Virus record (IMG/VR): IMGVR_UViG_3300023174_000100
Location: 34,623 to 98,622 of that record
Direction: 5' to 3' (one strand)
DNA: 64,000 bases
Source of the DNA: a virus
A program made the translations under genes and the position numbers. This document shows positions 1 through 64,000 of the stretch, one piece after another (position 1 is the first letter of the stretch; each line of letters begins with the position of its first letter). The notes beneath the pieces were generated by a model, which saw nothing but the letters and a program-made list of their open reading frames with translations, made no database searches and had not been told where the DNA came from.

Positions 1-1
1 A

Positions 2-166
2 AGAAAAGATTTTTATGATAAGCTTTTTTCTAGAGAAGAAATTAGAAAAGACATTTTAGCTAATATATCGGAATACTATATTACTACTTATGTGAATAGA
101 AATGTAGCAGACGAAGGAGATTCTACACCTTTTGTTCACATAGAAGAATCAGGAGATGACTATTGA
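2..166 (+). CDS. 3' end of an upstream gene (partial), unknown function
   Basis: An open frame runs from the left edge to a TGA at 164-166 and encodes about 54 residues rich in charged amino acids, with an acidic end (EESGDDY). It overlaps the start of the exonuclease gene by 11 bases, which suggests translational coupling in one operon. Too little is present to assign a family. Confidence 0.6.
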   Translation, partial: RKDFYDKLFSREEIRKDILANISEYYITTYVNRNVADEGDSTPFVHIEESGDDY

Positions 167-1178
167 TGTATCAAAATTATTAGATAATCATAGGTTTTTA
201 TCTAATGAAAAAACAGTTCTTATAATAGATGGTACAAACTTGTTTGTTAGATGTTTTTGCGCTTATCCTACTTTAAATACTGACGGACATACTATTGGAG
301 GTGCCTTTGGATTTATAGAAACTATGTTTTCTTTTGTTAAAACTTATAATATAAACAAAGTAATAATAGTCTTTGATGGTCAAGGAGGATCAGTAAGAAG
401 AAGAAAAATGTATAAAGGCTATAAATCCGGAAAACATAAAGGTTTAAAACTAAATAGACTAGTAGAAAATAAATCGGAAAGTACTGATAAGGAGTCTGAC
501 AGACAAATAAGAAGACTTATTGAGTATTTAAACAGCTTACCACTAGTTCAATTAATCATGGACGGAGTAGAAGCAGATGATGTAATTTCTATCCTAGTAA
601 AGTCTTCCGAACTAGAAGATTATAAGTATAAATTTATAATGTCTTCGGATAAAGATTACCTCCAACTAGTATCAGAAAACATACAAGTTTATAACCCAAC
701 AAAAAAAATACTATATTCTCCAAAAAAAGTTGTGGAAGAATTTGGAGTTATACCGGAAAACTTCGTATATTACAAAGCTTTTATAGGAGACCGTAGTGAT
801 AATATTCCTAGCTTTGGATCAGTGGGAGAAAAGTATATTGTTAAGTTTTTTCCTGAAATACAAAAAGGTAAGATAGATAATATAGATTTCTTTTATAGAA
901 GAGCCAAGGATTTGATTTCAGAAGGTAAAAAATATAAAGGACTTGATAATATTATAAATGATTTCAACAAGCTAGAATTGAATTATAAATTGATTCAATT
1001 ACATGATGTTAATATATCTTATCATACTAAAAGTGCTATAAGTAGAATACTTAGAGAATTTGTACCTATAAGCCATGATTATGAATTTAGAGAAATGTTT
1101 TCTTTCGACGGACTTTATTCTAAAATAGATAATTTTGATTCTTGGTATAGGAATTTTGTAAACAGATTAAAATCATAA
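156..1178 (+). CDS. 5'-3' exonuclease (FEN / T4 RNase H-like)
   Basis: 340 residues matching the PIN/FEN 5'-3' exonuclease family that removes RNA primers and flaps during replication. Metal-binding acidic motifs are in the expected order: IIDGTN near residue 25, VIIVFDG near residue 70, EADDVIS near residue 139, SSDKDYLQL near residue 163 and IGDRSDNIP near residue 212 (the start of the helix-hairpin-helix region). It stands alone rather than fused to a polymerase; the polymerase is encoded separately at 6229. The helicase gene starts 3 bases downstream, so the two are probably cotranscribed. Start ATG overlaps the previous stop. Confidence 0.9.
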   Translation: MTIDVSKLLDNHRFLSNEKTVLIIDGTNLFVRCFCAYPTLNTDGHTIGGAFGFIETMFSFVKTYNINKVIIVFDGQGGSVRRRKMYKGYKSGKHKGLKLNRLVENKSESTDKESDRQIRRLIEYLNSLPLVQLIMDGVEADDVISILVKSSELEDYKYKFIMSSDKDYLQLVSENIQVYNPTKKILYSPKKVVEEFGVIPENFVYYKAFIGDRSDNIPSFGSVGEKYIVKFFPEIQKGKIDNIDFFYRRAKDLISEGKKYKGLDNIINDFNKLELNYKLIQLHDVNISYHTKSAISRILREFVPISHDYEFREMFSFDGLYSKIDNFDSWYRNFVNRLKS

Positions 1179-1180
1179 TA

Positions 1181-2545
1181 ATGACAGCTAATTTATTAAA
1201 TTCTTTTGGCTCCGATTTCCAAAAGAAAGTTTTGTACAATTTACTTAATGACGAGTTATTTTTTACTCGTATAATTGACATCTTAGATCCTAATTATTTC
1301 GAGAACGAGTCGATGTCTTGGATAATTGAAAAGATGCACTCCTATTATGAAACCTATAAACTCCAGCCTACCGTAGATGTTTTGAAAGTTAATATTAAAG
1401 AACTAGCAAACAAAGACGACAACGATTCTCAATCGGAGAGAAATAAAATTTTTGCGCAAAGTATCTTTATATTTTTAAAATCTTCGTTAGAGTTAGGAGA
1501 CGCTAAAGATTTACAGCATGTTAAAGATAAAATTGTAGAGTTTTGCAGAAATAGAGAATACGTTAAGGCATTGAGAAATGCCGTAGACTTAGTAAAAAAT
1601 AATGATTTTGACGCCGCTTTCTCTGCTATTAACAAAGCCCACAATGCTGGTTCAGAACTAGATTTAGGCTATATGTATGAGGATACACTAGAAAATAGAT
1701 ACACAGAGGACGACAGAAATCCAATACCTACTCCATGGCCTGTATTAAATTCATATATGAGAGGCGGATTATCTTTTGGAGAATTAGGTGTTGTTTTATG
1801 CCCGCCGAAAGGAGGAAAATCCTGGTTATTAATTTCTCTAGCTGCGCATGCAATGGAGTTAGGAGTTAATGTCATCTATTATACGATGGAATTATACCCT
1901 ACTCAGATATCTAAAAGGATTGATGCTTACATTACGGACATTTCTTTAGATAAATTAAATCAAGAAAACATGCCTCTTATAGAAAAAAAGATGTCTGATA
2001 TCCCAGGAAAGCTTATTATAAAAAAATTTGGGGCTTACAAAGCATCTACTATGACTATTAGGGGACATTTAGACCAATGTAATCATCAAGGAATTTCGCC
2101 GGGACTAATCATTATAGATGACCCTAAATTACTAAAATCAACTAAAACAGAAAAAAGATTTGCATTAGATGAAATCTTTACAGACATTAGAAATATTGCA
2201 GATGAATATAAAGTTCCAGCATGGGTTCCATCTCAAGCAAACAGAACATCAGAATCAGCTAAAATTGTAAATGGAGAACACATTGCAGAATCATATAATG
2301 TTCTCATGGTATGTGATTTCATGTTTTCATTATCAAGAAAAAACATTTATCACATTGTAGCATCAAGATTAGGAGAATTAGGATTATCATTCGAAGGATT
2401 ATTAGATACACAATGCGGTAAACATCAAATAAATAATATCATGTCAGATGATGATGATAGAGGTCCTGCTCCAAAAAATTCAAGTGCTTTTGATCCGGCA
2501 GAAGTCGATAGATTTTTTAAAGAATACGAAGAAATTTCAAATTAA
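1181..2545 (+). CDS. Replicative DNA helicase, DnaB/gp41-like
   Basis: 454 residues with a helical N-terminal domain (about 1-150) and a RecA-like ATPase domain. Walker A is CPPKGGKSW near residues 206-214 and the Walker B strand is LIIIDD near residues 308-313, preceded by a MEL motif typical of DnaB proteins (IYYTMEL). It would unwind DNA ahead of the fork and lies directly after the flap exonuclease and before the ribonucleotide reductase genes. The C-terminus has an acidic stretch (SDDDDRG). No separate primase was recognised in this window. Confidence 0.9.
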   Translation: MTANLLNSFGSDFQKKVLYNLLNDELFFTRIIDILDPNYFENESMSWIIEKMHSYYETYKLQPTVDVLKVNIKELANKDDNDSQSERNKIFAQSIFIFLKSSLELGDAKDLQHVKDKIVEFCRNREYVKALRNAVDLVKNNDFDAAFSAINKAHNAGSELDLGYMYEDTLENRYTEDDRNPIPTPWPVLNSYMRGGLSFGELGVVLCPPKGGKSWLLISLAAHAMELGVNVIYYTMELYPTQISKRIDAYITDISLDKLNQENMPLIEKKMSDIPGKLIIKKFGAYKASTMTIRGHLDQCNHQGISPGLIIIDDPKLLKSTKTEKRFALDEIFTDIRNIADEYKVPAWVPSQANRTSESAKIVNGEHIAESYNVLMVCDFMFSLSRKNIYHIVASRLGELGLSFEGLLDTQCGKHQINNIMSDDDDRGPAPKNSSAFDPAEVDRFFKEYEEISN

Positions 2546-2557
2546 TAACTCCACTAC

Positions 2558-2579
2558 TTGAGTACTTATTTTTACTCAA
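2558..2579 (+). terminator. Intergenic hairpin after helicase gene
   Basis: TTGAGTA at 2558-2564 pairs with TACTCAA at 2573-2579 around an 8-base loop. There is no clean T run after it, so it may be a weak terminator or an RNA-processing hairpin between the helicase and nrdB. Confidence 0.35.
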
Positions 2580-2612
2580 TCATATTTCAATAAAATTCAT
2601 AACTTCAACAAC

Positions 2613-3578
2613 ATGCCTTTATTAAAAGAAAGACTGCATTTCAAACCATTTGAGTATCAATGGGCTTATGATTATTGGTTTAAACAACAAAATGCCCACT
2701 GGTTGCATACAGAAATTAATATGCAAAAAGACATCAAAGATTGGGATGAAAATCTTAATCCATCTGAAAAAAATGTCATTGGTAACATCTTAAAAGGATT
2801 TGCCCAAACTGAAACACATGTAAATGACTATTGGTCTCAATATGTTACTACATGGTTTCCCGTTCCTGAAATTAAGATGATGGCAGTAACATTTGGAGCA
2901 TTTGAAACAATACATGCTACAGCTTATTCATATTTAAATGATACTTTAGGTTTAGATGATTTTCAAGCATTCCTGCAAGATGAGGCAACAATGAATAAAT
3001 TGCAAGTTCTTATTGATGTAGATAAAAATGATACATCTATATCTAACATTGCAAGAAGTTTAGCATTATTTTCTGCATGCGCCGAAGGTATTCAATTATT
3101 TAGTTCTTTTGCAGTCCTCCTCTCATTTAGAAAATCAAACAGACTAAAAGGTATTGGACAACAAATGATATTTTCTGTAAGAGATGAAAGTTTACATAGC
3201 GAAGCTGGATGTAGATTGTTTAGAGAATTGATTGCTGAAAATCCTGAAATATGGACGCCGGAATTTAAAAATAGTATTATGCAGGGCATTCATTTGTCCT
3301 TAATTAATGAGTTTGCGTACATAGAGAGTATTTTTGAAATGGGAGAATTAGAGACTTTATCAAAACACAATCTCAAGAATTTTATGTATGATAGAGCCAA
3401 TAGAAAATTAATTGAATTAGGACTAAAACCAGTATATAAAGTAGACCAAAAATCAATAGATGATATGTCTTGGTTTTACATAATGGTTTCTGGTGAACAA
3501 CAAACAGACTTCTTCGATAATAGAGAAACCGGATACGCTAAACCTAATGAAGATTGGAACAGCGATGACTTATTTTAA
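2613..3578 (+). CDS. nrdB: Ribonucleotide reductase class Ia small (beta) subunit
   Basis: 321 residues of the ferritin-like R2 family, which holds the di-iron tyrosyl radical cofactor. All ligands align with E. coli spacing: E67, E98, H101, E158, E192 (in RDESLH) and H195; the radical tyrosine is Y105 in ETIHATAY. The protein therefore looks active and oxygen-dependent, which argues for an aerobic host. It sits 9 bases upstream of the large subunit gene, so the two form an operon that supplies dNTPs for phage replication. Confidence 0.95.
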   Translation: MPLLKERLHFKPFEYQWAYDYWFKQQNAHWLHTEINMQKDIKDWDENLNPSEKNVIGNILKGFAQTETHVNDYWSQYVTTWFPVPEIKMMAVTFGAFETIHATAYSYLNDTLGLDDFQAFLQDEATMNKLQVLIDVDKNDTSISNIARSLALFSACAEGIQLFSSFAVLLSFRKSNRLKGIGQQMIFSVRDESLHSEAGCRLFRELIAENPEIWTPEFKNSIMQGIHLSLINEFAYIESIFEMGELETLSKHNLKNFMYDRANRKLIELGLKPVYKVDQKSIDDMSWFYIMVSGEQQTDFFDNRETGYAKPNEDWNSDDLF

Positions 3579-3587
3579 ATTATAAAA

Positions 3588-5312
3588 ATGAACGAATTAC
3601 ACGACTTAGCAAAAAAACAGGGATGGACAATAAATGACATACCTGAGTGGGGTAATAATAGCCTCTACCTAACAACTATACTAGGAGGATATTTACAAAA
3701 TAAAGAAACTCCTAAAAATGCGTATATCAGGTTAGCTATTACAGCCGCAAAGTACTTAAACAAACCTGAACTTTTTTCTAAATTTTTTGAAATACTTTGG
3801 AATGGATGGCTGATACCATCTACTCCGGTAATGAGTAATTTTGGAACTAACAGGGGATTACCTATATCATGTTTTGGCGGATATGTGGGTGATTCCATGT
3901 ACGATATATACAGAAAAAATCTTGAAATGGCTATACTATCTAAACACGGTGGAGGTACTGCATATGATTTTTCTGAAATTAGACCTAAAGGAGCATTAAT
4001 AAAAGACGGATCAAATGGAACTACTGATGGAATTATACCTTTTATAAAATCTTTTGATTCTACTATTATAGCATCTAAACAAGGTAAAATGAGAAGAGGT
4101 GCTGTAGCTGTGTATTTATCCGCAAATCACTCGGAGTTTTCTGACTTCTTAAAAATAAGAGAACCAAAAGGGGATATTAATAGACAATGTCATAATATTC
4201 ATATGGGAGCAAAATTCTCTAATGATTTTATGGAGGAAGTTATTAATAAAAATGGTAGCAAAAGAGAGTTGTGGTTAGAGCATATAAAAACTAGAGTTAA
4301 AACTGGAGAGCCATATACATTTTTTGTGGATAATGCTAATGCAAATCTTAAAAGTACATTTTCCGCATATAATTTAAAGGTAAGACACAGTCAATTATGC
4401 GCGGAAATAATGTTACCTTCTGATGAAAATCACACTTTTGTATGTTGCCTATCTTCTATGAATTTATATAAATGGGATGAATGGTCAAAAACAGATGCAG
4501 TATATTATGCCACTATATTCTTAGATGCAGTAATCTCTGAGTTTTTAGAAAAAGCTAAACATATACAAGGAATTGAAGACTCTATAAGATTTGCCGAAAA
4601 ATCTAGAGCTTTAGGATTAGGGGCATTAGGATGGGCTTCACTTTTACAAAAAATGAGAATACCTTTCGTGGGAATACAGGCAACTTCTTTAACCAGGGTT
4701 ATTTTTAGTCATATAAAGGAAAAATCAGATAAAGCTTCTATGTGGATGGCTAAAGAGTTTGGCGAACCTGCCTGGTGTGAGAAGAGCGGGTATAGAAATT
4801 TAACTTGTATAGCTGTAGCCCCCAATAGAAGTTCATCTAAATTGGCCGGAGGAATGTCTCAAGGAATTGAACCATTTGCCGCCAATTTGTATATGGATGA
4901 TGATGCAAAAGGAGCTCACCTAAGAAGAAATCCCGATTTAGAAAAATTACTAGACGAAAAAGGACTTAATACCCCTCAAATATGGGATATTATTGCGGAA
5001 GATAAAGGTTCTGTTAGAAATATAGATGGTTTAACAGATGAAGAAAAAGAAGTATTTAGAACATTTAAGGAAATAAATCAATTAGAGTTGGTTAGACAAG
5101 CAGCAATTAGGCAAGAATATATTGATCAAGGACAGTCTATAAATCTAGCTTTCTTTCATGATGCACCTGCAAAATGGATAAATCAAGTTCATATCGAAGC
5201 CTGGAAATTAGGAATTAAATCTTTGTATTATTTAAGATCTGAGAGCAATCTAAGAGCCGATAGTAAACAACAGAGAGATTTGTATTCCGAGTGTATTGTC
5301 TGTGAAGGTTAA
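3588..5312 (+). CDS. nrdA: Ribonucleotide reductase class I large (alpha) subunit, short form
   Basis: 574 residues, shorter than the usual 700-760 because the N-terminal ATP-cone is absent. The active-site pair C95 (PISCFGG) and C286/C287 is present, the catalytic triad region reads SQLCAEI (C271, E273), and the C-terminal redox pair is present (CIVC). The position usually occupied by the catalytic Asn before LC is Gln (Q269). Lack of the ATP-cone implies loss of overall dATP feedback control, a common phage adaptation (inference). Followed by a strong terminator at 5372. Confidence 0.93.
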   Translation: MNELHDLAKKQGWTINDIPEWGNNSLYLTTILGGYLQNKETPKNAYIRLAITAAKYLNKPELFSKFFEILWNGWLIPSTPVMSNFGTNRGLPISCFGGYVGDSMYDIYRKNLEMAILSKHGGGTAYDFSEIRPKGALIKDGSNGTTDGIIPFIKSFDSTIIASKQGKMRRGAVAVYLSANHSEFSDFLKIREPKGDINRQCHNIHMGAKFSNDFMEEVINKNGSKRELWLEHIKTRVKTGEPYTFFVDNANANLKSTFSAYNLKVRHSQLCAEIMLPSDENHTFVCCLSSMNLYKWDEWSKTDAVYYATIFLDAVISEFLEKAKHIQGIEDSIRFAEKSRALGLGALGWASLLQKMRIPFVGIQATSLTRVIFSHIKEKSDKASMWMAKEFGEPAWCEKSGYRNLTCIAVAPNRSSSKLAGGMSQGIEPFAANLYMDDDAKGAHLRRNPDLEKLLDEKGLNTPQIWDIIAEDKGSVRNIDGLTDEEKEVFRTFKEINQLELVRQAAIRQEYIDQGQSINLAFFHDAPAKWINQVHIEAWKLGIKSLYYLRSESNLRADSKQQRDLYSECIVCEG

Positions 5313-5371
5313 TTTTTATTTTATATCATATAATAAACAAGAGGTATTTAAGTTGTTGAAAGTTTTTTTGC

Positions 5372-5398
5372 GAGGAGGCATAAAAGCCTCCTCTTTTT
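5372..5398 (+). terminator. Rho-independent terminator after nrdA
   Basis: GAGGAGGC (5372-5379) and GCCTCCTC (5386-5393) form an 8-bp stem with a 6-base loop followed directly by TTTTT. It ends the exonuclease-helicase-nrdBA transcript. Confidence 0.9.
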
Positions 5399-5446
5399 AT
5401 AAAACTTTATTATTATTTATTGGTTTTATCGTAAAATAACTATACC

Positions 5447-5743
5447 ATGATTGATTATAAACAAGTAAAAGAAAATTCTTCTCCTGAAGAAGAAATAAAA
5501 AAAATTTTTAAAAACTTAGAAAATCTTGTCTTATATAAAGACTCTAAGTATAATGGAGCCGCAGACTCTCCCTTAAATATATTTACTGATAAGCATAAAT
5601 TTGGATACAGAGCCGATGATAAATTGAAAAGGATACAAAACTCTGAGGAATTAAGAAAAAATGATGTAGTCGATTTGATAGGATATTTAATATTAATTTT
5701 AAGAGATAAGAAGTGGACTGATTTTGATGATTTGAAAGATTAA
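5447..5743 (+). CDS. Small phage protein, possibly DUF6378/Nmad1-like
   Basis: 98 residues. The central GAADSPLNIF segment and the C-terminal helix DVVDLIGYLILI resemble small phage proteins grouped with nucleotide-modification-associated or MazG-like helical folds, in which an Asp and a Gly-Tyr pair mark the last helix. Function is not established. It begins a new transcription unit after the nrdA terminator and is followed 9 bases later by the HNH gene. Confidence 0.55.
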   Translation: MIDYKQVKENSSPEEEIKKIFKNLENLVLYKDSKYNGAADSPLNIFTDKHKFGYRADDKLKRIQNSEELRKNDVVDLIGYLILILRDKKWTDFDDLKD

Positions 5744-5752
5744 AATAATTTC

Positions 5753-6217
5753 ATGAAAGTATGCATTAGCTGTGGAATAGAGAAGGAAGAGAATGATTTT
5801 CATCAATCCGGAAATGGTAGAAGAAGACGTACATGTAAAAAATGTCATAATAAAAATTGGAAGTATTGCTTATTAGGTAACTTATCTAGCAAAGAATCTC
5901 TTCCACCTTCTACTCTTGTAAAAGGTGTAAGAAAACCTAGAAAACCTAAAGATAAAAGAGTTGACATGAAATTTTTAGAATCATTAAAAGATAAACAGAA
6001 TGGTCTTTGTTATTGGCTAAATATACCTTTAGATTTTACTATGAAGGATAAGTTAAGAAAGCCTAGTATAGATAGATTAGACAATTCTAGGGGGTATGAT
6101 GCGGATAATATTGTATTGACTACTGTTTTTGCTAACACAGGAAGAAGGGATGCATCTGTAGAAGAGATGAAATCTTTTTTGGATAATTATATATTTTTTC
6201 AAAAAATTGATTTTTAA
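5753..6217 (+). CDS. HNH-type endonuclease with N-terminal zinc ribbon
   Basis: 154 residues. An N-terminal C-x2-C ... C-x2-C motif (CISCG, CKKCH) probably binds zinc. The C-terminal half carries the pattern of phage HNH nucleases: LCYWLNIPLDF, then SIDRLDNSRGYDADNIVLTT, then a conserved Asn (FANTGRRD). The usual first His is replaced in a SIDRLD-type core, as in several Endo VII-like HNH proteins. It is a free-standing, probably mobile gene inserted just upstream of the DNA polymerase, a common homing-endonuclease location. Confidence 0.65.
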   Translation: MKVCISCGIEKEENDFHQSGNGRRRRTCKKCHNKNWKYCLLGNLSSKESLPPSTLVKGVRKPRKPKDKRVDMKFLESLKDKQNGLCYWLNIPLDFTMKDKLRKPSIDRLDNSRGYDADNIVLTTVFANTGRRDASVEEMKSFLDNYIFFQKIDF

Positions 6218-6228
6218 TTATATAGGTT

Positions 6229-8586
6229 ATGATAATAACAAAAAATTATACTACTTGTAATACTATAGATAAAATAAAGGAATTATCTAACATGATTGAT
6301 TCTTATGACATAATAAGCTTTGACGTAGAATCAACAGGCTTAAATGTTAGAAAAGATATAATAGTAGGATTATCTTTTGGATTTAAACCCGGGCTTTCTT
6401 ATTATTTACCTACTTACGAATGGTCTGTAGAAAAACAAGAGCTTTTAAATCTTTCTATAGAATCTTACAATAATATAAAATTAGCTATCGGATTAGTTAA
6501 GAAATTGATAGGTAAAAAATTAATAATGCATAATGCTTCTTATGATACATCTATTGTATTAAGTAATTATGAAATAGATTTATTACCTTCTTTACATGCT
6601 GATACTATTTTATTAGTTCATACAACTAGAGAAGAAGGATCTGTGGGACTAGGAAGACCCTTTGCTTTAAAATCAATAGGCAAGATGGTTCAAAAACACA
6701 TTTTTTTAGACGTAGATAAGGAAGCAAACGAAGAGCAAATCTTAATGAAAGAATCTGTAAAAAGAAATGGAGGTCAAATAACACAAGATAATTTTGAGAT
6801 TTATAAAGCAGATTTAGATATTTTAGCTAAATATGCCTGCGCAGATACTGATTTAACTATGCGTATTTTTATGTTATTTTCTAAAATTTTAAAAGAGGAA
6901 GATTTAGAGGACTTTTTCTATAACATAGAAGTAATGCCTTTGTATAAAGAAGTAACAGTTCCCATGGAAAGGGAGGGTATTTTGATGGACATAAAAAAAA
7001 TAAAAGAAGCCCAGAAAGATATATTAGATGATATAAATCAAATAAAGCAAGAAGTCTATACATCTTTAAGACAATCTTCGGATTTTAAACGATGGGTATA
7101 TTTTACAGCTACTAGTAAATACCCTAGTTTTAAAGAAAAAGAAAACTACCTTATTCCCTCAAAAGGACCTTTGCTGATGGAGTTAATTAATTTATATGGA
7201 TTAATAAGTCATTTTACAAATGACAAAGGAGAAATTAAAATACTTAAAAAATCAGTGCTGTCTCTACCTGATTCAGAAATAAAAAAATATCTCTTAGGAG
7301 AATCTTTTACGAATTCTGAAATATCAAATGAATTGAAAAAAAATTTATCTTTTTGTGCAGTAAATCTTTGGAAAAAATTAAATGATAATGAGCTTATAAA
7401 TATAAATTCTAAGCAGCAATTAGGCTCTTTTGTTTTTGACTTTCTTAAAGAAAAACCCATAACTTATACAGATAAAGGAGCACCTCAATTTAACGAAAGT
7501 TTTTTAGAGACACTTGAAGATAAATATGAGTGGAGTAAAAAGTTAACTACCTATAATAAGCTGACAAAGTTAAAATCAGCTTATATGGATAGATTCTTAG
7601 ATAACTGTGAAAATGACCGATATTACTTTTACTATCAGCAACATGGTACAGTTTCGGGGAGATATAGCAGTGACGCTCAGCAACTTCCAAGACCATTTGA
7701 ATCTAATCAAGGGGTAGACCCTAGAGTATATAAATATACTAATATGATTAGAACATTTTTTATATGTGACAAAAATACTGTTTTTATTGACTGTGATTAT
7801 GTAAGTCTAGAACCTCATATATTTGCTCATATAAGCGGAGATGAAGGGTTGCGAGAAATATTTAGGAAAAATTGGGATTTTTATTCTCGTATTGCTATAG
7901 ATACGGAAAAATTAACTCAATACTCTGCTGATCCGGAGGATAATAATTTCCTAAAGAAGGCCAATAAAACTATTAGGAATAAAGCAAAAAGTTATTCTTT
8001 AGGTATTCCTTATGGTATGTCCGCCTATGCTTTAAGTAAAACAATTGATGTTTCTGTAAAAGAAGCTAAGATATTAATTGATGGGTATTTAAATGCATAT
8101 CCTGAATTAAAAAAATGGATGATTGAGAGTGAAGATTTTGTAAAAAATAACGGATTTATAAAATGTCAATCTGGTAGAATAAGACATTTGCCTAAAGTTA
8201 AATTTTATTATAAAAAATATCAGGATAAACTTTTAGACTATGACTTTAGAGAAAGTTTAAAAAGAGAGTATGGAGAAAAAGAAGTTCTTGATATGTATAG
8301 AGATTATAAGAATGGTTTAAATAATGCTAAAAATATTCAAATACAATCCATGGCAGCTCATATTGTCAATAAATCAGCTCTTTTTATAAATAGAGAGTTT
8401 ATAAAAAGAGGAATAAAAGGACTAGTAGTAGCTCAAATTCACGACCAATTAATTTTTAAAGTTGAGGAAAATAGAAAAGAGGATGCGCTAAATATTGTTC
8501 AAGACATAATGGAGAACTCAACAAAACTAAGCATTGCGCTAAAAGCCCCTCCAGAAATATCTAAAAATTGGCAAGAAGGACATTAA
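6229..8586 (+). CDS. DNA polymerase I (family A) with 3'-5' exonuclease
   Basis: 785 residues. The DEDD proofreading exonuclease starts with FDVESTGLN near residue 30. Polymerase motif A is DCDYVSLEPHIFAHISGD near residue 520; motif B is RNKAKSYSLGIPYG near residue 583, keeping the Arg, Lys and Tyr of E. coli R754, K758 and Y766; motif C is IHDQ (H738-D739-Q740) where most family A enzymes have HDE. The F762 equivalent is Leu. There is no 5'-3' exonuclease domain; that activity is supplied by the gene at 156. This is the replicative polymerase candidate. Confidence 0.93.
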   Translation: MIITKNYTTCNTIDKIKELSNMIDSYDIISFDVESTGLNVRKDIIVGLSFGFKPGLSYYLPTYEWSVEKQELLNLSIESYNNIKLAIGLVKKLIGKKLIMHNASYDTSIVLSNYEIDLLPSLHADTILLVHTTREEGSVGLGRPFALKSIGKMVQKHIFLDVDKEANEEQILMKESVKRNGGQITQDNFEIYKADLDILAKYACADTDLTMRIFMLFSKILKEEDLEDFFYNIEVMPLYKEVTVPMEREGILMDIKKIKEAQKDILDDINQIKQEVYTSLRQSSDFKRWVYFTATSKYPSFKEKENYLIPSKGPLLMELINLYGLISHFTNDKGEIKILKKSVLSLPDSEIKKYLLGESFTNSEISNELKKNLSFCAVNLWKKLNDNELININSKQQLGSFVFDFLKEKPITYTDKGAPQFNESFLETLEDKYEWSKKLTTYNKLTKLKSAYMDRFLDNCENDRYYFYYQQHGTVSGRYSSDAQQLPRPFESNQGVDPRVYKYTNMIRTFFICDKNTVFIDCDYVSLEPHIFAHISGDEGLREIFRKNWDFYSRIAIDTEKLTQYSADPEDNNFLKKANKTIRNKAKSYSLGIPYGMSAYALSKTIDVSVKEAKILIDGYLNAYPELKKWMIESEDFVKNNGFIKCQSGRIRHLPKVKFYYKKYQDKLLDYDFRESLKREYGEKEVLDMYRDYKNGLNNAKNIQIQSMAAHIVNKSALFINREFIKRGIKGLVVAQIHDQLIFKVEENRKEDALNIVQDIMENSTKLSIALKAPPEISKNWQEGH

Positions 8587-8660
8587 ATAATTAATATATA
8601 ACTATTTATAGTAGAATAAAACTTTTTATAATTTTCTTTGTTTTTTACTAAAAATAATAT

Positions 8661-8882
8661 ATGAATATACCTCCTATAGAACCTCCAAAATTACAAATAA
8701 CTTCAGATCAATTAGATGGAATTTGTTGTAATTCTTGCGAATCAGAATATTTTAAACAAGTTATAATGCTTAAAAAAATTAGCAAATTATACACCGGAAC
8801 CACAAAAGATAAAATAGTAACTATTCCTGTTTTCATATGCGATTCTTGCGGGGATCCTATAGACATGGAAAAATTATCTTAA
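8661..8882 (+). CDS. Small zinc-ribbon protein
   Basis: 73 residues with two CxxC knuckles (CCNSCES near residue 22 and CDSCGDP near residue 62) that should form a zinc ribbon. No further family is recognised. It lies between the polymerase and a RecB-like nuclease and may take part in replication or transcription (inference from context only). Confidence 0.6.
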   Translation: MNIPPIEPPKLQITSDQLDGICCNSCESEYFKQVIMLKKISKLYTGTTKDKIVTIPVFICDSCGDPIDMEKLS

Positions 8883-8893
8883 CTCATCAATAA

Positions 8894-9859
8894 ATGGTTT
8901 TGGAACAAGTAAAGATAAAATTACAGGAGTCTATTGATTTTGCTAATAAAGTAAAAGAAATACCTCATAAACATGTTTCATTTTCTCAATTTTCTATGTA
9001 CAGTCAGTGTCCTAAAAAATGGTTTTTGAGTTATGTATTAAAGCTAGGTACTAGACCTCCTTCTATACACATGACTTTTGGGACTGCTTTCCACGAAGTT
9101 TTACAGGAATACTTAATCGAAAATCATAATAATAAATTTAAAAATAAAAATGAAATTGATTTTAGTATAGAATTAAAAAATAGAATAAAAGAAGTATATA
9201 AAAAAGATTTTACTAATTATGGCAAGCATTTTTCTACTAGCCTAGAACTGACGGAATTTTGGGAGCAAGGAGTTAGTATTTTAAATCATATAAGAAGTAG
9301 TCATAATTTATATTACAATAGAGATAATTGGTCTCTTTTGGGAGTAGAGGTTCCTCTGATGATAAAAATAATAGATTCCGAGGAGCCTCTTTATTTTATT
9401 TTGTTTATTGATTTACTTTTTTATGACAAAGAAAATAATAAATTAGTAATAGACGATATAAAAACTTCAGGAAAAGGATGGAGCTCTTATTCAAAAAAAG
9501 ACAAAATAAAAACATCTCAAGTATTGTTGTACAAAAGTTTTTTGGCTAAAAGTCTAAATATTGATAGTCAAGATATAGATTGTAGATTTACTATAGTGAG
9601 AAGAATAACAGATGGATACGATTTCCCTGTAAGCAGGGTTCAGATATTTAAACCTGCACAGTCAAAAAAGTCTGTAGAAAATTCTATAATCGAATTTAAA
9701 ACATTCATAAAAAAAGTTTTTGATAAGCAAGGAAATGCTAGACAAGATATCCTATATCCCGCTTTAACAGGAAATAATTGCTTTAATTGCAATTACTGTG
9801 AATTTAAAGATAGGTTTGACTTATGTCCAGAAGAAGCTAGAGATTATATAAACAAATAA
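8894..9859 (+). CDS. PD-(D/E)XK nuclease, RecB/Cas4-like, with iron-sulfur cysteines
   Basis: 321 residues. The N-terminus FSQFSMYSQCPKKWFL and GTAFHEVLQEYL match RecB-family nucleases (PF12705 type). The catalytic core is seen as LVIDDIKTSGKGW near residue 190 followed by the conserved Gln of SQVLLYKSFL. Four cysteines (one near residue 38 and C-x2-C plus C at the end, NCFNCNYCEF...LC) fit the iron-sulfur cluster of Cas4/AddB-type enzymes. Likely processes DNA ends in replication or recombination. Followed by the glycosyltransferase cluster 6 bases downstream. Confidence 0.85.
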   Translation: MVLEQVKIKLQESIDFANKVKEIPHKHVSFSQFSMYSQCPKKWFLSYVLKLGTRPPSIHMTFGTAFHEVLQEYLIENHNNKFKNKNEIDFSIELKNRIKEVYKKDFTNYGKHFSTSLELTEFWEQGVSILNHIRSSHNLYYNRDNWSLLGVEVPLMIKIIDSEEPLYFILFIDLLFYDKENNKLVIDDIKTSGKGWSSYSKKDKIKTSQVLLYKSFLAKSLNIDSQDIDCRFTIVRRITDGYDFPVSRVQIFKPAQSKKSVENSIIEFKTFIKKVFDKQGNARQDILYPALTGNNCFNCNYCEFKDRFDLCPEEARDYINK

Positions 9860-9865
9860 TATATT

Positions 9866-11362
9866 ATGAATTTTGAATTACCAAAACTAAAGAAAATAAC
9901 TAATCGTCCTAAAAAGAAAAAAATTCTACTCCTGTCGGATGATTTAAGATTAAACTCAGGTATTGGAGTAATGTCTAGGGAAATTGTAGTAGGTACAGCT
10001 AAATATTTTGATTGGGTTCAAATTGGAGCTGCTATAAAAAATCCTGATGCCGGTAAAATTATTGATGTTTCAGATGATGTTAACAAAGAAATAGGAATAG
10101 ATGACGCTAGCGTGCTTATATACCCTAATAATGGGTACGGAGATCCACACAAATTAAGAGAAATAATAACTAGAGAGTCGCCTGATGCGATTTTACATTT
10201 TACGGACCCGAGATTTTGGGAATGGCTATATGATATGGAGAGAGAAATTAGAACATCTATTCCTATTATGTATTATAATATATGGGACGATTTGCCATAT
10301 CCACATTGGAATTCTGAATTTTATGCTTCATGTGATTTCATATTTAATATATCAAAGCAAACTCATAATTTAGTTAATGTAGTATTAGAAGAAAATGAAT
10401 ATAAATATTATGATTTAGATTCTGGCGAACCAAAATCTTTTGATATAGATACAACTTACACTGCTTACATTCCTCATGGAATAAATAATAAACACATATA
10501 TAAGATTCTTCCAAGTAGCAAAGTATATGATGAATACAATGCTTATATATCTGATTTTAAAAGAGAAACGCCTACTGATTTTTTAATTTTTTGGAATAAT
10601 AGAAATATAAGAAGAAAACAACCGGGGGATGTTATTCTAGCTTTTACTAGGTTTTGCGAATATCTAAAAGATGATGATAAAGCTAGTAGATGTATTTTAG
10701 TCATGCATACAGACCCTATCGATGGAAATGGTACAGACTTAATTGCAACGGTAAAAGCTTTAAACCCAAAAGGAAAAGTCATTTTTTCTGATAAAAAAAT
10801 AGATACAAAGACACTAAATTTTTGGTATAATTTTGCGGATGTTGTTTTAAATATTGCATCTAATGAAGGATTCGGTCTTTCAGGAGCTGAAGCACTAATG
10901 GCCGGCACCCCTATTATAAATAATGTAACAGGAGGATTACAAGACCAGTGTGGTTTCATAGACAATAAAGGAAAGTACATAACATTTACAAAAGATTTCC
11001 CTACTAATCACGCAGGAACTTTTAGAAAGCATGGCGAATGGGCATTTCCAGTATTTCCTAACAATAGATCTCTACAAGGTTCACCGGCAACTCCCTATAT
11101 TTTTGATGACAGAGTATCCTTTGAGGAAGTGGCCGAGGCTATATTTTATTGGTACAAAATTCCTAGAGAAGAAAGAAAAGCATTAGGGAGCAAAGGAACG
11201 GCTTATGCTCTTGACCCGAAAGTAGGAATGTCAGCAGAGGAAATGTGTAATAGATTTATAAAAAATATCAATTTAGCTCTTGATAATTGGAAGCCGAGAT
11301 CTAGATATTCACTACATGAAATAAAACCAGAAAAAACTAATAAAGCAATAGGAATTCTATGA
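9866..11362 (+). CDS. GT-B fold glycosyltransferase (GT4-like)
   Basis: 498 residues, opening with a Rossmann start (KILLLSDDLRLNSGIGVMSREIV). The nucleotide-sugar binding signature is NEGFGLSGAEALMAGTPIIN near residues 332-351, with the E-x7-E pattern of GT4 enzymes. First gene of a run of transferases that continues to 25.1 kb. Its stop overlaps the next start by 4 bases (ATGA). Acceptor and sugar cannot be read from sequence. Confidence 0.85.
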   Translation: MNFELPKLKKITNRPKKKKILLLSDDLRLNSGIGVMSREIVVGTAKYFDWVQIGAAIKNPDAGKIIDVSDDVNKEIGIDDASVLIYPNNGYGDPHKLREIITRESPDAILHFTDPRFWEWLYDMEREIRTSIPIMYYNIWDDLPYPHWNSEFYASCDFIFNISKQTHNLVNVVLEENEYKYYDLDSGEPKSFDIDTTYTAYIPHGINNKHIYKILPSSKVYDEYNAYISDFKRETPTDFLIFWNNRNIRRKQPGDVILAFTRFCEYLKDDDKASRCILVMHTDPIDGNGTDLIATVKALNPKGKVIFSDKKIDTKTLNFWYNFADVVLNIASNEGFGLSGAEALMAGTPIINNVTGGLQDQCGFIDNKGKYITFTKDFPTNHAGTFRKHGEWAFPVFPNNRSLQGSPATPYIFDDRVSFEEVAEAIFYWYKIPREERKALGSKGTAYALDPKVGMSAEEMCNRFIKNINLALDNWKPRSRYSLHEIKPEKTNKAIGIL

Positions 11363-12639
11363 AAAAGAAAGTTACTTTAGTCGCACCAGTATATACGGCT
11401 TCCGGATATGGGGCACACGGCAGAGACATAGCATGGGCATTGATATCATTAAAGGATAAATACGATTTAAAAATAGTTTCTACGGCATGGGGAAATACTC
11501 CTACTAATGGATTAGATAAAAACAACCCTTCTGATGCAGAAATTATAAAAAGAATCGTACCAAAAACGGATATTAATGATGATATTTTTATTCAGTTGAC
11601 AATACCTAATGAATTTGTCAAATGCGGTAAATATAACATAGGTTTCACTGCTGGGATAGAAACAGATATGTGTTCTCCTAAATGGATTGAGGGATGTAAC
11701 AATATGGATATGCTATTGACAACATCTAAACATTCTCTTGATGTTATAAATGATTCTGTATTTGATAAAGTAAATAAACATACAAATCAATTAGAAGGCA
11801 CTCTAAAGCTCAGAGATAGCCTTAGAAAAGAGATTTTATTTGAGGGTGTAGACACAACAGTTTACACCAACAAAATGCATCCTGATGAAAATATGAACAT
11901 TCTAGAGCATGTTAAAGAAGATTTCTGTTTCCTATTTGTTGGACATTGGTTGCAAGGTTCTTTCGGTAATGATAGAAAGAATGTAGGAGCTATGATAAAA
12001 GTATTTTTTGATACATTTAAAAGAATGCCAGCCAAAAATAGACCGGCATTAATTTTAAAAACAAGTGGAGGTAAGTATTCAGTAGGTGATTTAAATGAAA
12101 TTCAATCAAAAATTAGGTCTATTTTAGACGGAGAGTCTGGTCCAAACATTTATGTCCTACATGGAGATTTGACAGATGGAGAAATGAATAATTTATACAA
12201 CGACCCAAAAGTAAAAGCTATGATTTCCTTTACAAAAGGAGAGGGGTATGGAAGACCTCTAGCTGAATTTTCCGTAACTGGGAAGCCTATCATAGCATCT
12301 AATTGGTCGGGACATACTGATTTCTTAAATCCAAAATACTGTTCTCTGCTTCCCGGCCGACTAGAGCCCGTGGATAAATCAGTTCTAAATGATTGGTTTA
12401 TACAGGAATCTAAATGGTTTACAGTCGATTATATGTATTCTGCTGGAGTTATTGCAGATGTTTTTACTAGATATAATAAGCATAAAGAAAACGCGGAAAA
12501 ACAAAGACTTCATACGTTAGCTCATTTTACTTTTGAGAAAATGGTCGATAAATTAGAAGTAATTCTGGATTCAATTGAAATTCAAAACCAACCTAAGATA
12601 AATAAACTTAATTTACCAAAACTAAAACTAGTAGAATGA
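11359..12639 (+). CDS. GT-B fold glycosyltransferase (GT4-like)
   Basis: 426 residues. Starts VTLVAPVYTASGYGAHGRDIAWAL, has a glycosyltransferase hinge region FCFLFVGHWLQGSFGNDRKN and the signature GEGYGRPLAEFSVTGKPIIA near residue 294. It overlaps both neighbours (ATGA junctions), so it is translationally coupled. Different from the previous gene but the same fold. Confidence 0.85.
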   Translation: MKKKVTLVAPVYTASGYGAHGRDIAWALISLKDKYDLKIVSTAWGNTPTNGLDKNNPSDAEIIKRIVPKTDINDDIFIQLTIPNEFVKCGKYNIGFTAGIETDMCSPKWIEGCNNMDMLLTTSKHSLDVINDSVFDKVNKHTNQLEGTLKLRDSLRKEILFEGVDTTVYTNKMHPDENMNILEHVKEDFCFLFVGHWLQGSFGNDRKNVGAMIKVFFDTFKRMPAKNRPALILKTSGGKYSVGDLNEIQSKIRSILDGESGPNIYVLHGDLTDGEMNNLYNDPKVKAMISFTKGEGYGRPLAEFSVTGKPIIASNWSGHTDFLNPKYCSLLPGRLEPVDKSVLNDWFIQESKWFTVDYMYSAGVIADVFTRYNKHKENAEKQRLHTLAHFTFEKMVDKLEVILDSIEIQNQPKINKLNLPKLKLVE

Positions 12640-13103
12640 TTGATGTAACTTTTGAGGAACTATCTCCTATAACCGGACAACAAGAAGTAATTGTAGAACT
12701 TACAGATACTGGATTGCTGACAAAACTTTGCATGGGCAGCGGCTACTATACAGACTCGAGCCTAGTTCTAGGCTCCGACGCCCAGATTCAGTATGAGTCG
12801 ACGCTGCCCCGAATTTGTATAGATAAAAGACACGTTGATGTAGAAAACTTGGTATGGTATCCTTTTGTATTTTCTTTAGACAAGGCGGTAATTTTTCCGG
12901 ACGAAGGGGATACTAAGAGGATGGTTTGGAAGGTATGTGAGATTATTGATTTTACGGATGATGATGTTAAGAATTACCCTAATGCTATAATAAGGAGAAA
13001 AGTTGATGTAGATAATTGTATTGAATTTAATGCGGATGCTTTTTCTAATGCTTTTGAAAAATTATATGAATTAAATTTACCAAAACATAAAGAAATTGGA
13101 TAA
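12636..13103 (+). CDS. Conserved-type phage protein of unknown function
   Basis: 155 residues, acidic, no recognised domain. It is embedded in the transferase cluster with overlaps on both sides, which suggests a role in the same process. A stretch of about 80 bases inside it (12735-12815) is clearly richer in G+C than the surrounding genome and contains an 8-bp inverted repeat (see findings). Confidence 0.7.
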   Translation: MIDVTFEELSPITGQQEVIVELTDTGLLTKLCMGSGYYTDSSLVLGSDAQIQYESTLPRICIDKRHVDVENLVWYPFVFSLDKAVIFPDEGDTKRMVWKVCEIIDFTDDDVKNYPNAIIRRKVDVDNCIEFNADAFSNAFEKLYELNLPKHKEIG

Positions 13104-13866
13104 CATTTACCTTTCATATTGTGTTACTGCCTGTGATGAGAAAGATGAGTTATTTGTCTTACTTTCTTTATTGGAGGGAGTTATTGCAGTAGATACGGAA
13201 ATTATTGTGCAGACGGATTCCTCCAGGGTAACTAATGATGTTTTGGATGTAATTAAGAATCATCCTATATCAGAACATATAAATCATGTTAATTTTCCAT
13301 TGAACGGAGATTTTGCAACATTTAAAAATAATTTGTTTAAGCATGCAAGAGGTGAATGGATTTTTCAAATTGATGCAGATGAGTTATTGAATGATTATTT
13401 GTTGTATAATTTAAAAACATTGTTGGAAATTAATGCAGACATGGAAATGATTGCCGTTCCTAGAGTTAACATTGTAGAAAACATTACACAAGAATGGATT
13501 AATCATTGGAATTGGAAAATTAGCAAACAAGATATAGCTATTCAATCTACTTTAGAGCCTATAAGTATTTATTCTGATTTATATAAATTGCTTGAGATTA
13601 ATAATTTGATTAAGGAGGAGTATAACATTAATAGTAGTAAAGATATAAGGTCTGTTGTTTATTATAAGCCTATTATTAATTTTCCGGATTATCAAACGAG
13701 GATATATAGGAATTTAGATAAGATTAGATTTAAGAATAAGGTACATGAAGTAATTACAGGATATTCATATTATGCTGCTATACCTGATGAATGGAATTGG
13801 TGTTTATTGCATGTTAAGAGTATTAATAAGCAGATAAGTCAAAATGAAATGTATTCTAAATTATAA
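13096..13866 (+). CDS. Family 2 glycosyltransferase (GT-A fold), TTG start
   Basis: 256 residues. N-terminus LSYCVTACDEKDELFVLLSLLEG and EIIVQTDSS match GT2 enzymes; the metal-binding motif is FQIDADE near residue 91. The frame starts at a TTG at 13096 overlapping the previous gene by 8 bases; no ATG lies close to the conserved N-terminus, so TTG is the likely start. Probably transfers a sugar from a nucleotide donor. Confidence 0.8.
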   Translation: MDNIYLSYCVTACDEKDELFVLLSLLEGVIAVDTEIIVQTDSSRVTNDVLDVIKNHPISEHINHVNFPLNGDFATFKNNLFKHARGEWIFQIDADELLNDYLLYNLKTLLEINADMEMIAVPRVNIVENITQEWINHWNWKISKQDIAIQSTLEPISIYSDLYKLLEINNLIKEEYNINSSKDIRSVVYYKPIINFPDYQTRIYRNLDKIRFKNKVHEVITGYSYYAAIPDEWNWCLLHVKSINKQISQNEMYSKL

Positions 13867-13892
13867 TATGATTATTCCTAAATGTTGAACTT

Positions 13893-14930
13893 ATGTTACG
13901 TATTAGATTAGTTGATGTTGATAGGGGTAGAAATAAGGCTACATATAGAGGATTTTTGATGTATAAAGATTTGTTCAAAGATGTAGGAATAGATTTTATT
14001 ATTGCTGGGGATATGGTAGACAGTTGGGATATAAGCATTTTAGGTGATGAATGTTTTATTAACCGGCGGGCGAAGTCTTTACAGGAGTCTATTGATTATG
14101 GATTAGAGAGATTACATGAGATAGATGGAAGATTCATGCTATATGATGGTTCTGATTCTCCATCTATTTTAGGATCTTATGATGTATTTGAAAATAGCAA
14201 TGCAGAAAAATTAATAAAGAATCAAATATATAGTAAAGATGTATATAGCATTCCATCTCCATTGGGTAAGGAATGGTGGAACATGTATGCCGGCCGGGAG
14301 GATAAGATTTCCTATGATGTAAAAAGATATGATGACATTGTTTTATCTGGTTATAATCTCGGGTACTATCATCCACATTATATGCAATTCGCGAATCATG
14401 AAGTAAAAAAGGAACATGATATATTTGCAGTTTATCAAGCGGATCATAAGGAGAATTATGACTTTGGAATTCGCAACGATTTATATTATAGCAGACATAG
14501 AAAGCGGAGCTTGGATACATTGGATAGATTGGATGATACCTATAATATCGTTTCTGGCAGGCTTTCTCCTGAGGATTATAACATAGTATTGATGAGAAGT
14601 AAATGTGCTATATCTCCTTTTGGTATGGGGGAGATATGTTTTAGGGATTTTGAGATATGGAATTATGGATGTATAATGATTAAGCCTTTTATGAATAATG
14701 TAATAACTAATCCTAATCCGTATATAGACAGGGAGACTTATTTTGCATGTAATAATAATTGGGATGATTTAAATGATCTTATTGATGTTGTATTGTCATT
14801 GAACAATAATGATGTTAAAGATATTAATAACAATGTGAGGAATATGTTGATTGATATGTATTCCCCGCAGAATTTTGTATTGAATTTTTATAACATTTTA
14901 GCAAGTTTAAACGGAGTAACTAAATACTAG
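13893..14930 (+). CDS. Exostosin-like / GT1-type glycosyltransferase
   Basis: 345 residues. The C-terminal half contains SKCAISPFGMGEICFRDFEIW and YGCIMIKPFMNNVITNPNP, the pattern of exostosin-family (GT47-like) and related GT-B transferases. Like its neighbours it lies in the same orientation, 26 bases after the previous stop. Codon use here is a little richer in G (GAT/ATG-rich text) than the genes before. Confidence 0.7.
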   Translation: MLRIRLVDVDRGRNKATYRGFLMYKDLFKDVGIDFIIAGDMVDSWDISILGDECFINRRAKSLQESIDYGLERLHEIDGRFMLYDGSDSPSILGSYDVFENSNAEKLIKNQIYSKDVYSIPSPLGKEWWNMYAGREDKISYDVKRYDDIVLSGYNLGYYHPHYMQFANHEVKKEHDIFAVYQADHKENYDFGIRNDLYYSRHRKRSLDTLDRLDDTYNIVSGRLSPEDYNIVLMRSKCAISPFGMGEICFRDFEIWNYGCIMIKPFMNNVITNPNPYIDRETYFACNNNWDDLNDLIDVVLSLNNNDVKDINNNVRNMLIDMYSPQNFVLNFYNILASLNGVTKY

Positions 14931-14941
14931 TAATAATAGTC

Positions 14942-16204
14942 ATGAATAAATTAGTAGAAATTTTAAAGTCTTGGGGTATAGCTATAAACCCAAATGAAAA
15001 ACAAAGTAAATTAGCTGAAGCTAGAATTCAAATTTGTGATGTCTGTGAACATAAGAAAACATCTCCTACGGTTCATTGTGGTGTTTGCGGATGCTTACTT
15101 AAAGGTAAGATATATTCACCGGTAGAAAATGCTTGCCCGGAAGGAAAATGGGCGGAGGTAGATAAAGCTATGTCAGATGAAATACAGGCATTAGCAGCTG
15201 AAATTCCTACCTATAATACAAATCCGGTTATGCCCGAACCCATACAAACTGAAGATAAAACTGTTCAATTTGTTTGCGCACAGCCGGCCACTCTATATTA
15301 TGCATGGCAAGTTGAAGTAATGATTAATAATTTCCTATCAATGGGTGTTAATCCCGCTTCTATAAATATTGTATGTGCTTTAGATGAAACTGAGACAATC
15401 CCTACTGAATGGTTTAAACTGTTGATGAGGTATAGACATGTTAAATTCTTTTTCTACTTGGATACTAGAACTTCTAAAAATTATGTATCTTCTATAAGAC
15501 CTAATATACTTAAACAACACTGGCTAAGGAATCCTAGCTTAAAAGATGATATTATATTCTACCATGATTGTGATATTGCTTTTACTAGGCCTGTTAATGA
15601 GTGGCTTACTACAGATTTATTAAAAGACAATAACTGGTATGGCTCTAATTGCAATTCGTATCTTTCTTCCGATTATATAGAAAGTAAAGGACAAGATATT
15701 TTAAATGCTATGTGCAATATTAGTGGAATACCCAAAAGCATAGTACAACAAAATAACGAAAATAATATAGGAGCTCAATATATAATGAAAGATGTTAGCC
15801 CTTTTTTCTGGTTATCTGTGGAAGAACAGTGCGAAAAACTATACACTGATATTACGCAAATAAATAACGTAAAAAAACAAGATGATTCGAATTACATGGA
15901 ACTGCAAATTTGGTGCGCTGATATGTGGGCTATTCTTTTCACTGCATGGAATTTAGGTAAAAACACAATAGTTCATGGTAATTTAGGATTCTCTTGGTCA
16001 ACTGATACTGAAAATGACTGGTATAAGTATAATATATATCATAACGCAGGAGTGACTTCCGATAATCAAGGATATTTTTTTAAAGCAGCATATATGAATA
16101 GATTACCTTATAATGAACCTGATGTTTATATACAAGATAGCGCCAATAAAAAATATTGGGAATTAATTCAACAAACAGGAAAAAATTCTTGTTTATTAGA
16201 GTGA
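14942..16204 (+). CDS. Zinc-motif protein fused to glycosyltransferase-like domain
   Basis: 420 residues. Residues 1-75 carry C-x2-C, then CGVCGC, then CPEGKW, a cysteine pattern that occurs as a stand-alone small phage protein (DUF6171-like). Residues 110-420 form a GT-A-like transferase: FVCAQPATLYYAWQVEVMINNF, then DIIFYHDCDIAFTRPV with a DCD metal motif, then a C-terminal DDSNYMELQIWCADMWAI region. The fusion ties a putative zinc-binding adaptor to a sugar transferase. Followed by the structured segment at 16259. Confidence 0.7.
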   Translation: MNKLVEILKSWGIAINPNEKQSKLAEARIQICDVCEHKKTSPTVHCGVCGCLLKGKIYSPVENACPEGKWAEVDKAMSDEIQALAAEIPTYNTNPVMPEPIQTEDKTVQFVCAQPATLYYAWQVEVMINNFLSMGVNPASINIVCALDETETIPTEWFKLLMRYRHVKFFFYLDTRTSKNYVSSIRPNILKQHWLRNPSLKDDIIFYHDCDIAFTRPVNEWLTTDLLKDNNWYGSNCNSYLSSDYIESKGQDILNAMCNISGIPKSIVQQNNENNIGAQYIMKDVSPFFWLSVEEQCEKLYTDITQINNVKKQDDSNYMELQIWCADMWAILFTAWNLGKNTIVHGNLGFSWSTDTENDWYKYNIYHNAGVTSDNQGYFFKAAYMNRLPYNEPDVYIQDSANKKYWELIQQTGKNSCLLE

Positions 16205-16258
16205 TGTTGTTTTTCATTTTGTCATATAACTATTATATAGTATATTAGTTACTAATTA

Positions 16259-16324
16259 GAATCGGTAGTTTAAGATAAAATAAGGATAAATCCTAGATGG
16301 TGCTTAATTCACCCCGATTTTTTT
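16259..16324 (+). ncRNA. Possible three-helix structured RNA / complex terminator
   Basis: GAATCGG (16259-16265) pairs with CCGATTT (16314-16320) as a 7-bp closing stem followed by a T run. Inside are AGGA/TCCT (16283-16294) and GGTG/CACC (16299-16313, 7-base loop) hairpins. The 7-bp stem plus adjacent 7-base-loop arm is tRNA-like in outline, but it is too short and lacks tRNA invariant bases. It may simply terminate the upstream transcript. Confidence 0.4.
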
Positions 16325-16381
16325 AATTTTTATTTATACAGACCTTTTAGAACACAAACTAGAAAATAAGTTAAAAATTAA

Positions 16382-16879
16382 ATGAGTATTAGAGAGAATA
16401 GAAGTCTTGAAAATTTACCCGGAGAGGTTTGGAAACCATTTCCTAACTACGAAAAATGGTATCAAGTTTCTAACTTAGGAAGAGTAAAAAGAATGAGTAG
16501 GTTATGTGTACAAAAAAGAAAAAACGAGAATGGAAAGCCTCTTTCCGAACTGTCTTATACATTAGATGAAATAATTCTAGCCCAATCATTTACAACAGCC
16601 GGCTACTTAATGATAAGATTCTCTTATGAGACAAAAGAGGATGGACTTATTTCAAGATTTAATGTAGCAATGCATAGGGCTGTAGCCATGGCTTTTATTC
16701 CAAATCCTAATAATTACCCACAAGTAAATCATATAGACGGAGACAAAACAAATAATACAGTTTCTAATTTAGAATGGTGCGATAATTCTAGAAATCAAAT
16801 ACACAGAAATTATATACTAGAGAAAAAATCTAAGTCTAAATATCTAGGGTATTTAATGAGAAATAAAAACAAACTATAA
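16382..16879 (+). CDS. NUMOD4-HNH homing-type endonuclease
   Basis: 165 residues. The N-terminus EVWKPFPNYEKWYQVSNLGRVKRM is a NUMOD4 DNA-binding motif; the HNH nuclease core is AMHRAVAMAFIPNP, QVNHIDGDKTNN and NLEWCDNSRNQIH. All the catalytic His and Asn residues are present. It interrupts the glycosyltransferase run and no intron ends are evident, so it is probably a free-standing homing endonuclease (selfish element). Confidence 0.92.
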   Translation: MSIRENRSLENLPGEVWKPFPNYEKWYQVSNLGRVKRMSRLCVQKRKNENGKPLSELSYTLDEIILAQSFTTAGYLMIRFSYETKEDGLISRFNVAMHRAVAMAFIPNPNNYPQVNHIDGDKTNNTVSNLEWCDNSRNQIHRNYILEKKSKSKYLGYLMRNKNKL

Positions 16880-16882
16880 TAT

Positions 16883-17689
16883 ATGCAAAATGTTGTGTAT
16901 TGGATTGGGGTAAAAAATCCAAATCCTCACATGAACGATAAACATGGGGGGTTTAAGTATTTAGACGTGTCAAGAAAAACATGGGAATGGTGGTGCAATA
17001 AAAATAATGTTGCTTTTGTTCCTTACGAATTAGATAATTATAAACCATTTCACGAAGGGACTAAAGTTACTTGGCAGAGATGGTTTGATATGAAAAAAGT
17101 AATAACAGAGAAAGGTATTGACCCTAATTGGATTTGGGCAATAGACGGATCTAGCATGATTAAATGGGATGCTCCCGCTCCCTGGGAGGATAAAAAATTA
17201 GATTCCAAAATAGTTTACGCTCATAGATCTTTAGAAAATTTATTTTGGATAACAGAGGGGATAGATGGATATAAAGATTTGTTTTCTGTTGATTTTGATT
17301 TGACAAAATATTTATGTACAGGAAATGTTCTTCTTAATAAAGACAATTACAGTTTTCTATCCGACTTAGAAATTTTCTTCTTGACAAATAGAGAAAAGAT
17401 AATGTACCTCGAAAATGAAAAAATAAAAAGGGGTACGGATCAGCCTGTATTTAATTACTTTGTTCAGGATAACAAAATTCCTTTTAGCGTAGATACTCTT
17501 AATCCTAAGTTTATGCTAACTCATCTCAATAGATTTCATTGGCTTAGTCATAATTGGAATACACAAAATACTACACCATTTTTTATAAAATATGGATGGT
17601 TTTGGTTATTTAGCGGATTTCCTACTAGAGGAGACCGATATGAGTTGATGTCAAAAACATGGGATTTAATAAAACATAATTATGAGTAA
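16883..17689 (+). CDS. GT-A-like glycosyltransferase
   Basis: 268 residues. VVYWIGVKNPNP at the start, WIWAIDGSSMIKW near residue 88 and a C-terminal RGTDQPVFNYFVQDNKIPFS segment resemble nucleotide-sugar transferases of the GT8/GT34 type. The classical DxD is replaced by DGS, so activity is less certain. Overlaps the following transferase by 8 bases. Confidence 0.6.
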   Translation: MQNVVYWIGVKNPNPHMNDKHGGFKYLDVSRKTWEWWCNKNNVAFVPYELDNYKPFHEGTKVTWQRWFDMKKVITEKGIDPNWIWAIDGSSMIKWDAPAPWEDKKLDSKIVYAHRSLENLFWITEGIDGYKDLFSVDFDLTKYLCTGNVLLNKDNYSFLSDLEIFFLTNREKIMYLENEKIKRGTDQPVFNYFVQDNKIPFSVDTLNPKFMLTHLNRFHWLSHNWNTQNTTPFFIKYGWFWLFSGFPTRGDRYELMSKTWDLIKHNYE

Positions 17690-18422
17690 AGACATAGTTG
17701 TTCAAATAGCTATTAACAAATCCGAAAGATCCGCTAATCAAGGATATTCAATTAGCTCTAAATCTTGGAAAAAATGGTGTGACTTAAACAATGTCGACTT
17801 ATTTTCCATAGATTCCGAAATAGTGTCTGATTTAGGTTTTCAGTGGAATAAAATTTTTATTTTAGATTTACTCTCTGCAAACGATATTGAGTATAATAGA
17901 GTTTTGTATGTAGATTCTGACACAATAGTTCATCCTAAAATGCCTTATGTATTTGATTTAGTCGGAGATAAATTTGGCGTAGTAAGAAATTACGGATGTA
18001 TGGATTGGGTTTGCCGAAGCGTTGAGAATTGCCATCAATTGGTTTTTCCAAATAGCGAAGTATTAAGTCCATTCAAATACTTTAACTCCGGAGTTATGAT
18101 ATTTAACAAATCTCATAAATCTTTTTTTGACTCAGTAAAGGATTTTTACAATACGGAAAATAAAAAAATTTTAGATTTTCAAAGTACAGGTGTAGGTAAA
18201 GATCAACCTATACTTAATTATTTATCTGAAATTCATAATATAGAAAAAGTATATTTACCTTATGAGTATAATATGCAAGATATGAATAGATTTGAGGTAC
18301 TAACCTCTAATATGCTACATACTAGATTTGGATGGATATATCATTTTAATGGAGGAGTTAAACCAACTCCAGGTGCTTGGATGCTTGAAACACATAATTT
18401 TTTAAATGAAAGATATGGTTAA
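17682..18422 (+). CDS. GT8-like glycosyltransferase
   Basis: 246 residues. WNKIFILDLL followed by RVLYVDSDTIVHPKMP gives the DxD metal site (D78-S-D80). FNSGVMIFNKS and GKDQPILNYL are further hallmarks of GT8-type enzymes that use UDP-sugars. C-terminal HFNGGVKPTPGAW is typical. Overlaps the next gene. Confidence 0.8.
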   Translation: MSKDIVVQIAINKSERSANQGYSISSKSWKKWCDLNNVDLFSIDSEIVSDLGFQWNKIFILDLLSANDIEYNRVLYVDSDTIVHPKMPYVFDLVGDKFGVVRNYGCMDWVCRSVENCHQLVFPNSEVLSPFKYFNSGVMIFNKSHKSFFDSVKDFYNTENKKILDFQSTGVGKDQPILNYLSEIHNIEKVYLPYEYNMQDMNRFEVLTSNMLHTRFGWIYHFNGGVKPTPGAWMLETHNFLNERYG

Positions 18423-19440
18423 ACTAGATTATACCTATGTTATAGGAACAAATGTTATGTTTTATGAAATAGACATGCTTCCTTACTTAGTTGATAGTAT
18501 TATTGATTCAGTAAAAGAAATTGAAAATCAAGAAAATATAACCATTGATTTATTTTTAAATACATGTTATTTGTTCGAATCTTGCGAAAGTCCAGAAACA
18601 GCTAAAAATATTCAATGGAAATTTATGAATATTATTCATAAATTAAAGCAAGAGACTAATTGTAAAATAATACAAGGGCATTTACCAAATTCTTCAGATT
18701 TATATACAATGGTAAATTACAGAAGAGACTTGAATTACAATTATGCTAATAAAGTAGATATTGTTATTTGGGGAGAAACAGATTGCTTAGTTCCTCATAA
18801 TACTTTTTCTATATTAGATAAAATAAAAAAGTCATCTGATAATGCTAAATTTTACAGATATATTATTACTTTTGCGGATAGAAAAATGTGGGATTCTTCC
18901 TGGGAGGTATTAGAACATCCAGAATTTTTGAATTCTACATACTATGAAAAATCAGATCCTAGGTGCTTTACAGAAAAACACTCTATAAGATATGTCATGA
19001 CTAAAGATGAAATGGATAAGATTAATAAAAAATATGAATCTGATATTGATGTTAATGTCTTGTATAGTCCTAAATTTGATGGTAGTTTATTATGTATAAG
19101 TTCTGAATTAATAAAAGCTGGCGCTAACATACCTTTAGGTTTTTGGGGCCTGAGCGGAGAAGATACAGCTTTTATGCAAGAATGCATGAAAGTTATGCAA
19201 AATTATTACGTTCAATATGTAGTAAAAAATATTTTGAAAGTACATAATAGAGAACATCCAGAAAAGAGGAAGTATGCTGTGTCAAAATCAGATGGTCAAA
19301 AAAGCACTCAAGAAAAAAAAGGAGATTGGTACAATATAGTAAGAGACATAAACAAGAAAAACTTAGAACTTCTATACGGAAATAATAGACAAGAAAGGTT
19401 ACTTACTTATAAAGATTATATAAAAGAATTAAATATATAG
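18406..19440 (+). CDS. Putative GT-A-type glycosyltransferase
   Basis: 344 residues. YTYVIGTNVMFYEIDMLPYLVDSI and IVIWGETDCLVPHNTF (near residue 125) resemble GT2-like transferases with an ETD in place of DxD; the C-terminal part WGLSGEDTAFMQECMK with later HNREHPE fits the acceptor region. A second ATG at 18415 also overlaps the previous stop and may be the true start. Confidence 0.6.
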   Translation: MKDMVKLDYTYVIGTNVMFYEIDMLPYLVDSIIDSVKEIENQENITIDLFLNTCYLFESCESPETAKNIQWKFMNIIHKLKQETNCKIIQGHLPNSSDLYTMVNYRRDLNYNYANKVDIVIWGETDCLVPHNTFSILDKIKKSSDNAKFYRYIITFADRKMWDSSWEVLEHPEFLNSTYYEKSDPRCFTEKHSIRYVMTKDEMDKINKKYESDIDVNVLYSPKFDGSLLCISSELIKAGANIPLGFWGLSGEDTAFMQECMKVMQNYYVQYVVKNILKVHNREHPEKRKYAVSKSDGQKSTQEKKGDWYNIVRDINKKNLELLYGNNRQERLLTYKDYIKELNI

Positions 19441-19441
19441 C

Positions 19442-20359
19442 ATGGATTCTAAAGATTTAAAAAACATAGTGAAAGATTTAGAAAAAAGTCTTAAAAAAAT
19501 ACAAGTTAGTGGAAGAAATCTGAAAAAAATAAGTAAGAATCTCGCTAAAGAAGTAAAAAATAATAATAAACCTTCTTCTATAAAAGATTTTAAAGTAGAT
19601 AAAAAAGAATTCAAGTATCCTATAAAAGTTTTAAATTATAGGGCGGTTAAAGAAAGTGACGAAAATATGTTTTTTGGAGGATCAGATGATGAGGCAAGGA
19701 TATCTTGGAAGAAGCAGAAAAAATTGGACAATCCCAAATTTATGGACAAAAAAGTAGAAAGAGAATATAGACTATTGGCATATATGAGCGGAATATCTCC
19801 GAATACAGATTTATCGGATGTTCAAAGAGTAGTTATATCCAAAAAAAGTTCCGGAGCTACTTACTTTTTATTTGAATCTAAGAAATATTATGTTGAAACG
19901 GAGTATAATTTCAACACTAAAAATTTGATAAATAAGTCCATACAAACCATAAAATCCGAGGGAGAGAATATTTCTAGCGGCGATTTAAATTTACTTGTTA
20001 GACAAATAGCTAATTTAAAAAACCAGAATAAAATAAGAAAAATAGAAGGAGAGTTCCTGAGAAGAAGTAATTCTACAGGTTATTATGTATATTTAAGATA
20101 TGGTTTTGTTCCGGATGAATCAGCTCAAAGCAATTTTAGAAACTTAATAGATGAATTTAATAATCAATATCCTAATAATAGAGTAAATAAAATAGAAGAT
20201 TTCCTAAAAACGGAAACAGGCAGGAATTTTTGGAGAGAGAAGGGTGATGATTGGGATGGATATTTTGATTTATCAGATAACTCTTATAGTATGAAAACAC
20301 TAGGAGATTATGTCGAAAATAAAATTGACAGAGATTTGTTTAACTTAACATTTAAATAG
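19442..20359 (+). CDS. Unknown protein with basic coiled-coil N-terminus
   Basis: 305 residues, starting one base after the previous stop. Residues 1-45 are lysine-rich and likely helical (KDLEKSLKKIQVSGRNLKKI). The rest has no recognised motif apart from repeated Tyr/Lys-rich beta-like segments. Its tight packing with the transferases suggests a common transcript. Confidence 0.65.
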   Translation: MDSKDLKNIVKDLEKSLKKIQVSGRNLKKISKNLAKEVKNNNKPSSIKDFKVDKKEFKYPIKVLNYRAVKESDENMFFGGSDDEARISWKKQKKLDNPKFMDKKVEREYRLLAYMSGISPNTDLSDVQRVVISKKSSGATYFLFESKKYYVETEYNFNTKNLINKSIQTIKSEGENISSGDLNLLVRQIANLKNQNKIRKIEGEFLRRSNSTGYYVYLRYGFVPDESAQSNFRNLIDEFNNQYPNNRVNKIEDFLKTETGRNFWREKGDDWDGYFDLSDNSYSMKTLGDYVENKIDRDLFNLTFK

Positions 20360-20361
20360 CA

Positions 20362-20616
20362 ATGGAAAGCAACTTAAAATTAATTCAAAAAACCCTCAGA
20401 GATTTAATTAAATTTTCAGATGGTGAAGAAGACTTAGAATTAGATGTAGCTTTTATACTTTCGAATTATGAAGATTCTTACATAGATGAAGTTAGAAAAA
20501 TTTACTACGAGAGAAAATTTAATTGGCTTGACGGAATAGACAACAAAATAGCTGATTTACTGATAAATATATACGGATTATACTTTGATGAACAAACAGA
20601 TACCGAAACTAATTAA
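20362..20616 (+). CDS. Small acidic protein, unknown
   Basis: 84 residues, acidic and predicted helical, starting 3 bases after the preceding gene. No family recognised. Confidence 0.65.
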   Translation: MESNLKLIQKTLRDLIKFSDGEEDLELDVAFILSNYEDSYIDEVRKIYYERKFNWLDGIDNKIADLLINIYGLYFDEQTDTETN

Positions 20617-20628
20617 ATAATTTATATC

Positions 20629-21282
20629 ATGGGTTACATTTTACCATCGTTTTATCATGCAATAGCAAGCGAAAAATTAAAAAGACCTTGTCCGGAAATT
20701 TTTGTAGAGACAGGAACTTTTAAAGGAGGCACGGCGCTTACAACCTTACGGCATGTTGGAAATTTAGACGACTTCTCTCAGTGGCACACAGTTGAGTTAG
20801 GAGATTCTATTGCAAAAATTGCCTCTAATAGATTCAAGCAAATAGAAAAAAGGGGGAAATTTTATGATGAGATTCTTTCGGACGATACGGAAGATTCAGA
20901 TTTTATTGAAAAGGAAACTTACTTTGATGGAAAATTAACGTTATATAAAAACGACAGCACTGCTTTCCTATCAGAGTTTTTAAAAGACAGGACGAATCCC
21001 ATATGTTTTTGGTTAGATGCTCACGCAGGTGCCGACAAATACGCTAGAGGAGAACAAGATGTACCCCTACTTAGAGAACTTGAACTAATCTTTGAAACTG
21101 CCCAGGAAAATGATTTAATAGGTATTGATGACGCTCACTTATTCGGTACAAATCAAAATGGCAAATGCGATTATACAAAAATAACAATTAACTTAATAAA
21201 AGAATTATCTAACTCCTATGGATATTCCGTATATGCATCTCAACCTTATAACATGGAATTATTAATTATATTTCAAGAATGA
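20629..21282 (+). CDS. Class I SAM-dependent methyltransferase-like protein
   Basis: 217 residues. EIFVETGTFKGGTALT near residue 24 is a motif I-like glycine loop; ICFWLDAHAG near residue 124 and LIGIDDAHLFG near residue 164 resemble the later strands of FkbM/Methyltransf_24-type enzymes. Within the transferase run it could methylate a sugar or serve as a sugar-processing enzyme (inference). Stop overlaps the next start by 4 bases. Confidence 0.65.
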   Translation: MGYILPSFYHAIASEKLKRPCPEIFVETGTFKGGTALTTLRHVGNLDDFSQWHTVELGDSIAKIASNRFKQIEKRGKFYDEILSDDTEDSDFIEKETYFDGKLTLYKNDSTAFLSEFLKDRTNPICFWLDAHAGADKYARGEQDVPLLRELELIFETAQENDLIGIDDAHLFGTNQNGKCDYTKITINLIKELSNSYGYSVYASQPYNMELLIIFQE

Positions 21283-22208
21283 GAATATTAATCATACATC
21301 AACCTTTCCCTATGGGTAATTATAAATTATCCCAAGCATTAGGATCAGAATTGCATTTAAGAGGACATGAAGTAACTACAGTACATCAACTTAACATGTC
21401 AGAAATAAATGAAGAGATGTCAGAAGAATTTAAAAATAGTATAGATGAATTAAATCCTGATGTTATTTATTATGAAATGTTAGATGCTGCTACATTTAAT
21501 ATCATAAAAAATGTAAAATGTAGGAATAGAATATTATGCGCTACATCTAATGGAGTTTTAGGATACGATGGAATTTTGAAAGGATGGGGAACATATTACG
21601 ATAAATTGATAACTAATTCTAAAAAATTATATGATGATGTTTATACTAACATATGCGCTGAAACATTTAATTATTATTTTCTAGCTATAAATGATTCTGA
21701 ATTAATATACAATCCCATGTATGATAAGAGATGTGTATTTTTGGGAATGGGATTTAATAGACTTACAGATGAATCTTACAAGCTAGAAAGAGAAATATTT
21801 TTTTCTGGAGGTAATGATTCATTATCTATATATGGTCAAGGTTGGGGTAATCATGAAAATTTAGTTGGCATTTTACCTCCTGATGATATTGGTTCCTTAT
21901 ACAAATCAGCTAAGAGTGCTGTAGCCATAATAGGTAAAGGCCAAAGAGAATTAGGTATGATTAATAACAGATACTCTGAAATAGCTTTTTCTAAATGTCC
22001 TATAGTTACCTATCCTTATGATATCGATTGGTTTGGTGCTGAAAATTACATGAACTTTATAAAATCCCCTTCCGAACTACACAAATTAGTATCGGAAATA
22101 ATTAGAAATCCTGATAAATATCATTATAAATGTAACCTTTTTAGGGATTTCATTGTTAATCAGAATAAAATATTTTACGAAAAATTAACTAGATTACTTT
22201 ATGTATAA
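21279..22208 (+). CDS. GT-B-like glycosyltransferase
   Basis: 309 residues. RILIIHQPFPMGNYKLSQALGSELHLRGHEVTTV is a GT-B N-terminal Rossmann start; the C-terminal region SIYGQGWGN, then LYKSAKSAVAIIGKG and EIAFSKCPIVTYPYD matches the donor-binding half of spore-coat-like or DUF3880-type transferases. Overlaps the next gene by 8 bases. Confidence 0.65.
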   Translation: MRILIIHQPFPMGNYKLSQALGSELHLRGHEVTTVHQLNMSEINEEMSEEFKNSIDELNPDVIYYEMLDAATFNIIKNVKCRNRILCATSNGVLGYDGILKGWGTYYDKLITNSKKLYDDVYTNICAETFNYYFLAINDSELIYNPMYDKRCVFLGMGFNRLTDESYKLEREIFFSGGNDSLSIYGQGWGNHENLVGILPPDDIGSLYKSAKSAVAIIGKGQRELGMINNRYSEIAFSKCPIVTYPYDIDWFGAENYMNFIKSPSELHKLVSEIIRNPDKYHYKCNLFRDFIVNQNKIFYEKLTRLLYV

Positions 22209-22788
22209 CTACGAAGAAATTTTAAAAGACATTCCCGATAAAAAGGAGAATAAAAACACTACATCTCACAAATTTAAGAAAGATTTACTAGATTTTTTCT
22301 CTGACAAAAATATAAAAGTTTGTTTAGAAATAGGATCTAACTGGGGGTATACAACTAGAGTATTGTCTTACATATCTGAAAAAGTATATACTATTGATCA
22401 CCTAGAAGATAATATTAAAAAGGTAATAGAAAATACGAAGGGCAGAAAGAATATAACTTGTATTATTGGAGATGCCTACTCAAATAAAACATACATAAAC
22501 ATAAATGATAGCATTGATTTATGTTTTATTGATTGTGTTCATGATTACTCAAATGTTAAAGAAGATATTGAGAGATGCTTACGAATGAAAAAAGAGGATA
22601 AAGACTTATATATTGTCTTTGATGATTATGGACATCCAACAGCAAGAGGAGTTAAAAAAGCTATAGATGAGGCTATAACTTCCGGTAGACTTGAGGATAC
22701 TCATAGAATAGGCCACGAATCCGGATTTAATGTTTTTAATTCTGTTGTATTAGTTGACAGCGAAGGGATAATTTGCAAAGTTTTATAA
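22201..22788 (+). CDS. Class I SAM-dependent methyltransferase
   Basis: 195 residues. KVCLEIGSNWGYTTRVL (motif I), VYTIDHLEDN (motif II), CIIGDAYS and DLCFIDCVHDYSNVKEDI (motif IV) and IVFDDYG match the Methyltransf_24 group often found in capsule and sugar clusters. Second methyltransferase in this run. Confidence 0.8.
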   Translation: MYNYEEILKDIPDKKENKNTTSHKFKKDLLDFFSDKNIKVCLEIGSNWGYTTRVLSYISEKVYTIDHLEDNIKKVIENTKGRKNITCIIGDAYSNKTYININDSIDLCFIDCVHDYSNVKEDIERCLRMKKEDKDLYIVFDDYGHPTARGVKKAIDEAITSGRLEDTHRIGHESGFNVFNSVVLVDSEGIICKVL

Positions 22789-22790
22789 AT

Positions 22791-23789
22791 ATGAACATAG
22801 CAATAATATCCGAAATAGGAAATTTTACTAAATATCCTAGAAATTTTGAGAATGCTAGAACAGATGTAGCTTGGTCGATTGCTTTAGATGCAGTTAGTGT
22901 ACCCGCTGATTCTCACTTAATAAAAAAGTATATTGAATCGTTTACGTCTTTTAAAAAGTTTGACCTAGCTATTATAATACCCGGTAAAAATAAACCATAT
23001 TTAGAAATTAATTTTATTAGAGAATATTTTGCTGATAAAGTTACTATGATGCAGGAAGGTCCAAACTGGTATTGGCAAGATTATGATATAAAAGGTCAGT
23101 TTAATTTTTATAACGCATTAAGAGAGTGCGACTTTATTCTTTGTCATAATTCAGCAGATAAAAAATACTATAAGGGAATAACTAATCTAGAGTGTTTAGT
23201 AATGCCTTCTCTTATGATTGAAGATACCATAAAAAACGTAGTTCCAAAAAGAAGAGATGCTGAAGGTATTGTCATAGGAGGTAATTTTTGTTCTTGGTAT
23301 GGAGGTATGGATTCGTTTATAGTTTCTGCGTCATCAAGAAAAGAATGGTCTACGGGAGATAATTTAATACCTATCTTTGCTCCTTCTATGGGTCGAAAAA
23401 AAGAAGATGAGGACTACATTCCCGACATTACACATTTGCCTTATTGCTCTTGGATGGAGTGGATTAATCAATTAGCATCTAAAGCTAAAATAGGCGTACA
23501 TTTAATGCGAACGCATGCAGCAGGTACTTTTGCTTTAAATTGTTCTTTTTTAGGTATTCCTTGTGTTGGTTATGAGGGACTTGACACTCAGGATAATCTA
23601 CATCCGTATACTACAGTTAGACTAGGAAACACATCACAAGCAGTAGATATTATAAAAAAGCTAGCGAATCCAGGTTTTTATGAAATGTGTTCAGAGGAAA
23701 CAAAACATTTATATGACTCTCACTATTCTGAATCAGCATTCAAAAACCGTTTCATAAACAAACTTAATAATTTAGTAAATGAAAATTAG
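22791..23789 (+). CDS. GT-B-like glycosyltransferase
   Basis: About 332 residues from ATG 22791; an in-frame TTG at 22773 would extend it into the previous gene but the conserved start is NIAIISEIGNFTKYPRN. TMMQEGPNWYWQDYDIKGQFNFY, ECDFILCHN and the C-terminal KIGVHLMRTHAAGTFALNCSF and GIPCVGYEGLD resemble GT-B transferases. Overlaps the next gene by 11 bases. Confidence 0.65.
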   Translation: MNIAIISEIGNFTKYPRNFENARTDVAWSIALDAVSVPADSHLIKKYIESFTSFKKFDLAIIIPGKNKPYLEINFIREYFADKVTMMQEGPNWYWQDYDIKGQFNFYNALRECDFILCHNSADKKYYKGITNLECLVMPSLMIEDTIKNVVPKRRDAEGIVIGGNFCSWYGGMDSFIVSASSRKEWSTGDNLIPIFAPSMGRKKEDEDYIPDITHLPYCSWMEWINQLASKAKIGVHLMRTHAAGTFALNCSFLGIPCVGYEGLDTQDNLHPYTTVRLGNTSQAVDIIKKLANPGFYEMCSEETKHLYDSHYSESAFKNRFINKLNNLVNEN

Positions 23790-25149
23790 TTTTATTGTAC
23801 CCGGAAGAAACAACTTAAAATACTTTAAATGGTCTTATGATTCTATTATGAAAAATAAGGGAAATCATGAAGTTGAAATTTGCTTTGCCGATGACGCTTC
23901 TACTGATGGTACATGGGATTGGGTTTATAGTGAATCTCTAATAAATCCTATGCTAAAAGTCATGCGAAATGAAGGAAATACGAGATTGGGACACACTATA
24001 TTATACGATGCTTTAGTTAGAAGATCTTCTTATGACATATGCATTATATGGCATTGCGACATGTATTTAGCTCCTGGAGCATTAGACGCTATTGAAAAAA
24101 ACATGGTAGATAAAAAAACCATTGTCTCACTTACTAGAGTGGAACCTCCTCTACATCCTCCGGGACATGAAAAAATAATATCAGATTTAGGAACGGAGCC
24201 GGAAACATTCATGGAGAGTAAGTTCATAGAATTAGTTCACAACATGAAAACAAAATCTTCGAAAAAAGACAAAACAACAAACGGCGTATTTGCTCCATGG
24301 GCTTTTTACAAAGAGGAATTTTTGAAAATTGGAGGTCATGATTCTTTATTTTATGTCCAATCAAAAGAAGATTCTGACATTTGGAATAGATTAATGCTAA
24401 ATGGAGCAACATTTATACAAACATGGGAAGGATTTGTATATCACATGACATGCAGAGGATCTAGATTCAACCCAACTATTACACAAGTTGGTAAAAATTC
24501 TGATGAGTGGGAGAAGCAAAACATTATATCTACAAGAAATTTCATTAGAAAATGGGGAGGGATGCCACTTCAAAATGAATATCATGCAATTTCTCCAAAT
24601 AAAAAATATAATATTGGAATCATTGTCGACATGTCTTCTGAAATGAATCAACCAAGCGATGAGGAGTTTATAGATTTTATTGGATTCTTAGAAATTTTTT
24701 CCGATTCTTTGCATATCGTAGGAGATAAAAAATATAGAGATTTAATTAAGTTTTACATAGATAAAGAACAGGCAAATACATTATACTACTTAGCTGACAG
24801 ACTTTATGGATACAACTATAAATACACTCCTGTAAATCAGATAGTGATAGATGATAGCATAGTTATTAGCATGGAATGGGATAAGATTAAAGTTAATGAG
24901 GTATTTGACTTTCTGCAAAAATTCCCATTTATTATTGAAAATTATAGTCCTGGAATGTATGAAAGTAACATTGGCACAATACATATTAAAAATGACAACT
25001 CTATTTCAAAAACTTATGAAAATAATTTAATAACAGTAAATAATATCTATCAATTAAGGATATATAAAGAAATTTACCCGGAATATTTTGATAGATACAG
25101 ACCTGTTTTAAGCTTTTTAGAAATGGAAAAATTAAATAATATCTTATAA
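23779..25149 (+). CDS. Family 2 glycosyltransferase with C-terminal extension
   Basis: 456 residues. The N-terminal 250 residues are a clear GT2 domain: ISFIVPGRNNLKYFKWSYDS, EICFADDASTDGTWDW and IIWHCDMYLAPGAL (HCD in the DxD position), with KEDSDIWNRLML near residue 198. The last 200 residues are a separate, unrecognised region. This is the last transferase of the run. Confidence 0.85.
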   Translation: MKISFIVPGRNNLKYFKWSYDSIMKNKGNHEVEICFADDASTDGTWDWVYSESLINPMLKVMRNEGNTRLGHTILYDALVRRSSYDICIIWHCDMYLAPGALDAIEKNMVDKKTIVSLTRVEPPLHPPGHEKIISDLGTEPETFMESKFIELVHNMKTKSSKKDKTTNGVFAPWAFYKEEFLKIGGHDSLFYVQSKEDSDIWNRLMLNGATFIQTWEGFVYHMTCRGSRFNPTITQVGKNSDEWEKQNIISTRNFIRKWGGMPLQNEYHAISPNKKYNIGIIVDMSSEMNQPSDEEFIDFIGFLEIFSDSLHIVGDKKYRDLIKFYIDKEQANTLYYLADRLYGYNYKYTPVNQIVIDDSIVISMEWDKIKVNEVFDFLQKFPFIIENYSPGMYESNIGTIHIKNDNSISKTYENNLITVNNIYQLRIYKEIYPEYFDRYRPVLSFLEMEKLNNIL

Positions 25150-25157
25150 AAATTATT

Positions 25158-25670
25158 ATGGAAGATCAAAATAAAATACCTAAAAAATATCTTAAAGGAC
25201 TAAAAGATAAAGGTAAAATGGGGTCTAAAGAAGCTATGAAAAAAGAAATTGAAAAGTACAAAGGAAAAGACACGTACAAAAAAGATTGGGATGCTGATTA
25301 TAATGATGACGGTAAAAGGATAAAAACTAAACAAGGAGCCGCAACTAGTGCTTTTAAAAAGAGATTTGGAGAAATTATTAAAAACAAAATTGTTGAATAC
25401 ATGGATGCAATTTCTCTTGATGAGGACTCTTCTGAAGAAGGTTTGAAAAATAAAGCAGAGAAATCGGATATTCCTCTAGGTATTTTAAGGCAGGTATATA
25501 ACAAAGGTAAAGCAGCCTGGAATTCCGGGCACAGACCAGGGGTTAGTCAAGACCAATGGGCTATGGGCAGAGTTAATAGTTTTATAACTGGAGTTGGAGG
25601 AGCTAGAAGCGCAGATGATAAGTTATGGAAACAAGCACAGGCCGCTCGAAAGAAAAAAAAGAAGTCTTAA
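25158..25670 (+). CDS. Basic DUF5824-like phage protein
   Basis: 170 residues, strongly lysine-rich. The segment IPLGILRQVYNKGKAAWNSGHRPGVSQDQWAMGRVNSFITG is the hallmark of a small phage/bacterial family of unknown function (DUF5824-like), often found fused to or near structural and modification genes. Likely nucleic-acid binding given its charge (inference). Confidence 0.75.
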   Translation: MEDQNKIPKKYLKGLKDKGKMGSKEAMKKEIEKYKGKDTYKKDWDADYNDDGKRIKTKQGAATSAFKKRFGEIIKNKIVEYMDAISLDEDSSEEGLKNKAEKSDIPLGILRQVYNKGKAAWNSGHRPGVSQDQWAMGRVNSFITGVGGARSADDKLWKQAQAARKKKKKS

Positions 25671-25721
25671 TCATTATTTATATTTTATAGTTCTCTTTAT
25701 ACTATTTATATAAAAAACATT

Positions 25722-26423
25722 ATGCTATATTTTGATAAAGAATATCTATCACAGTATTTAGACACTGGCTTATCTTTGAAAGTTTTTGTTGACGGCAATG
25801 TACTTTCTGTATCTTCTAAAGACGATTTAGGTAAAATTAGAGGGACTGGCTATAATCCCTCAGGTAAACCAACTCCATTTGATTATAAAGCTATAACTAA
25901 AATTAAGATAGGGTCTACTTCTTATTCTCTTGATATGCTAAATAAATCTGATGCATCAATACCAGATATAGGGAGTACAGATGGAGAAGATGCGATGAAT
26001 AAAGAATCTATTATTTTTATCAAAGAGCATATAATTAAAATACTAGAAGGTAAATATGACCATATAAATTTCACTCCTCCGGACAGCGTTGCAAAAGCAG
26101 CAGAGAGGGGATTAGAAATGAGAAAAAAATCCGGAGGAAAAGGCGGGCTTAATGCAAAACAGGCTAAAAAAGCAGGAGTTGGATCTGGAGTACAGAGAGC
26201 TTCAAACCTAAAAAATAAAAGTAAAATGAGTCCTGAAACAGTCAGGAGAATGAGAAATTTCTTTAGCAGGCACAATAAAAATATAAAAGTAGACGCCGGT
26301 AAAACTCCTGCCCAAGACAGAGGTTATATTGCAGGGTTATTATGGGGAGGAAATGCAGGAAAATCGTGGGCAAATAAAGTAGTGAGGCAAATGGATGCCG
26401 CCGATAAAAAGAGTAAAAAATGA
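25722..26423 (+). CDS. Unknown protein with DUF5824-neighbour-type C-terminal domain
   Basis: 233 residues. Residues 115-233 contain PPDSVAKAAERGLEMRKK, SPETVRRMRNFFSRH and YIAGLLWGGNAGKSWANKV, a pattern seen in phage proteins linked to portals or proteases but without a known activity. The N-terminal 110 residues are unrelated. It overlaps the next gene by 4 bases. Confidence 0.7.
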   Translation: MLYFDKEYLSQYLDTGLSLKVFVDGNVLSVSSKDDLGKIRGTGYNPSGKPTPFDYKAITKIKIGSTSYSLDMLNKSDASIPDIGSTDGEDAMNKESIIFIKEHIIKILEGKYDHINFTPPDSVAKAAERGLEMRKKSGGKGGLNAKQAKKAGVGSGVQRASNLKNKSKMSPETVRRMRNFFSRHNKNIKVDAGKTPAQDRGYIAGLLWGGNAGKSWANKVVRQMDAADKKSKK

Positions 26424-27034
26424 AATTACCTGAAATAACCAATTTATTCTATGGTATAACCGCTATACTTAGTGCGCTAGGTATAAGACACATATTTTCC
26501 TATTGGATAAATAAAAATAAGCAAAAATCTGTAGATTATAATACTCTACTAGAAAGGCAAGATAAAATTATTGAAGATTTAGAGGAAAAACTTCACGAGT
26601 TAGAATCTAAGACCGCAACGACTTCTGAAGATAATCTAAAACTAAAACAAGAAATATTTGTTTTAAAAAATGGAATATCTTTGTTAGAAAGCTCAGCACT
26701 AGATTTGCCTTTGCCTATGTGGTTAAAAAGTTCAGATGGAAAATTACTAGCAACTAATACGGCTTATGTTGATACTTTTGTAAAGAATTGCACTGAATCA
26801 ATATCTAATCATTTAGGACAATCTGATAAATGCATATTAGGACAAGAAGCTCATGATACAATCACTAAAAAAGAAAAAGAAATACTATCTAATGGCTCCG
26901 TTATGATTTATAAAGAGTCTGTAAAATTATCAGGTATTGTCACTGATTTCATTTTTATCCTGTTCCCTAGAAAATTAGGTAAAGTAACCTTAGGAATAAC
27001 AGGTATTGCAATTAATGAATCCCTAATAAAATAA
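26420..27034 (+). CDS. Membrane-anchored coiled-coil protein with PAS-like domain
   Basis: 204 residues. A hydrophobic segment at residues 5-28 (LFYGITAILSALGIRHIF) is followed by a coiled coil (about 40-90, LLERQDKIIEDLEEKLHELE) and a C-terminal region LPLPMWLKSSDGKLLATNTAYVDTF...VTDFIFILFPRKLG that has the look of a PAS domain. Such an architecture is known for sensor proteins, and is unusual for a phage. It could be a holin-type or signalling membrane protein; function open. Confidence 0.6.
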   Translation: MKLPEITNLFYGITAILSALGIRHIFSYWINKNKQKSVDYNTLLERQDKIIEDLEEKLHELESKTATTSEDNLKLKQEIFVLKNGISLLESSALDLPLPMWLKSSDGKLLATNTAYVDTFVKNCTESISNHLGQSDKCILGQEAHDTITKKEKEILSNGSVMIYKESVKLSGIVTDFIFILFPRKLGKVTLGITGIAINESLIK

Positions 27035-27035
27035 T

Positions 27036-27770
27036 ATGGCCGATTCTGATTTAAAACAAAATGATAAGGATTTAAAAACACTTTCTACAGCCGAGCTAGA
27101 TCAGAGAGTAAAGAAGCAAGGTATGAAATTTGAGTTTGCAGATTCTAAAAGAGCTGCTAAATCAATTTTAACTTTGAAAAGATCAGACTTACCTAGAGGA
27201 TATAAATCTAAAGTAGCACAAGGTATTTTAAACCGTATTGATAGTGCCTTAAGTAGAACAAAAGATAAAATAAAAATATTCAACATAAAAAAGGCAAAAG
27301 CACTATGGGAGAAATTTTTTGATACTTTTACAGAAGAAGAAGATACAACAAAAAATCAAACAGAGCCGGAAGAAGAAGACAAAACTAAAGTAAAAGATTT
27401 AGGAGCTCAAGGAGCAGATACAACTCTAGAAGAAAGTGGCTATCAAATTGTAAGAAACGACTCAGGAGATAGTGGAGTTATAGTGAGACTGCTTAAAGAT
27501 AACGAATTTTCAATAGGATATTTTACCGAAGACCCATCAGAGCTATCACCTGCAAAGTTAAAAATAAACGGAAGAGAACTTAAAAATCCTGTTATGACTT
27601 TGCATATAAGCGAATTTATTGAAGAAGAAGTGGAACCAGTAGAAGAGCCTAAAAATAAATCTAGTGACACAAAAAATAACAAAGATAAAGAAGAGCCCAA
27701 AAAACAAGAAATAACACCTAAAAAACAAATAGCACCTCAAAAATCTAAAGAAGATGGCTCAGATACGTGA
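27036..27770 (+). CDS. Unknown acidic protein with charged linker
   Basis: 244 residues. Residues 1-95 are Lys-rich and helical; residues 105-205 form a mixed region; the C-terminus is a long Lys/Glu/Pro-rich low-complexity tail. No known domain. Starts one base after the preceding gene and overlaps the next by 17 bases. Confidence 0.65.
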   Translation: MADSDLKQNDKDLKTLSTAELDQRVKKQGMKFEFADSKRAAKSILTLKRSDLPRGYKSKVAQGILNRIDSALSRTKDKIKIFNIKKAKALWEKFFDTFTEEEDTTKNQTEPEEEDKTKVKDLGAQGADTTLEESGYQIVRNDSGDSGVIVRLLKDNEFSIGYFTEDPSELSPAKLKINGRELKNPVMTLHISEFIEEEVEPVEEPKNKSSDTKNNKDKEEPKKQEITPKKQIAPQKSKEDGSDT

Positions 27771-27963
27771 TTATGAAGATGCAGCAATGAATTTAATATA
27801 TGATATCACATCAAAAAATAATTTCTCTAATTGGTCGGAGAAAGCTACTAAAAAACAAAAAATAGACATATCTGAAAAAATGTTATCCTACTTTGAAAAA
27901 ACTAATGATTTTACTAAATGTATTGTAATTAAAAATGCTCTAAAAAAAATGAAACATGTATAA
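27754..27963 (+). CDS. Small helical protein, unknown
   Basis: 69 residues, predicted helical (DYEDAAMNLIYDI, KIDISEKMLSYFEK). Overlaps genes on both sides. No recognised family. Confidence 0.6.
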   Translation: MAQIRDYEDAAMNLIYDITSKNNFSNWSEKATKKQKIDISEKMLSYFEKTNDFTKCIVIKNALKKMKHV

Positions 27964-28369
27964 ATTAAAGTGGATTTTATCATTAGAAAAAGTTTTCATG
28001 TATTTAGTAGATCCTAATACAAATTCTTTATTATCATCAAAAGAATATGATAATTTCATGGATGCTATAGATGATATTCCTAATGATATATCCAATGTTA
28101 CATTACCTGATGAATGGATAAAAAAAGATGATGAATTCAAATACAAGATAACAGTTTTTGAATGCGGTTATGATTATGAATACTACGTAAAAAGTTTTTA
28201 TAATTTTTTAGGTATAACTTCTACACAAGCTGAGCAATTAGCTACTATATTATATAAAAATAAGAAAGTAGATTTTAAAACAATTGTCGATGCTGATTTA
28301 GCCTACGAGTTATGCGAAGAACTTTTATTAGATAAATTAAATTTTGAATTAATCGTAACTAATATATAA
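27956..28369 (+). CDS. Unknown acidic protein
   Basis: 137 residues from ATG 27956; a second in-frame ATG at 27998 (MYLVDPNTN) is possible. Acidic, no known motif. Its stop overlaps the next ATG by one base. Confidence 0.6.
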   Translation: MYKLKWILSLEKVFMYLVDPNTNSLLSSKEYDNFMDAIDDIPNDISNVTLPDEWIKKDDEFKYKITVFECGYDYEYYVKSFYNFLGITSTQAEQLATILYKNKKVDFKTIVDADLAYELCEELLLDKLNFELIVTNI

Positions 28370-28893
28370 TGGGCCTGTTTCAAAGAAAATCTTTTAATCC
28401 TAGCGGAAGACCTCAAATTAATCTTAGTGAGTCCGAAGTTAGATATGCAATAGAAAACACAAGGTCATCTGCGCAAGCAGCAAAGTTCTTAAGAGTATCT
28501 CCTGCAACATTTAAAAAATATGCATCAATATACAAAAATCCTGAAAATGGATTAACTTGGTACGAGATTTCTAATAATAAAAAAGGTGTAGGTATTGTTA
28601 GATCTCCTAAAGCATCAGATTTTTTTAGTGATTTGAAAGAAGTATTAGAGGGAAAAAAAATATCTCGTAATAAAACTTACTTCAAGAAAAGACTCTTTAT
28701 GTCCGGACTAGTAAAAGAAAAATGCTGTCTTTGTGGATTTGAAGAAAAACGGTTGTCGGATGATACTAGCGCTTTATTACTTGATTATAAAGATGGAAAT
28801 AGCGACAATCAAAAAATAGATAATATAAGAGTTCTATGCTATAACTGTTATTATATAAATGTAGGAAATTTAATAGGACCCAAAAACTTTTAA
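28369..28893 (+). CDS. HTH plus degenerate HNH-like zinc protein
   Basis: 174 residues. Residues 20-50 resemble a helix-turn-helix (EVRYAIENTRSSAQAAKFLRV). The C-terminal CCLCGFEE ... LDYKDGNSDNQKIDN ... VLCYNCY matches the phage HNH fold with two CxxC zinc knuckles, but the catalytic His of the usual DHIDG motif is Tyr-Lys here. It may bind rather than cut DNA. Confidence 0.65.
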   Translation: MGLFQRKSFNPSGRPQINLSESEVRYAIENTRSSAQAAKFLRVSPATFKKYASIYKNPENGLTWYEISNNKKGVGIVRSPKASDFFSDLKEVLEGKKISRNKTYFKKRLFMSGLVKEKCCLCGFEEKRLSDDTSALLLDYKDGNSDNQKIDNIRVLCYNCYYINVGNLIGPKNF

Positions 28894-28895
28894 TT

Positions 28896-29132
28896 ATGAT
28901 TTCATTAGAATGGAGCGAAAGTATTTTATACAATTCAGCTGAAAATACAGAAGATTACAAAACTTATTACAACGAATATTTGTTTAATATTTACTTGAAT
29001 AACAGGAGTGAATTCCCGAGAAAAAGAGAGAAACTAGAAAAATATCTTATCTCCAATAAAATTAATCCAGATTTTTCCGAAGTTCAAGAAAGAATAGATA
29101 AATTTTTAGAAAACTACGAAGTTTTAAAATGA
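28896..29132 (+). CDS. Small charged protein, unknown
   Basis: 78 residues, helical and charged; overlaps the next start by 4 bases. No family recognised. Confidence 0.6.
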   Translation: MISLEWSESILYNSAENTEDYKTYYNEYLFNIYLNNRSEFPRKREKLEKYLISNKINPDFSEVQERIDKFLENYEVLK

Positions 29133-29326
29133 GCGAAAAAAAAGAAAATTTATTAGACCATTTGTATTTAGAACTGGGTCGTTTAGAATATGATATTATA
29201 TATATAACAAGTATTTTAGAAGAGTCTAAAAGAAAAAAAACTGGAGTAGTATCTGCTATACAGGACTATCTTATAAAAAATACAGAAAATTTAAAAACAG
29301 AAGAAAATGAAACAGATTTGGGTTAA
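29129..29326 (+). CDS. Small coiled-coil protein, unknown
   Basis: 65 residues, largely one long helix (LDHLYLELGRLEYDIIYITSILEESKRK). Overlaps its neighbours on both sides, so part of the same operon. Confidence 0.55.
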   Translation: MSEKKENLLDHLYLELGRLEYDIIYITSILEESKRKKTGVVSAIQDYLIKNTENLKTEENETDLG

Positions 29327-29513
29327 AAGACAGGATGTAGAAAAAGTAAATAATGACATTACTGTAACAGATTGCATATTAGAAAAAGACTTTATTGTTT
29401 TATCTGAAGAAAGTAGTTCAGATTGGATTGCCGTATATGTTACCGAAGAATATATTGATAGAATTAAAAAAACATTTACATTAACAGAAAATAAAAAAGT
29501 AATACTAGGATAA
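29307..29513 (+). CDS. Small protein, unknown
   Basis: 68 residues, beta-rich, overlapping the previous gene by 20 bases. It precedes the oxygenase gene by one base. No family recognised. Confidence 0.5.
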   Translation: MKQIWVKRQDVEKVNNDITVTDCILEKDFIVLSEESSSDWIAVYVTEEYIDRIKKTFTLTENKKVILG

Positions 29514-29514
29514 T

Positions 29515-30102
29515 ATGGCAATAGGTTTCAAACAATTTGTTCCAAACTTAACAAATTATTATACATTTTCTTCTGGATTCACTGATCTAGAATTAGAATC
29601 AGTAGAGAACATAGCTTCAAAAGTAGCTTCTCAAAATGCATCCGTACTAGGATCTCCGGAAGATATTACAGAATATAGAAGAAGTACTATAAAATGGCTT
29701 CCTATAACCGATGAAAGCAATTGGTTGTATGAGAAGCTATTTAAATTTGCTGATGAGGCAAATAATATTATGTGGAACTTTAACATAGGAGACAGTGTAG
29801 AAAATATACAATACACTATATACGATAGCGCTGATTCAGGAATGTACGATTGGCATATAGATTGCGGAGGAGTACCTCCTGTTTGTTTTAGAAAAATATC
29901 AATTGTAGTTCAATTAACAGGACCAGAAGATTATTCCGGAGGAGACTTAGTTTTAAAATACGGAAAACATGATACAATCATACCAAAAAATAAAGGACGG
30001 GTTGTAATCTTCCCATCCTTTATGTTACATCGCGTTACTCCTATTGAATTTGGTACTAGAAAGTCTTTGGTTCTTTGGTTAGGAGGATTGCCTTATAGGT
30101 AA
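29515..30102 (+). CDS. 2-oxoglutarate/Fe(II)-dependent oxygenase
   Basis: 195 residues of the PKHD/prolyl-4-hydroxylase-like fold. Iron ligands H114 and D116 (WHIDCGG) and H172 (FMLHRVTP), with 2-oxoglutarate-binding R182 (GTRKSLVLW). ISIVVQLTGPEDYSGGDLVL is the typical core strand. It would hydroxylate an amino acid, nucleotide or small molecule; substrate unknown. It ends the plus-strand operon and converges with the minus-strand protease, the two stops being adjacent. Confidence 0.88.
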   Translation: MAIGFKQFVPNLTNYYTFSSGFTDLELESVENIASKVASQNASVLGSPEDITEYRRSTIKWLPITDESNWLYEKLFKFADEANNIMWNFNIGDSVENIQYTIYDSADSGMYDWHIDCGGVPPVCFRKISIVVQLTGPEDYSGGDLVLKYGKHDTIIPKNKGRVVIFPSFMLHRVTPIEFGTRKSLVLWLGGLPYR

Positions 30103-31635
30103 TTATTTGATAGTATAAATTATTTTATTTCCTTTTTCATCTACAGCTTGAATTGTTTCTATATTAACTTTTAAATTTTGTAGTGATAAAGATATAAAAG
30201 CAAGAACATCATGAACATCCGAACCATTGTTAACAAAAACACAATGATTATTAAAGAATGAATCTAGATATTCTTTATAATAATTCAATGCTACATCATA
30301 ATTTAACATGCTTTTAACTTTAAAAAATACTTTGTTTATATATATTTTTTTATAAATTCTAGGATTATTTAATTTATCTTTTTCCGGAAGAGACAATTTG
30401 TTAATATTATATAATAATGCGTTTATTTTTTTATCATTCCAAGGATGCTGCACTTTCCATAATAACGATTGTGTAGCATCTATTTCTATGGTAAGATTTC
30501 TAAATGAAGTCCTAGCTTCCGGACTAGGAATTACTGGCTCCTCAGCTTCTACAGGAGGTTTAACTGGTTCTGGTATGATAGTTTTCTTAGATAGCATTTT
30601 ATCTAGCATAGGATAACCGAAACCGTACTCAATATCTTTGCCCTCAACTCCCCCATCAGTGCTATTGGTTGCTAAGAAGGAAATTAAATCTGCTTGAGTT
30701 TTTATTTCTGGATACCACTTAAGAACATGTCCCATGGCAGCGGTTCCGTGTGGAGTAGCCATGCTTGTACCATCCCAAGAAACATAACTATTAGGGTCTT
30801 TAAAGGTAGACCAGATAGAAACACCTGGAGCTATTGCCTCTAATTCATTTCCATATTGAGAAAAATTAGCTCTTCTACCTGATTGATCACAAGCCGCCCA
30901 AGAAATTACTTCCTTATGAGCAGCAGGCCAACCTACCACTCCGCTACCGTCGTTACCGGCAGCAGCATTTACAAAGGCTCCTCTAGCAATAACTTGCTCA
31001 ATTGCTCTTGATATTGCCGGAGTTTCGCTCCCGCCTCCCCAAGAGAAATTGTAAACAAGCAAATAACCTAGTTTTTTATACTCCGTTTCCCATACATTAG
31101 CCGCATGTAAAATTGCGTTTACTAGCCAATCGGATGCGCCAGAACCATTGGAATTTAATCCCTTTTGTGCCATAATAAGATCTTCGGTAGGTACGTCTTT
31201 AACATAGGCAAGACCAAGCGGGAATCCATTAGGATGTTTCCCCATAATAGTACCTGAAACGTGGTGACCATGTCCATGACCATCGATTCCGGTTTTATCC
31301 GTAGTGTGATCCAAGCAAAACTTTTTTGGAACAAATTGATTGCCCGATAATAAATCATTGTGATTTGGATACGCCATGGTATCGACAACACAATACAATA
31401 TTTTACGAGAAGGTTTCTCACCCTTTTTTATTTTTTCAGCAATAAAATCAGTTTTCAAAAACGAATATCCCCAGTTACCATTTGATAATATACTAGATTG
31501 TAATGTTGCGTAAATAGGAGTAGGCGGTGGCGGAAGGATAATATCATGGTTTTCTCCTAAAGCATTAAAATACTTGGCTAATAGATCAAAATTAACTCTT
31601 TGTGCGAATTGTAAATCAGATACGGAAAATTTCAT
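30103..31635 (-). CDS. Subtilisin-like serine protease (S8) with extra C-terminal domain
   Basis: 510 residues. The catalytic triad is complete: D85 (CVVDTM), H122 (GHGHHVSG) and S291 (DGTSMATPHG), with oxyanion N228 (AAAGNDGSG). There is no signal peptide, so the enzyme is probably made in the host cytoplasm or packaged. Residues 370-510 form a separate domain after a Pro-rich linker (EPVKPPVEAEEP). Possible roles are cleaving host proteins or maturing phage proteins. Overlaps the upstream small gene by 4 bases. Confidence 0.92.
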   Translation of the reverse strand: MKFSVSDLQFAQRVNFDLLAKYFNALGENHDIILPPPPTPIYATLQSSILSNGNWGYSFLKTDFIAEKIKKGEKPSRKILYCVVDTMAYPNHNDLLSGNQFVPKKFCLDHTTDKTGIDGHGHGHHVSGTIMGKHPNGFPLGLAYVKDVPTEDLIMAQKGLNSNGSGASDWLVNAILHAANVWETEYKKLGYLLVYNFSWGGGSETPAISRAIEQVIARGAFVNAAAGNDGSGVVGWPAAHKEVISWAACDQSGRRANFSQYGNELEAIAPGVSIWSTFKDPNSYVSWDGTSMATPHGTAAMGHVLKWYPEIKTQADLISFLATNSTDGGVEGKDIEYGFGYPMLDKMLSKKTIIPEPVKPPVEAEEPVIPSPEARTSFRNLTIEIDATQSLLWKVQHPWNDKKINALLYNINKLSLPEKDKLNNPRIYKKIYINKVFFKVKSMLNYDVALNYYKEYLDSFFNNHCVFVNNGSDVHDVLAFISLSLQNLKVNIETIQAVDEKGNKIIYTIK

Positions 31636-31931
31636 AATAATTTTTTTACTTGAGCAATTTTTTTGAGGGCCATATAATTACCAATTAATTTTGATAAACT
31701 AAATAAAACAAGTTTAACTAATTCAAACCAGTTAATTATTTCCTCACCCTCATCATTAAATAAAACATTTCCTTGTTTGTCTGTTTTGAAAATTGTTTTA
31801 TCCATGTTCCTAAAGAAAATTTTCAGAATTTCTCTGAACATATCCTTATCTTCAAGTTTATTTACACCTAAATCTAGCATTTCATACTCAGCTAGAGATT
31901 CCTTCATTTGTTCAATTACTTTTTGGTTCAT
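31632..31931 (-). CDS. Small protein with C-terminal hydrophobic helix, unknown
   Basis: 99 residues. The last 35 residues (WFELVKLVLFSLSKLIGNYMALKK) form an amphipathic or membrane-leaning helix. It sits between the glucosaminidase and the protease. Could be a lysis accessory or protease partner; not recognised. Confidence 0.6.
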   Translation of the reverse strand: MNQKVIEQMKESLAEYEMLDLGVNKLEDKDMFREILKIFFRNMDKTIFKTDKQGNVLFNDEGEEIINWFELVKLVLFSLSKLIGNYMALKKIAQVKKLL

Positions 31932-31965
31932 ATCTTCATTTTTAAATAAATAGTATAGGGCAAAA

Positions 31966-32883
31966 TTATTTTAATCTTTTAGGAAAATATAATTTTTTAA
32001 AATCCCAATATTCTTTCATATACTCAGCTCTAATTTCATAATCAGGACTTGTATGATATCCGGACTTCATCATACATTTACATAAGTTTCTGTAAATTTG
32101 CATTTGAGGAAGACTATAATCTGTTTTTTTACACTTCTCATATCTATTAGCATTAAAAACGGATGCCCATACTTTAAGACCTTCTTCGGTATTTTTAGCG
32201 GAGAAGAATTTTTGTTTTACAGTTCTTCTACGGCCTTTAATGTACTCAACTGTTTTTAAATTAATCCAGTTATGATTACCCAATTTCTTCACTCCTCCAG
32301 GATTGCCGTATAACCTCCATAAATCTGTTTCTACCCCTGCTGAAGTAGCTTCTAATATAAAGTACGCATAAATAAATGATACAGGAAAATCTGTCATATG
32401 ATGTACGGCATATAGAAGAGAGTCATAATTATAAAGTAAGTTTATTCTACGTAAAGTCGTTAGACTAAGTCCATTTAGATTTCTAAATCCTTTATTCTGT
32501 AAATACTCTATAGCCTCAGTATGAGTATATTCTTTAAAATCGTGACCATGAGATCTAGATGAAAATGTTGTAAAAGGAATAGTAAAAGGAACGGATTTGT
32601 TAGGTTTAACCGCAACTCCGTCCTTTACCATATTTACTTTATTTTCTATATACACCGTATCTTTAATTATCTTGTAAGACGATTTTTCTACATACACGGT
32701 ATCATATACATATTTCACAACATATTCAATAGAACCCCCGGAAAATATTTCATGTTTATCATAACTAGGAAAAGAATTATGGCTTGATAAAGACCCTAAA
32801 AGAAAGGATATAACAATAGCCAAACCTAGATATATCGGCAATTTTTTATTTTCCCTCACATAGGTTTCCATTTTTTCTCCCAT
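31966..32883 (-). CDS. Membrane-anchored glucosaminidase-type endolysin
   Basis: 305 residues. A single hydrophobic segment at about residues 13-31 (KLPIYLGLAIVISFLLGSL) acts as a signal anchor. The C-terminal region from residue 120 contains FPVSFIYAYFILEATSAGVETDLWRLYGNPGGVKK, matching the N-acetylglucosaminidase fold with a probable catalytic Glu in ILEAT, and VWASVFNANRYEKC. It would cut peptidoglycan glycan chains; the anchor suggests SAR-type or spanning control of lysis (inference). Confidence 0.8.
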   Translation of the reverse strand: MGEKMETYVRENKKLPIYLGLAIVISFLLGSLSSHNSFPSYDKHEIFSGGSIEYVVKYVYDTVYVEKSSYKIIKDTVYIENKVNMVKDGVAVKPNKSVPFTIPFTTFSSRSHGHDFKEYTHTEAIEYLQNKGFRNLNGLSLTTLRRINLLYNYDSLLYAVHHMTDFPVSFIYAYFILEATSAGVETDLWRLYGNPGGVKKLGNHNWINLKTVEYIKGRRRTVKQKFFSAKNTEEGLKVWASVFNANRYEKCKKTDYSLPQMQIYRNLCKCMMKSGYHTSPDYEIRAEYMKEYWDFKKLYFPKRLK

Positions 32884-32885
32884 TT

Positions 32886-33416
32886 TTACACTCTTTCAAT
32901 TCCCGGAGAATCGATGTGAGACATATCGGCTTCTTCATAAGACATAGGTTTCAACATTTTACCATCAGAGGTTCTAGATAAATAAAAATAATCTTCCCCC
33001 TCAAAATTTACAGATTTAACATCTACAGTTTCTCCTCCTTCAATCATTTGATACTTTTTTCTTACTGCTAAAACTTGAGATTCCGCCATAGTTTTTGAAG
33101 GTAAAAACTTAGAAAAATTACTTTCATTTACTCTCTGCAAAGATTCAACAACAGGTATATTCATTATCTCTAATATACCTACTAATGTGTAAATAATATC
33201 TATAGACTCTTTAGCAATATTTCTGCGGTCTAATATATCAAAATCTACATTATCTTGTAAATCGCTTTCATCAAGTACAACAAATTCATCTATAAATTCT
33301 GCGACTTCGTCCATAAACAAAGATAAAGCATTTTGTACATGTTCCACAGATTTTTCTTCATGTCGACCTAACATTTTTTGAAATTTAACAACTTGTTCTA
33401 AAGAGTCCTTTTTCAT
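32886..33416 (-). CDS. MazG-like NTP pyrophosphohydrolase
   Basis: About 176 residues from ATG 33416; a GTG at 33461 would add 15 residues but the ATG fits better. Helical all-alpha NTPase pattern: FMDEVAEFIDEF followed by NIAKESIDIIYTLVGILEIMNI gives the ExxE and ExxD metal-binding pairs. These enzymes hydrolyse nucleotide triphosphates such as modified dNTPs or (p)ppGpp. A C-terminal 50-residue extension is extra. Confidence 0.7.
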   Translation of the reverse strand: MKKDSLEQVVKFQKMLGRHEEKSVEHVQNALSLFMDEVAEFIDEFVVLDESDLQDNVDFDILDRRNIAKESIDIIYTLVGILEIMNIPVVESLQRVNESNFSKFLPSKTMAESQVLAVRKKYQMIEGGETVDVKSVNFEGEDYFYLSRTSDGKMLKPMSYEEADMSHIDSPGIERV

Positions 33417-33525
33417 TTTTAAAGATTTTGTTTTGTTATAAAAAATTTTTAGTATGCTCACATATTACGTGTGAGTTATGTTATAAAATATTACTTTGTT
33501 TGAGAGGAAATCGAAAAAGAATTAG

Positions 33526-33597
33526 TAGCGGGAGCTGGAGTCGAACTAGCAGTATAGGATCATGAGTCCTATGTGTTAACCATTACACTATCCCGCT
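33526..33597 (-). tRNA. tRNA with CAU anticodon (Met, or Ile2)
   Basis: On the minus strand: acceptor AGCGGGA/TCCCGCT (7 bp), D arm GTGT...ACAC, anticodon stem TAGGA/TCCTA with loop CTCATGA (anticodon CAT), T arm with loop TTCGACT and one A-C mismatch in its stem. No CCA is encoded. CAU could be elongator Met or lysidine-modified Ile2; sequence alone does not decide. Confidence 0.93.
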
Positions 33598-33740
33598 TTT
33601 TTATTTATTACAGTAGTATATATAATACTTTCTTGTAAAAGTATTTTTACCTTAAAAACTTTTCCCGAAGATAAAAGGTTTTCTTTCGCGTTATTTTCTT
33701 TATTCATCGTAATATTTCAACAAATATAAGAAAAAAAAGT

Positions 33741-34097
33741 TTACCGCGCAAGTTTTTTTCTCTTTATCCAAGATTTTATTTCTTTTCTTACACTTAACTT
33801 AAAGAAATCAAAGTACACAAAAGTTTTATCTCTGATGTAAAAATTGCCATTCCATAAAGAATAACAATAGATAAAATCGTATTCTGTTATAATTCTGTTG
33901 TCTCTATCTATGTATAAATTGCTCATTAACTCGTATATAAAACTTTCTTTATTTTTCATGACTTTTCCTCCATAGGTATATACACCGTCTCGGTAAACTC
34001 CCCAGGGCCCGTAGTTAATTGATATAGAATCTTTATACTCTTGACTAAGGAGTAAAGTACTAGCTAACAATAGCAGTATAGTCAAATAAATTTTCAT
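33741..34097 (-). CDS. Small secreted protein, unknown
   Basis: About 118 residues from ATG 34097, where a signal peptide begins (MKIYLTILLLLASTLLLSQ). In-frame upstream Met codons exist but would spoil the signal. The mature part is rich in Tyr/Trp with no known domain. Next to other envelope and lysis genes. Confidence 0.65.
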   Translation of the reverse strand: MKIYLTILLLLASTLLLSQEYKDSISINYGPWGVYRDGVYTYGGKVMKNKESFIYELMSNLYIDRDNRIITEYDFIYCYSLWNGNFYIRDKTFVYFDFFKLSVRKEIKSWIKRKKLAR

Positions 34098-34160
34098 TAG
34101 TTTATTTTTTAGCATAAATATGTACTTATAGTACAATTACAAGCATTTTTTTAAACTATT

Positions 34161-34421
34161 CTACATTTTTTTATTATTCATATACTTCATGCTAATAAAT
34201 TTTCCACTAAAGCTACCCAAGATATAGGATGCTATCATGTATAAATTTCCTTGTATTAAAGCATCAATAGAAAAATATAATGATGCTAAAGATATTACGT
34301 TTATCATAATGGTATTTATCAAAGATTTAGTAATTTGATTATTATATGTATATCTTATTTCTAATGTCTTTAAAATGTTAAAAAATACTTGAAATGTAAA
34401 AAGAAGTATACAGTCAAACAT
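34161..34421 (-). CDS. Small integral membrane protein
   Basis: 86 residues with two or three hydrophobic segments (FDCILLFTFQVFFNILKTL, INVISLASLYFSIDAL, LYMIASYILGSFSGKF). Resembles small multi-pass phage membrane proteins (DUF5698-like in outline). Holin function is possible but unproven. Lies 2 bases before the metalloprotease start in the same direction of transcription. Confidence 0.65.
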   Translation of the reverse strand: MFDCILLFTFQVFFNILKTLEIRYTYNNQITKSLINTIMINVISLASLYFSIDALIQGNLYMIASYILGSFSGKFISMKYMNNKKM

Positions 34422-34423
34422 TA

Positions 34424-36295
34424 TTATTTAATTGTATTGTTTGATATAAAAATTTTCTTATAGTATTTATTATTTCCTAATAAAATATAAATTCCTGTTG
34501 CTAATTTTCTTTGTTTATCATTTAAGTCATTAATACTATTACCGGATCCCACTAAAACACCGTTAAGATTATATAGTTTCCATTCGCTAAATAAATCTGT
34601 AAATAGCATGTCATTAAAATTCAAAAACATGTTCCATCTATCAATTTGCATTTCATCATTCATCCAATCATTGTACATTATATTATCTTTGGACAGAGGT
34701 AAAAGATTTTGATTTATTTTTTTTACAGTTTGATTATTAAGACATAATTTTATTGAATCATTTGTTCTGTATACATTAGATATTTCATAAATAACAATAG
34801 AATCATGATGTATAGAAAAGTTTATTTTATTCACAAAAGGAGGCTTAGCCATATGTCTTATAGTCAAAGTAAAACAGGAGTCTTTTAAAATACAAACCGA
34901 AGTATCTTGTGTTAACCTCTTTTGATTTGGATTATACTCTAATACTATTTTATTGTTTTGTTTTATAGAATAGTAAAAATCCTCAAAAAATTTATTCGCA
35001 GAAATTTTTATATTTATCTTTGTGTAAGAAGAATCTTTACCCGGACATTCTTTACTTTCAGGCAAATATTTTTCTAGACAATTAGCGAAAGATACTTTTT
35101 GGCGTATTAAATTTCCGGGCTGCAATCCAAAGCCCCATTTATAATCTACTCCTACATTTAGATTTAAGTGACAGTAAGACATTATAGTCCCTTTTGTGTA
35201 TGGGGTAATTTCAGGAGTTTTGCAGGGAACAGGACCGGTAGGCTCTATAAACCAACAACCATCAAGCGCAGTATTATTTCCATTCCAAGAACATGATTGT
35301 GTGTGCGGAGAACCTATGTTATGCCCAATTTCATGTGTCATTACGTGAGAGTTCCAAGAATAATTCGGATAAGGTAAGGTATTCTCCGTTAATCCAGAAT
35401 AACTAGTTCTATAAAAAGGATCATCACATAATGAATTCAACCACGCAACACCAAAAGATCCTTCAAGAGATACTAATTTTCCAAAGGTTTCTGTCAAAGG
35501 TTGTTTTCTCATTTGATAACCAAAACTAAATAACATCTCATAACTATTATAAGTATACCCACTAGGAGTATCCCATATTTTTAACCTGTTTATTTTTATG
35601 TTTATTTTTTCATTCTTGTACAGTATAAAAGTTTGCGCAAATACATTCTCTATAAAACTAATTACTTTTTTAGCACTACCTAGCTTAGTATACATGCCAT
35701 AATCAGCTTCAATATACATGGTTATTAATTTATCTACAGGAGTACCTACCTTTTTATTTACTTCATTCGTAATTACACTCCCCTCCCTATCTAACATAAC
35801 ACACTTAAAATTTGTAGTATCTTTGTAATTTTCTTGATTCCACGTTCCGTAAAGCAATCCATCTACAGAAGAAAAAATCCATCCTTGGCCATCACCCATA
35901 ATATGAGAGTAGAAAACGTCTTTATCTATAACAACACTAGCAAATCCTCCATCATCTCCTCGCACTTTTCCATAGTAAACTAAACAAGTAGGTTTATGGG
36001 ATTTTCCAGAACTTGTATATATACTCGCGCTATCCGTAAATAAATCAATTCTCTCCAAATCTATAATCTCTTTTCTTTTTGGAGTAGGTAAAATAATGGA
36101 AACACTATCAGGCTTCGACTCAAAAATATAATCTACCTGGCTTTTGTTTATCATCATATATTTTACATGTTGTACCTCTTCTTCAATTAACGAAAAAAAT
36201 TCATCTTTGAAAAATATAGATACCGGATTTTCTTTTTGTGCATGTAGCGAAAAAAAGAAAAAAAACAAAGAAATAATACTAAATACTTTTTTCAT
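34424..36295 (-). CDS. Secreted zinc metalloprotease with T9SS C-terminal sorting domain
   Basis: 623 residues. N-terminal signal peptide (MKKVFSIISLFFFFFSLHAQ). The metzincin zinc site HEIGHNIGSPH is at residues 321-331, followed by a Met-turn (GTIMSYCH), as in reprolysin-like M12B/M43 proteases. The last 80 residues (LYNLNGVLVGSG, LATGIYILLGNNKYYKKIFI) match the type A sorting domain of Bacteroidota type IX secretion. The enzyme should therefore be exported to the periplasm by Sec and then carried across the outer membrane by the host T9SS. Known for host exoproteases; very unusual on a phage. Confidence 0.88.
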   Translation of the reverse strand: MKKVFSIISLFFFFFSLHAQKENPVSIFFKDEFFSLIEEEVQHVKYMMINKSQVDYIFESKPDSVSIILPTPKRKEIIDLERIDLFTDSASIYTSSGKSHKPTCLVYYGKVRGDDGGFASVVIDKDVFYSHIMGDGQGWIFSSVDGLLYGTWNQENYKDTTNFKCVMLDREGSVITNEVNKKVGTPVDKLITMYIEADYGMYTKLGSAKKVISFIENVFAQTFILYKNEKINIKINRLKIWDTPSGYTYNSYEMLFSFGYQMRKQPLTETFGKLVSLEGSFGVAWLNSLCDDPFYRTSYSGLTENTLPYPNYSWNSHVMTHEIGHNIGSPHTQSCSWNGNNTALDGCWFIEPTGPVPCKTPEITPYTKGTIMSYCHLNLNVGVDYKWGFGLQPGNLIRQKVSFANCLEKYLPESKECPGKDSSYTKINIKISANKFFEDFYYSIKQNNKIVLEYNPNQKRLTQDTSVCILKDSCFTLTIRHMAKPPFVNKINFSIHHDSIVIYEISNVYRTNDSIKLCLNNQTVKKINQNLLPLSKDNIMYNDWMNDEMQIDRWNMFLNFNDMLFTDLFSEWKLYNLNGVLVGSGNSINDLNDKQRKLATGIYILLGNNKYYKKIFISNNTIK

Positions 36296-36297
36296 TT

Positions 36298-36861
36298 TTA
36301 ACTTGGGTTTAGTTTGTAATTTTCATATAATTTTTCTAAATCCTGCATGTTAATATCACTCTTCGGCCGGGCCTGGATTAATGTACCAGTTTGCTTTATA
36401 ATCTCAATATAAGGAAGGATATCGTGGTAGTGAGCCCGATTAGTAAAGTCGTGTATTAAAATTGATTGTACGCGATTTATGACAGCTTTACAGGCACATG
36501 CTACACGAAATCTACCGTCAACTAATACAACATCAATGTTTTTGTAGTTGTCAATAGCAGAAGAATACAAAGGAAAGTTGTTTTGCTTGGTATTATTTAT
36601 CGGCCTACCCATATCTCCAGCATTAATATCAATAGCCAGGAAAGTTATATCTGGGTGGACCTTTACTTGCTCATACTGCTTAATCTCATCTATCCACATT
36701 TTTTGAGACTCTACGGAAACAATCTTCTTTGCCCCTAACTCACACGCCCGAAAAGTACTCCCCCCGCATCCAAATTCAAAATAAAAACCGCAATTCCTCA
36801 CTACATCCTCAAACATCTTTATCTCATCTTCCTTCATTAACATTTTCGGAGTCTTCTTCAT
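36298..36861 (-). CDS. Class I methyltransferase-like protein
   Basis: 187 residues. CGFYFEFGCGGSTFRACEL is motif I, KIVSVESQKMW motif II and IDVVLVDGRFRVACACKAV motif IV. Resembles small SAM-dependent methyltransferases found near sugar genes. It lies 2 bases upstream of the metalloprotease in the same direction and is the first gene of the minus-strand block. Confidence 0.7.
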   Translation of the reverse strand: MKKTPKMLMKEDEIKMFEDVVRNCGFYFEFGCGGSTFRACELGAKKIVSVESQKMWIDEIKQYEQVKVHPDITFLAIDINAGDMGRPINNTKQNNFPLYSSAIDNYKNIDVVLVDGRFRVACACKAVINRVQSILIHDFTNRAHYHDILPYIEIIKQTGTLIQARPKSDINMQDLEKLYENYKLNPS

Positions 36862-36869
36862 ATCATTAT

Positions 36870-37155
36870 TTTTTCATGTTGCTTCTCTCATATAAGTACA
36901 TTTAGAGACATCACTTTTTTCATTTCATTTCATTTTACATATTATCATCATTTCATTTTATACATTTTCTCTACATTTACTTATCATTGTTTTTAAAGTT
37001 ATATTTCATGCTTTCTTAAATGTTATTTTTCATCCTTTTTTCATTTAATATTTCATGTTATTTTAAATCTTATTTTCATTTTGAGTTCATGTTATTTTTA
37101 ATTTCTATTTCATGTATCTTGTCATTTTTATTTGATGTATGTCTCATGTTATATG
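36870..37155. repeat. Low-complexity TTTCATGTTATTTT-like array
   Basis: About 285 bases made of degenerate repeats of TTTCAT, TTTCATGTTATTTT and similar words, in the divergent region between minus- and plus-strand blocks. A 94-residue frame at 37020-37304 runs through it but has low-complexity Phe/Leu composition and is not considered real. Confidence 0.6.
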
Positions 37156-37321
37156 GATTCCAAAAGACATCTGTGGTAATTTTTTTTCCCGCCGGTTTTT
37201 TAAATATTGATTCCGGAGAAGTGCCGAAACTGTATAGGGAAAATCGTAAAAGCCTGATAATTAATAGGTTGCCTAGTAAGTTACTTCAAATGGTATATAA
37301 ATAACTAGTAGGGAAAAAAAT

Positions 37322-37447
37322 GGACCTCGATATGAAAAGAGGTATATTTGCGCACGTTAAATTTGCGTTTTTTGTAGCTTATCGAAAATATCCAGGAGGC
37401 TAGAACCCAATAACCATGCGGGTTTTGGCGGATCGGTCCTTTTTTTG
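37322..37447 (+). ncRNA. Candidate structured RNA with terminator-like end
   Basis: GGACC-tc-GAT (37322-37331) can pair with ATC-GGTCC (37431-37439), closing a ~118-base segment followed by a run of seven T. Inside lie AACCC/GGGTT around a 10-base loop (37407-37426) and other hairpins. A TAnnTTTG box (37343-37350) lies inside, so alternatively the segment is a promoter region. Confidence 0.35.
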
Positions 37448-37720
37448 AAAATTTTTTTAGCCTAATGCTTGACAGCCAATATCTGAAAACCGATATTTGT
37501 GGTGTACTTAATCGGTTACGAAGTACGACGCACTAAAAAAGTTTAGCGCGTATATTTGAAAGACTGAAAAATGCTTTACTTACAATGTGAGGAACATAAA
37601 TAAAGTAAAGTATGGAATAAAAAAAATTAAAAAAACTTTGCAAATAGTTTTTACTTTCAAAAAAAGTTTTTAGATTTGCACTAACAAATTAATTATCTTT
37701 TTAACCTTTAAATTTTCGTT
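37448..37720 (+). other. Non-coding region with hairpins and a promoter
   Basis: No gene is seen. Hairpins include AATATC/GATATT (about 37479-37498) and GTACTT/AAGTAC (about 37505-37527). A TAnnTTTG box (TAGATTTG, 37671-37678) precedes the first small gene of the accessory region. Confidence 0.5.
37671..37678 (+). promoter_or_regulatory. Bacteroidota-type -7 box
   Basis: TAGATTTG, 43 bases upstream of the ATG at 37721, matches TAnnTTTG. Confidence 0.5.
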
Positions 37721-37840
37721 ATGAAAACTTCACAAAAAATTGTATGTATCGTTATTATTTTAGCTTTATTTGCTACTCTTTTTTATGTAGTATGCAAATT
37801 TGTAGACACGGCTAACGCCGGTTTACACGGTACTTTCTAA
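37721..37840 (+). CDS. 39-residue membrane peptide
   Basis: Begins MKTSQKIVCIVIILALFATLF and ends with a short polar tail. A single hydrophobic helix at residues 6-26, probably an inner-membrane peptide. Preceded by the leader text ttaacctttaaatt typical of this region. Small but well placed. Confidence 0.6.
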   Translation: MKTSQKIVCIVIILALFATLFYVVCKFVDTANAGLHGTF

Positions 37841-37848
37841 AAAAAACA

Positions 37849-37880
37849 GTGGGGCGCGCATACTTAAAACGCGTAATTTT
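37849..37880 (+). repeat. GTGGGGCGCGC element, copy 1
   Basis: GTGGGGCGCGCATAC...ACGCGTAA before the leader of the next gene; a second copy is at 38335. CGCG words face each other and could form a small hairpin between the two cistrons. Confidence 0.55.
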
Positions 37881-37912
37881 AACCACTTTTTAATCTTTTA
37901 AATTTTTTAGCT

Positions 37913-38143
37913 ATGTTTAACTTATTAACATCATTAACACACGAACAACTTTTTTGGTCCTTATTAGCCTCTATAACAATGATTTTACTATCTTTGGGCT
38001 ATTTCATAATATGGATTGATAAGGTCATAAAAACAGACCCAAATAAACGAAATACTACTTTACTATTTTTTTGGTTATATTTACAAGTTATCCTATTTGC
38101 CATTGAATTGGACTGTTTAATCTATTGCATAAATCACGCTTAA
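37913..38143 (+). CDS. Small two-helix membrane protein
   Basis: 76 residues with hydrophobic segments [18 protein letters not shown] and [18 protein letters not shown] joined by a charged turn ([11 protein letters not shown]). Unknown; typical small phage inner-membrane protein. Confidence 0.65.
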
Positions 38144-38174
38144 AAAAATCATTAACCTTTTTAAATTTTTAGTT

Positions 38175-38327
38175 ATGCTTTACAATGTGAAATTTTATGT
38201 TTACCGCAAATGTGCAGTAAACGCTATTAATAAGAATCCACATAAATATGTGAATTCTTATAAAAAAGTTGAGTTTTTTGGTAAAATATATTACCAAATA
38301 ACAGAAATAGAGGGAATACCTCTATAA
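38175..38327 (+). CDS. 50-residue basic protein, unknown
   Basis: Starts [20 protein letters not shown]; basic and Tyr-rich. Located between two leader-containing intergenic gaps, which supports it being a real gene although short. Confidence 0.5.
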
Positions 38328-38334
38328 AAAGTCG

Positions 38335-38366
38335 GTGGGGCGCGCATACCAACAACGCGTAAATTT
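38335..38366 (+). repeat. GTGGGGCGCGC element, copy 2
   Basis: Second copy of the element at 37849, again directly before a leader (AATCACTTAAA) and ATG. Confidence 0.55.
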
Positions 38367-38389
38367 TTTAATCACTTAAATTTTATATT

Positions 38390-38635
38390 ATGATTACGAT
38401 TGAGTTTAAAAGAAACGGCGCTTTCTTCGCCGCCTATGTGCAAAAGGAAACAGAGAAAGCATACCAATGTGAGATCCTTCATATAGATATTCATTGGGGC
38501 GGCGCGGTAAAATTAAATAGACTGGTATGGTTGCCTAAGTCAGCGGTAAACAATAATAAGTTAGCTCAATGGTTAGTAAATAAACTAGACCTTAGCGGGT
38601 CATGGGAGGGTGTGCCACCTACCTATCCAAACTAA
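38390..38635 (+). CDS. Small protein, unknown
   Basis: 81 residues, IEFKRNGAFFAAYVQKETEKAY with several beta-like segments. Followed by a strong terminator. Confidence 0.65.
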   Translation: MITIEFKRNGAFFAAYVQKETEKAYQCEILHIDIHWGGAVKLNRLVWLPKSAVNNNKLAQWLVNKLDLSGSWEGVPPTYPN

Positions 38636-38640
38636 ACAGA

Positions 38641-38674
38641 AACCCCGGCCGGTGACGGTTCGGGGTTTTTTTTT
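38641..38674 (+). terminator. Rho-independent terminator
   Basis: AACCCCG (38641-38647) pairs with CGGGGTT (38661-38667), followed by eight or more T. Confidence 0.88.
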
Positions 38675-38734
38675 GCCCGGCTCTAACCTCGATTAGATCC
38701 GGGCTTCGCCCGATGAAGTGGGGGGGGCACCCAA

Positions 38735-39395
38735 CGACACACACATACAATAGACAGGCATACAATAGATAGTGCATTAGAGAGACCATTAGACAGGCAT
38801 ACAATAGACAGGACAATATCGCGGGGCCCAATTACATCACACACACTACATACATCACACACATTAGATACATTAGATACACATGATACAATAGATGATA
38901 GATAGATGATAGATGAATAGGATATAATAAAACATATAATGAATTGCCTGATAAGATATGTACCATGTATATTAGATGTATATTAGATGTTATATAGATT
39001 AAATGATATACCTTATGTTGTATAGATGTTATATAGATTAAATGATGTTATATTAGATGATAGATAGATGTATATTAGATATTATATTTTTTATTTAATG
39101 TTATATAGATAGATATTAGGATATGTAATATAAATGTTGTATATTAGATGTATGTTAGATAGATGTATTATTAGATGTATATATAAGATAATGTATATAG
39201 AATGAATAATAAGAATGTATGATAGATGTTATATAAGATGATATAGTATAATGTAGTTTAGATGTTATGATAGATGTTATAGTAAGATGTAATTTAAATG
39301 ATGATTAGATGTGTATTGAGATAGATATGTTATGATAGATGATTAGTGTATGCTGGATGTTAGATATTAAAATGTATGTTAGATTATATGATAGT
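38735..39395. repeat. Low-complexity ATAGATGTTATATTAGAT array
   Basis: About 660 bases of degenerate repeats built from GATAGATG, TTAGATGT and TTATATAGAT words, with a short ACA-rich stretch at the left (38750-38880). No gene is visible. Possible origin, nucleoid or packaging-related DNA, or simply slippage-derived filler. Confidence 0.7.
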
Positions 39396-39480
39396 TCCCC
39401 GCAAAAAAACAAACAGAACAGCACAATAGAACGGCACCGACGGACAGACCCATATAAAAGACGGACCGAACGAATTTTGA

Positions 39481-39538
39481 TAGGGATGACTAACAGGAAG
39501 CCCGAGTAAATTTTTTGCGGATCAAATATCGTATTTTT
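39481..39538 (+). repeat. Type I intergenic element, copy 1 (divergent)
   Basis: GACTAACAGGAAGCCCGAG, a T6 run, then GCGGATCAAATATCG. The left stem arm reads GGGAT, so the hairpin of the other copies is weakened. Confidence 0.75.
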
Positions 39539-39583
39539 AGCAAAATAATTGACAAAATATTAGGAATATACAGTAACTGGTTG

Positions 39584-39591
39584 TATTTTTG
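39584..39591 (+). promoter_or_regulatory. -7 box TATTTTTG
   Basis: TATTTTTG 30 bases upstream of the ATG at 39622, followed by GTTAACCACTTAAAT leader. Confidence 0.55.
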
Positions 39592-39621
39592 AGTCATTGT
39601 TAACCACTTAAATATTTTGTT

Positions 39622-39834
39622 ATGTACGAAGTAAAGTTTTCTGAAGTTAAGGCTTCAAAATTTGTTCAGTTGAAAACTGGCAAATGGGCGGGTATTACTC
39701 GCGAAGGTATGATTTATGTTTCAGTTGAAAAGTATGCCATAGGTGATGCTCCTGATGACATACGAAAGACAGAAGCTATCTTGGCAACACCAGAAGAGCG
39801 TTCAAGTTTTCACTTGTTCTACTCTAAATGCTAG
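39622..39834 (+). CDS. Small protein, unknown
   Basis: 70 residues (YEVKFSEVKASKFVQLKTGK), mixed alpha/beta. First gene of a two-gene module: promoter, this ORF, GC-rich hairpin, leader, second ORF at 39892. Confidence 0.65.
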   Translation: MYEVKFSEVKASKFVQLKTGKWAGITREGMIYVSVEKYAIGDAPDDIRKTEAILATPEERSSFHLFYSKC

Positions 39835-39840
39835 AAAAAG

Positions 39841-39867
39841 GCCCCGCGGTAAAACGCGGGGCTATTT
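39841..39867 (+). terminator. GC hairpin merged with the next gene's leader
   Basis: GCCCCGCG/CGCGGGGC stem with TATTTTT continuing directly into AACCACTTAAA of the next gene; partial termination or processing is likely. Confidence 0.75.
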
Positions 39868-39891
39868 TTAACCACTTAAATTTAAAAAAAA

Positions 39892-40083
39892 ATGAGAGTA
39901 GATTTTGGTTTTGATTTTTTTAGCTTTCGTTACGGTAAAGCAAAAATAACAGTAAGGTCTAGAGATTTCAAGGTCCTTAAAATTGAAGGAGATGCTACCA
40001 AATGGAACGAGTTAGACTATGACTCACAATACGAGGAAATAGTAGAACAGTACGATATAGTTTGGGAAAGTATGTTTGATTAA
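39892..40083 (+). CDS. Small acidic protein, unknown
   Basis: 63 residues (RVDFGFDFFSFRYGKAKITVRSRDF), acidic C-terminus. Downstream member of the module with no promoter of its own. Confidence 0.6.
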   Translation: MRVDFGFDFFSFRYGKAKITVRSRDFKVLKIEGDATKWNELDYDSQYEEIVEQYDIVWESMFD

Positions 40084-40092
40084 CAAACGGAA

Positions 40093-40118
40093 GCCTTCGG
40101 ACGGAAACGGACGGAGGC
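40093..40118 (+). terminator. GCCTTCG/CGGAGGC hairpin
   Basis: 7-bp stem around a GGACGGAAACGGA-type loop; same hairpin at 40754-40779 and 41467-41492 where the wobble pair is a normal C-G. Followed by CTCTCTCTTATT rather than a T run. Confidence 0.55.
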
Positions 40119-40167
40119 TCTCTCTTATTTACCGGAACGTAGCTAGAAAGGGCTAGCGTATTTCAAT

Positions 40168-40213
40168 CGGGCTGACTAACAGGAAGCCCGAGTAAATTTT
40201 TTGGGGATCAAAT
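40168..40213 (+). repeat. Type I intergenic element, copy 2
   Basis: CGGGCT/AGCCCG stem around GACTAACAGGA, then AGTAAATTTTTTGGGGATCAAATA. Confidence 0.8.
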
Positions 40214-40309
40214 ATGGTGCTTTTGGTAAAATAATTGCCAAAATATTAGGAATATAGCTTAACTGGTTGTATCTTCGAGTCATAATTAATTACTTAAACT
40301 TTTTCACTT

Positions 40310-40564
40310 ATGGAAAATCCATTTTATGTGGTTTTGGCTAAATTCCCTGGAGCCAATAAACAAAAGTATGTTGTTGAGGTCATCGTTAAATTTTACGATG
40401 ATGAGAATTGCAAAACTATTGGGTATTTGCAACACCCAGAAAGAAAAGAAGACGTAAAAGTCTTTGAAAATTTCTCTGAAATTGCAAAAAGATTTCTCCT
40501 TATGGAAGGGAAATGGAGAAAATGTACAAAAAGAGAGTTGAAAATGCTGAACTCAAAAAATTAA
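40310..40564 (+). CDS. Small basic protein, unknown
   Basis: 84 residues (YVVLAKFPGANKQKYVVEVIVKFYDDE), beta-rich start and a basic helical end. Leader is AATTACTTAAACTTTTTCACTT; upstream box TATCTTCG is a weak -7 match. Confidence 0.65.
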   Translation: MENPFYVVLAKFPGANKQKYVVEVIVKFYDDENCKTIGYLQHPERKEDVKVFENFSEIAKRFLLMEGKWRKCTKRELKMLNSKN

Positions 40565-40570
40565 TCGAAA

Positions 40571-40600
40571 GCCCCGCGGTGACAGAGCGGGGCTATTTTT
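40571..40600 (+). terminator. GC hairpin merged with next leader
   Basis: GCCCCGC/GCGGGGC stem, loop GGTGACAGA, TATTTTT, then AACCACTTAAAC of the next gene. Confidence 0.75.
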
Positions 40601-40620
40601 AACCACTTAAACAAAAAATT

Positions 40621-40746
40621 ATGAGCCACGAAGAGTTTTTAAGAACCTTAGTAACCGAGGAGTTACTTGATGACTATGAGGCGGACCTCTTAGTATGTGA
40701 ATTAATTGAGGGACAAGAGGAAGAGGACGAAGAGGAAGAAGAGTAG
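40621..40746 (+). CDS. 41-residue very acidic peptide
   Basis: Starts MSHEEFLRTLVTEELLDDYE and ends in a poly-Glu/Asp tail (EEEDEEEEE). Its sister at 41316 has the same position in a module and the same acidic tail. Such peptides can mimic DNA or bind basic proteins (inference). Confidence 0.6.
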   Translation: MSHEEFLRTLVTEELLDDYEADLLVCELIEGQEEEDEEEEE

Positions 40747-40753
40747 AACGGAA

Positions 40754-40779
40754 GCCTCCGGACGGAAACGGACGGAGGC
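40754..40779 (+). terminator. GCCTCCG/CGGAGGC hairpin
   Basis: Second copy of the hairpin at 40093. Confidence 0.55.
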
Positions 40780-40829
40780 TCTCTCTTATTCAATGGAACG
40801 TAGCTAGAGAGGGCTAGCGTATTTCAATT

Positions 40830-40874
40830 GGGCTGACTAACAGGAAGCCCGAGTAATTTTTTTGCGGATCAAAT
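40830..40874 (+). repeat. Type I intergenic element, copy 3
   Basis: GGGCT/AGCCC stem, GAGTAATTTTTTTGCGGATCAAATA core. Confidence 0.8.
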
Positions 40875-40970
40875 ATGATGCTTTTGGTAAAATAATTGCC
40901 AAAATATTAGGAATATAGCTTAACTGGTTGTATCTTCGAGTCATAATTAATTACTTAAACTTTTTCACTT

Positions 40971-41255
40971 ATGAGGAATTCTGTTTTTTTTAATTTACCT
41001 TATTATCTTGAGGTTGAAGGCAAAAGCGCCCTATTTACTGAATGCGTATATAACGGCATTCACATTATCGAGAATGATGGAGTATTTATTTCTCAAATTT
41101 TGGCAAACCGCCAAAAATGGATGAAAGCCACAAAAAGATTCGATGTTGCTGAAAGACGTTACCTCGCACACCCGGATCGTTTTCACAAGGACTGGCCTAT
41201 ATTCATTACCTCTGTAGAGGATAAACAAGTATTTGTCCTAAACCTTAACAAGTAA
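40971..41255 (+). CDS. Small protein, unknown
   Basis: 94 residues (VFFNLPYYLEVEGKSALFTECVYNG; QKWMKATKRFDVAERRYL). Its upstream region is nearly identical to that of the gene at 40310. Confidence 0.65.
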   Translation: MRNSVFFNLPYYLEVEGKSALFTECVYNGIHIIENDGVFISQILANRQKWMKATKRFDVAERRYLAHPDRFHKDWPIFITSVEDKQVFVLNLNK

Positions 41256-41264
41256 ATCTAACAA

Positions 41265-41293
41265 GCCCCGCGGTGACAGAGCGGGGCTATTTT
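41265..41293 (+). terminator. GC hairpin merged with next leader
   Basis: GCCCCGC (41265-41271) and GCGGGGC (41281-41287), then TATTTTT and AACCACTTAAAT. Confidence 0.75.
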
Positions 41294-41315
41294 TAACCAC
41301 TTAAATCTAAACAAA

Positions 41316-41459
41316 ATGACATTCACAAATTTTGAAGAGTTCCTAGGCATAAACCTAGACTTAGGAATCTTAGAGCAATGGTCAAACGACCTAGAGTTAA
41401 ACGAACTCCTATCAGAGATTGAGGACGAAATAGAAGAAGACGAAGAGGAAGAAGAGTAG
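41316..41459 (+). CDS. 47-residue very acidic peptide
   Basis: Starts MTFTNFEEFLGINLDLGILE and ends in an Asp/Glu tail similar to the peptide at 40621, so the two are paralogues in equivalent module positions. Confidence 0.6.
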   Translation: MTFTNFEEFLGINLDLGILEQWSNDLELNELLSEIEDEIEEDEEEEE

Positions 41460-41466
41460 AACGGAA

Positions 41467-41492
41467 GCCTCCGGACGGAAACGGACGGAGGC
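41467..41492 (+). terminator. GCCTCCG/CGGAGGC hairpin
   Basis: Third copy of the hairpin at 40093. Confidence 0.55.
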
Positions 41493-41643
41493 TCTCTCTT
41501 ATTCAATGGAACGTAGCCGGAGAGGTCTAGCGTATTTCAATTGGGCTGACTAACAGGAAGCCCGAGTAATTTTTTTGCGGATCAAATATGGTGTTTTTAG
41601 CAAAATAATTAGGTAAAAGTTATGATTATACAGTTTTGCGTCG

Positions 41644-41651
41644 TATATTTG
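41644..41651 (+). promoter_or_regulatory. -7 box TATATTTG
   Basis: TATATTTG ahead of the leader hairpin at 41656 and the gene at 41707. Same at 42810-42817. Confidence 0.6.
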
Positions 41652-41655
41652 TAGG

Positions 41656-41677
41656 GCAATCGCAAGGAAGCGAGAGC
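41656..41677 (+). promoter_or_regulatory. 5' leader hairpin with AAT/AGA internal loop
   Basis: GC-AAT-CGC-AAGGAA-GCG-AGA-GC folds into two short stems separated by a symmetric 3x3 internal loop. Equivalent hairpins precede 42873, 45053 and 46339. Confidence 0.55.
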
Positions 41678-41706
41678 AATTATGTATCACTTATAAAACA
41701 AACAAA

Positions 41707-41952
41707 ATGAGTAAGAGATTTCAAGTTAGCTACACGGGTAATGATCTACAGTTTAAGGGGTGTAAATCTATTGAATACGCCGAAACAAAGGCGGATGCAA
41801 TTTTATCGGTTTTTAAGCGTTGGCTTAATCATGATTACTTTCCTCAAGAAGATGGAAGTATTTTTGACTCATCTAATAACCTGCTTTACTCAAGAGGTGA
41901 TGATGTTATTTATTATGATGGTGGATATTTTATTGCCGAAGAGTTAGATTAG
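41707..41952 (+). CDS. Small protein, unknown (copy 1 of 2)
   Basis: 81 residues (SKRFQVSYTGNDLQFKGCKSIEYAETKADAILSVFKRWL), looks like a small alpha/beta domain; acidic end. An identical gene lies at 42873 within the direct repeat. Confidence 0.75.
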   Translation: MSKRFQVSYTGNDLQFKGCKSIEYAETKADAILSVFKRWLNHDYFPQEDGSIFDSSNNLLYSRGDDVIYYDGGYFIAEELD

Positions 41953-42009
41953 TCACCTTATAAGGCAGCCCCTAGCTGCCCTACTTTTTTAAAACACTCA
42001 AACAGAAAG

Positions 42010-42040
42010 CCCCGGACCGGAAACGGTTCGGGGTTTTTTT
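42010..42040 (+). terminator. Rho-independent terminator
   Basis: CCCCG ... CGGGG with inner CCG-gaaa-CGG, followed by T7. Copy at 43176-43206. Confidence 0.85.
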
Positions 42041-42081
42041 ATGCCCAAACGGAAGCGAACGGAAGCGAACGAATTTTGCTA

Positions 42082-42127
42082 GGGCTGACTAACAGGAAGC
42101 CCGAGTAAATTTTTTGCGGATCAAATA
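42082..42127 (+). repeat. Type I intergenic element, copy 5
   Basis: GGGCT/AGCCC stem then GAGTAAATTTTTTGCGGATC. Copy 4 is at 41543-41588 inside the direct repeat. Confidence 0.8.
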
Positions 42128-42182
42128 TCGTATTTTTAGCAAAATAATTGCCAAAATATTAGGAATATATAGTTTTATGTTG

Positions 42183-42190
42183 TATTTTTG
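42183..42190 (+). promoter_or_regulatory. -7 box TATTTTTG
   Basis: Followed by GTTAATCACTTAAAT leader and the ATG at 42223. Confidence 0.55.
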
Positions 42191-42222
42191 AGTCATTGTT
42201 AATCACTTAAATATTTTCCGTT

Positions 42223-42627
42223 ATGAAAATCACATTTGAAATTTCTCAATCAATTGCAGACCTATTAGAGTATTGCCAATCTGACAAATACTCTGATTTT
42301 GAAATGGCACACGATGAAAATGGCGTGCCTTACAGAAACAAAGCTAGAATGGTAGACTTAGAGTTTACCAACTCTTATGCGGAGATAATCTGGAAAGAGG
42401 GCTACATGCTAATCTACACGGCGTGGAGCCAGTTCACCTACGAAATTGAGGAAAGAGACGGTAAAACATACTGCACCTATAATGGCGCGGTTAAGGGGTT
42501 CCTAAAGCAGGCTTTAATCCCTCACATTACCCCAGCTCCAGGTATTAACATTCATGATTGCATGTGCCACTCCTCTACTCACGGTACACTTCTATTCGAA
42601 GAATACTTACTCGCTAGAGGATTATAA
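42223..42627 (+). CDS. Unknown 134-residue protein
   Basis: ITFEISQSIADLLEYCQSDKYSDF start; acidic; contains a late HDCMCHSSTHG Cys/His cluster that might bind metal. Ended by a perfect 10-bp terminator hairpin. Confidence 0.65.
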   Translation: MKITFEISQSIADLLEYCQSDKYSDFEMAHDENGVPYRNKARMVDLEFTNSYAEIIWKEGYMLIYTAWSQFTYEIEERDGKTYCTYNGAVKGFLKQALIPHITPAPGINIHDCMCHSSTHGTLLFEEYLLARGL

Positions 42628-42636
42628 TTGAAACTA

Positions 42637-42667
42637 CCCCGGACCGGAAACGGTCCGGGGTTTTTTT
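42637..42667 (+). terminator. Strong Rho-independent terminator
   Basis: CCCCGGACCG gaaa CGGTCCGGGG, a perfect 10-bp stem with a GAAA tetraloop, then T7. Confidence 0.92.
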
Positions 42668-42872
42668 ATGCCCAAACGGAACCGAACGGAAGCGAACGAA
42701 TTTTGCTAGGGCTGACTAACAGGAAGCCCGAGTAATTTTTTTGCGGATCAAATATGGTGTTTTTAGCAAAATAATTAGGTAAAAGTTATGATTATACAGT
42801 TTTGCGTCGTATATTTGTAGGGCAATCGCAAGGAAGCGAGAGCAATTATGTATCACTTATAAAACAAACAAA

Positions 42873-43118
42873 ATGAGTAAGAGATTTCAAGTTAGCTACA
42901 CGGGTAATGATCTACAGTTTAAGGGGTGTAAATCTATTGAATACGCCGAAACAAAGGCGGATGCAATTTTATCGGTTTTTAAGCGTTGGCTTAATCATGA
43001 TTACTTTCCTCAAGAAGATGGAAGTATTTTTGACTCATCTAATAACCTGCTTTACTCAAGAGGTGATGATGTTATTTATTATGATGGTGGATATTTTATT
43101 GCCGAAGAGTTAGATTAG
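42873..43118 (+). CDS. Small protein, unknown (copy 2 of 2)
   Basis: Identical to the 81-residue product of 41707. Exact identity at the DNA level means the duplication is recent or maintained by gene conversion. Confidence 0.75.
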   Translation: MSKRFQVSYTGNDLQFKGCKSIEYAETKADAILSVFKRWLNHDYFPQEDGSIFDSSNNLLYSRGDDVIYYDGGYFIAEELD

Positions 43119-43175
43119 TCACCTTATAAGGCAGCCCCTAGCTGCCCTACTTTTTTAAAACACTCAAACAGAAAG

Positions 43176-43206
43176 CCCCGGACCGGAAACGGTTCGGGGT
43201 TTTTTT
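43176..43206 (+). terminator. Rho-independent terminator (repeat copy)
   Basis: Second copy of the terminator at 42010. Confidence 0.85.
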
Positions 43207-43247
43207 ATGCCCAAACGGAAGCGAACGGAAGCGAACGAATTTTGCTA

Positions 43248-43293
43248 GGGCTGACTAACAGGAAGCCCGAGTAAATTTTTTGCGGATCAAATA
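43248..43293 (+). repeat. Type I intergenic element, copy 7
   Basis: GGGCT/AGCCC stem and GAGTAAATTTTTTGCGGATC core; lies at the right end of the direct repeat. Confidence 0.8.
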
Positions 43294-43388
43294 TCGTATT
43301 TTTAGCAAAATAATTGCCAAAATATTAGGAATATATAGTTTTATGTTGTATTTTTGAGTCATTGTTAATCACTTAAATTTTTACTACT

Positions 43389-43634
43389 ATGTCATCATTA
43401 ATTGTAAGTCAAGTATTGACTAATTTAATCATTTCAACAATGGTTGAACAAAAGTACTTTGGTTCTAAAAAATCACAGGAAAAGTACTTAGAATCTATGT
43501 TAAAAATAAGAGAGGGATTTTACAGATTAAAAGGTAATTTTCCAAATGAAGTTGAAAACATTGATGTACAGTCAACAGAAAGGCTATTGAACACGGCTGT
43601 AGAATTTATTCAGGATTGCTTAAAAGAAGCCTAA
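43389..43634 (+). CDS. Small helical protein, unknown
   Basis: 81 residues, helical (SSLIVSQVLTNLIISTMVEQKYF). Its promoter is inside the second direct repeat (TATTTTTG at 43349). Confidence 0.65.
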   Translation: MSSLIVSQVLTNLIISTMVEQKYFGSKKSQEKYLESMLKIREGFYRLKGNFPNEVENIDVQSTERLLNTAVEFIQDCLKEA

Positions 43635-43642
43635 AAACAACA

Positions 43643-43671
43643 GCCCCGCGGTGACAGAGCGGGGCTATTTT
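43643..43671 (+). terminator. GC hairpin merged with next leader
   Basis: GCCCCGC/GCGGGGC with TATTTTT and AACCACTTAAAC. Confidence 0.75.
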
Positions 43672-43692
43672 TAACCACTTAAACAAAAAATT

Positions 43693-43824
43693 ATGTCAAA
43701 AACTCAAAAAATCCTAATAGACATCAAAAATAATTATATAGAAATTATTTGCATGTCTTTTTATGTAGGAATGTTATTAATGATTTTGTTAGTAATCATA
43801 GGCACTATAATCAAAAACATTTAG
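43693..43824 (+). CDS. 43-residue membrane peptide
   Basis: Starts MSKTQKILIDIKNNYIEIIC and has a hydrophobic helix MSFYVGMLLMILLVIIGTII. Second gene of its module. Confidence 0.6.
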   Translation: MSKTQKILIDIKNNYIEIICMSFYVGMLLMILLVIIGTIIKNI

Positions 43825-43831
43825 AACGGAC

Positions 43832-43859
43832 GAACCCCGGCTTAGAACGGTCGGGGTTC
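43832..43859 (+). terminator. GAACCCCG/CGGGGTTC hairpin
   Basis: 8-bp stem with a 12-base loop; no T run after it. Confidence 0.6.
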
Positions 43860-43914
43860 ATCTTATCATTAGAACGCATTACATTTTATCATATCACATT
43901 TCAAACACATTAAC

Positions 43915-44184
43915 ATGAATAGTCTATCATCTCTTTTGAATAATGATGCAATCCAATTTGGAACGCATGTAATGAGATTTTTATCCATTGATGCAGTTCC
44001 TCATGATTGGGCATTCTGGATTAAATTATTATTGGTTATCATTGTCATTAATAACATTTGGGATATATGTAAGGAATTATTAAACATTATAAGTAAAGAT
44101 GATAGGATTGATTTAAAATGTATATTCAATGATTTAGTTTGGATTTATATAGCATTAGTTTGCATGAAGTATTGGTTTTTATAG
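43915..44184 (+). CDS. Small two-helix membrane protein
   Basis: 89 residues with hydrophobic segments WAFWIKLLLVIIVINNIW and LVWIYIALVCMKYWFL. Unknown. It lacks the usual AATCACTTAAA leader. Confidence 0.65.
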   Translation: MNSLSSLLNNDAIQFGTHVMRFLSIDAVPHDWAFWIKLLLVIIVINNIWDICKELLNIISKDDRIDLKCIFNDLVWIYIALVCMKYWFL

Positions 44185-44247
44185 ATGATGATAGATGTAG
44201 TTTACGGCTGGGATTGGTTTATGATTAATCCCCGCCAAATTTTGCTA

Positions 44248-44293
44248 GGGCTGACTAACAGAAAGCCCGAGTAATTTTTTTGCGGATCAAATA
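44248..44293 (+). repeat. Type I intergenic element, copy 8
   Basis: GGGCT/AGCCC stem, loop GACTAACAGAA (one base changed), GAGTAATTTTTTTGCGGATC. Confidence 0.8.
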
Positions 44294-44348
44294 TGGTGTT
44301 TTTAGCAAAATAATTAGGTAAAAGTTATGATTATATAGTTTTATGTTG

Positions 44349-44356
44349 TATTTTTG
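44349..44356 (+). promoter_or_regulatory. -7 box TATTTTTG
   Basis: Precedes TTAATCACTTAAAT and the ATG at 44391. Confidence 0.55.
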
Positions 44357-44390
44357 AGTCATTAATTAATCACTTAAATACTTTATCCTT

Positions 44391-44822
44391 ATGGAAAACA
44401 ATCAGAATTATGTGGCGACAATATTCAATGCCATGTTCCCAATTTTAAACACTGCTCAAGTCTATGTTGGATTTGGAGTTGGGCAGGAAGATACAAAATT
44501 GGCATTCTATGAAGCGTTCCGGAAATGCCAAAAAGAATTACAGGACGGTACAGAAATTTCAATTGGTCCTGAATTTTTTATCCAAGAATTCAAAAATTGG
44601 GCAAAGAAATCAGAAGAGATAATTTTTATGTCTTTGTTATCTTATCACCCCGAAAAGTTTTTCCCTCAACAAATAGATGCACTACCTGAAGAATCTGAGT
44701 TTTGGGAGGGGATGTACCAAAAGGAACAATGGGAACAGTTCGACGAATCTCAACACCCCTTATTCGATATATGGGTACAAGAAATGCAGGACGTCACTCA
44801 AGAAATGTGGCAAGAGTTCTAA
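44391..44822 (+). CDS. Unknown acidic protein
   Basis: 143 residues (VATIFNAMFPILNTAQVYVGFGVGQEDTKLAFYEAF), acidic, Trp-rich C-terminus. No family recognised. Confidence 0.65.
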   Translation: MENNQNYVATIFNAMFPILNTAQVYVGFGVGQEDTKLAFYEAFRKCQKELQDGTEISIGPEFFIQEFKNWAKKSEEIIFMSLLSYHPEKFFPQQIDALPEESEFWEGMYQKEQWEQFDESQHPLFDIWVQEMQDVTQEMWQEF

Positions 44823-44832
44823 AACCAAACAG

Positions 44833-44861
44833 CCCCGGCCGAAAACGACCGGGGTTTTTTT
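44833..44861 (+). terminator. Rho-independent terminator
   Basis: CCCCGG/CCGGGG stem with inner CG pairs, then T7. Confidence 0.85.
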
Positions 44862-44902
44862 ATGCCCAAACGGAAGCGAACGGAAGCGAACGAATTTTGC
44901 TA

Positions 44903-44945
44903 GGGCTGACTAACAGGAAGCCCGAGCAAATTTTTTGCGGATCAA
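44903..44945 (+). repeat. Type I intergenic element, copy 9
   Basis: GGGCT/AGCCC stem and GAGCAAATTTTTTGCGGATC; the sequence downstream of the core differs from other type I copies. Confidence 0.8.
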
Positions 44946-45002
44946 TTTTAAAAAATATTGAAATTTATTTGCTAAAAGTTATGAAATATAAAAATCTTGT
45001 TG

Positions 45003-45010
45003 TATATTTG
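45003..45010 (+). promoter_or_regulatory. -7 box TATATTTG
   Basis: Followed by the leader hairpin at 45013. Confidence 0.6.
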
Positions 45011-45012
45011 TA

Positions 45013-45038
45013 ATGCAATCGCAATGAAGCGAGAGCAT
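45013..45038 (+). promoter_or_regulatory. 5' leader hairpin with AAT/AGA internal loop
   Basis: ATGC-AAT-CGC-AATGAA-GCG-AGA-GCAT: outer 4-bp and inner 3-bp stems flanking a 3x3 internal loop. Confidence 0.6.
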
Positions 45039-45052
45039 TAAAAAACAAAGTT

Positions 45053-45352
45053 ATGAAAAATTTAGAAAGTGTTGCAGTTGAATTAAAAGAGGTATTGGCT
45101 GCAAAATCAATTTTAGAAGCAAGGGAAAAAACGCTTCGCGCTGAAATCATTGAAGGTTTACAGTCCCAAAACTTAACTCTATTAAAAGTAGGTGGTTTTA
45201 CGGTATCGATTCGTAAAAATAAAGTTTGGACATATTCAAAATGGGTTCGTACCTTAGAAAAAATGCTCAAAACGCGCAAAGATAACGAACAAAAAAACGG
45301 TATCGCTACATTCGAGGAAAATCCAACATGGCAATTCCTAAGCGCAAAGTAA
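45053..45352 (+). CDS. Coiled-coil protein, paralogue of 61130
   Basis: 99 residues; the first 45 are a coiled coil, followed by TVSIRKNKVWTYSKWV and GIATFEENPTWQFLSAK. The same plan (TYSK, then E/K-rich helix, then GVATY) is found in the gene at 61130. Function unknown. Confidence 0.7.
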   Translation: MKNLESVAVELKEVLAAKSILEAREKTLRAEIIEGLQSQNLTLLKVGGFTVSIRKNKVWTYSKWVRTLEKMLKTRKDNEQKNGIATFEENPTWQFLSAK

Positions 45353-45360
45353 ACCAAAAA

Positions 45361-45380
45361 GGGTAGGCGAAAGCCTACCC
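45361..45380 (+). terminator. Perfect GNRA hairpin
   Basis: GGGTAGGC gaaa GCCTACCC, 8 bp with GAAA tetraloop; directly follows the gene and precedes the next leader. Confidence 0.7.
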
Positions 45381-45417
45381 TACTTTAACAAATTTTTAAC
45401 ACTTTAAATTATATATC

Positions 45418-45654
45418 ATGTTAGGCAAATTAATAATCATTAGCATTTATGTTTATGTATGCGTTCCACAGTCAAACGGAGGCAAAACGGAGTACTTAGA
45501 AAAAGTAGGTACGCGGTCATGGGAGATGCCTGGAACGTTCACCAAAACGGATTCTTTGATTAAAGAAACGGTTAAGTACTATGGAATTGACCTTGAGTAT
45601 AACAGTATCAAAGTCGACTTAAATACACTACGCATAAAATGTGAGTGCAACTAA
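45418..45654 (+). CDS. Small protein with hydrophobic N-terminus
   Basis: 78 residues; LGKLIIISIYVYVCVPQSN may act as a signal or anchor. Rest is polar. Unknown. Confidence 0.55.
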   Translation: MLGKLIIISIYVYVCVPQSNGGKTEYLEKVGTRSWEMPGTFTKTDSLIKETVKYYGIDLEYNSIKVDLNTLRIKCECN

Positions 45655-45677
45655 GGAAACTTAAGGACCCTTGTCAG

Positions 45678-45736
45678 AGCGAATTTCGCTCCGGCAAGGC
45701 TCCGCCTTGCCTGAGTAAATTTTTGCAGCGGCGGAT
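45678..45736 (+). repeat. Type II intergenic element, copy 1
   Basis: AGCGAATTTCGCT palindrome, then CCGGCAAGGC-tcc-GCCTTGCCTG hairpin, GAGTAAATTTTTGCAGCGGCGGATC. Confidence 0.85.
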
Positions 45737-45806
45737 CTTAACATTTCTTTAACTAAAATAGCAAAAATATTAACACTTATTAACTACTACTTATTACTTT
45801 TTTGTT

Positions 45807-45814
45807 TATCTTTG
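45807..45814 (+). promoter_or_regulatory. -7 box TATCTTTG
   Basis: Followed by TAATGCAATC and AATCACTTAAAC leader, ATG at 45866. Confidence 0.65.
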
Positions 45815-45865
45815 TAATGCAATCAAAAGCAATTAATTAATCACTTAAACGTAAAAACAAGTACC

Positions 45866-46063
45866 ATGAAAAGCACCATTTTAGAATCGAACGGTATCAG
45901 AATCATTTTCTCAGCTTCTGTACTAGGAAAAAAAGTTAGAGTAACCCAGAACGGTAGGGACATAGATACCGTGGTGAACTTTGCTTCCTTCAAGAGGTGG
46001 GCTAAGGATGTTCTAACAGAAGGTCAGCTAAGAGTCGCAAAGTCTCAATACAACCGATTGTAG
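45866..46063 (+). CDS. Small basic protein, unknown
   Basis: 65 residues (KSTILESNGIRIIFSASVLGKKVRV), basic. Unknown. Confidence 0.6.
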   Translation: MKSTILESNGIRIIFSASVLGKKVRVTQNGRDIDTVVNFASFKRWAKDVLTEGQLRVAKSQYNRL

Positions 46064-46074
46064 AACGGAAATTC

Positions 46075-46098
46075 GGGGTTGAGTTACGGCTCAACCCC
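46075..46098 (+). terminator. GGGGTTGAG/CTCAACCCC hairpin
   Basis: Perfect 9-bp stem with a 6-base loop, no T run. Confidence 0.65.
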
Positions 46099-46148
46099 TC
46101 AAATAATAGCTACCTATAAATCCTGGATTTTGTCCGAATCAATCCGCT

Positions 46149-46208
46149 AGCGAATTTCGCTCCGGCAAGGCTCCGCCTTGCCTGAGTAAATTTTTGCAGG
46201 GGCGGATT
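46149..46208 (+). repeat. Type II intergenic element, copy 2
   Basis: AGCGAATTTCGCT palindrome, CCGGCAAGGC-tcc-GCCTTGCCTG hairpin, then GAGTAAATTTTTGCAGGGGCGGAT. Confidence 0.85.
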
Positions 46209-46288
46209 TTAACATTTCTTTAACTAAAATAGCGAAAATATTAACACTTATTAACTACTACTTATTATTAAAATTTAAAAAATAGTAT

Positions 46289-46296
46289 TATCTTTG
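46289..46296 (+). promoter_or_regulatory. -7 box TATCTTTG
   Basis: Ahead of the leader hairpin at 46301 and the ATG at 46339. Confidence 0.65.
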
Positions 46297-46300
46297 TAAT

Positions 46301-46322
46301 GCAGTCGCAATGAAGCGAAGGC
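46301..46322 (+). promoter_or_regulatory. 5' leader hairpin with AGT/AAG internal loop
   Basis: GC-AGT-CGC-AATGAA-GCG-AAG-GC; same shape as the leaders at 41656 and 45013 with altered internal-loop bases. Confidence 0.55.
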
Positions 46323-46338
46323 GTTAAATAAACAAGTT

Positions 46339-46515
46339 ATGTACCTATTCATTTTAATTTTCTTTTTAGGCTGTTGGTTTCCGATTAGTTTATACGCTAT
46401 GATTTTAAATAGCGAAGCCGACGGCGATACAGTAAAACAGACGTTAACAAAATTTTTTATTGGTTCGTCCTTATGGATATTGCTAATTGTATTATTTGCA
46501 GTACTGATAATTTAA
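46339..46515 (+). CDS. 58-residue two-helix membrane protein
   Basis: Begins MYLFILIFFLGCWFPISLY and ends FFIGSSLWILLIVLFAVLII: two hydrophobic helices joined by a polar loop (NSEADGDTVKQ). Good promoter and leader support it. Confidence 0.65.
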   Translation: MYLFILIFFLGCWFPISLYAMILNSEADGDTVKQTLTKFFIGSSLWILLIVLFAVLII

Positions 46516-46531
46516 CAAAACGTTAACACCG

Positions 46532-46568
46532 AGGGTATTGCATAATACATTCAATACCCTTATCTTTG
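46532..46568 (+). promoter_or_regulatory. Dyad promoter 1
   Basis: AGGGTATTG (46532-46540) is a perfect 9-base inverted repeat with CAATACCCT (46552-46560), which abuts -7 box TATCTTTG (46561-46568). The TTG of the left arm may be the -33 element. Confidence 0.7.
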
Positions 46569-46601
46569 CTTTATAATTTTTAAACCACAAAAAACTTAAA
46601 A

Positions 46602-46838
46602 ATGGTTACTTTAAAAGAAAAAAAAGGCGCTTTAAAAACTCTTCAATCGGCTATTAAAAAGGCAATTTCAGAAAACGGTAATTTAGATTTTACCGATTTT
46701 ATAGATGTAGCCTATGAATTGGATAACGAAATTAATAGGTTTGAAAACCAATTTAAAATACAAAAGCCCATAAGGCCGATACCTGTTGGAAACGGACCTT
46801 CAAAGGGACAACCTGGGATATATCTTTTAGCTCACTAA
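46602..46838 (+). CDS. Small protein, unknown
   Basis: 78 residues; helical N-terminus (VTLKEKKGALKTLQSAIKKAI) and Pro-rich C-terminus (KPIRPIPVGNGPSKGQPG). Confidence 0.65.
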   Translation: MVTLKEKKGALKTLQSAIKKAISENGNLDFTDFIDVAYELDNEINRFENQFKIQKPIRPIPVGNGPSKGQPGIYLLAH

Positions 46839-46850
46839 TAAATAAAGAAA

Positions 46851-46876
46851 CCCACCAAACGGAACGGTTTGGTGGG
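46851..46876 (+). terminator. CCCACCAAAC/GTTTGGTGGG hairpin
   Basis: Perfect 10-bp stem with a 6-base loop; followed by CATTCTT. Confidence 0.75.
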
Positions 46877-46888
46877 CATTCTTATGCT

Positions 46889-46948
46889 AGCGAATTTCGC
46901 TCAGGCAAAGCGGAGCCTTGCCTGAGTAAATTTTTGCAGGGGCGGATT
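46889..46948 (+). repeat. Type II intergenic element, copy 3
   Basis: AGCGAATTTCGCT, hairpin CAGGCAAAGC/…CTTGCCTG (a variant with shifted loop), GAGTAAATTTTTGCAGGGGCGGAT. Confidence 0.85.
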
Positions 46949-47028
46949 TTAACATTTCTTTAACTAAAATAGGGAAAACATTAACACTTTTTTAACTAAA
47001 CCTATTATTAAAATTTAAAAAATAGTAT

Positions 47029-47036
47029 TATCTTTG
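47029..47036 (+). promoter_or_regulatory. -7 box TATCTTTG
   Basis: Followed by TAATGCAATTAATTAATCACTTAAAC and ATG at 47074. Confidence 0.65.
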
Positions 47037-47073
47037 TAATGCAATTAATTAATCACTTAAACAAAAACAGGTT

Positions 47074-47793
47074 ATGAAAATTTTAGGTTTTAATTTTATT
47101 TTAGGTCAAACGGTACATTCTATAGACCTTAAATTATCCGCTACAAAAAAACTTGGTGGTCGTTTTGTTGTACAAACGTATCACTATGATTTGCAGCAAG
47201 TTATAAACAATGACTTTACTCAAGATAAAGAAAATTGTTTAGATTGTCCTTTTAGCTACAATAAAAATAACGGTAAAAGCGGGGGCTGTTATACGCATAA
47301 AGGTAATATGCTAAAAGGATTAAAATCTAAATTACGCTCTCTTAATAGAAAGTATAAATTAGGTTTATTAGCTACAGATTATAGCGACGTACTGCCTTTA
47401 TTAAACAAATATTTAGATAAATTGACTGCCAAAAATATAAATATTTCATTAGTACGGTTCGGTTCTTATGGTGAGGCGGTTACCCTGCCTTTAGACCTGT
47501 TAGACGGTTTATCTAAATTAGCAAAGCGTAAAACGGGTTATACGCACCAATGGAACAAACCGGAATTTAAGGAATACGCTAAATTATTAATGGCTTCGAC
47601 GCACAATATTTTTGAGGCAAAAATAGCCAATGATTTAGGTTTCAGGACATTCAATGTAGGTCTTTTAGAAAACAGTATTATGTGTCCGTCATCACCTACT
47701 ATAGAAAAGGATAAAAGGGTATCTTGCGCCAATTGTGGACTTTGTGCGGGAAATTCAATCAAAGCAAAGGATATTTATATTCCTAAACACTAA
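47074..47793 (+). CDS. DUF7227-like Cys-rich phage protein (paralogue A)
   Basis: 239 residues. Conserved features: QTYHYDLQQ, CLDCPFSYNKNNGKSGGCYTH, LVRFGSYGEAVTLP, TGYTHQWNKP, LMASTHNIFEA, and a C-terminal CPSSPT...CANCGLCAG. The cysteines could bind zinc or an iron-sulfur cluster. Such proteins occur widely in phages without a known function. A paralogue is at 51817. Confidence 0.8.
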   Translation: MKILGFNFILGQTVHSIDLKLSATKKLGGRFVVQTYHYDLQQVINNDFTQDKENCLDCPFSYNKNNGKSGGCYTHKGNMLKGLKSKLRSLNRKYKLGLLATDYSDVLPLLNKYLDKLTAKNINISLVRFGSYGEAVTLPLDLLDGLSKLAKRKTGYTHQWNKPEFKEYAKLLMASTHNIFEAKIANDLGFRTFNVGLLENSIMCPSSPTIEKDKRVSCANCGLCAGNSIKAKDIYIPKH

Positions 47794-47800
47794 AAAATAT

Positions 47801-47841
47801 AGGGGAATGTTTGGATATTTCAAATATTCCCCTTATATTTG
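47801..47841 (+). promoter_or_regulatory. Dyad promoter 2
   Basis: AGGGGAATGTTTG pairs with CAAATATTCCCCT (12 of 13 positions), whose end abuts -7 box TATATTTG (47834-47841). Confidence 0.7.
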
Positions 47842-47875
47842 CAACATATTATTAATCACTTAAAATTATAAAGTT

Positions 47876-48106
47876 ATGGCAATCAACAGTAGGATATCTG
47901 CAAGCTCTCAAAACGACATAAACGAAGAGCTTATAATACTTGCAAAAGAAACGGTATCAGAACTTAAGGACTTCGACGGGTTCAACGGTATATCAAAAAA
48001 GGACTTAGAAAAATTTGTAAATTACATACTAACAATTTACGACGAAGACCCAAGCGACGACCAAATTTTTAATAACGGTAGATGCGAAGGAGGCATAAAC
48101 TACTAA
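47876..48106 (+). CDS. Small acidic protein, unknown
   Basis: 76 residues, helical and acidic (NDINEELIILAKETVSELKDF). Confidence 0.65.
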   Translation: MAINSRISASSQNDINEELIILAKETVSELKDFDGFNGISKKDLEKFVNYILTIYDEDPSDDQIFNNGRCEGGINY

Positions 48107-48127
48107 AAATATAATAACTTGTTTTTT

Positions 48128-48163
48128 AGCCCCGTCGGATTTAGTGTCCGTCGGGGATTTTTC
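48128..48163 (+). terminator. CCCCG/CGGGG terminator
   Basis: CCCCG...CGGGG stem with ATTTTTC after it; a close copy is at 49904-49932. Confidence 0.6.
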
Positions 48164-48168
48164 ATGCC

Positions 48169-48228
48169 AGTGAATTTCGCTCAGGCAGGGCTTTGCCCTG
48201 CCTGAGTAAATTTTTGCAGGGGCGGATC
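48169..48228 (+). repeat. Type II intergenic element, copy 4
   Basis: AGTGAATTTCGCT, hairpin CAGGCAGGGC-ttt-GCCCTGCCTG, GAGTAAATTTTTGCAGGGGCGGATC. Confidence 0.85.
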
Positions 48229-48298
48229 TTAACATTTCTTTAACTAAAATAGGGAAAACATTAACATTCTCTTAACTACTAGGTATTGATTTTACCCT

Positions 48299-48306
48299 TA
48301 TCTTTG
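48299..48306 (+). promoter_or_regulatory. -7 box TATCTTTG
   Basis: TACCCTTATCTTTGTATC ahead of the ATG at 48342; an imperfect GGTA/TACC dyad precedes it. Confidence 0.6.
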
Positions 48307-48341
48307 TATCATAATTTTAAACCACTTAATAAACAAGTCTT

Positions 48342-48836
48342 ATGAGTATTCTAAATTTCATCGAGGGCTTATCGCCTAGAAACACTTTTGCTGCTATCCA
48401 GTATGAGTCATCAGCAGAAAAGGTAGCAAAAAAGCTAACTTATGGTTGGTTGGCTGCTAATGGTATTTCTCGCGAAGAAGTGCGCTGCATTACTTTTCGT
48501 ACCTGCCAATTGGGTAGCACCTACAAAAAAAGATTAGAGAATAGAGAGGGCGAGGAAGTTGTAGTAAATCCAGGTTGGGCTAGAGCTTTGGATAACAAAG
48601 GTCATTTATTCGACAATCCAAAGAACCTAAAGAAATTTCTACGCATTTTCTTAATTCCAGGAAAACAAGTTAGATGGGGTTTTCCAGACGCAACAACAGA
48701 ACGGAATCGGTTAGCATTAGTTAAAAGAATGCAAGAAATAGAACCAGAAACGGAATCTAATGAGTTTGAATTGAGAATGATTGAGGTTGACTGCATTCAG
48801 AATCTAAAAGCAAAAGAAGTTTTTCAATTAGCGTAA
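48342..48836 (+). CDS. Unknown basic protein
   Basis: 164 residues (SILNFIEGLSPRNTFAAIQYESSAEKVAKKLTYGW; RWGFPDATTERNRL). No family recognised. Confidence 0.65.
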   Translation: MSILNFIEGLSPRNTFAAIQYESSAEKVAKKLTYGWLAANGISREEVRCITFRTCQLGSTYKKRLENREGEEVVVNPGWARALDNKGHLFDNPKNLKKFLRIFLIPGKQVRWGFPDATTERNRLALVKRMQEIEPETESNEFELRMIEVDCIQNLKAKEVFQLA

Positions 48837-48844
48837 AAAATGTG

Positions 48845-48885
48845 AGGGGAATGTTTGGAAATGTAAAATATTCCCCTTATCTTTG
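48845..48885 (+). promoter_or_regulatory. Dyad promoter 3
   Basis: AGGGGAATGTTT and AAATATTCCCCT arms (one G-T position), abutting TATCTTTG (48878-48885). Confidence 0.7.
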
Positions 48886-48918
48886 CCTTATATTAATCAC
48901 CACTTAAATAAAGTATCT

Positions 48919-49146
48919 ATGGGAACAAGACATAATTTTTATGGAATCTTAGATGATTCTATGAATGAATCACAATTAAGAGAGGAATTAAGCAAATGGA
49001 CAAGAGAAAGCTTAATTAGTTGGTTAAAATGGAATGACAGAAATGGAGTATATTATGATGAAGAAAGTATGTTAGAGTTTGGAAACATTCTCACGCATAA
49101 GGAAGCAATGGATATTATGATTAGTCAAATTATGGAAAACAGATAA
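48919..49146 (+). CDS. Small acidic protein, unknown
   Basis: 75 residues from ATG 48919, directly after the AATCACCACTTAAA leader; an upstream in-frame start at 48883 would lie inside the promoter. Trp-containing helices (LSKWTRESLISWLKWND). Confidence 0.65.
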   Translation: MGTRHNFYGILDDSMNESQLREELSKWTRESLISWLKWNDRNGVYYDEESMLEFGNILTHKEAMDIMISQIMENR

Positions 49147-49188
49147 GTAGAATTTCAATATCTTAATCACCACTTAAATACTTAAAAA

Positions 49189-49581
49189 ATGAACAAAGAA
49201 GGTTTAAAAGTTTCGCTTACAAATGAATTGAGCGAAGAGATTTTTTTCAATGCTTTATGTAATTCATTGGATTATATGTGTAGTGGATATGGACTTGATT
49301 TAAAGTACAAACAATCTGACTACAATAATGCTAAGGCTAAATTGAGTAGTCCATGTTATGAAGATGTTTTAATGCAAATGTTAAGAGATGGAGTTAGAAT
49401 TGGATTGAAAGACCTTGAAGGTGGAATGGATACAGAATATATTACATTAGATACAGTACATGAAAGAGTTAAGAATGTTCCCTTAGACCATCTTTTAGAC
49501 ATGATAAATGATAATGATGATGCAGTTACTGGAGATGTTGTTTTACAGATTGTATTTTTAAATGAAATTATATATGGATAG
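49189..49581 (+). CDS. Unknown acidic protein
   Basis: 130 residues (KEGLKVSLTNELSEEIFFNALCNSLDYMCSG). Preceded by an AATCACCACTTAAA leader but no obvious -7 box, so probably cotranscribed with 48919. Confidence 0.65.
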   Translation: MNKEGLKVSLTNELSEEIFFNALCNSLDYMCSGYGLDLKYKQSDYNNAKAKLSSPCYEDVLMQMLRDGVRIGLKDLEGGMDTEYITLDTVHERVKNVPLDHLLDMINDNDDAVTGDVVLQIVFLNEIIYG

Positions 49582-49595
49582 GATTTAAAAAAGAT

Positions 49596-49635
49596 GGGGG
49601 AATGTTTGGAAATGTAAATGTTCTCCCCATCTTTA
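49596..49635 (+). promoter_or_regulatory. Degenerate dyad promoter 4
   Basis: GGGGGAATGTTT with AAATGTTCTCCCC, and a poor -7 match (CATCTTTA). Confidence 0.4.
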
Positions 49636-49674
49636 TATTATATTAATCCCCGCGAAAAACTTAAAAAAAGTAAA

Positions 49675-49884
49675 ATGAATAATAAACATATTTGGGAAGG
49701 TTGGACAGTTCAAGATTTTATAGATGAACTTGAGCCCACTTTTAATAGAATTATTAATAGTCATTCCTGGACAGCACCTTTTAAAAATGACAAAGAACTA
49801 AAGGAATGGCTTAAGGATAATCAACCGTATTACAAGAAAGATATCCCCGAAGTTTTTAATTATTTTAGAGCAAAGCTAAGGTAA
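49675..49884 (+). CDS. Small protein, unknown
   Basis: 69 residues from ATG 49675 (NNKHIWEGWTVQDFIDELEPTF). The leader contains CCCCGCGAAAAACTTAAAAA, a variant shared with 58374. Confidence 0.6.
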   Translation: MNNKHIWEGWTVQDFIDELEPTFNRIINSHSWTAPFKNDKELKEWLKDNQPYYKKDIPEVFNYFRAKLR

Positions 49885-49943
49885 GAATACATGACTTGTT
49901 TTTTGCCCCGTCGGATTTAGTGTCCGTCGGGAATCTTCATGCC

Positions 49944-50000
49944 AGTGAATTTCGCTCAGGCAGGGCAAAGCCCTGCCTGAGTAATTTTTGCAGGACCAGG
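49944..50000 (+). repeat. Type II intergenic element, copy 5
   Basis: AGTGAATTTCGCT, hairpin CAGGCAGGGC-aaa-GCCCTGCCTG, GAGTAATTTTTGCAGG. Confidence 0.85.
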
Positions 50001-50073
50001 ATTTTAACATTTCCTTAACTAAAATAGGGAAAACATTAACACTCCCTTAACTACTAGGTATTGTTTTTATACT

Positions 50074-50178
50074 TATCTTTGTAGTGTTATAAAGAGAGAG
50101 GGTAATTAGAAAGGCAAAAAATAATTTAAAAAAAGTTTGCCTTAAATTTGGAAAATAGAAAATTACTCTTTATTTTTG
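50074..50178 (+). promoter_or_regulatory. Tandem promoter with long nested inverted repeat, copy A
   Basis: TATCTTTG at 50074-50081 and TATTTTTG at 50171-50178. Between them AAGGCAAA (50111-50118) pairs with TTTGCCTT (50136-50143), and GTAATT (50102-50107) with AATTAC (50161-50166). The outer arm ends just before the second -7 box. The same arrangement precedes 51817. Confidence 0.65.
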
Positions 50179-50212
50179 CATCAGATTCTTAACCACTTTA
50201 AATTTTTAATGT

Positions 50213-50938
50213 ATGCTTTTCACAGAAGAAGTAAGCGCAAATCTAAGCGCAAAGTATGTAGCTATTAGCTCAAAGAAATTAATTAATGACCTTCAGTCTA
50301 ATGGTTTTGAGCTTTCGGGCTTTCAGACTAAAAAGAAAGGTGCTAAAAGTTCCGCGCACCTTATTAGAATGAGGTACAATAAGGAATTAATCTTAAATGG
50401 TGAAACCTTATATCCAGAGGTCGTTATCCGTAATTCTTTTGACGGAACGGTTGGGTTTGAATGTTCAATGGGGATATTTAGATTAGTATGCTCAAACGGA
50501 CTAACTGTATCGGATTCAAGATTTGAATCTAAGATTTTCAAAGTAAGGCATTTTGGAAAGAAGGCAATGGATATTTCAGAGAAAGTTATTTCAGGTGAGA
50601 TTGTAGCCAACTTTTTTGAATTGCTACCTAAACTCGAGGAATATGTATTGCAGCAAATGTCTGTAAACTTGACCGAAGAAAAGGCTATTGAATTCGCCAT
50701 GAAGGCTGCTGCTTTGCGTTTTAAGAGAGCCTTTACAGAAAATGAGGCTAAGGTATTACTTGCGTCAGAAAGGTTCGCAGATGATGAAAATACGCTTTGG
50801 GCAATTCAGAATCGCATTCAAGAAAAATTGATTAATGGGTTTGCAGGTAGAAGAAAATATTCTGCATTGAAAGACCCAAACAAGACTGCAATTATCAATG
50901 AGAGGTTAGCTAATCTTTCTATGGAGTTCGCAAATTAA
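50213..50938 (+). CDS. DUF932-family phage/plasmid protein
   Basis: 241 residues. YPEVVIRNSFDGTVGFECSMGIFRLVCSNGLTV and later helical region (NRIQEKLINGFAG) match the DUF932 family common on phages and plasmids; function unproven. Shares its unusual long upstream region with the DUF7227-like gene at 51817. Confidence 0.8.
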   Translation: MLFTEEVSANLSAKYVAISSKKLINDLQSNGFELSGFQTKKKGAKSSAHLIRMRYNKELILNGETLYPEVVIRNSFDGTVGFECSMGIFRLVCSNGLTVSDSRFESKIFKVRHFGKKAMDISEKVISGEIVANFFELLPKLEEYVLQQMSVNLTEEKAIEFAMKAAALRFKRAFTENEAKVLLASERFADDENTLWAIQNRIQEKLINGFAGRRKYSALKDPNKTAIINERLANLSMEFAN

Positions 50939-50951
50939 TTTAAAAAAATGT

Positions 50952-50993
50952 GGGGGGAATGTTTGGAAATGTAAAATGTTCCTCCTATCTTTG
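50952..50993 (+). promoter_or_regulatory. Dyad promoter 5
   Basis: GGGGGGAATGTTT with AAATGTTCCTCC, abutting TATCTTTG (50986-50993). Confidence 0.6.
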
Positions 50994-51027
50994 TAAAATA
51001 TTAATCACCACTTTAAATTTTAAAATT

Positions 51028-51504
51028 ATGCACAATCTGCATTTAATTAGAACAAAAGCTGATTCTCATTCCGACGCTATTGGCATTGTTGAGGACTATC
51101 TATTTGATTGGGGTACAGAGAATAATTGGTTTACTATCATGGGTTCTCATTGCAAAGAAGACAAATCATTCTCTGAATCTTTTGATGAGAAATGGATAAC
51201 TAAGGATGAATTACTTAATGACCCAAATAGATTTAATTTTTTAACAGAGGTAAATGATTACTACAAGCAAGCATTCCTTAAGGTGTCTAATTTAGAGAAT
51301 ACTGAAATAGTTCATCCTTTTGATTGGAGATGTGCCGCTAATTATTGCAAAGAGCAATCTGAAATAGCAAGTCTTTCAGACCCTACTAAAGTTGATATAT
51401 GGTCAGATACTTTTTATGACGGAAGTATTGACGAACCTGGTATTTCTGAATTATACACTAATGGCAAATTTACTTTTGTTGTCTTAGTGAATATGCACTC
51501 GTAA
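51028..51504 (+). CDS. Unknown acidic protein
   Basis: 158 residues from ATG 51028, placed after an AATCACCACTTTAAAT leader; the longer frame from 50950 would run through the promoter. HNLHLIRTKADSHSDAIGIVEDYLFDW start. A helical protein of unknown role. Confidence 0.65.
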   Translation: MHNLHLIRTKADSHSDAIGIVEDYLFDWGTENNWFTIMGSHCKEDKSFSESFDEKWITKDELLNDPNRFNFLTEVNDYYKQAFLKVSNLENTEIVHPFDWRCAANYCKEQSEIASLSDPTKVDIWSDTFYDGSIDEPGISELYTNGKFTFVVLVNMHS

Positions 51505-51509
51505 ATAAA

Positions 51510-51541
51510 AACCCTCCTGGTTAACTCCGGGAGGGTTTTTT
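51510..51541 (+). terminator. Rho-independent terminator
   Basis: AACCCTCC (51510-51517) and GGAGGGTT (51530-51537), then T run. Confidence 0.9.
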
Positions 51542-51547
51542 CATGCC

Positions 51548-51608
51548 AGTGAATTTCGCTCGGGCAGGGCAAAGCCCTGCCCGAGTAATTTTTTGCAGGG
51601 GCGGATCT
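51548..51608 (+). repeat. Type II intergenic element, copy 6
   Basis: AGTGAATTTCGCT, hairpin CGGGCAGGGC-aaa-GCCCTGCCCG, GAGTAATTTTTTGCAGGGGCGGATC. Confidence 0.85.
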
Positions 51609-51677
51609 TAACATTTCCTTAACTAAAATAGGGAAAACATTAACACTCCCTTAACTACTAGGTATTGTTTTTATGCT

Positions 51678-51783
51678 TATCTTTGTGGTGTTGTTAAGAG
51701 AGAGAGTAATTAGAAAGGCAAAAAAATAATTTAAAAAAAGTTTGCCTTAAATTTGGAAAATAGAAAATTACTTTTTATTTTTG
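51678..51783 (+). promoter_or_regulatory. Tandem promoter with long nested inverted repeat, copy B
   Basis: TATCTTTG (51678-51685) and TATTTTTG (51776-51783) with the same AAGGCAAA/TTTGCCTT and AGTAATT/AATTACT pairs between as in copy A. Confidence 0.65.
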
Positions 51784-51816
51784 CATCAGATTATTAACCA
51801 CTTAAATACACAAGTT

Positions 51817-52524
51817 ATGCTTAAGCAAATTAATTTCAGATTAGGCGACGTTATCCACTGTATCGATATCAAGCCTAGTGCCACTCCGAAGCTCGCTAAA
51901 AAAGGCGAAATTATCTTACAAACTTATCATTTTTCTATTGACCAGATTAATGAAGGTAGCCTAAAAAATGACTCAAAGGTATGTTTTGATTGTAAGTTCT
52001 CTTATAATGCAAACGACGGAAAGTCAGGCGGTTGCTATACCCATGCGAACGGATCCCTAGCATGGGGATTGATTGCAAAATTAAAAGCCTTAAAAAAGCG
52101 TTTGGATAACGGATTAATTCCGGAAGGAGCTGAAGGCGTAATGGAACAAATTACGAGCGTTACAAAAAAGGTTAAAATATCCTTTGCTAGATTGGGAACG
52201 TATGGAGAGCCTACATTATTACCTTTTGAGTTGATAGAACAAATAAGGCCTTTGGTTGGTAAGGTTTCAGGCTATACTCACCAATGGCACAAACCAGAGA
52301 ATAAGCCTTATGCAAAATACTTAATGGCTAGTACGCATAATATCTTTGACGTAAAATTAGCCGAAGGCCTTGGATTCAGGTCTTACAATGCTAGTGAGGT
52401 TGAAGGTGCTATCCTTTGTCCATCAGCACCAACCATAGCAAAAGAAAAGCAAGTAAGCTGCGCTAAATGTGGATTGTGTGAAGGTGGAAAGAAAGCTAAG
52501 AATATTTACAATGTAATCCATTAA
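51817..52524 (+). CDS. DUF7227-like Cys-rich phage protein (paralogue B)
   Basis: 235 residues from ATG 51817. CFDCKFSYNANDGKSGGCYTH, FARLGTYGEPTLLP, SGYTHQWHKP, LMASTHNIFDV and CAKCGLCEGG mirror the protein at 47074, so the two are old paralogues with all Cys conserved. Unknown function, perhaps metal binding. Confidence 0.8.
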   Translation: MLKQINFRLGDVIHCIDIKPSATPKLAKKGEIILQTYHFSIDQINEGSLKNDSKVCFDCKFSYNANDGKSGGCYTHANGSLAWGLIAKLKALKKRLDNGLIPEGAEGVMEQITSVTKKVKISFARLGTYGEPTLLPFELIEQIRPLVGKVSGYTHQWHKPENKPYAKYLMASTHNIFDVKLAEGLGFRSYNASEVEGAILCPSAPTIAKEKQVSCAKCGLCEGGKKAKNIYNVIH

Positions 52525-52539
52525 CATAACATTAACATA

Positions 52540-52578
52540 GGGGGGTATTTACTTTATCAAATATTCCCCCTACATTTG
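52540..52578 (+). promoter_or_regulatory. Dyad promoter 6
   Basis: GGGGGTAT with ATATTCCCCC (one mismatch), abutting TACATTTG (52571-52578). Confidence 0.6.
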
Positions 52579-52610
52579 CATCAGATTATTAACCACTTAA
52601 ATTAAAAAAC

Positions 52611-53021
52611 ATGAAAAGGATTAAAGTTAGATTCTCTTTACAACGTGGAGAAAATTATATGAAATGGAGAGTGATTGGCAATAATGGAGTTGTCACATAT
52701 TACAATCCATGTGAAGTTCAATTAATCATGATGGGATGCACTTTAAAGAATAATAAGAAATTAGCTACTAAGATTTTTAATGGAGAAAGTACTAAGGTTG
52801 TATGTGCATGGATTTTATGTAATCATTTAGAGATTAGATATTCTGATTTTATTAAAGAGTCTGATTTTAAAATTAAGTACAATCCTAAAGTTGCTCCTAA
52901 TTGGACTTTTCTGGGGGAAGATATTGATAATAGGGATATTTCTCACATTGTTTCGGTTGACTATAAATTGTGTATTGATTCTATTCCTGACGGTATGGGA
53001 TTGGGGGAATATAAGAGTTAA
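52611..53021 (+). CDS. Unknown basic protein
   Basis: 136 residues (KRIKVRFSLQRGENYMKWRVIGNNGVVTYYNP). Beta-rich start; no family recognised. Confidence 0.65.
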   Translation: MKRIKVRFSLQRGENYMKWRVIGNNGVVTYYNPCEVQLIMMGCTLKNNKKLATKIFNGESTKVVCAWILCNHLEIRYSDFIKESDFKIKYNPKVAPNWTFLGEDIDNRDISHIVSVDYKLCIDSIPDGMGLGEYKS

Positions 53022-53056
53022 AAATCCCCGCGGAAAATTAACAAAACATTAACGAT

Positions 53057-53094
53057 AAGGGTATTGCATAGTATATCCGATACCCTTATCTTTG
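53057..53094 (+). promoter_or_regulatory. Dyad promoter 7
   Basis: AAGGGTAT (53057-53064) and ATACCCTT (53080-53087), overlapping TATCTTTG (53087-53094) by one base. Confidence 0.75.
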
Positions 53095-53126
53095 CACTAT
53101 ATTTTAAACCACTAAATTTATTTATT

Positions 53127-53681
53127 ATGTTTGAACTAAAAGCCACCAAAGGCAATATTGATTTGTCTGTATTTAATTTGTCAACTTTGATTCAAGAGTC
53201 AAATCAGAATGTAAGAGATATAGACTCTCACAATCTAGAAGTTATTAAAAGATTCAAAGAACTTGTGCTTAGTTATTATGGTGAACTATCCAATGTTATG
53301 GATAAATTAGATTTACCTTATTTTGAAGTTAATGGTTACAACAATCTGTATGCTCATTTAGCTTGTGGAGGAGATTATGAAATCACTTTATATTCTAACG
53401 GGATTAGTGAATCTTTAATGTTTGGCCATGGTAGAGGATATATAAAAATCTATCTTGCCGCTCCTTTTGAAAGTTGTGGAAGAAAATTATCTTGCAATTT
53501 TACGGGAACTATTAGGATAGGCAAAAGATGGTTAGAGCATTCTTCTTATAAGGAATACCCCCTAGAATCTGTTTCTCAAATCATCGAACTAGGGCAAGAT
53601 GTAATCAAGCTCCATATCTTAGGTAGAGATATAAAGGACATCACAGAACTATTAATTCAAGAGAAAAAACTAATATACTAG
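53127..53681 (+). CDS. Unknown protein
   Basis: 184 residues from ATG 53127 after an AACCACTAAATTTA leader. ELKATKGNIDLSVFNLSTLIQESN; a Gly-rich GHGRGYIKIYLAAPFESCG stretch in the middle. No family recognised. Confidence 0.65.
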   Translation: MFELKATKGNIDLSVFNLSTLIQESNQNVRDIDSHNLEVIKRFKELVLSYYGELSNVMDKLDLPYFEVNGYNNLYAHLACGGDYEITLYSNGISESLMFGHGRGYIKIYLAAPFESCGRKLSCNFTGTIRIGKRWLEHSSYKEYPLESVSQIIELGQDVIKLHILGRDIKDITELLIQEKKLIY

Positions 53682-53702
53682 TTTTAACAAAACATTAACG
53701 AT

Positions 53703-53740
53703 AAGGGTATTGCATAGTATATTCGATACCCTTATCTTTG
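53703..53740 (+). promoter_or_regulatory. Dyad promoter 8
   Basis: AAGGGTAT with ATACCCTT and TATCTTTG (53733-53740). Confidence 0.75.
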
Positions 53741-53774
53741 CACTATAATTATTCACCACTTTAAATTTTAAATC

Positions 53775-54002
53775 ATGCAGCTAGACAATGAAATGTTAGA
53801 TAAGTTAGAATCTTGGTTTGAAACCTACAATCCTCATTGTATGATATACTCACCTTATATGGACGAAGAAGAAGAAGATAAAATGTTTGATGATTATAAT
53901 GAATTAATTGAATTATTGGAGAGAGCTAAAGCTGGCACTCTTACTAAAGATGATGAAGATGTAATAGCATTTCATATCGAGTGTATCGAAGAAGATTATT
54001 AA
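53775..54002 (+). CDS. Small acidic protein, unknown
   Basis: 75 residues, strongly acidic (MDEEEEDKMFDDYNELIELLERA). Possible DNA mimic (inference). The next gene follows within 24 bases. Confidence 0.65.
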   Translation: MQLDNEMLDKLESWFETYNPHCMIYSPYMDEEEEDKMFDDYNELIELLERAKAGTLTKDDEDVIAFHIECIEEDY

Positions 54003-54025
54003 TCACCACTTTAAATTATAAAATT

Positions 54026-54235
54026 ATGTTAGTAGAACTAAAAAATCTTACTAGAAAAGATTTAGTAATTACTTTAGAAGACTTACTTTCAGACGAGTTT
54101 GATTCATCAGAACTTGTGTACTTGACTGAAGAAGAACTTATTAGTGCTATAATTAATGCAGCTTTGTTTTATAAGAACGAGGCTAATTATATCCCATCTA
54201 GTGATGTATTTAATTCTTATGAAAAAAGGAAATAA
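54026..54235 (+). CDS. Small acidic protein, unknown
   Basis: 69 residues from ATG 54026 after an AATCACCACTTTAAAT leader (LVELKNLTRKDLVITLEDLLSDEF). Cotranscribed with 53775. Confidence 0.6.
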   Translation: MLVELKNLTRKDLVITLEDLLSDEFDSSELVYLTEEELISAIINAALFYKNEANYIPSSDVFNSYEKRK

Positions 54236-54252
54236 TTAATAAGTAAATGATA

Positions 54253-54378
54253 AGTCAGGTGGCGGAAGGTAGACGCTAAAAAACTGTAATGAGGTTACGC
54301 TATCCTCACGTTAAATAAAAAAAGTATCAACGCGGTAGCGCGGTAGCCTTGCAGGTTCGAATCCTGCCCTGACTTCCA
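54253..54378 (+). tRNA. Long tRNA-like gene (Leu-type D arm), anticodon unresolved
   Basis: Acceptor AGTCAGG/CCTGACT (7 bp), D arm GCG...CGC with GGTAGA as in tRNA-Leu, T arm GCAGG-TTCGAAT-CCTGC, discriminator T and an encoded CCA. The 73 bases between D and T stems are about 40 more than a class II tRNA needs, and no standard anticodon arm can be assigned with confidence. It may hold an insertion or be a decoy tRNA. Confidence 0.65.
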
Positions 54379-54433
54379 AAGGTTAATAAGTTTAAGTGGT
54401 TCGCTCCTGGCATTCTATGCCAGGAGTTTTTTT
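54379..54433 (+). ncRNA. Candidate tRNA-trailer small RNA complementary to phage leaders
   Basis: Directly after the tRNA-like CCA comes TTAATAAGTTTAAGTGGTT, whose GTTTAAGTGGTT (54390-54401) is the exact complement of the AACCACTTAAAC leader used by many genes here. A perfect terminator follows: CTCCTGGC (54404-54411), GCCAGGAG (54419-54426), T7. Confidence 0.5.
54404..54433 (+). terminator. Strong Rho-independent terminator
   Basis: 8-bp CTCCTGGC/GCCAGGAG stem, 7-base loop, T7. Confidence 0.93.
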
Positions 54434-54439
54434 GTTGCT

Positions 54440-54490
54440 AGTGAATTTCGCTCGGGCAAGGCAAAGCCTTGCCCGAGTAAATTTTCCAGG
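54440..54490 (+). repeat. Type II intergenic element, copy 7
   Basis: AGTGAATTTCGCT, hairpin CGGGCAAGGC-aaa-GCCTTGCCCG, GAGTAAATTTTCCAGG; diverges after the T run. Confidence 0.8.
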
Positions 54491-54601
54491 CCCCTCTTTC
54501 CAGCATGGCCAGTAATGTATGGGGATCCGGGTTTAACATTTTTTTAACATTTTCTTAGATCCTTTTAACATTTGAAATTAGGATAATAGGGAAATGGGGT
54601 G

Positions 54602-54743
54602 TATTTTTGCAATGTCAATTAGATGATAGGGAATAGATGAGATATAGTATGAGTTACATTTTACTGCATTTCATTTTAACATTTATTTAACATATATTTT
54701 TCATTCTATGATTATGATATTAGATAGAATGTTATTATCTTTG
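54602..54743 (+). promoter_or_regulatory. Two -7 boxes upstream of 54777
   Basis: TATTTTTG (54602-54609) and TATCTTTG (54736-54743) with an AT-rich, TTAACATTT-rich region between; no gene in 54434-54776 otherwise. Confidence 0.55.
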
Positions 54744-54776
54744 CGACATATTATTAACCATTTAAATTTTTAGATT

Positions 54777-55349
54777 ATGCCAAATTGGTGTTCAAATTGT
54801 ATCTCATTTGAAGGTACGGAAAAAGCTATGCAGACATTGAAAAAAGATGTTAGCATGATTAAGGATGGTCATTGCATGTTCACTGCATTGACGGACATTA
54901 AGAGTGAATGGAATTATGATGTATGGAATGCGGAGTTCGGTACTAAATGGAGTGTGATGATGGATGACGACATTAGGGATACAATGGAGCAACATGATTA
55001 TTTTAATTGTGAAACGGCTTGGAGTCCATGTATTGGATTTGTTCAAAAAGTATGTAAGAAGTACGGAGTAGAAGGACGGATTGAATATTCAGAGCCAGGG
55101 ATGGGCTTTGCAGGTATTATAGATATTGATGAAAATGGGGATGAATTGAGTATAGTTGAAATGTCTTATAGGGAATATCAATATAAGCATTTAGGTACTG
55201 ATGGTTTTTTTGAAGATTTTGTTATTGATGTTGAAGAGGGATTTATTGAAAGTGAAGAACAAATTAAGGAAGATTATTCTTATGTTGATGCTGAAGACAT
55301 GGAAGAAATGATTAGGATATATAGAGAGGGTAGCCCCGCGGAAAATTAA
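54777..55349 (+). CDS. DUF1281 / Api92-like ferredoxin-fold protein
   Basis: 190 residues. MPNWCSNCISFEG at the start, WNYDVWNAEFGTKWSV near residue 45, and FNCETAWSPCIGF are hallmarks of the YubB/Api92-like family found on plasmids and phages. The acidic C-terminal 60 residues are extra. Function unknown. Confidence 0.85.
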   Translation: MPNWCSNCISFEGTEKAMQTLKKDVSMIKDGHCMFTALTDIKSEWNYDVWNAEFGTKWSVMMDDDIRDTMEQHDYFNCETAWSPCIGFVQKVCKKYGVEGRIEYSEPGMGFAGIIDIDENGDELSIVEMSYREYQYKHLGTDGFFEDFVIDVEEGFIESEEQIKEDYSYVDAEDMEEMIRIYREGSPAEN

Positions 55350-55364
55350 GAAATAATTAAAATA

Positions 55365-55403
55365 GGGGGGTATTGACTTTCTCAAATATCCCCCATATAT
55401 TTG
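55365..55403 (+). promoter_or_regulatory. Dyad promoter 9
   Basis: GGGGGGTAT with ATATCCCCC, then TATATTTG (55396-55403). Confidence 0.65.
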
Positions 55404-55434
55404 CACTATATTATTCACCACATAAACTAAAAAA

Positions 55435-55923
55435 ATGAATAAGATTGAATTAAAGAGTGTTAAATTCTCTGAATGGAATTCACAAGAGACTTGTTGTTTC
55501 CAAGCAAATGTTTTCTTTAACGGAAAGAAAGTAGGGTACTGTAAAAATGATGGAATGGGGGGATATACCTACTGTTATTGTATAGGCGATAGAGAGTTGT
55601 ACGGCCAAATGGAGTCTTACTGTAAAACTCTTCCTGACAATGATAATTATGTAGGTAAGCCTAGCGTAGAGAATGTAGTAGATGAACTGTTCAATTCTTG
55701 GTTAAAAGACTATTATAAGAAAAAACGAGAAAAGGATTTTAGTAAGGGGTTATGTATTGGTACAGAAAACTTCTACAATTTGCTTGAAGTACTTGTAGGC
55801 GGTAAGCGTACAAAAATAGAAGACTTGTTAATGACTGAGCAAGGTTCTAATTACTTAAGAAACCTATGCAAGCAGAAGAGAGAAGAAGGTCTTAACATTC
55901 TAAATACCAACTTACCCTTTTAA
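55435..55923 (+). CDS. Conserved-type phage protein, unknown
   Basis: 162 residues; KIELKSVKFSEWNSQETCCFQANVFFNGKKVGYCKNDGMGG, then basic helices (YYKKKREKDFSK). Unknown role. Confidence 0.7.
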   Translation: MNKIELKSVKFSEWNSQETCCFQANVFFNGKKVGYCKNDGMGGYTYCYCIGDRELYGQMESYCKTLPDNDNYVGKPSVENVVDELFNSWLKDYYKKKREKDFSKGLCIGTENFYNLLEVLVGGKRTKIEDLLMTEQGSNYLRNLCKQKREEGLNILNTNLPF

Positions 55924-55938
55924 CAAAACATTAACGAT

Positions 55939-55976
55939 AGGGGTATTGCATAGTATATCCGATACCCTTATCTTTG
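55939..55976 (+). promoter_or_regulatory. Dyad promoter 10
   Basis: AGGGGTAT with ATACCCTT and TATCTTTG (55969-55976). Confidence 0.7.
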
Positions 55977-56007
55977 CACTATATTTATTCACCACTAAAC
56001 TAAAAAA

Positions 56008-56448
56008 ATGGACAACCAAAAAATTAAAATTGTTGATGGTTTTGTATGGTTATTGATTACCGACAAAGCTAAGGAAGTTTACCAGTCAGGTTTATTCGAT
56101 GGCTCTATCTACGCGCTATATGATGACGATGTAGAAACAGACTTTATAGAGACCTATGAAGAACTTATTGATGCATTAGAGAGAGGTCTTGAAATTGCAA
56201 TAGAAATCGGACGGTCTAGGAATACTGACGCAGTAGAAGATGCAAAAGAGGTATTGAGAGACCATGGTTACTTTGTTGATAACCTATGGCATATCCAGAA
56301 TGTTCAATTTAACTACATGGAGGCTAGCGATGAAGATGCTCAAAAGATTTTAAAAATGGCTCTTACCAACGAAGATATCACGGATCAAATCTCGTTAGCA
56401 ATTATTGATGCAATTGAGTTGTACTTCCAAGATGAGAACATCTTCTAG
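56008..56448 (+). CDS. Acidic protein, intact parent of a split paralogue
   Basis: 146 residues. N-half DNQKIKIVDGFVWLLITDKAKEVYQSGLFDGSIY, C-half VEDAKEVLRDHGYFVDNLWHIQNVQ. The next two genes carry these halves separately. Unknown function. Confidence 0.7.
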   Translation: MDNQKIKIVDGFVWLLITDKAKEVYQSGLFDGSIYALYDDDVETDFIETYEELIDALERGLEIAIEIGRSRNTDAVEDAKEVLRDHGYFVDNLWHIQNVQFNYMEASDEDAQKILKMALTNEDITDQISLAIIDAIELYFQDENIF

Positions 56449-56478
56449 GAATTCGGAGATTAACAAAACATTAACGAT

Positions 56479-56516
56479 AGGGGTATTGCATAGTATATCC
56501 GATACCCTTATCTTTG
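56479..56516 (+). promoter_or_regulatory. Dyad promoter 11
   Basis: Same sequence as promoter 10; -7 box at 56509-56516. Confidence 0.7.
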
Positions 56517-56548
56517 CACTATATTTATTCACCACTAAACTAAAAAAA

Positions 56549-56788
56549 ATGGACAACCAAAAAATTAAAATTGTTGATGGTTTTGTATGGTTATTGATTA
56601 CCGATAAAGCTAAAGAAGTTTATCAGTCAGGTTTATTCGACGGCTCTATCTATGTACTAGATGACGACCTAAGCGAAGGACTATGCGAATCCTACGAAGA
56701 CCTTTTGAAAGCATTAGAGAATGGTTGTGACATAGCCTTAGAGGTTGGCTATATAACCGAAAGAGATGCTCGAATAATATTGTTTTGA
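56549..56788 (+). CDS. N-terminal half paralogue of 56008
   Basis: 79 residues from ATG 56549; first 48 residues nearly identical to 56008, then diverges and stops at a TGA. A promoter and leader copied with it. Confidence 0.65.
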   Translation: MDNQKIKIVDGFVWLLITDKAKEVYQSGLFDGSIYVLDDDLSEGLCESYEDLLKALENGCDIALEVGYITERDARIILF

Positions 56789-56815
56789 ATTAATCGCCAC
56801 TAAACTAAAAAAAAA

Positions 56816-57055
56816 ATGGACGCAGTAGAAGATGCAAAAAAGGTATTAAGAGACCATGGTTACTTTGTTGATAACCTATGGCACATTGAGGACGTACAAT
56901 CCTTACACAAGGGAGCAAGTGTGGAAGATGCTCATAGAATATTAAATGATGCTCTTACCAACGGAGCGACCATGGAGCAGATATGGTATTCAATTACCGA
57001 TGCTCTAGAAAATGAGGAAGGATATGTTCCCCTTTCCGACGAGGACGAAGATTAA
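56816..57055 (+). CDS. C-terminal half paralogue of 56008
   Basis: 79 residues beginning MDAVEDAKKVLRDHGYFVDN, which matches residues 71 onward of 56008. Preceded by its own AATCGCCACTAAACTAAAAA leader but no -7 box, so it is translated from the 56549 transcript. Confidence 0.65.
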   Translation: MDAVEDAKKVLRDHGYFVDNLWHIEDVQSLHKGASVEDAHRILNDALTNGATMEQIWYSITDALENEEGYVPLSDEDED

Positions 57056-57070
57056 CAAAACATTAACGAT

Positions 57071-57108
57071 AAGGGTATTGCATAGTATATCCGATACCCT
57101 TATCTTTG
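57071..57108 (+). promoter_or_regulatory. Dyad promoter 12
   Basis: AAGGGTAT with ATACCCTT and TATCTTTG (57101-57108). Confidence 0.75.
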
Positions 57109-57140
57109 CACTATATTTATTCACCACTAAACTAAAAAAA

Positions 57141-57434
57141 ATGAACATTGACAGAAGTTCTTATTTATTCAAGATTGTTTCCTATCATGTATCAAACATC
57201 TGTAATGAAATCATGAATGAGGACGATAAGACATCAGAAAAACTTGGAACAAAAGATGCTAAAGATGTCCTACTATTTACTCACATGATGGGTTCATTTG
57301 AGTCTATCATGGAAAATTTGGATGCATTGACATGTAAGATTGTAGAGAATGTTGACATGAATATTTTAGATGATTCCGATGAAGTATTGTATGACCATGT
57401 GTACACCGAATTTTTAAACAACTATAAAAAATAA
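57141..57434 (+). CDS. Acidic helical protein, unknown
   Basis: 97 residues from ATG 57141 (NIDRSSYLFKIVSYHVSNICNEIMNEDD). Unknown. Confidence 0.65.
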   Translation: MNIDRSSYLFKIVSYHVSNICNEIMNEDDKTSEKLGTKDAKDVLLFTHMMGSFESIMENLDALTCKIVENVDMNILDDSDEVLYDHVYTEFLNNYKK

Positions 57435-57435
57435 T

Positions 57436-57636
57436 ATGAGAAATAATAAGGAATGGGTAGCTATCCTAAATGGCACAAGGATTGATTCTAATGGCTTTTA
57501 TTGTGGTGCCGCTTGTGTTACTGCCTACACTAAAAAAGAGGCCATACGATTGCTCTCTAAGGCTAAAATGCATTACTTCGGTACTTACAAGATTAGCAAG
57601 GAAGTTAGAAGGAATACAAACATCTACGCTAATTAA
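57436..57636 (+). CDS. Small basic protein, unknown
   Basis: 66 residues one base after the previous stop (KEWVAILNGTRIDSNGFYCGAACVTAYTKKEAIRLLSKA). Confidence 0.6.
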   Translation: MRNNKEWVAILNGTRIDSNGFYCGAACVTAYTKKEAIRLLSKAKMHYFGTYKISKEVRRNTNIYAN

Positions 57637-57651
57637 CAAAAAATTAACTAT

Positions 57652-57689
57652 AGGGGTATTGTATAGTAGATCCGGTACCCCTATCTTTG
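57652..57689 (+). promoter_or_regulatory. Dyad promoter 13
   Basis: AGGGGTA with TACCCCT, both arms changed relative to promoter 12, then TATCTTTG (57682-57689). Confidence 0.75.
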
Positions 57690-57718
57690 TATCATATTAT
57701 TAACCACTAAACTAAAAG

Positions 57719-58345
57719 ATGAACGTATTAGAATTATTCGCAGGCAGTAAGTCTATTGGCAAAGCTGCTGCTCAATTAGACATGAACGTATTCTCTGTTG
57801 ATTGGGAAAACTTTGATGGTATTGATTTGCAGATAGACATTTCAAAACTAAAGAAAGAAGATGTTCCGTTTGTTCCAGATATTATTTGGGCATCTCCAGA
57901 TTGTACAACATACACTATTGCTGCTATATCTACTCACAGAAATGGCGTAGAGCCGAAGAGCAAGTACGCTAGCGAGTGCGACATCACTAATCAACATTTC
58001 ATATCATTGATAAAGGAATGGTTAGAGATTAATCCTAACATGGTTTTCTTCATAGAGAATCCAAGAGGCATGTTAAGAAAGATGCCATGGATGCAAGAAT
58101 TTAAAAGACATACAGTATGGTATTGCCAGTACGGAGACGACAGAGCGAAGCCTACAGATATATGGACTAATTCAGAAGATTGGGTTCCTAGACCAATATG
58201 TAAAAATGGTAATAAGAAATGTCACCATACCCCTGCTCCTAGAGGTTCAAAGACAGGAACTCAAGGAAGGAAGGGTTCTTATGAAAGAAGCAGAATTCCA
58301 GAAGAGTTGTGTCATGAAATTCTAACTTCTTGTAAAAAATATTAA
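57719..58345 (+). CDS. C5 cytosine DNA methyltransferase-like protein
   Basis: 208 residues. Motif I is LELFAGSKSIG; the catalytic region is IIWASPDCTTYT with C62; motif VI is FFIENPRGMLRKM with E113. This is the short phage-type DNA methylase family; there is no clear large target-recognition domain. It may protect phage DNA from restriction. No partner restriction enzyme is nearby. Confidence 0.8.
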   Translation: MNVLELFAGSKSIGKAAAQLDMNVFSVDWENFDGIDLQIDISKLKKEDVPFVPDIIWASPDCTTYTIAAISTHRNGVEPKSKYASECDITNQHFISLIKEWLEINPNMVFFIENPRGMLRKMPWMQEFKRHTVWYCQYGDDRAKPTDIWTNSEDWVPRPICKNGNKKCHHTPAPRGSKTGTQGRKGSYERSRIPEELCHEILTSCKKY

Positions 58346-58373
58346 TTATTAGTCACCGCGAAAAACTTAAAAA

Positions 58374-58643
58374 ATGGCAATATTCAAGTATTTAGATGAT
58401 TTCTTACCAGGCAGAAATGTCAATGATTTTGTATTCACTATGTTAGACCCTATATCTAATGAAGAATTAACATGGTATATAGAAGATGTCTTAGATGAAA
58501 TAAATAGAGACAGGTCAGCTAAGTGGACTAACTACACAAAAGATGATTGGTACGATGGTTGGAATTCATGGTGTGAGGATGATGCTTATGTAATGCTCTC
58601 CATAGAAGACAAGGGAGACATAGTGCATAGACCGTTTTCTTAG
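58374..58643 (+). CDS. Small acidic protein, unknown
   Basis: 89 residues, acidic and Trp-rich (DDWYDGWNSWCEDDAY). Leader AGTCACCGCGAAAAACTTAAAAA. Followed immediately by a tRNA 3' half. Confidence 0.65.
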   Translation: MAIFKYLDDFLPGRNVNDFVFTMLDPISNEELTWYIEDVLDEINRDRSAKWTNYTKDDWYDGWNSWCEDDAYVMLSIEDKGDIVHRPFS

Positions 58644-58660
58644 TAAATAAAATGGTCGGG

Positions 58661-58688
58661 GCAGGTTCAAATCCTGTCCTGACTACCA
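58661..58688 (+). pseudogene. tRNA 3' half (T arm, acceptor, CCA)
   Basis: GCAGG-TTCAAAT-CCTGT T arm, CCTGACT acceptor strand, A and CCA. No matching 5' half lies upstream. Same acceptor as 54253. Confidence 0.6.
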
Positions 58689-58742
58689 ACAGCTTAAATG
58701 TTGTGCAAGAGTACCCGTTCTCTGAAGATAAACAAAGGGGTT

Positions 58743-58815
58743 AGTCAGGTGGTGAAATTGGTAACACCTCAGGGGTAATAGCTTGATAATATAGGTTCAA
58801 ATCCTATTCTGACCA
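58743..58815 (+). tRNA. tRNA-like sequence with 8-base anticodon loop
   Basis: AGTCAGG/TCTGACC acceptor (A-C mismatch and a G-T pair), D arm GTG...CAC with AAATTGGTAA, anticodon stem TCAGG/CTTGA around GGTAATAG, T arm ATAGG-TTCAAAT-CCTAT. The 8-base loop lacks the usual U33, so charging and decoding are doubtful. Confidence 0.5.
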
Positions 58816-58825
58816 CACGTTCTGG

Positions 58826-58985
58826 TTAATCACCAGATAGTATGCCTAATATGATGAAACAGAGTGATTACTGTATAGGTACGTACATTGACGTATAGGG
58901 AGAACGTCAGGGGGTGTCAACCCGACCTCGTTAGGACGAAATGACTATTCCTAACCCCTTGTCTAGGGGGACAGCCATAACATCT
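58826..58985 (+). ncRNA. Candidate structured RNA between tRNA-like sequences
   Basis: Several perfect stems in order: CTGGT/ACCAG, TGCCTA/TAGGTA enclosing ACAG/CTGT, TGACGT/ACGTCA, GTTAGGA/TCCTAAC and TGTC/GACA. The segment is richer in G+C than its surroundings and has no gene. It does not match a ribozyme or intron class I know. Confidence 0.45.
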
Positions 58986-59058
58986 GTAAGTTGGATAAAT
59001 TAGGGTGTTAGTTTTTTTGGATTTTTAGAAACATTTATATATTAAATTTTAAATAATT

Positions 59059-59102
59059 AAGAGGGCGTGTACTCTTACAGGTTAGAATCTGTCCTGACTA
59101 CA
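59059..59102 (+). pseudogene. 5'-truncated tRNA-like sequence
   Basis: AAGAG/CTCTT stem with 8-base loop GGCGTGTA, degenerate T arm ACAG/CTGT and acceptor strand CCTGACT, then ACA. No acceptor 5' strand or D arm found. Confidence 0.5.
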
Positions 59103-59116
59103 AAAAAATAACTAAA

Positions 59117-60112
59117 ATGAAAGTACTAATAACGGGCGTCGCAGGATTTATAGGCAGTCATCTAGCACACTCTATGTTAACCCAATGGCACAAAGTGATA
59201 GGTGTGGACTTCTTTGAGAGAAGCGATGCCCGGTTATTAAATAGAATGAGATTGGATAACCTGCATAAGACGAAGGGCATTGAGTATCACAACGTAGACA
59301 TAGCAGACAGGGATCAGGTAGAACCTATATTCTCTCTTCACAAGTTTGACATGGTTATAAATCTTGCGGGCCAGGCAGGAGTGAGATCTAGCATTAAAAA
59401 TCCGGATCTCTATGCCCGATCAAATGTCCAGGGATTTTTAACCATTATAGAAGCATGTAAGAAATATGATGTAAAGCATTTAGTGTATGCATCTAGTTCA
59501 AGTGTATATGGAATGAGAGATAACATGGATATGACATTTAGTACAGATGATAGAACGGATGGGCCAGTATCCTTTTATGCAGCGACTAAGAAGATGAATG
59601 AATTGACGGCACATGTATATAGTCATTTGTTCAACATGCGTACTACAGGTCTTAGATTCTTTACAGTGTATGGTCCATGGGGTAGACCAGATATGATGGT
59701 TTATAAATTTACATATAACATCTATAATAAGATTCCTATTGACATTTATAATCATGGAGAGATGTTTAGAGAATTTACTTACATTGATGATATTATTGAT
59801 GGGATTAATATTGTGATTAAAAATGAAACGGATGTCAAGTACATGTTATATAATATAGGTAGCAATGAGAGTATTAAGATATTAGATTTTATTGATGTCC
59901 TGGAGGAGGAGATTGGTATTGGGGCCCTGCGGAATTTTGAACGGATGCAAGACGGAGATGTTTTATTTACTGCATCTGATGTAGCCCCGCTGAAAAATCT
60001 AGGTTACGAACCAAAAGTAAAATATAGAGAAGGGATCAAACGGTTTTTAAAATGGTATGATTCGATAGACAATACAACACACCGGAAAATATTAGAACAG
60101 ACCGGTTTATAA
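59117..60112 (+). CDS. NAD-dependent sugar-nucleotide epimerase (UDP-glucuronate 4-epimerase-like)
   Basis: 331 residues of the extended SDR family. NAD-binding TGVAGFIGSH at residues 6-15, catalytic serines in YASSSSVYG (near 126) and Y154-x3-K158 (SFYAATK). QAGVRSSIKNP and FFTVYGPWGRPDM place it with UDP-glucuronate/galacturonate 4-epimerases (capI/wbpP type). It could supply an activated sugar to the transferases at 9.9-25 kb. Not in a module of the surrounding type; preceded by a tRNA remnant. Confidence 0.9.
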   Translation: MKVLITGVAGFIGSHLAHSMLTQWHKVIGVDFFERSDARLLNRMRLDNLHKTKGIEYHNVDIADRDQVEPIFSLHKFDMVINLAGQAGVRSSIKNPDLYARSNVQGFLTIIEACKKYDVKHLVYASSSSVYGMRDNMDMTFSTDDRTDGPVSFYAATKKMNELTAHVYSHLFNMRTTGLRFFTVYGPWGRPDMMVYKFTYNIYNKIPIDIYNHGEMFREFTYIDDIIDGINIVIKNETDVKYMLYNIGSNESIKILDFIDVLEEEIGIGALRNFERMQDGDVLFTASDVAPLKNLGYEPKVKYREGIKRFLKWYDSIDNTTHRKILEQTGL

Positions 60113-60120
60113 AGAGCAAA

Positions 60121-60174
60121 GTTTAAGTGGTGCATTTAGAAGACAGGCTCTAATCTCTCCGGTTATCCTGTCTT
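60121..60174 (+). ncRNA. Second anti-leader motif with hairpin
   Basis: GTTTAAGTGGT (60121-60131) complements the ACCACTTAAAC leader and is followed by an AAGACAGG/CCTGTCTT stem (60140-60147, 60167-60174) and CCTTTT. Could be the epimerase 3' UTR and terminator. Confidence 0.4.
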
Positions 60175-60201
60175 CCTTTTAAAAAACAAACAAAAAATTA
60201 T

Positions 60202-60555
60202 ATGAGAAAAATTAGTTTATGTGCTTTATTATTCGTATCTTTACTATCTTACGGCCAAACGGATAGTACAGATTGCCCGATTTATTCTATAGTCAATAAC
60301 ACGGTTTTCTTTGTGCCTGATCAAAACAAATTCGAATACGTAATTGTTAGCAGACATGATGATTTCGTAGAGACATTAAATCACATGCTAACCTTCATCA
60401 AACCGAAACAGGATAACCTTGTAGTAGCCTTTAACGGCCGGGAAGAGGAAGTGATTTACAACGACAGGAAAAAACGATACTACTTTGAAGGAGGCCACTA
60501 CAAGAATTTCGGGGACCTAATTTCGGCGGTGAAGTTCTTTTTACTAACAAATTAA
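60202..60555 (+). CDS. Small secreted protein, unknown
   Basis: 117 residues with a signal peptide (RKISLCALLFVSLLSYGQ) and polar mature part (DCPIYSIVNNTVFFVPDQN). The SLLSYGQ cleavage region is typical of Bacteroidota secreted proteins. Unknown function. Confidence 0.7.
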   Translation: MRKISLCALLFVSLLSYGQTDSTDCPIYSIVNNTVFFVPDQNKFEYVIVSRHDDFVETLNHMLTFIKPKQDNLVVAFNGREEEVIYNDRKKRYYFEGGHYKNFGDLISAVKFFLLTN

Positions 60556-60569
60556 AAACATCTCACAAC

Positions 60570-60980
60570 ATGTCTAAAAAATTAGAAACAAAGGATCTCA
60601 TATCATTAGATTCATTATCATTAGGAGAGTCCATAGATAATAAGATGTCTATATTCAATAACGTCATTACATCTATTAAAACATTCCCAGATTCAAATTA
60701 TTTATGTACGGCTTACCTGTTACTAGAAGATCCGGAAGATGTGACAAATGTATTCTTCTTTCCATTGTTTGAAGATGAAGAAAAGAACATGCAGGCATTC
60801 TTATTGAAAACGGAAGAAGATACAAAAGTGTTTTTAAATTACATGGAGAAAGTATCTGAAAATGTAAAAGTTCCAAAACTTACAGAATTCATAAATGAGA
60901 TAAATCATGAAATAGAAATAGATTCTGAAAAAGGAAAATATTATAAATCATGTAAAGGTATATTAACCCTACCGGCATAA
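60570..60980 (+). CDS. Unknown acidic protein
   Basis: 136 residues, helical, acidic (NMQAFLLKTEEDTKVFLNYMEKVSENVK). Unknown. Confidence 0.65.
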   Translation: MSKKLETKDLISLDSLSLGESIDNKMSIFNNVITSIKTFPDSNYLCTAYLLLEDPEDVTNVFFFPLFEDEEKNMQAFLLKTEEDTKVFLNYMEKVSENVKVPKLTEFINEINHEIEIDSEKGKYYKSCKGILTLPA

Positions 60981-60986
60981 ATTAAT

Positions 60987-61013
60987 CGCGGGGCTGAAAA
61001 AAATGGCCCCGCG
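60987..61013 (+). terminator. CGCGGGGC/GCCCCGCG hairpin
   Basis: Perfect 8-bp stem with an 11-base loop; followed by GAAAATTG, no T run. Confidence 0.65.
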
Positions 61014-61101
61014 GAAAATTGAAGAACGCATCCTGGATAGATGGGAAAAATTTATGCGAAAAAAACTTTGACCAGGTGTTGCATATATCAATAGAATGTT
61101 T

Positions 61102-61109
61102 TATCTTTG
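61102..61109 (+). promoter_or_regulatory. -7 box TATCTTTG
   Basis: With TTG at 61079-61081 as a possible -33 element; precedes the ATG at 61130. Confidence 0.65.
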
Positions 61110-61129
61110 CCAAATAAATAAATGAAATT

Positions 61130-61459
61130 ATGAAAAATGAAGTAACGGAATGGATAAACCAGGTTGGTAGCCTCATTAGACAACAAAAGATTCTCAAAGA
61201 AAAAGAAACGGATCTTAGGGAAAAAATATCGGAGGCGATAAGCGATATCGACTTATCATCCATATCAACAAAAGAAGTAACAATAACTAAGGTAACGAAA
61301 AAGAATTACACTTACTCTAAAAAAATACAGGAGAAAGAACGAGAACTAAAAGTAATGAAGCAACAGGAAGAAGAATACGGAGTAGCGACATACGTTTTAA
61401 AAAGTCACTACATGTATACCTTGAATAAAGACATTGAAAATAATTCTAACGACATCTAA
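61130..61459 (+). CDS. Coiled-coil protein, paralogue of 45053
   Basis: 109 residues; helical N-terminus (SLIRQQKILKEKETDLREKISEAI), NYTYSKKIQ and EYGVATYVLKSHYMYTL mirror 45053. Unknown function. Confidence 0.7.
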   Translation: MKNEVTEWINQVGSLIRQQKILKEKETDLREKISEAISDIDLSSISTKEVTITKVTKKNYTYSKKIQEKERELKVMKQQEEEYGVATYVLKSHYMYTLNKDIENNSNDI

Positions 61460-61460
61460 T

Positions 61461-61766
61461 ATGAATAACAATAGTAATATACCGGCTAACATATTAGAAA
61501 GATGTTACGATGAAATGTCTATCATTGCGAACGGTGTTAGATACTGCGGTAAACGACTTCAAACAGACGGAATAGAATTGTATGTTATAACCGGTGATTA
61601 TGAACCGGCAGTCAAAACACACATGACATACATTGCAGCCATTCATAGACCATCAAAAAAGATTGAATGGTTCGACATGTTAGAGAACGGTAAGCTTTTC
61701 CCGTGGATCACAAAAAAGGTTGCTAAGGGCATAGAAGAGTTTAAATTATCAATAAAAAAAGGTTAA
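61461..61766 (+). CDS. Small protein, unknown
   Basis: 101 residues from ATG 61461 (NNNSNIPANILERCYDEMSIIANGVRYCGKRL). Follows the previous gene by one base. Confidence 0.65.
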   Translation: MNNNSNIPANILERCYDEMSIIANGVRYCGKRLQTDGIELYVITGDYEPAVKTHMTYIAAIHRPSKKIEWFDMLENGKLFPWITKKVAKGIEEFKLSIKKG

Positions 61767-61782
61767 CCCCCCAAAAATTATC

Positions 61783-62175
61783 ATGGAAGCTAAAAAGAAA
61801 AAGTTTGTAGGAAACGGCAGGTTGATAAACACAAAAGATTCGACCGGCTTTGGAATGAACCTCTGCATCACCGACCTGTTCGAAATGTGCATGAAGGATC
61901 CGGAAGTTATGGAGTTTGTATATGAGTCGGAAAAGACCGGAAAGAAATACATACCCCTCATCGCATGGCCCCTAAAAGATATTAAAGAAGGAGAAAAGCT
62001 AAGAACGCACGCAATAAGCATCGACACATATAAGAAAGACGATGCCACAAGCAAACAAGCGTACAAAGCTCCGGAAAAGAAAGCTAAAGAAAATGTATTC
62101 GATGATTCATTTGAGGTAGCCAGCTTGTCCAATACATCCGATTCTCTACTATCCGATGATGACTTACCGTTCTAA
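61783..62175 (+). CDS. SSB-like protein with DDDLPF tail
   Basis: 130 residues. Residues 1-70 look beta-rich (FVGNGRLINT, GFGMNLCITDLF); residues 85-125 are a disordered Lys/Ser linker; the end is LLSDDDLPF, matching the acidic tip of single-strand DNA-binding proteins that recruits repair and replication partners. The N-terminal domain is not a recognisable bacterial OB fold. Candidate phage SSB. Confidence 0.6.
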   Translation: MEAKKKKFVGNGRLINTKDSTGFGMNLCITDLFEMCMKDPEVMEFVYESEKTGKKYIPLIAWPLKDIKEGEKLRTHAISIDTYKKDDATSKQAYKAPEKKAKENVFDDSFEVASLSNTSDSLLSDDDLPF

Positions 62176-62240
62176 ACCAACTCCGGTAGTAAAACGTAGC
62201 CAAAATCAGTATTTATTCTCAATCAATAAATGTTTTAATC

Positions 62241-62429
62241 ATGTTATCAACTAGTGTTTTTGTTTTATTATCAGTTATTGCACTTATTTTTGGAATCATG
62301 GGAGTTGTAATCTTAGCATCAAAAGAACCATCCGGATCAGTATCATCAGCATGGGAAAAGAATGTACCAGGATGGCTCCTAATTGTATCTAGCTTGTCCC
62401 TAATTGCAAGTGTACTAATTTTAATCTAA
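62241..62429 (+). CDS. Small two-helix membrane protein
   Basis: 62 residues: STSVFVLLSVIALIFGIMGVVIL and GWLLIVSSLSLIASVLIL joined by a Ser-rich turn. Unknown; typical small phage membrane protein. Confidence 0.65.
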   Translation: MLSTSVFVLLSVIALIFGIMGVVILASKEPSGSVSSAWEKNVPGWLLIVSSLSLIASVLILI

Positions 62430-62434
62430 CGGAA

Positions 62435-62468
62435 AAGGGCCGGCCAAGTTATAATCCGGCCCTTTTTT
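62435..62468 (+). terminator. Strong Rho-independent terminator
   Basis: AAGGGCCGG (62435-62443) and CCGGCCCTT (62456-62464) then T run. Confidence 0.93.
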
Positions 62469-62720
62469 CTTTTTTCTATCTCCCTATGTTGAAAAAAATA
62501 TAAAAAAAATGTAAAATGTTGATTGTCAATGATATAATATTTTCAAACATGCTTTTTAGATGGAATTAATGCATTTTTTTCTATCTCCCTATGTTGAAAA
62601 AAATATAAAAAATCATAAAACGTTGACAATCAATGCTATTTTTTATCGATAATCCTTAAAAATGCACAACAAAATGTCTAAAAAATGCACAAAATGTCTA
62701 AAAAATGCACAAAATGATGA
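62467..62720. repeat. AT-rich repeat region, possible origin
   Basis: TTTCTATCTCCCTATGTTG followed by AAAAAAATATAAAAA occurs twice (about 62472 and 62579). TTGATTGTCAA (62519) and TTGACAATCAA (62624) are inverted copies. AAAATGCACAAAATGTCTAA-type units repeat in tandem at 62658-62720. No gene is visible from 62469 to 63517. Confidence 0.6.
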
Positions 62721-62779
62721 AAAAATCCATCATTATGCATGTTTTTTTAATATTAAATATGTGTTTAAAATGAATTTCC

Positions 62780-62940
62780 CATAGACATCATAGAATCAAT
62801 TTTAAGGCATGTAGCGTTCATTCTGCTGCATCTTCTCATGGTGGGTGGAACTAGACGAAGGGTTGCACCTAGAGTCTTTTAGACGGCCTCTGTGTGCGAA
62901 ATAAAGGCATTCGGTGTGAAAACGGGGCTCACAAACAACC
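62780..62940. other. Local higher-GC segment in non-coding region
   Basis: Between AT-rich flanks lies text such as GGTGGGTGGAACTAGACG and GACGGCCTCTGTGTGCG with clearly higher G+C and no good ORF. Possibly an RNA gene or a remnant; not recognised. Confidence 0.35.
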
Positions 62941-62999
62941 AATTACCTCATCAATTACTAGGAATGCACTTCAAGTTTACATACATTATAGAGCGTATT

Positions 63000-63405
63000 T
63001 TCTGCTGCACATTTTACGATAAATTAACATCATTTCCAACATGGCTTTTACATGGGATAGACATTATTTGTATTATTTTTTTATTTCATGTTATATTACT
63101 CATTGAATATCATGTTACTATGATTTTTTTGAAGATTGTCATGATGGTATTTTATTTTAGGGGAATGGTAAAATAAATGATATATTATTTTATCATGTTT
63201 TTTATTTAATTTTTTATTTATTGCATTATATGTTACTATCATGTTGATTATGATTTTATTTTTATTGTTATTGATGTCTTTATTACATGTTATATTGGAT
63301 GATGTATGGAGGACATGATAGTATACATGATAGTATAAATGTATTAATGTTATGTTGGATGTTTTTATTTTTTATTGTTATTAATGTTTGGATATGTTAT
63401 TTTAA
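63000..63405. repeat. Low-complexity TTATATTGGATGATG-like array
   Basis: T/A-rich text with repeated ATGTTATAT, CATGATAG and TTATTTTT words, similar in style to 36870-37155 and 38735-39395. Hydrophobic frames here overlap the promoter at 63411 and are not considered genes. Confidence 0.5.
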
Positions 63406-63410
63406 TGTTG

Positions 63411-63418
63411 TATCTTTG
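63411..63418 (+). promoter_or_regulatory. -7 box TATCTTTG
   Basis: TATCTTTG 100 bases upstream of the first xxQV repeat gene. Confidence 0.55.
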
Positions 63419-63517
63419 TCATGTTTATTATTATTATTATATGTTATGCTGGGATTATGTATTATGTGGTGTCCCCGCGAAATATTTAGAAAACCAGGTA
63501 AAACAAAATGTAAAGTT

Positions 63518-63730
63518 ATGAAGAATATAAAAGGACAAGTAAGGAATCAAGTATGGGGTCAAGTATGGGAGCAAGTAAGTGATCGAGTATATAATCAAGT
63601 AGATAATAAAGTATGTTATCAAGTAAGGAATCAAGTATGGAGTCAAGTATGGGAGCAAGTAAGTATTCGAGTAAGGAATCAAGTAAGTAGTCAAGTGAGG
63701 AATCAAGTAAAACAAAATGTAAAGTTATGA
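63518..63730 (+). CDS. xxQV tetrad-repeat protein 1
   Basis: 70 residues from ATG 63518, made almost entirely of four-residue units ending in QV or RV (GQVR NQVW GQVW EQVS...), closing with QNVKL. The longer frame to 63287 runs through the promoter and is rejected. Its TGA overlaps the next ATG (ATGA). Confidence 0.7.
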   Translation: MKNIKGQVRNQVWGQVWEQVSDRVYNQVDNKVCYQVRNQVWSQVWEQVSIRVRNQVSSQVRNQVKQNVKL

Positions 63731-63951
63731 AGAATGTAAATAATCAAGCAGGTAGTCAAGTAGAGTATCAACTAAGGAATCAAGTAAGTAGTCAAGTATG
63801 GGAGCAAGTAAGTATTCAAGTGAGGAATCAAGTATGGGAGCAATTAAGTAGTCAAGTAGAGTATCAAGTAGGGGAGCAAGTAGGGGATCGAGTGAGTCAT
63901 AAAGTATGGAATCAAGTGAGAAGTCAAGTAACAGAAAATACGAAGTTATGA
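63727..63951 (+). CDS. xxQV tetrad-repeat protein 2
   Basis: 74 residues, MKNVNNQAGSQVEYQLRNQV and further NQVS/SQVW/EQVS units, closing with ENTKL. Overlaps both neighbours by ATGA. DNA unit is 12 bases (xxx CAA GTA xxx). Confidence 0.7.
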   Translation: MKNVNNQAGSQVEYQLRNQVSSQVWEQVSIQVRNQVWEQLSSQVEYQVGEQVGDRVSHKVWNQVRSQVTENTKL

Positions 63952-64000
63952 AGAATGTAAATAATCAAGCAGGTAGTCAAGTAGAGTATCAACTAAGGAA
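63948..64000 (+). CDS. xxQV tetrad-repeat protein 3 (partial)
   Basis: Starts MKNVNNQAGSQVEYQLR, identical to protein 2 as far as the window reaches; runs off the right edge. Confidence 0.65.
   Translation, partial: MKNVNNQAGSQVEYQLR

What the first reader, a model, noticed from the sequence alone, without database searches (positions are those of the whole stretch)
34424..36295. Phage-encoded metalloprotease carrying a type IX secretion sorting domain
The 623-residue product has a Sec signal peptide, a metzincin zinc site HEIGHNIGSPH with a Met-turn, and a C-terminal type A T9SS sorting domain. T9SS is a Bacteroidota-only outer-membrane export route, so the phage appears to use the host system to put an exoprotease outside the infected cell. 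It could degrade surface proteins or matrix, help spread, or block superinfection. Lineage transfer from a host exoprotease is likely.
Basis: partly seen in the sequence, partly recalled or inferred. Interest (0 to 1): 0.85.

Follow-up and report, generated by a model that had tools for sequence, protein, structure and literature searches.

The report
Phage protease tagged for host export
A virus of bacteria carries, inside a group of cell-lysis genes, a protein-cutting enzyme with address labels for its host's own secretion machine, so the infected cell probably delivers the enzyme to its outer surface on the virus's behalf.

Summary
Window 36295-34424 (minus strand) encodes a 623-aa protein: signal peptide, prodomain, M12B (reprolysin-like) catalytic domain with HEIGHNIGSPH and GTIMSYC, middle beta domain, linker and C-terminal sorting-like domain. 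The record is a T4-like phage, and a second, non-identical viral record has the same locus.

The C-terminal domain scores below curated cut-offs (TIGR04183 17.9 bits against 23; no PF18962 hit). It is still real: its phage-clade profile matches sorting domains of cellular homologues better than all 400 column shuffles, it is under purifying selection behind a neutral linker, and it keeps the Gly and Lys positions described as functional.

Homologues (about 46% identity) occur in a distant phage lineage directly downstream of a GH19 endolysin, with the same subtilase and small membrane protein nearby. Other phages carry related proteases; three have sorting domains above cut-off. The tree indicates repeated acquisition from Bacteroidota and relatives.

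Most likely it is a zymogen protease sent by Sec and T9SS to the host surface late in infection, aiding lysis or release. Export is well supported; the role is inferred. Phage-encoded T9SS cargo was reported in 2020; the lysis-linked protease form appears new.

The parts
34424..36295 (-). M12B (reprolysin-like) metzincin zymogen, 623 aa, with signal peptide and C-terminal T9SS-like sorting domain
   Evidence: translation; PF13688 2.5e-14; TIGR04183 17.9 bits; AF2 model; Foldseek to ADAM17 zymogen and profragilysin
36236..36295 (-). signal peptide, residues 1-20, Q-rule type (cleavage expected before Gln20)
   Evidence: sequence read by eye; Q-rule described in PMC5837995; Gln20 invariant in the homologues of A2
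35837..36160 (-). prodomain, residues 46-153, all-beta
   Evidence: AF2; Foldseek matches span the prodomain plus protease of ADAM17 zymogen and profragilysin; dN/dS 0.06-0.13
35072..35731 (-). metzincin catalytic domain, residues 189-408
   Evidence: dN/dS about 0.06-0.10
35303..35335 (-). zinc-binding motif HEIGHNIGSPH, residues 321-331
   Evidence: invariant zinc ligands in alignment A2
34742..35026 (-). middle beta-sandwich domain, residues 424-518
   Evidence: AF2
34592..34732 (-). linker, residues 522-568, predicted disordered; neutral evolution measured over residues 519-569
   Evidence: pLDDT about 28; dN/dS about 0.75-2.1
34424..34588 (-). C-terminal T9SS-like sorting domain, residues 570-623, plus stop
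   Evidence: TIGR04183; hhalign against cellular sorting domains; AF2; dN/dS 0.16-0.42
36298..36861 (-). 187-aa protein, methyltransferase-like by eye only, 2 bp upstream of the protease (same operon)
   Evidence: no family match
34161..34421 (-). 86-aa protein with two TM-like segments, 2 bp downstream; conserved near the protease in the second phage lineage
   Evidence: 48-53% identity in L005-L012; hydropathy; holin match only E=0.079
33741..34136 (-). 131-aa protein whose N-terminus also looks like a Q-rule signal peptide
   Evidence: no family match
33525..33597 (-). tRNA-Met within the operon
   Evidence: ARAGORN
32886..33461 (-). MazG-like pyrophosphohydrolase
   Evidence: phrog_671 3.3e-17
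31966..32883 (-). endolysin-like protein (FlgJ-like, glucosaminidase type) with N-terminal TM segment
   Evidence: phrog_18032 2.1e-6 lysis; FlgJ-like 0.012; TM segment
31632..31931 (-). 99-aa protein of unknown function
   Evidence: no significant match
30103..31635 (-). S8 subtilase, 510 aa, no signal peptide seen; conserved near the protease in the second phage lineage
   Evidence: PF00082 6.6e-29; 54-58% identity in L005-L012

Best explanation
A T4-like phage of a Bacteroidota host makes a zymogen M12B metalloprotease. Sec exports it (Q-rule signal peptide), the host T9SS recognises the C-terminal domain and moves it across the outer membrane, and the prodomain is removed so that the enzyme acts on the cell surface or just outside. 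It belongs to a late or lysis gene cluster, so the most likely benefit is egress: weakening or clearing surface protein and matrix while the endolysin opens the wall, so that virions get out and do not stick to debris. SHOWN by sequence: protease family, prodomain-like fold, phage location, homology of the C-terminus to sorting domains, purifying selection, conserved lysis-gene neighbours. INFERRED: Sec/T9SS routing in the real host (about 0.85), activation outside the cell (about 0.8), egress role (about 0.4).
For: Family and fold. Phage context: TerL, portal, head protease, major head protein, tail tube, tape measure; second non-identical record. Sorting domain. Selection: catalytic dN/dS about 0.06-0.10, C-terminal domain 0.16-0.42, linker about 1. 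Bacteroidota-type expression: SD-like motif in 3 of 70 ORFs, A-rich leaders. Lysis link: endolysin-like gene in the same operon. In the second lineage the protease starts 2-4 bp after a GH19 endolysin (phrog_181 9.8e-65), with an Amidase_2 endolysin, the subtilase and the membrane protein nearby. Unrelated TerL (27%) with the same protease, subtilase and membrane protein implies a module kept across phage lineages. Precedent: a phage-origin secreted metzincin of Listeria raises sensitivity to phage lysis and virion release (PMC8235301).
Against: The C-terminal domain of the window protein is below the curated cut-offs of TIGR04183 and gives no PF18962 match. The strict-clade profile finds no T9SS chain in PDB by sequence. 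Its model has 4 strands plus a helix rather than the published 7-strand sandwich, and Foldseek hits to NucA and RemZ sorting domains (ranks 9 and 22) are not significant. Host, its T9SS and expression timing are unknown. Sorting domains are not always interchangeable between species (PMC11285876). In the phage of L038 the protease sits between PhoH and head genes, not lysis genes.
Confidence: 0.5

Rival explanations
1. Same export route, but the purpose is to remove or alter surface proteins during infection: receptor shaving, superinfection exclusion, or preventing re-adsorption of progeny. Surface anchoring by T9SS would put the protease where receptors are.
For: T9SS cargo is displayed on or released from the outer surface (PMC10202324 abstract; PMC10994853). 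Superinfection exclusion was suggested for Cryophage T9SS cargo (PMC7468147). Independent acquisition of related proteases by other phages, one of them (L038) away from lysis genes, suggests a role not tied to lysis alone.
Against: Position inside a lysis cluster in two lineages. Nothing in the sequence points to receptor specificity.
Confidence: 0.25
2. The protease feeds or reshapes the infected host and its community: digestion of environmental protein or matrix before lysis, an auxiliary metabolic function taken from a host exoprotease.
For: The nearest cellular homologues are exoprotease-like proteins of Saprospiraceae, Chitinophagales and Ignavibacteria, two of them ending in sorting domains; phage cargo elsewhere includes an endoglucanase and a GH39.
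Against: A benefit through nutrition is slow compared with a lytic cycle (inference); the long conservation with subtilase and lysis genes argues for an infection function.
Confidence: 0.12
3. The C-terminal domain no longer works as a T9SS signal; the protease is exported by Sec only, stays in the periplasm and acts there on envelope proteins, as part of lysis.
For: Sub-threshold, shortened domain lacking the N-terminal PNP strand; many related phage proteases have a signal peptide but no sorting domain.
Against: The domain is under purifying selection behind a neutral linker, its Gly-579 and a Lys of the terminal strand are kept, and the targeting signal of HBP35 lies in the last 22 residues (PMC11285876).
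Confidence: 0.12
4. The segment is host DNA wrongly joined to a phage contig.
For: None beyond the cellular ancestry of the family.
Against: Phage genes on both sides; a second record 99.7% identical over 13.9 kb across the locus; homologues in other phage contigs with TerL; no close cellular relative (best about 30%).
Confidence: 0.01

Closest known systems
T9SS cargo genes of Cryophage (Bellas et al. 2020, PMC7468147)
   Same: phage genes with T9SS type A sorting domains in a Bacteroidetes phage; authors propose hijack of the host T9SS
   Different: those are an endoglucanase, a GH39 and a PA14 protein that vary between strains of one phage; here a zymogen metalloprotease kept in unrelated phages beside lysis genes, with a divergent, shortened sorting domain
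Cellular T9SS-tagged M12B-type exoproteases of Bacteroidota and Ignavibacteria (L014, L016, several of L056-L064)
   Same: signal peptide, prodomain, protease with the same zinc site and GTIMSYC; several end in sorting domains
   Different: about 30% identical over the N-terminal and catalytic part; full PNP-type sorting domains; not in phage context
Fragilysin and ADAM17 zymogens
   Same: prodomain plus metzincin fold
   Different: 12-14% identity; no T9SS domain; no evidence here of their biological activity
Listeria Mtz/Tim phage-origin metzincin pair (PMC8235301)
   Same: phage-origin secreted metzincin that aids phage lysis
   Different: Gram-positive host, lipoprotein substrate Tim, no T9SS; homology was not tested
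immuto136C_15 of Flavobacterium phage vB_FspM_immuto_13-6C (MW353177)
   Same: T9SS-tagged secreted protein in a cultured relative of the window's phage; full sorting domain, 46.5 bits
   Different: annotated cohesin domain, not a protease

Membership tests
M12B reprolysin-like metzincins | HExxHxxGxxH zinc site | tested here: met
   HEIGHNIGSPH 321-331, zinc ligands invariant in A2
M12B reprolysin-like metzincins | Met-turn | tested here: met
   GTIMSYC 369-375, invariant in A2
M12B reprolysin-like metzincins | Pfam model above gathering score | tested here: met
   PF13688 54.4 against 27; PF13583 and PF13582 also above cut-off
M12B reprolysin-like metzincins | fold | tested here: met
   Foldseek to ADAM17, SVMPs and profragilysin, E down to 1.4e-13; model moderate, pLDDT 63.7
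M12B reprolysin-like metzincins | proteolytic activity | not testable with these tools
   needs expression
T9SS type A cargo | Sec signal peptide | tested here: met
   by eye only, Q-rule form; Gln20 invariant in A2
T9SS type A cargo | TIGR04183 or PF18962 above curated cut-off | tested here: not met
   17.9 and 20 bits against 23; no PF18962 match. L034, L037 and L038 homologues exceed TIGR04183. The window protein is therefore filed as a divergent relative, not a formal member
T9SS type A cargo | C-terminus homologous to known sorting domains | tested here: met
   hhalign score 30.5, E 1.2e-5, 0 of 400 shuffles as high
T9SS type A cargo | conserved Lys in the last strand and Gly after strand 3 | tested here: met
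   Gly-579 and a terminal-strand Lys invariant in A6; roles of the two motifs from PMC11285876 and PMC10994853; correspondence judged by eye
T9SS type A cargo | 7-strand 3+4 beta-sandwich | tested here: inconclusive
   model shows 4 strands and a helix, confident over about 50 residues
T9SS type A cargo | T9SS-dependent export | not testable with these tools
   host unknown; needs T9SS mutants
phage-encoded gene | lies in a phage genome | tested here: met
phage lysis cassette | co-located with endolysin genes in more than one lineage | tested here: met
phage lysis cassette | needed for lysis | not testable with these tools
   needs deletion and one-step growth

The most novel reading that the evidence does not exclude
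Bacteroidota phages have a recurring lysis component not described before: a protease routed by the host's T9SS to dismantle the outer surface from outside while endolysins act from inside. The module (protease, subtilase, small membrane protein) moves between unrelated phages, and comparable proteases have been captured several times from host exoproteases.
Probability: 0.3. Interest if true: 0.8.

Novelty: new variant of a known kind. Interest (0 to 1): 0.6.

Why it matters
It turns an isolated remark about one phage (Cryophage, 2020) into a recurring pattern: phages of Bacteroidota repeatedly take up T9SS-tagged enzymes, here a zymogen protease kept under selection beside lysis genes. If right, T9SS, known for virulence, gliding and polymer digestion, is also exploited by phages. 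The cultured phage immuto (host Flavobacterium sp. LMO8) carries a T9SS-tagged protein of its own, so use of T9SS by a phage can be tested in the laboratory now.

Tried and rejected
Host-DNA contamination: rejected. The window protein as a strict TIGR04183/PF18962 member: not met. Strict-clade C-terminal profile against PDB sequences: no T9SS hit; the wider profile A5 does hit T9SS sorting domains, but it contains canonical domains, so it is not independent evidence for the window protein. Foldseek of the C-terminal model: nothing significant. Close relatives in cultured phages: none; a single sorting domain as tblastn query in cultured phages also gave nothing, but that search is insensitive, as it missed immuto136C_15, which the profile search found. 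Single-sequence search of GTDB genomes: nothing; the alignment found three. Small conserved membrane protein as holin: only E=0.079, not claimed. Tape-measure model PF20155 as a phage marker: uninformative. Cryophage record MT820023 is not in the collection. M43 as family: M12B fits much better. T4-type late promoter TATAAATA or Bacteroidota-type promoter just upstream of the operon: none seen.

Full report
CHECK OF THE OBSERVATION. The ORF is real: window 36295-34424, minus strand, 623 aa. It carries the metzincin zinc site and Met-turn; Pfam PF13688 scores 54.4 bits against a cut-off of 27. By sequence the closest solved structures are snake-venom M12B proteases (7e-6). The C-terminus matches TIGR04183 with 17.9 bits, below the curated 23; in the whole 98.6-kb record it is the only match (E=5.8e-5).

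IS IT PHAGE? Yes. The record (IMG/VR) is a T4-like phage: TerL is 50% identical to Flavobacterium phage immuto and 54.5% to Microcystis phage Mel-JY01; portal, head protease, major head protein, tail tube and tape measure are present. A second viral record matches 99.7% over 13.9 kb across the locus with 32 mismatches and diverges further on, so the locus was recovered twice; whether the samples are independent is unknown. SD-like motifs are rare (3 of 70 ORFs) and leaders are A-rich, as is usual in Bacteroidota (own knowledge). The host itself is unknown.

ANATOMY. AlphaFold2 (mean pLDDT 63.7) gives a prodomain (46-153), metzincin domain (from 190), beta domain (424-518), disordered linker (522-568) and C-terminal domain (572-617). 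Foldseek pairs it with ADAM17 zymogens, profragilysins and venom proteases, so it is probably made as a zymogen.

THE SORTING DOMAIN. Because scores are sub-threshold I tested it independently. (a) The only TIGR04183 match in each of five further records with the gene falls on the protease C-terminus. (b) A profile of the seven phage-clade C-termini against 14 C-termini of cellular M12B homologues gives hhalign score 30.5, E 1.2e-5; 400 column shuffles have mean 9.4 and maximum 18.8, reversed 10.6. (c) dN/dS is about 0.06-0.10 in the catalytic domain, 0.16-0.42 in the C-terminal domain and about 1 in the linker (0.75-2.1): the domain is maintained. (d) Gly-579 and a Lys of the terminal strand are invariant in the clade; published work names the loop after strand 3 and the C-terminal motif with its lysine as needed, and puts the HBP35 signal in the last 22 residues (PMC11285876, PMC10994853). 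(e) Other phage M12B proteases, L034, L037 and L038, have sorting domains above the TIGR04183 cut-off (33.9, 48.1, 30.6 bits); PF18962 is above its cut-off in L034 and L037 and just below it in L038 (26.8 against 27). Against: the strict-clade profile does not find T9SS chains in PDB, the structural match is weak (NucA and RemZ domains only at ranks 9 and 22), and the fold looks shortened.

RELATIVES. Ten viral records with homologues of the window's clade were found, one nearly identical at the locus, the others about 46% identical. Their TerL (tested in L006) is only 27% identical to the window's, so they are a different phage lineage. Both share the subtilase (54-58%) and the 86-aa membrane protein (48-53%) near the protease. 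In the second lineage a 208-aa GH19 endolysin (phrog_181, 9.8e-65, tested in L005) ends 2-4 bp before the protease in all seven loci read, and an Amidase_2 endolysin lies close. In the window an endolysin-like gene is in the same minus-strand operon. More distant M12B proteases occur in about 20 other viral contigs, some with and some without a sorting domain. L038 is in a phage with TerL 51% identical to the window's, and its protease sits between PhoH-like and head genes. A tree of 56 catalytic domains puts the window protein in a virus-only clade (100/98) inside cellular diversity; the virus label needs at least 2 and most simply 8 changes: repeated capture. In a sample of the phylum of L014 (Bacteroidota, with Ignavibacteria), 36 of 296 genomes had a homologue at E<=1e-15.

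CULTURED HANDLE. Flavobacterium phage immuto_13-6C encodes immuto136C_15, annotated only as 'cohesin domain-containing protein', with a Q-rule-like signal peptide and a full sorting domain (46.5 bits). The same gene is in the other immuto records. This is a directly testable phage T9SS cargo candidate in a relative of the window's phage.

HOW IT PROBABLY WORKS. Shown by sequence: protease family, zymogen-like fold, phage origin, homology and selection on the C-terminal domain, lysis-gene neighbourhood. Inferred: export by Sec then T9SS, activation outside, and a role in lysis or release. The egress role rests on neighbourhood and on the Listeria metzincin precedent (PMC8235301), so I give it about 0.4; surface shaving or superinfection exclusion is the main rival.

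KNOWN OR NEW. Phage-encoded T9SS cargo was reported for Cryophage (PMC7468147), a T9SS sorting domain was noted on crAss-like BACON proteins (PMC6949934), and Q-rule signal peptides were noted in P. gingivalis phages (PMC10367356). In the papers I could search, no T9SS-tagged phage protease and no link to lysis genes was found; most subscription journals were not searchable. I therefore rate it a new variant of a known kind.

Noticed in passing
window 39400-45000: Nine copies of a ~150-nt repeat (and related 240-nt and 61-nt families, one with a GC-rich hairpin and T-run) spaced 540-1000 bp, alternating with small, partly paralogous ORFs: looks like an array of small-gene cassettes.
   Followed up: partly
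L092:3692-4423 (MW353177, immuto136C_15): Cultured Flavobacterium phage immuto encodes a signal-peptide protein with a full T9SS sorting domain (46.5 bits), annotated only as cohesin-domain protein.
   Followed up: partly
G019 (record of L047, 464,605 bases): A 464-kb viral record has four TIGR04183 matches above cut-off (45.7, 34.1, 32.7, 24.8 bits): a very large phage with several candidate T9SS cargo proteins.
   Followed up: no
L039, L042, L043, L048, L051, L052: M12B-type phage proteins with Bacteroidota-type signal peptides but no sorting domain; they share another C-terminal region (NPQP...W/CYR-S like), perhaps a different retention module; L043 lacks the standard zinc motif.
   Followed up: no
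L037 / L088 (isolate prophage record, 45,618 bases): M12B protease with a strong sorting domain (48.1 bits) directly after tail-region genes of a prophage; second TIGR04183 protein in the same record.
   Followed up: partly
window 60202-60555 +: 117-aa protein with a Q-rule-like signal peptide (MRKISLCALLFVSLLSYGQ...), another likely exported phage protein.
   Followed up: no
window 59117-60112 + and 9866-11362 +: NAD-dependent epimerase/GDP-mannose-dehydratase-like and glycosyltransferase-like genes: possible phage-encoded glycan modification.
   Followed up: no
window 33525-33597 -: A tRNA-Met gene lies inside the protease/endolysin operon.
   Followed up: no

Follow-up and report, generated by a model that had tools for sequence, protein, structure and literature searches.

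The window, that is, the whole 64,000-base stretch analysed here, covers positions 34623-98622 of a 98622-base virus record and ends in a row of small genes made of four-residue xxQV repeats, in which the two residues x1 and x2 vary. The features of the locus are:

62670..63488, no strand: AT-rich leader, lying after the last ordinary gene (62241-62429) and before the array (ORF list)
63489..63521, + strand: end of a truncated upstream xxQV frame, ENQVKQNVKL and stop, where ORF 63375-63521 terminates
63518..63730, + strand: xxQV gene 1, 70 aa, complete (sequence, ORF list)
63536..63931, + strand: 12-base tandem repeat, 33.6 copies, unit CAA GTA x1 x2 (unit statistics)
63727..63951, + strand: xxQV gene 2, 74 aa, complete, ATGA overlap with gene 1 (sequence; AlphaFold2 helix)
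63948..64000, + strand: xxQV gene 3, start only, 17 codons and then the window end (sequence; record end)

The array found by Tandem Repeats Finder (score 197, consensus CAAGTAAGGAAT) and the translated genes bear out the earlier note, which had described period-4 xxQV proteins encoded by 12-base units in tandem ATGA-overlapping small genes at 63518-64000. Two of the genes are complete and one is cut off. The genes are coupled start to stop, each start overlapping the preceding stop as ATGA; the ATG of gene 1 (63518) overlaps the TGA of the truncated upstream frame, which has the same C-terminus as gene 1. The proteins consist of xxQV units from codon 1, MKNV being a degenerate unit, and finish with a short tail (KQNVKL or TENTKL). 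The antisense frame is likewise open over 86 aa, as expected from a 12-base repeat. The array runs off the window, as had also been claimed, with the third gene cut by the end of the contig; as the window end is the record end, there is no sequence rightward to read. Gene 3, as far as it is visible (53 bases), does not differ from the beginning of gene 2, so that the extreme end could be an assembler loop and the reality of gene 3 depends on the assembly. A second contig (L002/L179), 100% identical over 7.9 kb, terminates within gene 2.

Part of the leader is conserved in a relative of the window (L005), and window 62468-62640, in the AT-rich leader region upstream of the array, contains two direct copies of a sequence of some 38 bases (ttttttctatctccctatgttgaaaaaaatataaaaaa). 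An Rfam search of 58000-64000 returned one tRNA only and placed the leader in no family; the tRNA-like gene at window 58743-58816, whose anticodon is unreadable in ARAGORN, is also scored as tRNA by Rfam. Farther upstream, window 38968-39312 holds strongly AT-rich degenerate short tandem repeats, with no ORF of at least 180 aa listed there. Two clearly similar ORFs at window 47074-47793 and 51781-52524 represent a duplicated gene of unknown function and share the cysteine motifs FSYN..GKSGGCYTH and C..CGLC.

Gene 1 matched no Pfam family above its cut-off, and a close-relative search with gene 2 found relatives on other phage contigs (9 loci). A four-unit pattern starting with ATG AAR found 65 viral stretches, and a looser five-unit pattern at least 120 matches, mixing arrays with simple repeats and with larger proteins that carry the repeat internally (cis proteins, below). 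With our own detector, at least two small xxQV genes were located on 56 IMG/VR contigs besides that of the window, 12 of them of at least 60 kb (the largest 369 kb), with 2-25 distinct genes per contig. The ATG AAR pattern gave nine stretches in 84,980 cellular genomes; two contained a detector-positive ORF and none held two small xxQV genes. The arrays are thus almost confined to viruses. A tblastn search with two array proteins against 50,697 phage records yielded a Mycobacterium prophage as the sole match, which was rejected as an array carrier, the match falling inside a protein with QL repeats of the DUF6745 type (a Pfam family, PF20530, considered below). Eight plasmid records matched and four were examined: a Vibrio plasmid with a simple CSQV repeat antisense to an annotated CDS, a Blattabacterium plasmid with an RTQV/RAQV repeat and a Nocardia plasmid with a cis DUF6745-type protein were discarded, and the scan of an Enterococcus plasmid showed nothing. 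The Blattabacterium repeat (L133) is an unannotated frame of about 25-30 RTQV/RAQV units on a tiny endosymbiont plasmid of 3088 bases. At L096 1188-2387 (- strand), xxQV repeats lie within another protein, whose start has a putative macro-domain-like motif, so the repeat can enter proteins besides DUF6745.

The array proteins (a set of 190, median length 64 aa) are highly regular. Among 186 distinct members the dominant phase contains on average 95% of the Q-V type pairs, and 91 are strict. Over 3673 units the Q position is Q in 91% and the V position is V in 88%, both upper bounds since the detector requires QV-like pairs. Position x1 is W in 24%, R in 22%, S in 9%, E in 7% and Y in 7% of the units, and x2 is D in 31%, N in 20% and S in 10%. 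Among 190 distinct adjacent gene pairs, 96 overlap by exactly 4 bases (ATGA), 26 by 14, 17 by 17 and 12 by 8 (an earlier count of 128/222 included duplicates and a start choice biased to overlap).

The codons of the constant positions differ between phages. Valine is encoded by GTA in the window, GTG in L003, GTC in L004, L007, L116 and L148, and GTT in L172; glutamine is CAA, or CAG in L137, L143 and L192. Within one phage the QV codons are nearly fixed and ignore that phage's codon usage: in L148, GTC makes up 198 of 200 valine codons in the units and 9% elsewhere. The same QV reached through differing synonymous codons indicates that the protein is what is conserved between phages, while the array DNA is homogenised within each. 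Nearly all units of L004, L007, L116, L148 and L142 use GTC, a codon seldom found in most other genes of these phages, which gives the impression that array DNA has passed from phage to phage.

For orthologous array genes in the relatives of the window, pN/pS was 0.64, 0.69 and 0.51 (13, 13 and 18 genes); the frames entered this calculation from stop to stop, so out-of-frame overlap probably raises the values. The units from 27 loci were joined in minimum spanning networks, which are not trees, and units recombine; one-base steps at x1/x2 were 53 synonymous to 533 not, against 87 to 312 expected. This excess of amino-acid changes looks like diversification, but the orthologue pN/pS points the opposite way and the signal is suggestive only; with pN/pS below 1, diversifying selection is unproven. 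Taken together, the array frames are almost certainly genuine genes. A selfish or neutral tandem expansion, in which a stop-free unit multiplies by slippage and recombination and the proteins idle, would account for the homogenised synonymous positions within a phage, for length changes in 12-base steps, for the open antisense frame and for simple repeats such as CSQV elsewhere, but it is quite unlikely given that starts, stops and exact overlaps recur across the 190 pairs, that QV is kept with differing codons between phages, that pN/pS is below 1, that arrays are almost confined to viruses and that they show a tight same-strand link to DUF6745, found with a repeat-free query as described below.

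The arrays change quickly. The earlier note had proposed that the 12-base repeats offer a route for length variation and that repeat number be compared between isolates; near-identical phage contigs do differ in 12-base steps, the array gaps being 12k bases, or 12k+2 where a gene boundary is included. Thus L113 and L123 have 0 mismatches over 9593 aligned bases and one 12-base gap; L148 and L153 differ by 5 mismatches over 9566 bases, by gaps of 12 and 194 inside the array and by one 1-base gap in the flank; L116 and L139 have 0 mismatches in 2800 and gaps of 182 and 146; and L139 and L151 have 0 mismatches in 12,386 and a gap of 146. The 182-base gap is one entire gene, ATGA to ATGA, and L186 contains a fusion of two L116 genes. 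Some pairs need gaps to be grouped (35 and 37, summing to 72; 256, with two boundaries), and L116/L186 and L167/L186 show an additional 2-base array gap. Three pairs (L009/L010, L142/L165 and L169/L175) had no array difference, and L159/L173 were too diverged to be read for array gaps. As these are metagenome contigs, the array differences could partly reflect misassembly at repeats. A diversity-generating retroelement was considered as a source of the variation, which avoids third codon positions, but gained no support: the A bases of QV are retained, and the 98.6-kb record, which may be incomplete, yielded no reverse transcriptase (RVT_1).

One protein family recurs beside the arrays. Among 55 array loci (one per near-identical set, chosen by judgement; L116 and L167 were both kept, and some loci share one contig), 29 carry the most frequent flanking family, which is on the same strand as the array in all 29. 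All six members tested in Pfam (L005, L116, L003, L148, L074 and L174) belong to DUF6745, with scores that are, in descending order, 126, 108, 103, 92, 39 and 27.5 bits against a threshold of 27; L005, the nearest to the window, only just passes. The DUF6745 profile matched 3 of 74 loci with neither an array nor a long repeat protein (L032, L053 and L080, the first two of which look like truncated cis types), and 29/55 versus 3/74 gives a Fisher p of 1e-10. The other 26 array loci had no DUF6745 in the DNA covered; three of them (L033, L013 and L172) are on long contigs that were partly covered.

As both groups of loci came from repeat searches, the link was retested from the DUF6745 side, with an alignment of 13 array-linked, repeat-free DUF6745 proteins as the query. 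Of 217 confirmed loci the best 80 were kept, already known contigs included: 54 had stand-alone xxQV genes within 4 kb, 2 were cis and 24 had none, and since these 80 are the nearest to the array-linked type, the 54/80 share should not be extended to DUF6745 as a whole. The nearby xxQV genes lie on the same strand as DUF6745 in 257 cases versus 5 on the opposite one; in 31 of the 54 loci such a gene is no more than 50 bases from DUF6745, and 29 of the 54 contigs were absent from every earlier QV search. One locus scored as having none (L287) carries three cis units, and a period-4 search of 30 DUF6745 loci that were arrayless by the earlier scans revealed QV-like repeats only, in L211, L214, L216 and L287. 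The 24 loci without a nearby xxQV gene, like gp174 of phage Ma-LMM01, indicate that DUF6745 can do without one. The array is nevertheless probably tied to DUF6745 functionally.

Relatives of the window show the same arrangement. L005, which is on the same contig as L208, is colinear with the window upstream of the array (76% DNA identity over 3.7 kb), and its DUF6745 frame starts about 100 bases beyond the last array gene found. A search with the L005 DUF6745 protein gave nine loci: three of them (L208, L209 and L210) match the window upstream, and in these DUF6745 is preceded by 19, 17 and 18 array frames, showing that long arrays exist in this group; in L211, L214 and L216 array-like genes lie 5-8 kb past DUF6745; and L212, L213 and L215 showed none. 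DUF6745 was not found in the window's own 98.6-kb record, in one of the searches run without a positive control, and from its relatives we predict that in this phage it would lie beyond the contig end.

A second flanking family, F2, of about 115 aa, is present in 25 of the 55 array loci by BLAST and in 28 by profile, as well as in 14 of the 25 loci whose long ORFs carry repeats and are mostly cis DUF6745; in L005, the frame at 10396-10830 is F2-like by eye, and the F2 profile gave no match to it. PHROGs places both DUF6745 (phrog_31813) and F2 in families of unknown function. In Ma-LMM01, DUF6745 is gp174, which has no repeats, and the adjoining gp175 is judged from its sequence to be a probable F2; in the passages searched, the main text of the Ma-LMM01 transcriptome paper mentions neither. 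The company that F2 keeps with both arrays and long repeat ORFs would also fit a looser arrangement, with a small but real chance of being correct, in which array, DUF6745 and F2 travel together as an anti-host or superinfection cassette without binding one another. Against this stands the structure of DUF6745 proteins in other phages, where the repeat sits inside the protein at a fixed place, which argues that array and DUF6745 work together.

Many DUF6745 proteins carry four-residue repeats of the xxQV, xxQL or SSLx type in cis, all at one site, unlike the window genes, which are repeats alone, encoded as separate tandem genes. The xxQV repeats are inserted after an SP motif and before a WLAFYDFF-like (W..FYDFF) region, with 6-33 units in the QV examples and up to about 60 in L065. 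The array-linked (trans) DUF6745 proteins align across the insertion point and have a short linker instead (seven aligned, none with a repeat). In MW202476, a circular phage genome from a spring, a DUF6745-type protein (L206 4640-5914) has SSL[RGEW] repeats at the cis site, and an unannotated F2 is found just downstream. The array proteins tested had no Pfam match to DUF6745 (threshold 27 bits) and resemble its inserted repeat only. These alignments suggest that repeat and DUF6745 core belong together, as one chain or as two, and the array is best read as a putative DUF6745 repeat module supplied in trans. The cis form might instead represent the acceptor site of a silent-cassette system, the array storing sequence donated by recombination into one expressed gene; blocks are indeed reused mosaically and fused between array genes. 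This is very unlikely, as array genes possess their own starts and stops and no acceptor copy was seen, although the flanking DUF6745 set had been chosen as poor in Q-V/I/L pairs (the seven aligned were repeat-free).

As to the fold, the earlier note had suggested a solenoid or a fibrous assembly. AlphaFold2 (70 rows) did not return a solenoid for gene 2, such as the right-handed strand coils of beta-solenoid or pentapeptide-like repeats, but a single 72-residue helix (residues 2-73; pLDDT 90, pTM 0.44), which a strict 4.0 period fits poorly: by our own reasoning, each unit of such a period would shift the QV stripe some 40 degrees round an ideal helix, so that partners would wind round it, or the fold would be another. 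In the cis protein of L022 (14 rows), the core is well predicted and the repeat is modelled as helices with a pLDDT of about 37-51. Gene 2 matched no solved structure by sequence, Foldseek found nothing below E 0.3 in the PDB for the cis DUF6745 model, and the best VIA-align hit to that model (Z 4.5) covered the repeat helix only; in BFVD the model matches Ma-LMM01 gp174 (E 2.6e-16), which speaks for homology only. The long unbroken periodic helix and the strict period of 4 would suit helical rods or filaments that self-assemble in the virion or the infected cell, with DUF6745 as only a neighbour or a cap. Such a fibre or scaffold is nonetheless improbable: the ten window proteins tested, nine of which are encoded directly upstream of the array, included no structural one, sequence searching gave no solved relative, and gene number and length differ between near-identical contigs, which would be unusual for a structural part.

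Other family searches gave little beyond the repeat itself. All PADLOC matches were weak and driven by the repeat (best E 3e-6, in the repeat of L022), and array-linked DUF6745 and F2 had none. DUF4816 (PF16086) matched the repeats of six of seven array proteins weakly (window genes 1 and 2, L008, L003, L007 and L113, not L005; E 7.5e-5 to 0.5), always under the family cut-off of 29.4 bits, which looks like repeat similarity only. A literature search, with subscription papers mostly outside it, found nothing on DUF4816, DUF6745 or six repeat strings, and a broader one had no relevant title among the matches listed. We know of no described system in which the internal repeat of a protein is delivered as a row of separate genes, and the literature search turned up none either.

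The closest functional parallel is gp54 of mycobacteriophage Tweety. According to the published accounts, this protein has four-residue repeats encoded by 12-base units, their number varies, and that number tunes escape from a prophage-encoded defence (PMC2884959, PMC9262239, PMC8549241). As in the array, the units are 12 bases long and, by the same accounts, vary at codon positions 1 and 2. Tweety gp54 differs in being one protein with its own ends, with the unit AA[GWQ][SY] and no array; it has no DUF6745 match and falls in phrog_3416, which window genes 1 and 2 do not match. Being neither DUF6745 nor in the same PHROG, it is like the array by analogy.

The explanation that we favour, with a probability somewhat short of even, is that the array proteins would be the DUF6745 repeat module acting in trans, with a role in conflict. 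Each genome would supply a number of distinct repeat rods to one and the same DUF6745 core, with F2 as a partner, and the choice of rod bound would set the length and surface of the core. New rods would arise quickly by unequal recombination, both among 12-base units and among entire genes, with frame, start and stop kept. In the most speculative step, the complex would act in conflict between phage and host or between phages, a setting that rewards rapid change in length and surface. On balance, judging from the cis proteins, the array proteins would physically bind DUF6745 in trans; the role in conflict, drawn from the Tweety analogy, is possible but rather doubtful. Our best guess, inferred from that likeness, is a tunable phage-host-conflict protein that would work like Tweety gp54 without being its relative. 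A more elaborate version, in which DUF6745 and F2 form a constant core with a genomic library of interchangeable rods, one per gene and constantly renewed by recombination between units, x1x2 being the recognition letter of evolvable binders against changing host or rival-phage proteins, is unlikely as it stands.

If the system is mechanistically related to Tweety-like counter-defence, it would be a variant of that kind. The finding turns an uncharacterised DUF6745 and a repeat that resembles low-complexity filler into one testable two-part viral protein system, of a sort that low-complexity masking and the length limits of gene callers would tend to miss. It would be an unusual cis/trans switch for some phages to build a module into a protein and for others to carry it as up to 25 separate genes in a row; that the module turns over rapidly and in frame, around two variable residues, suggests an arms race.
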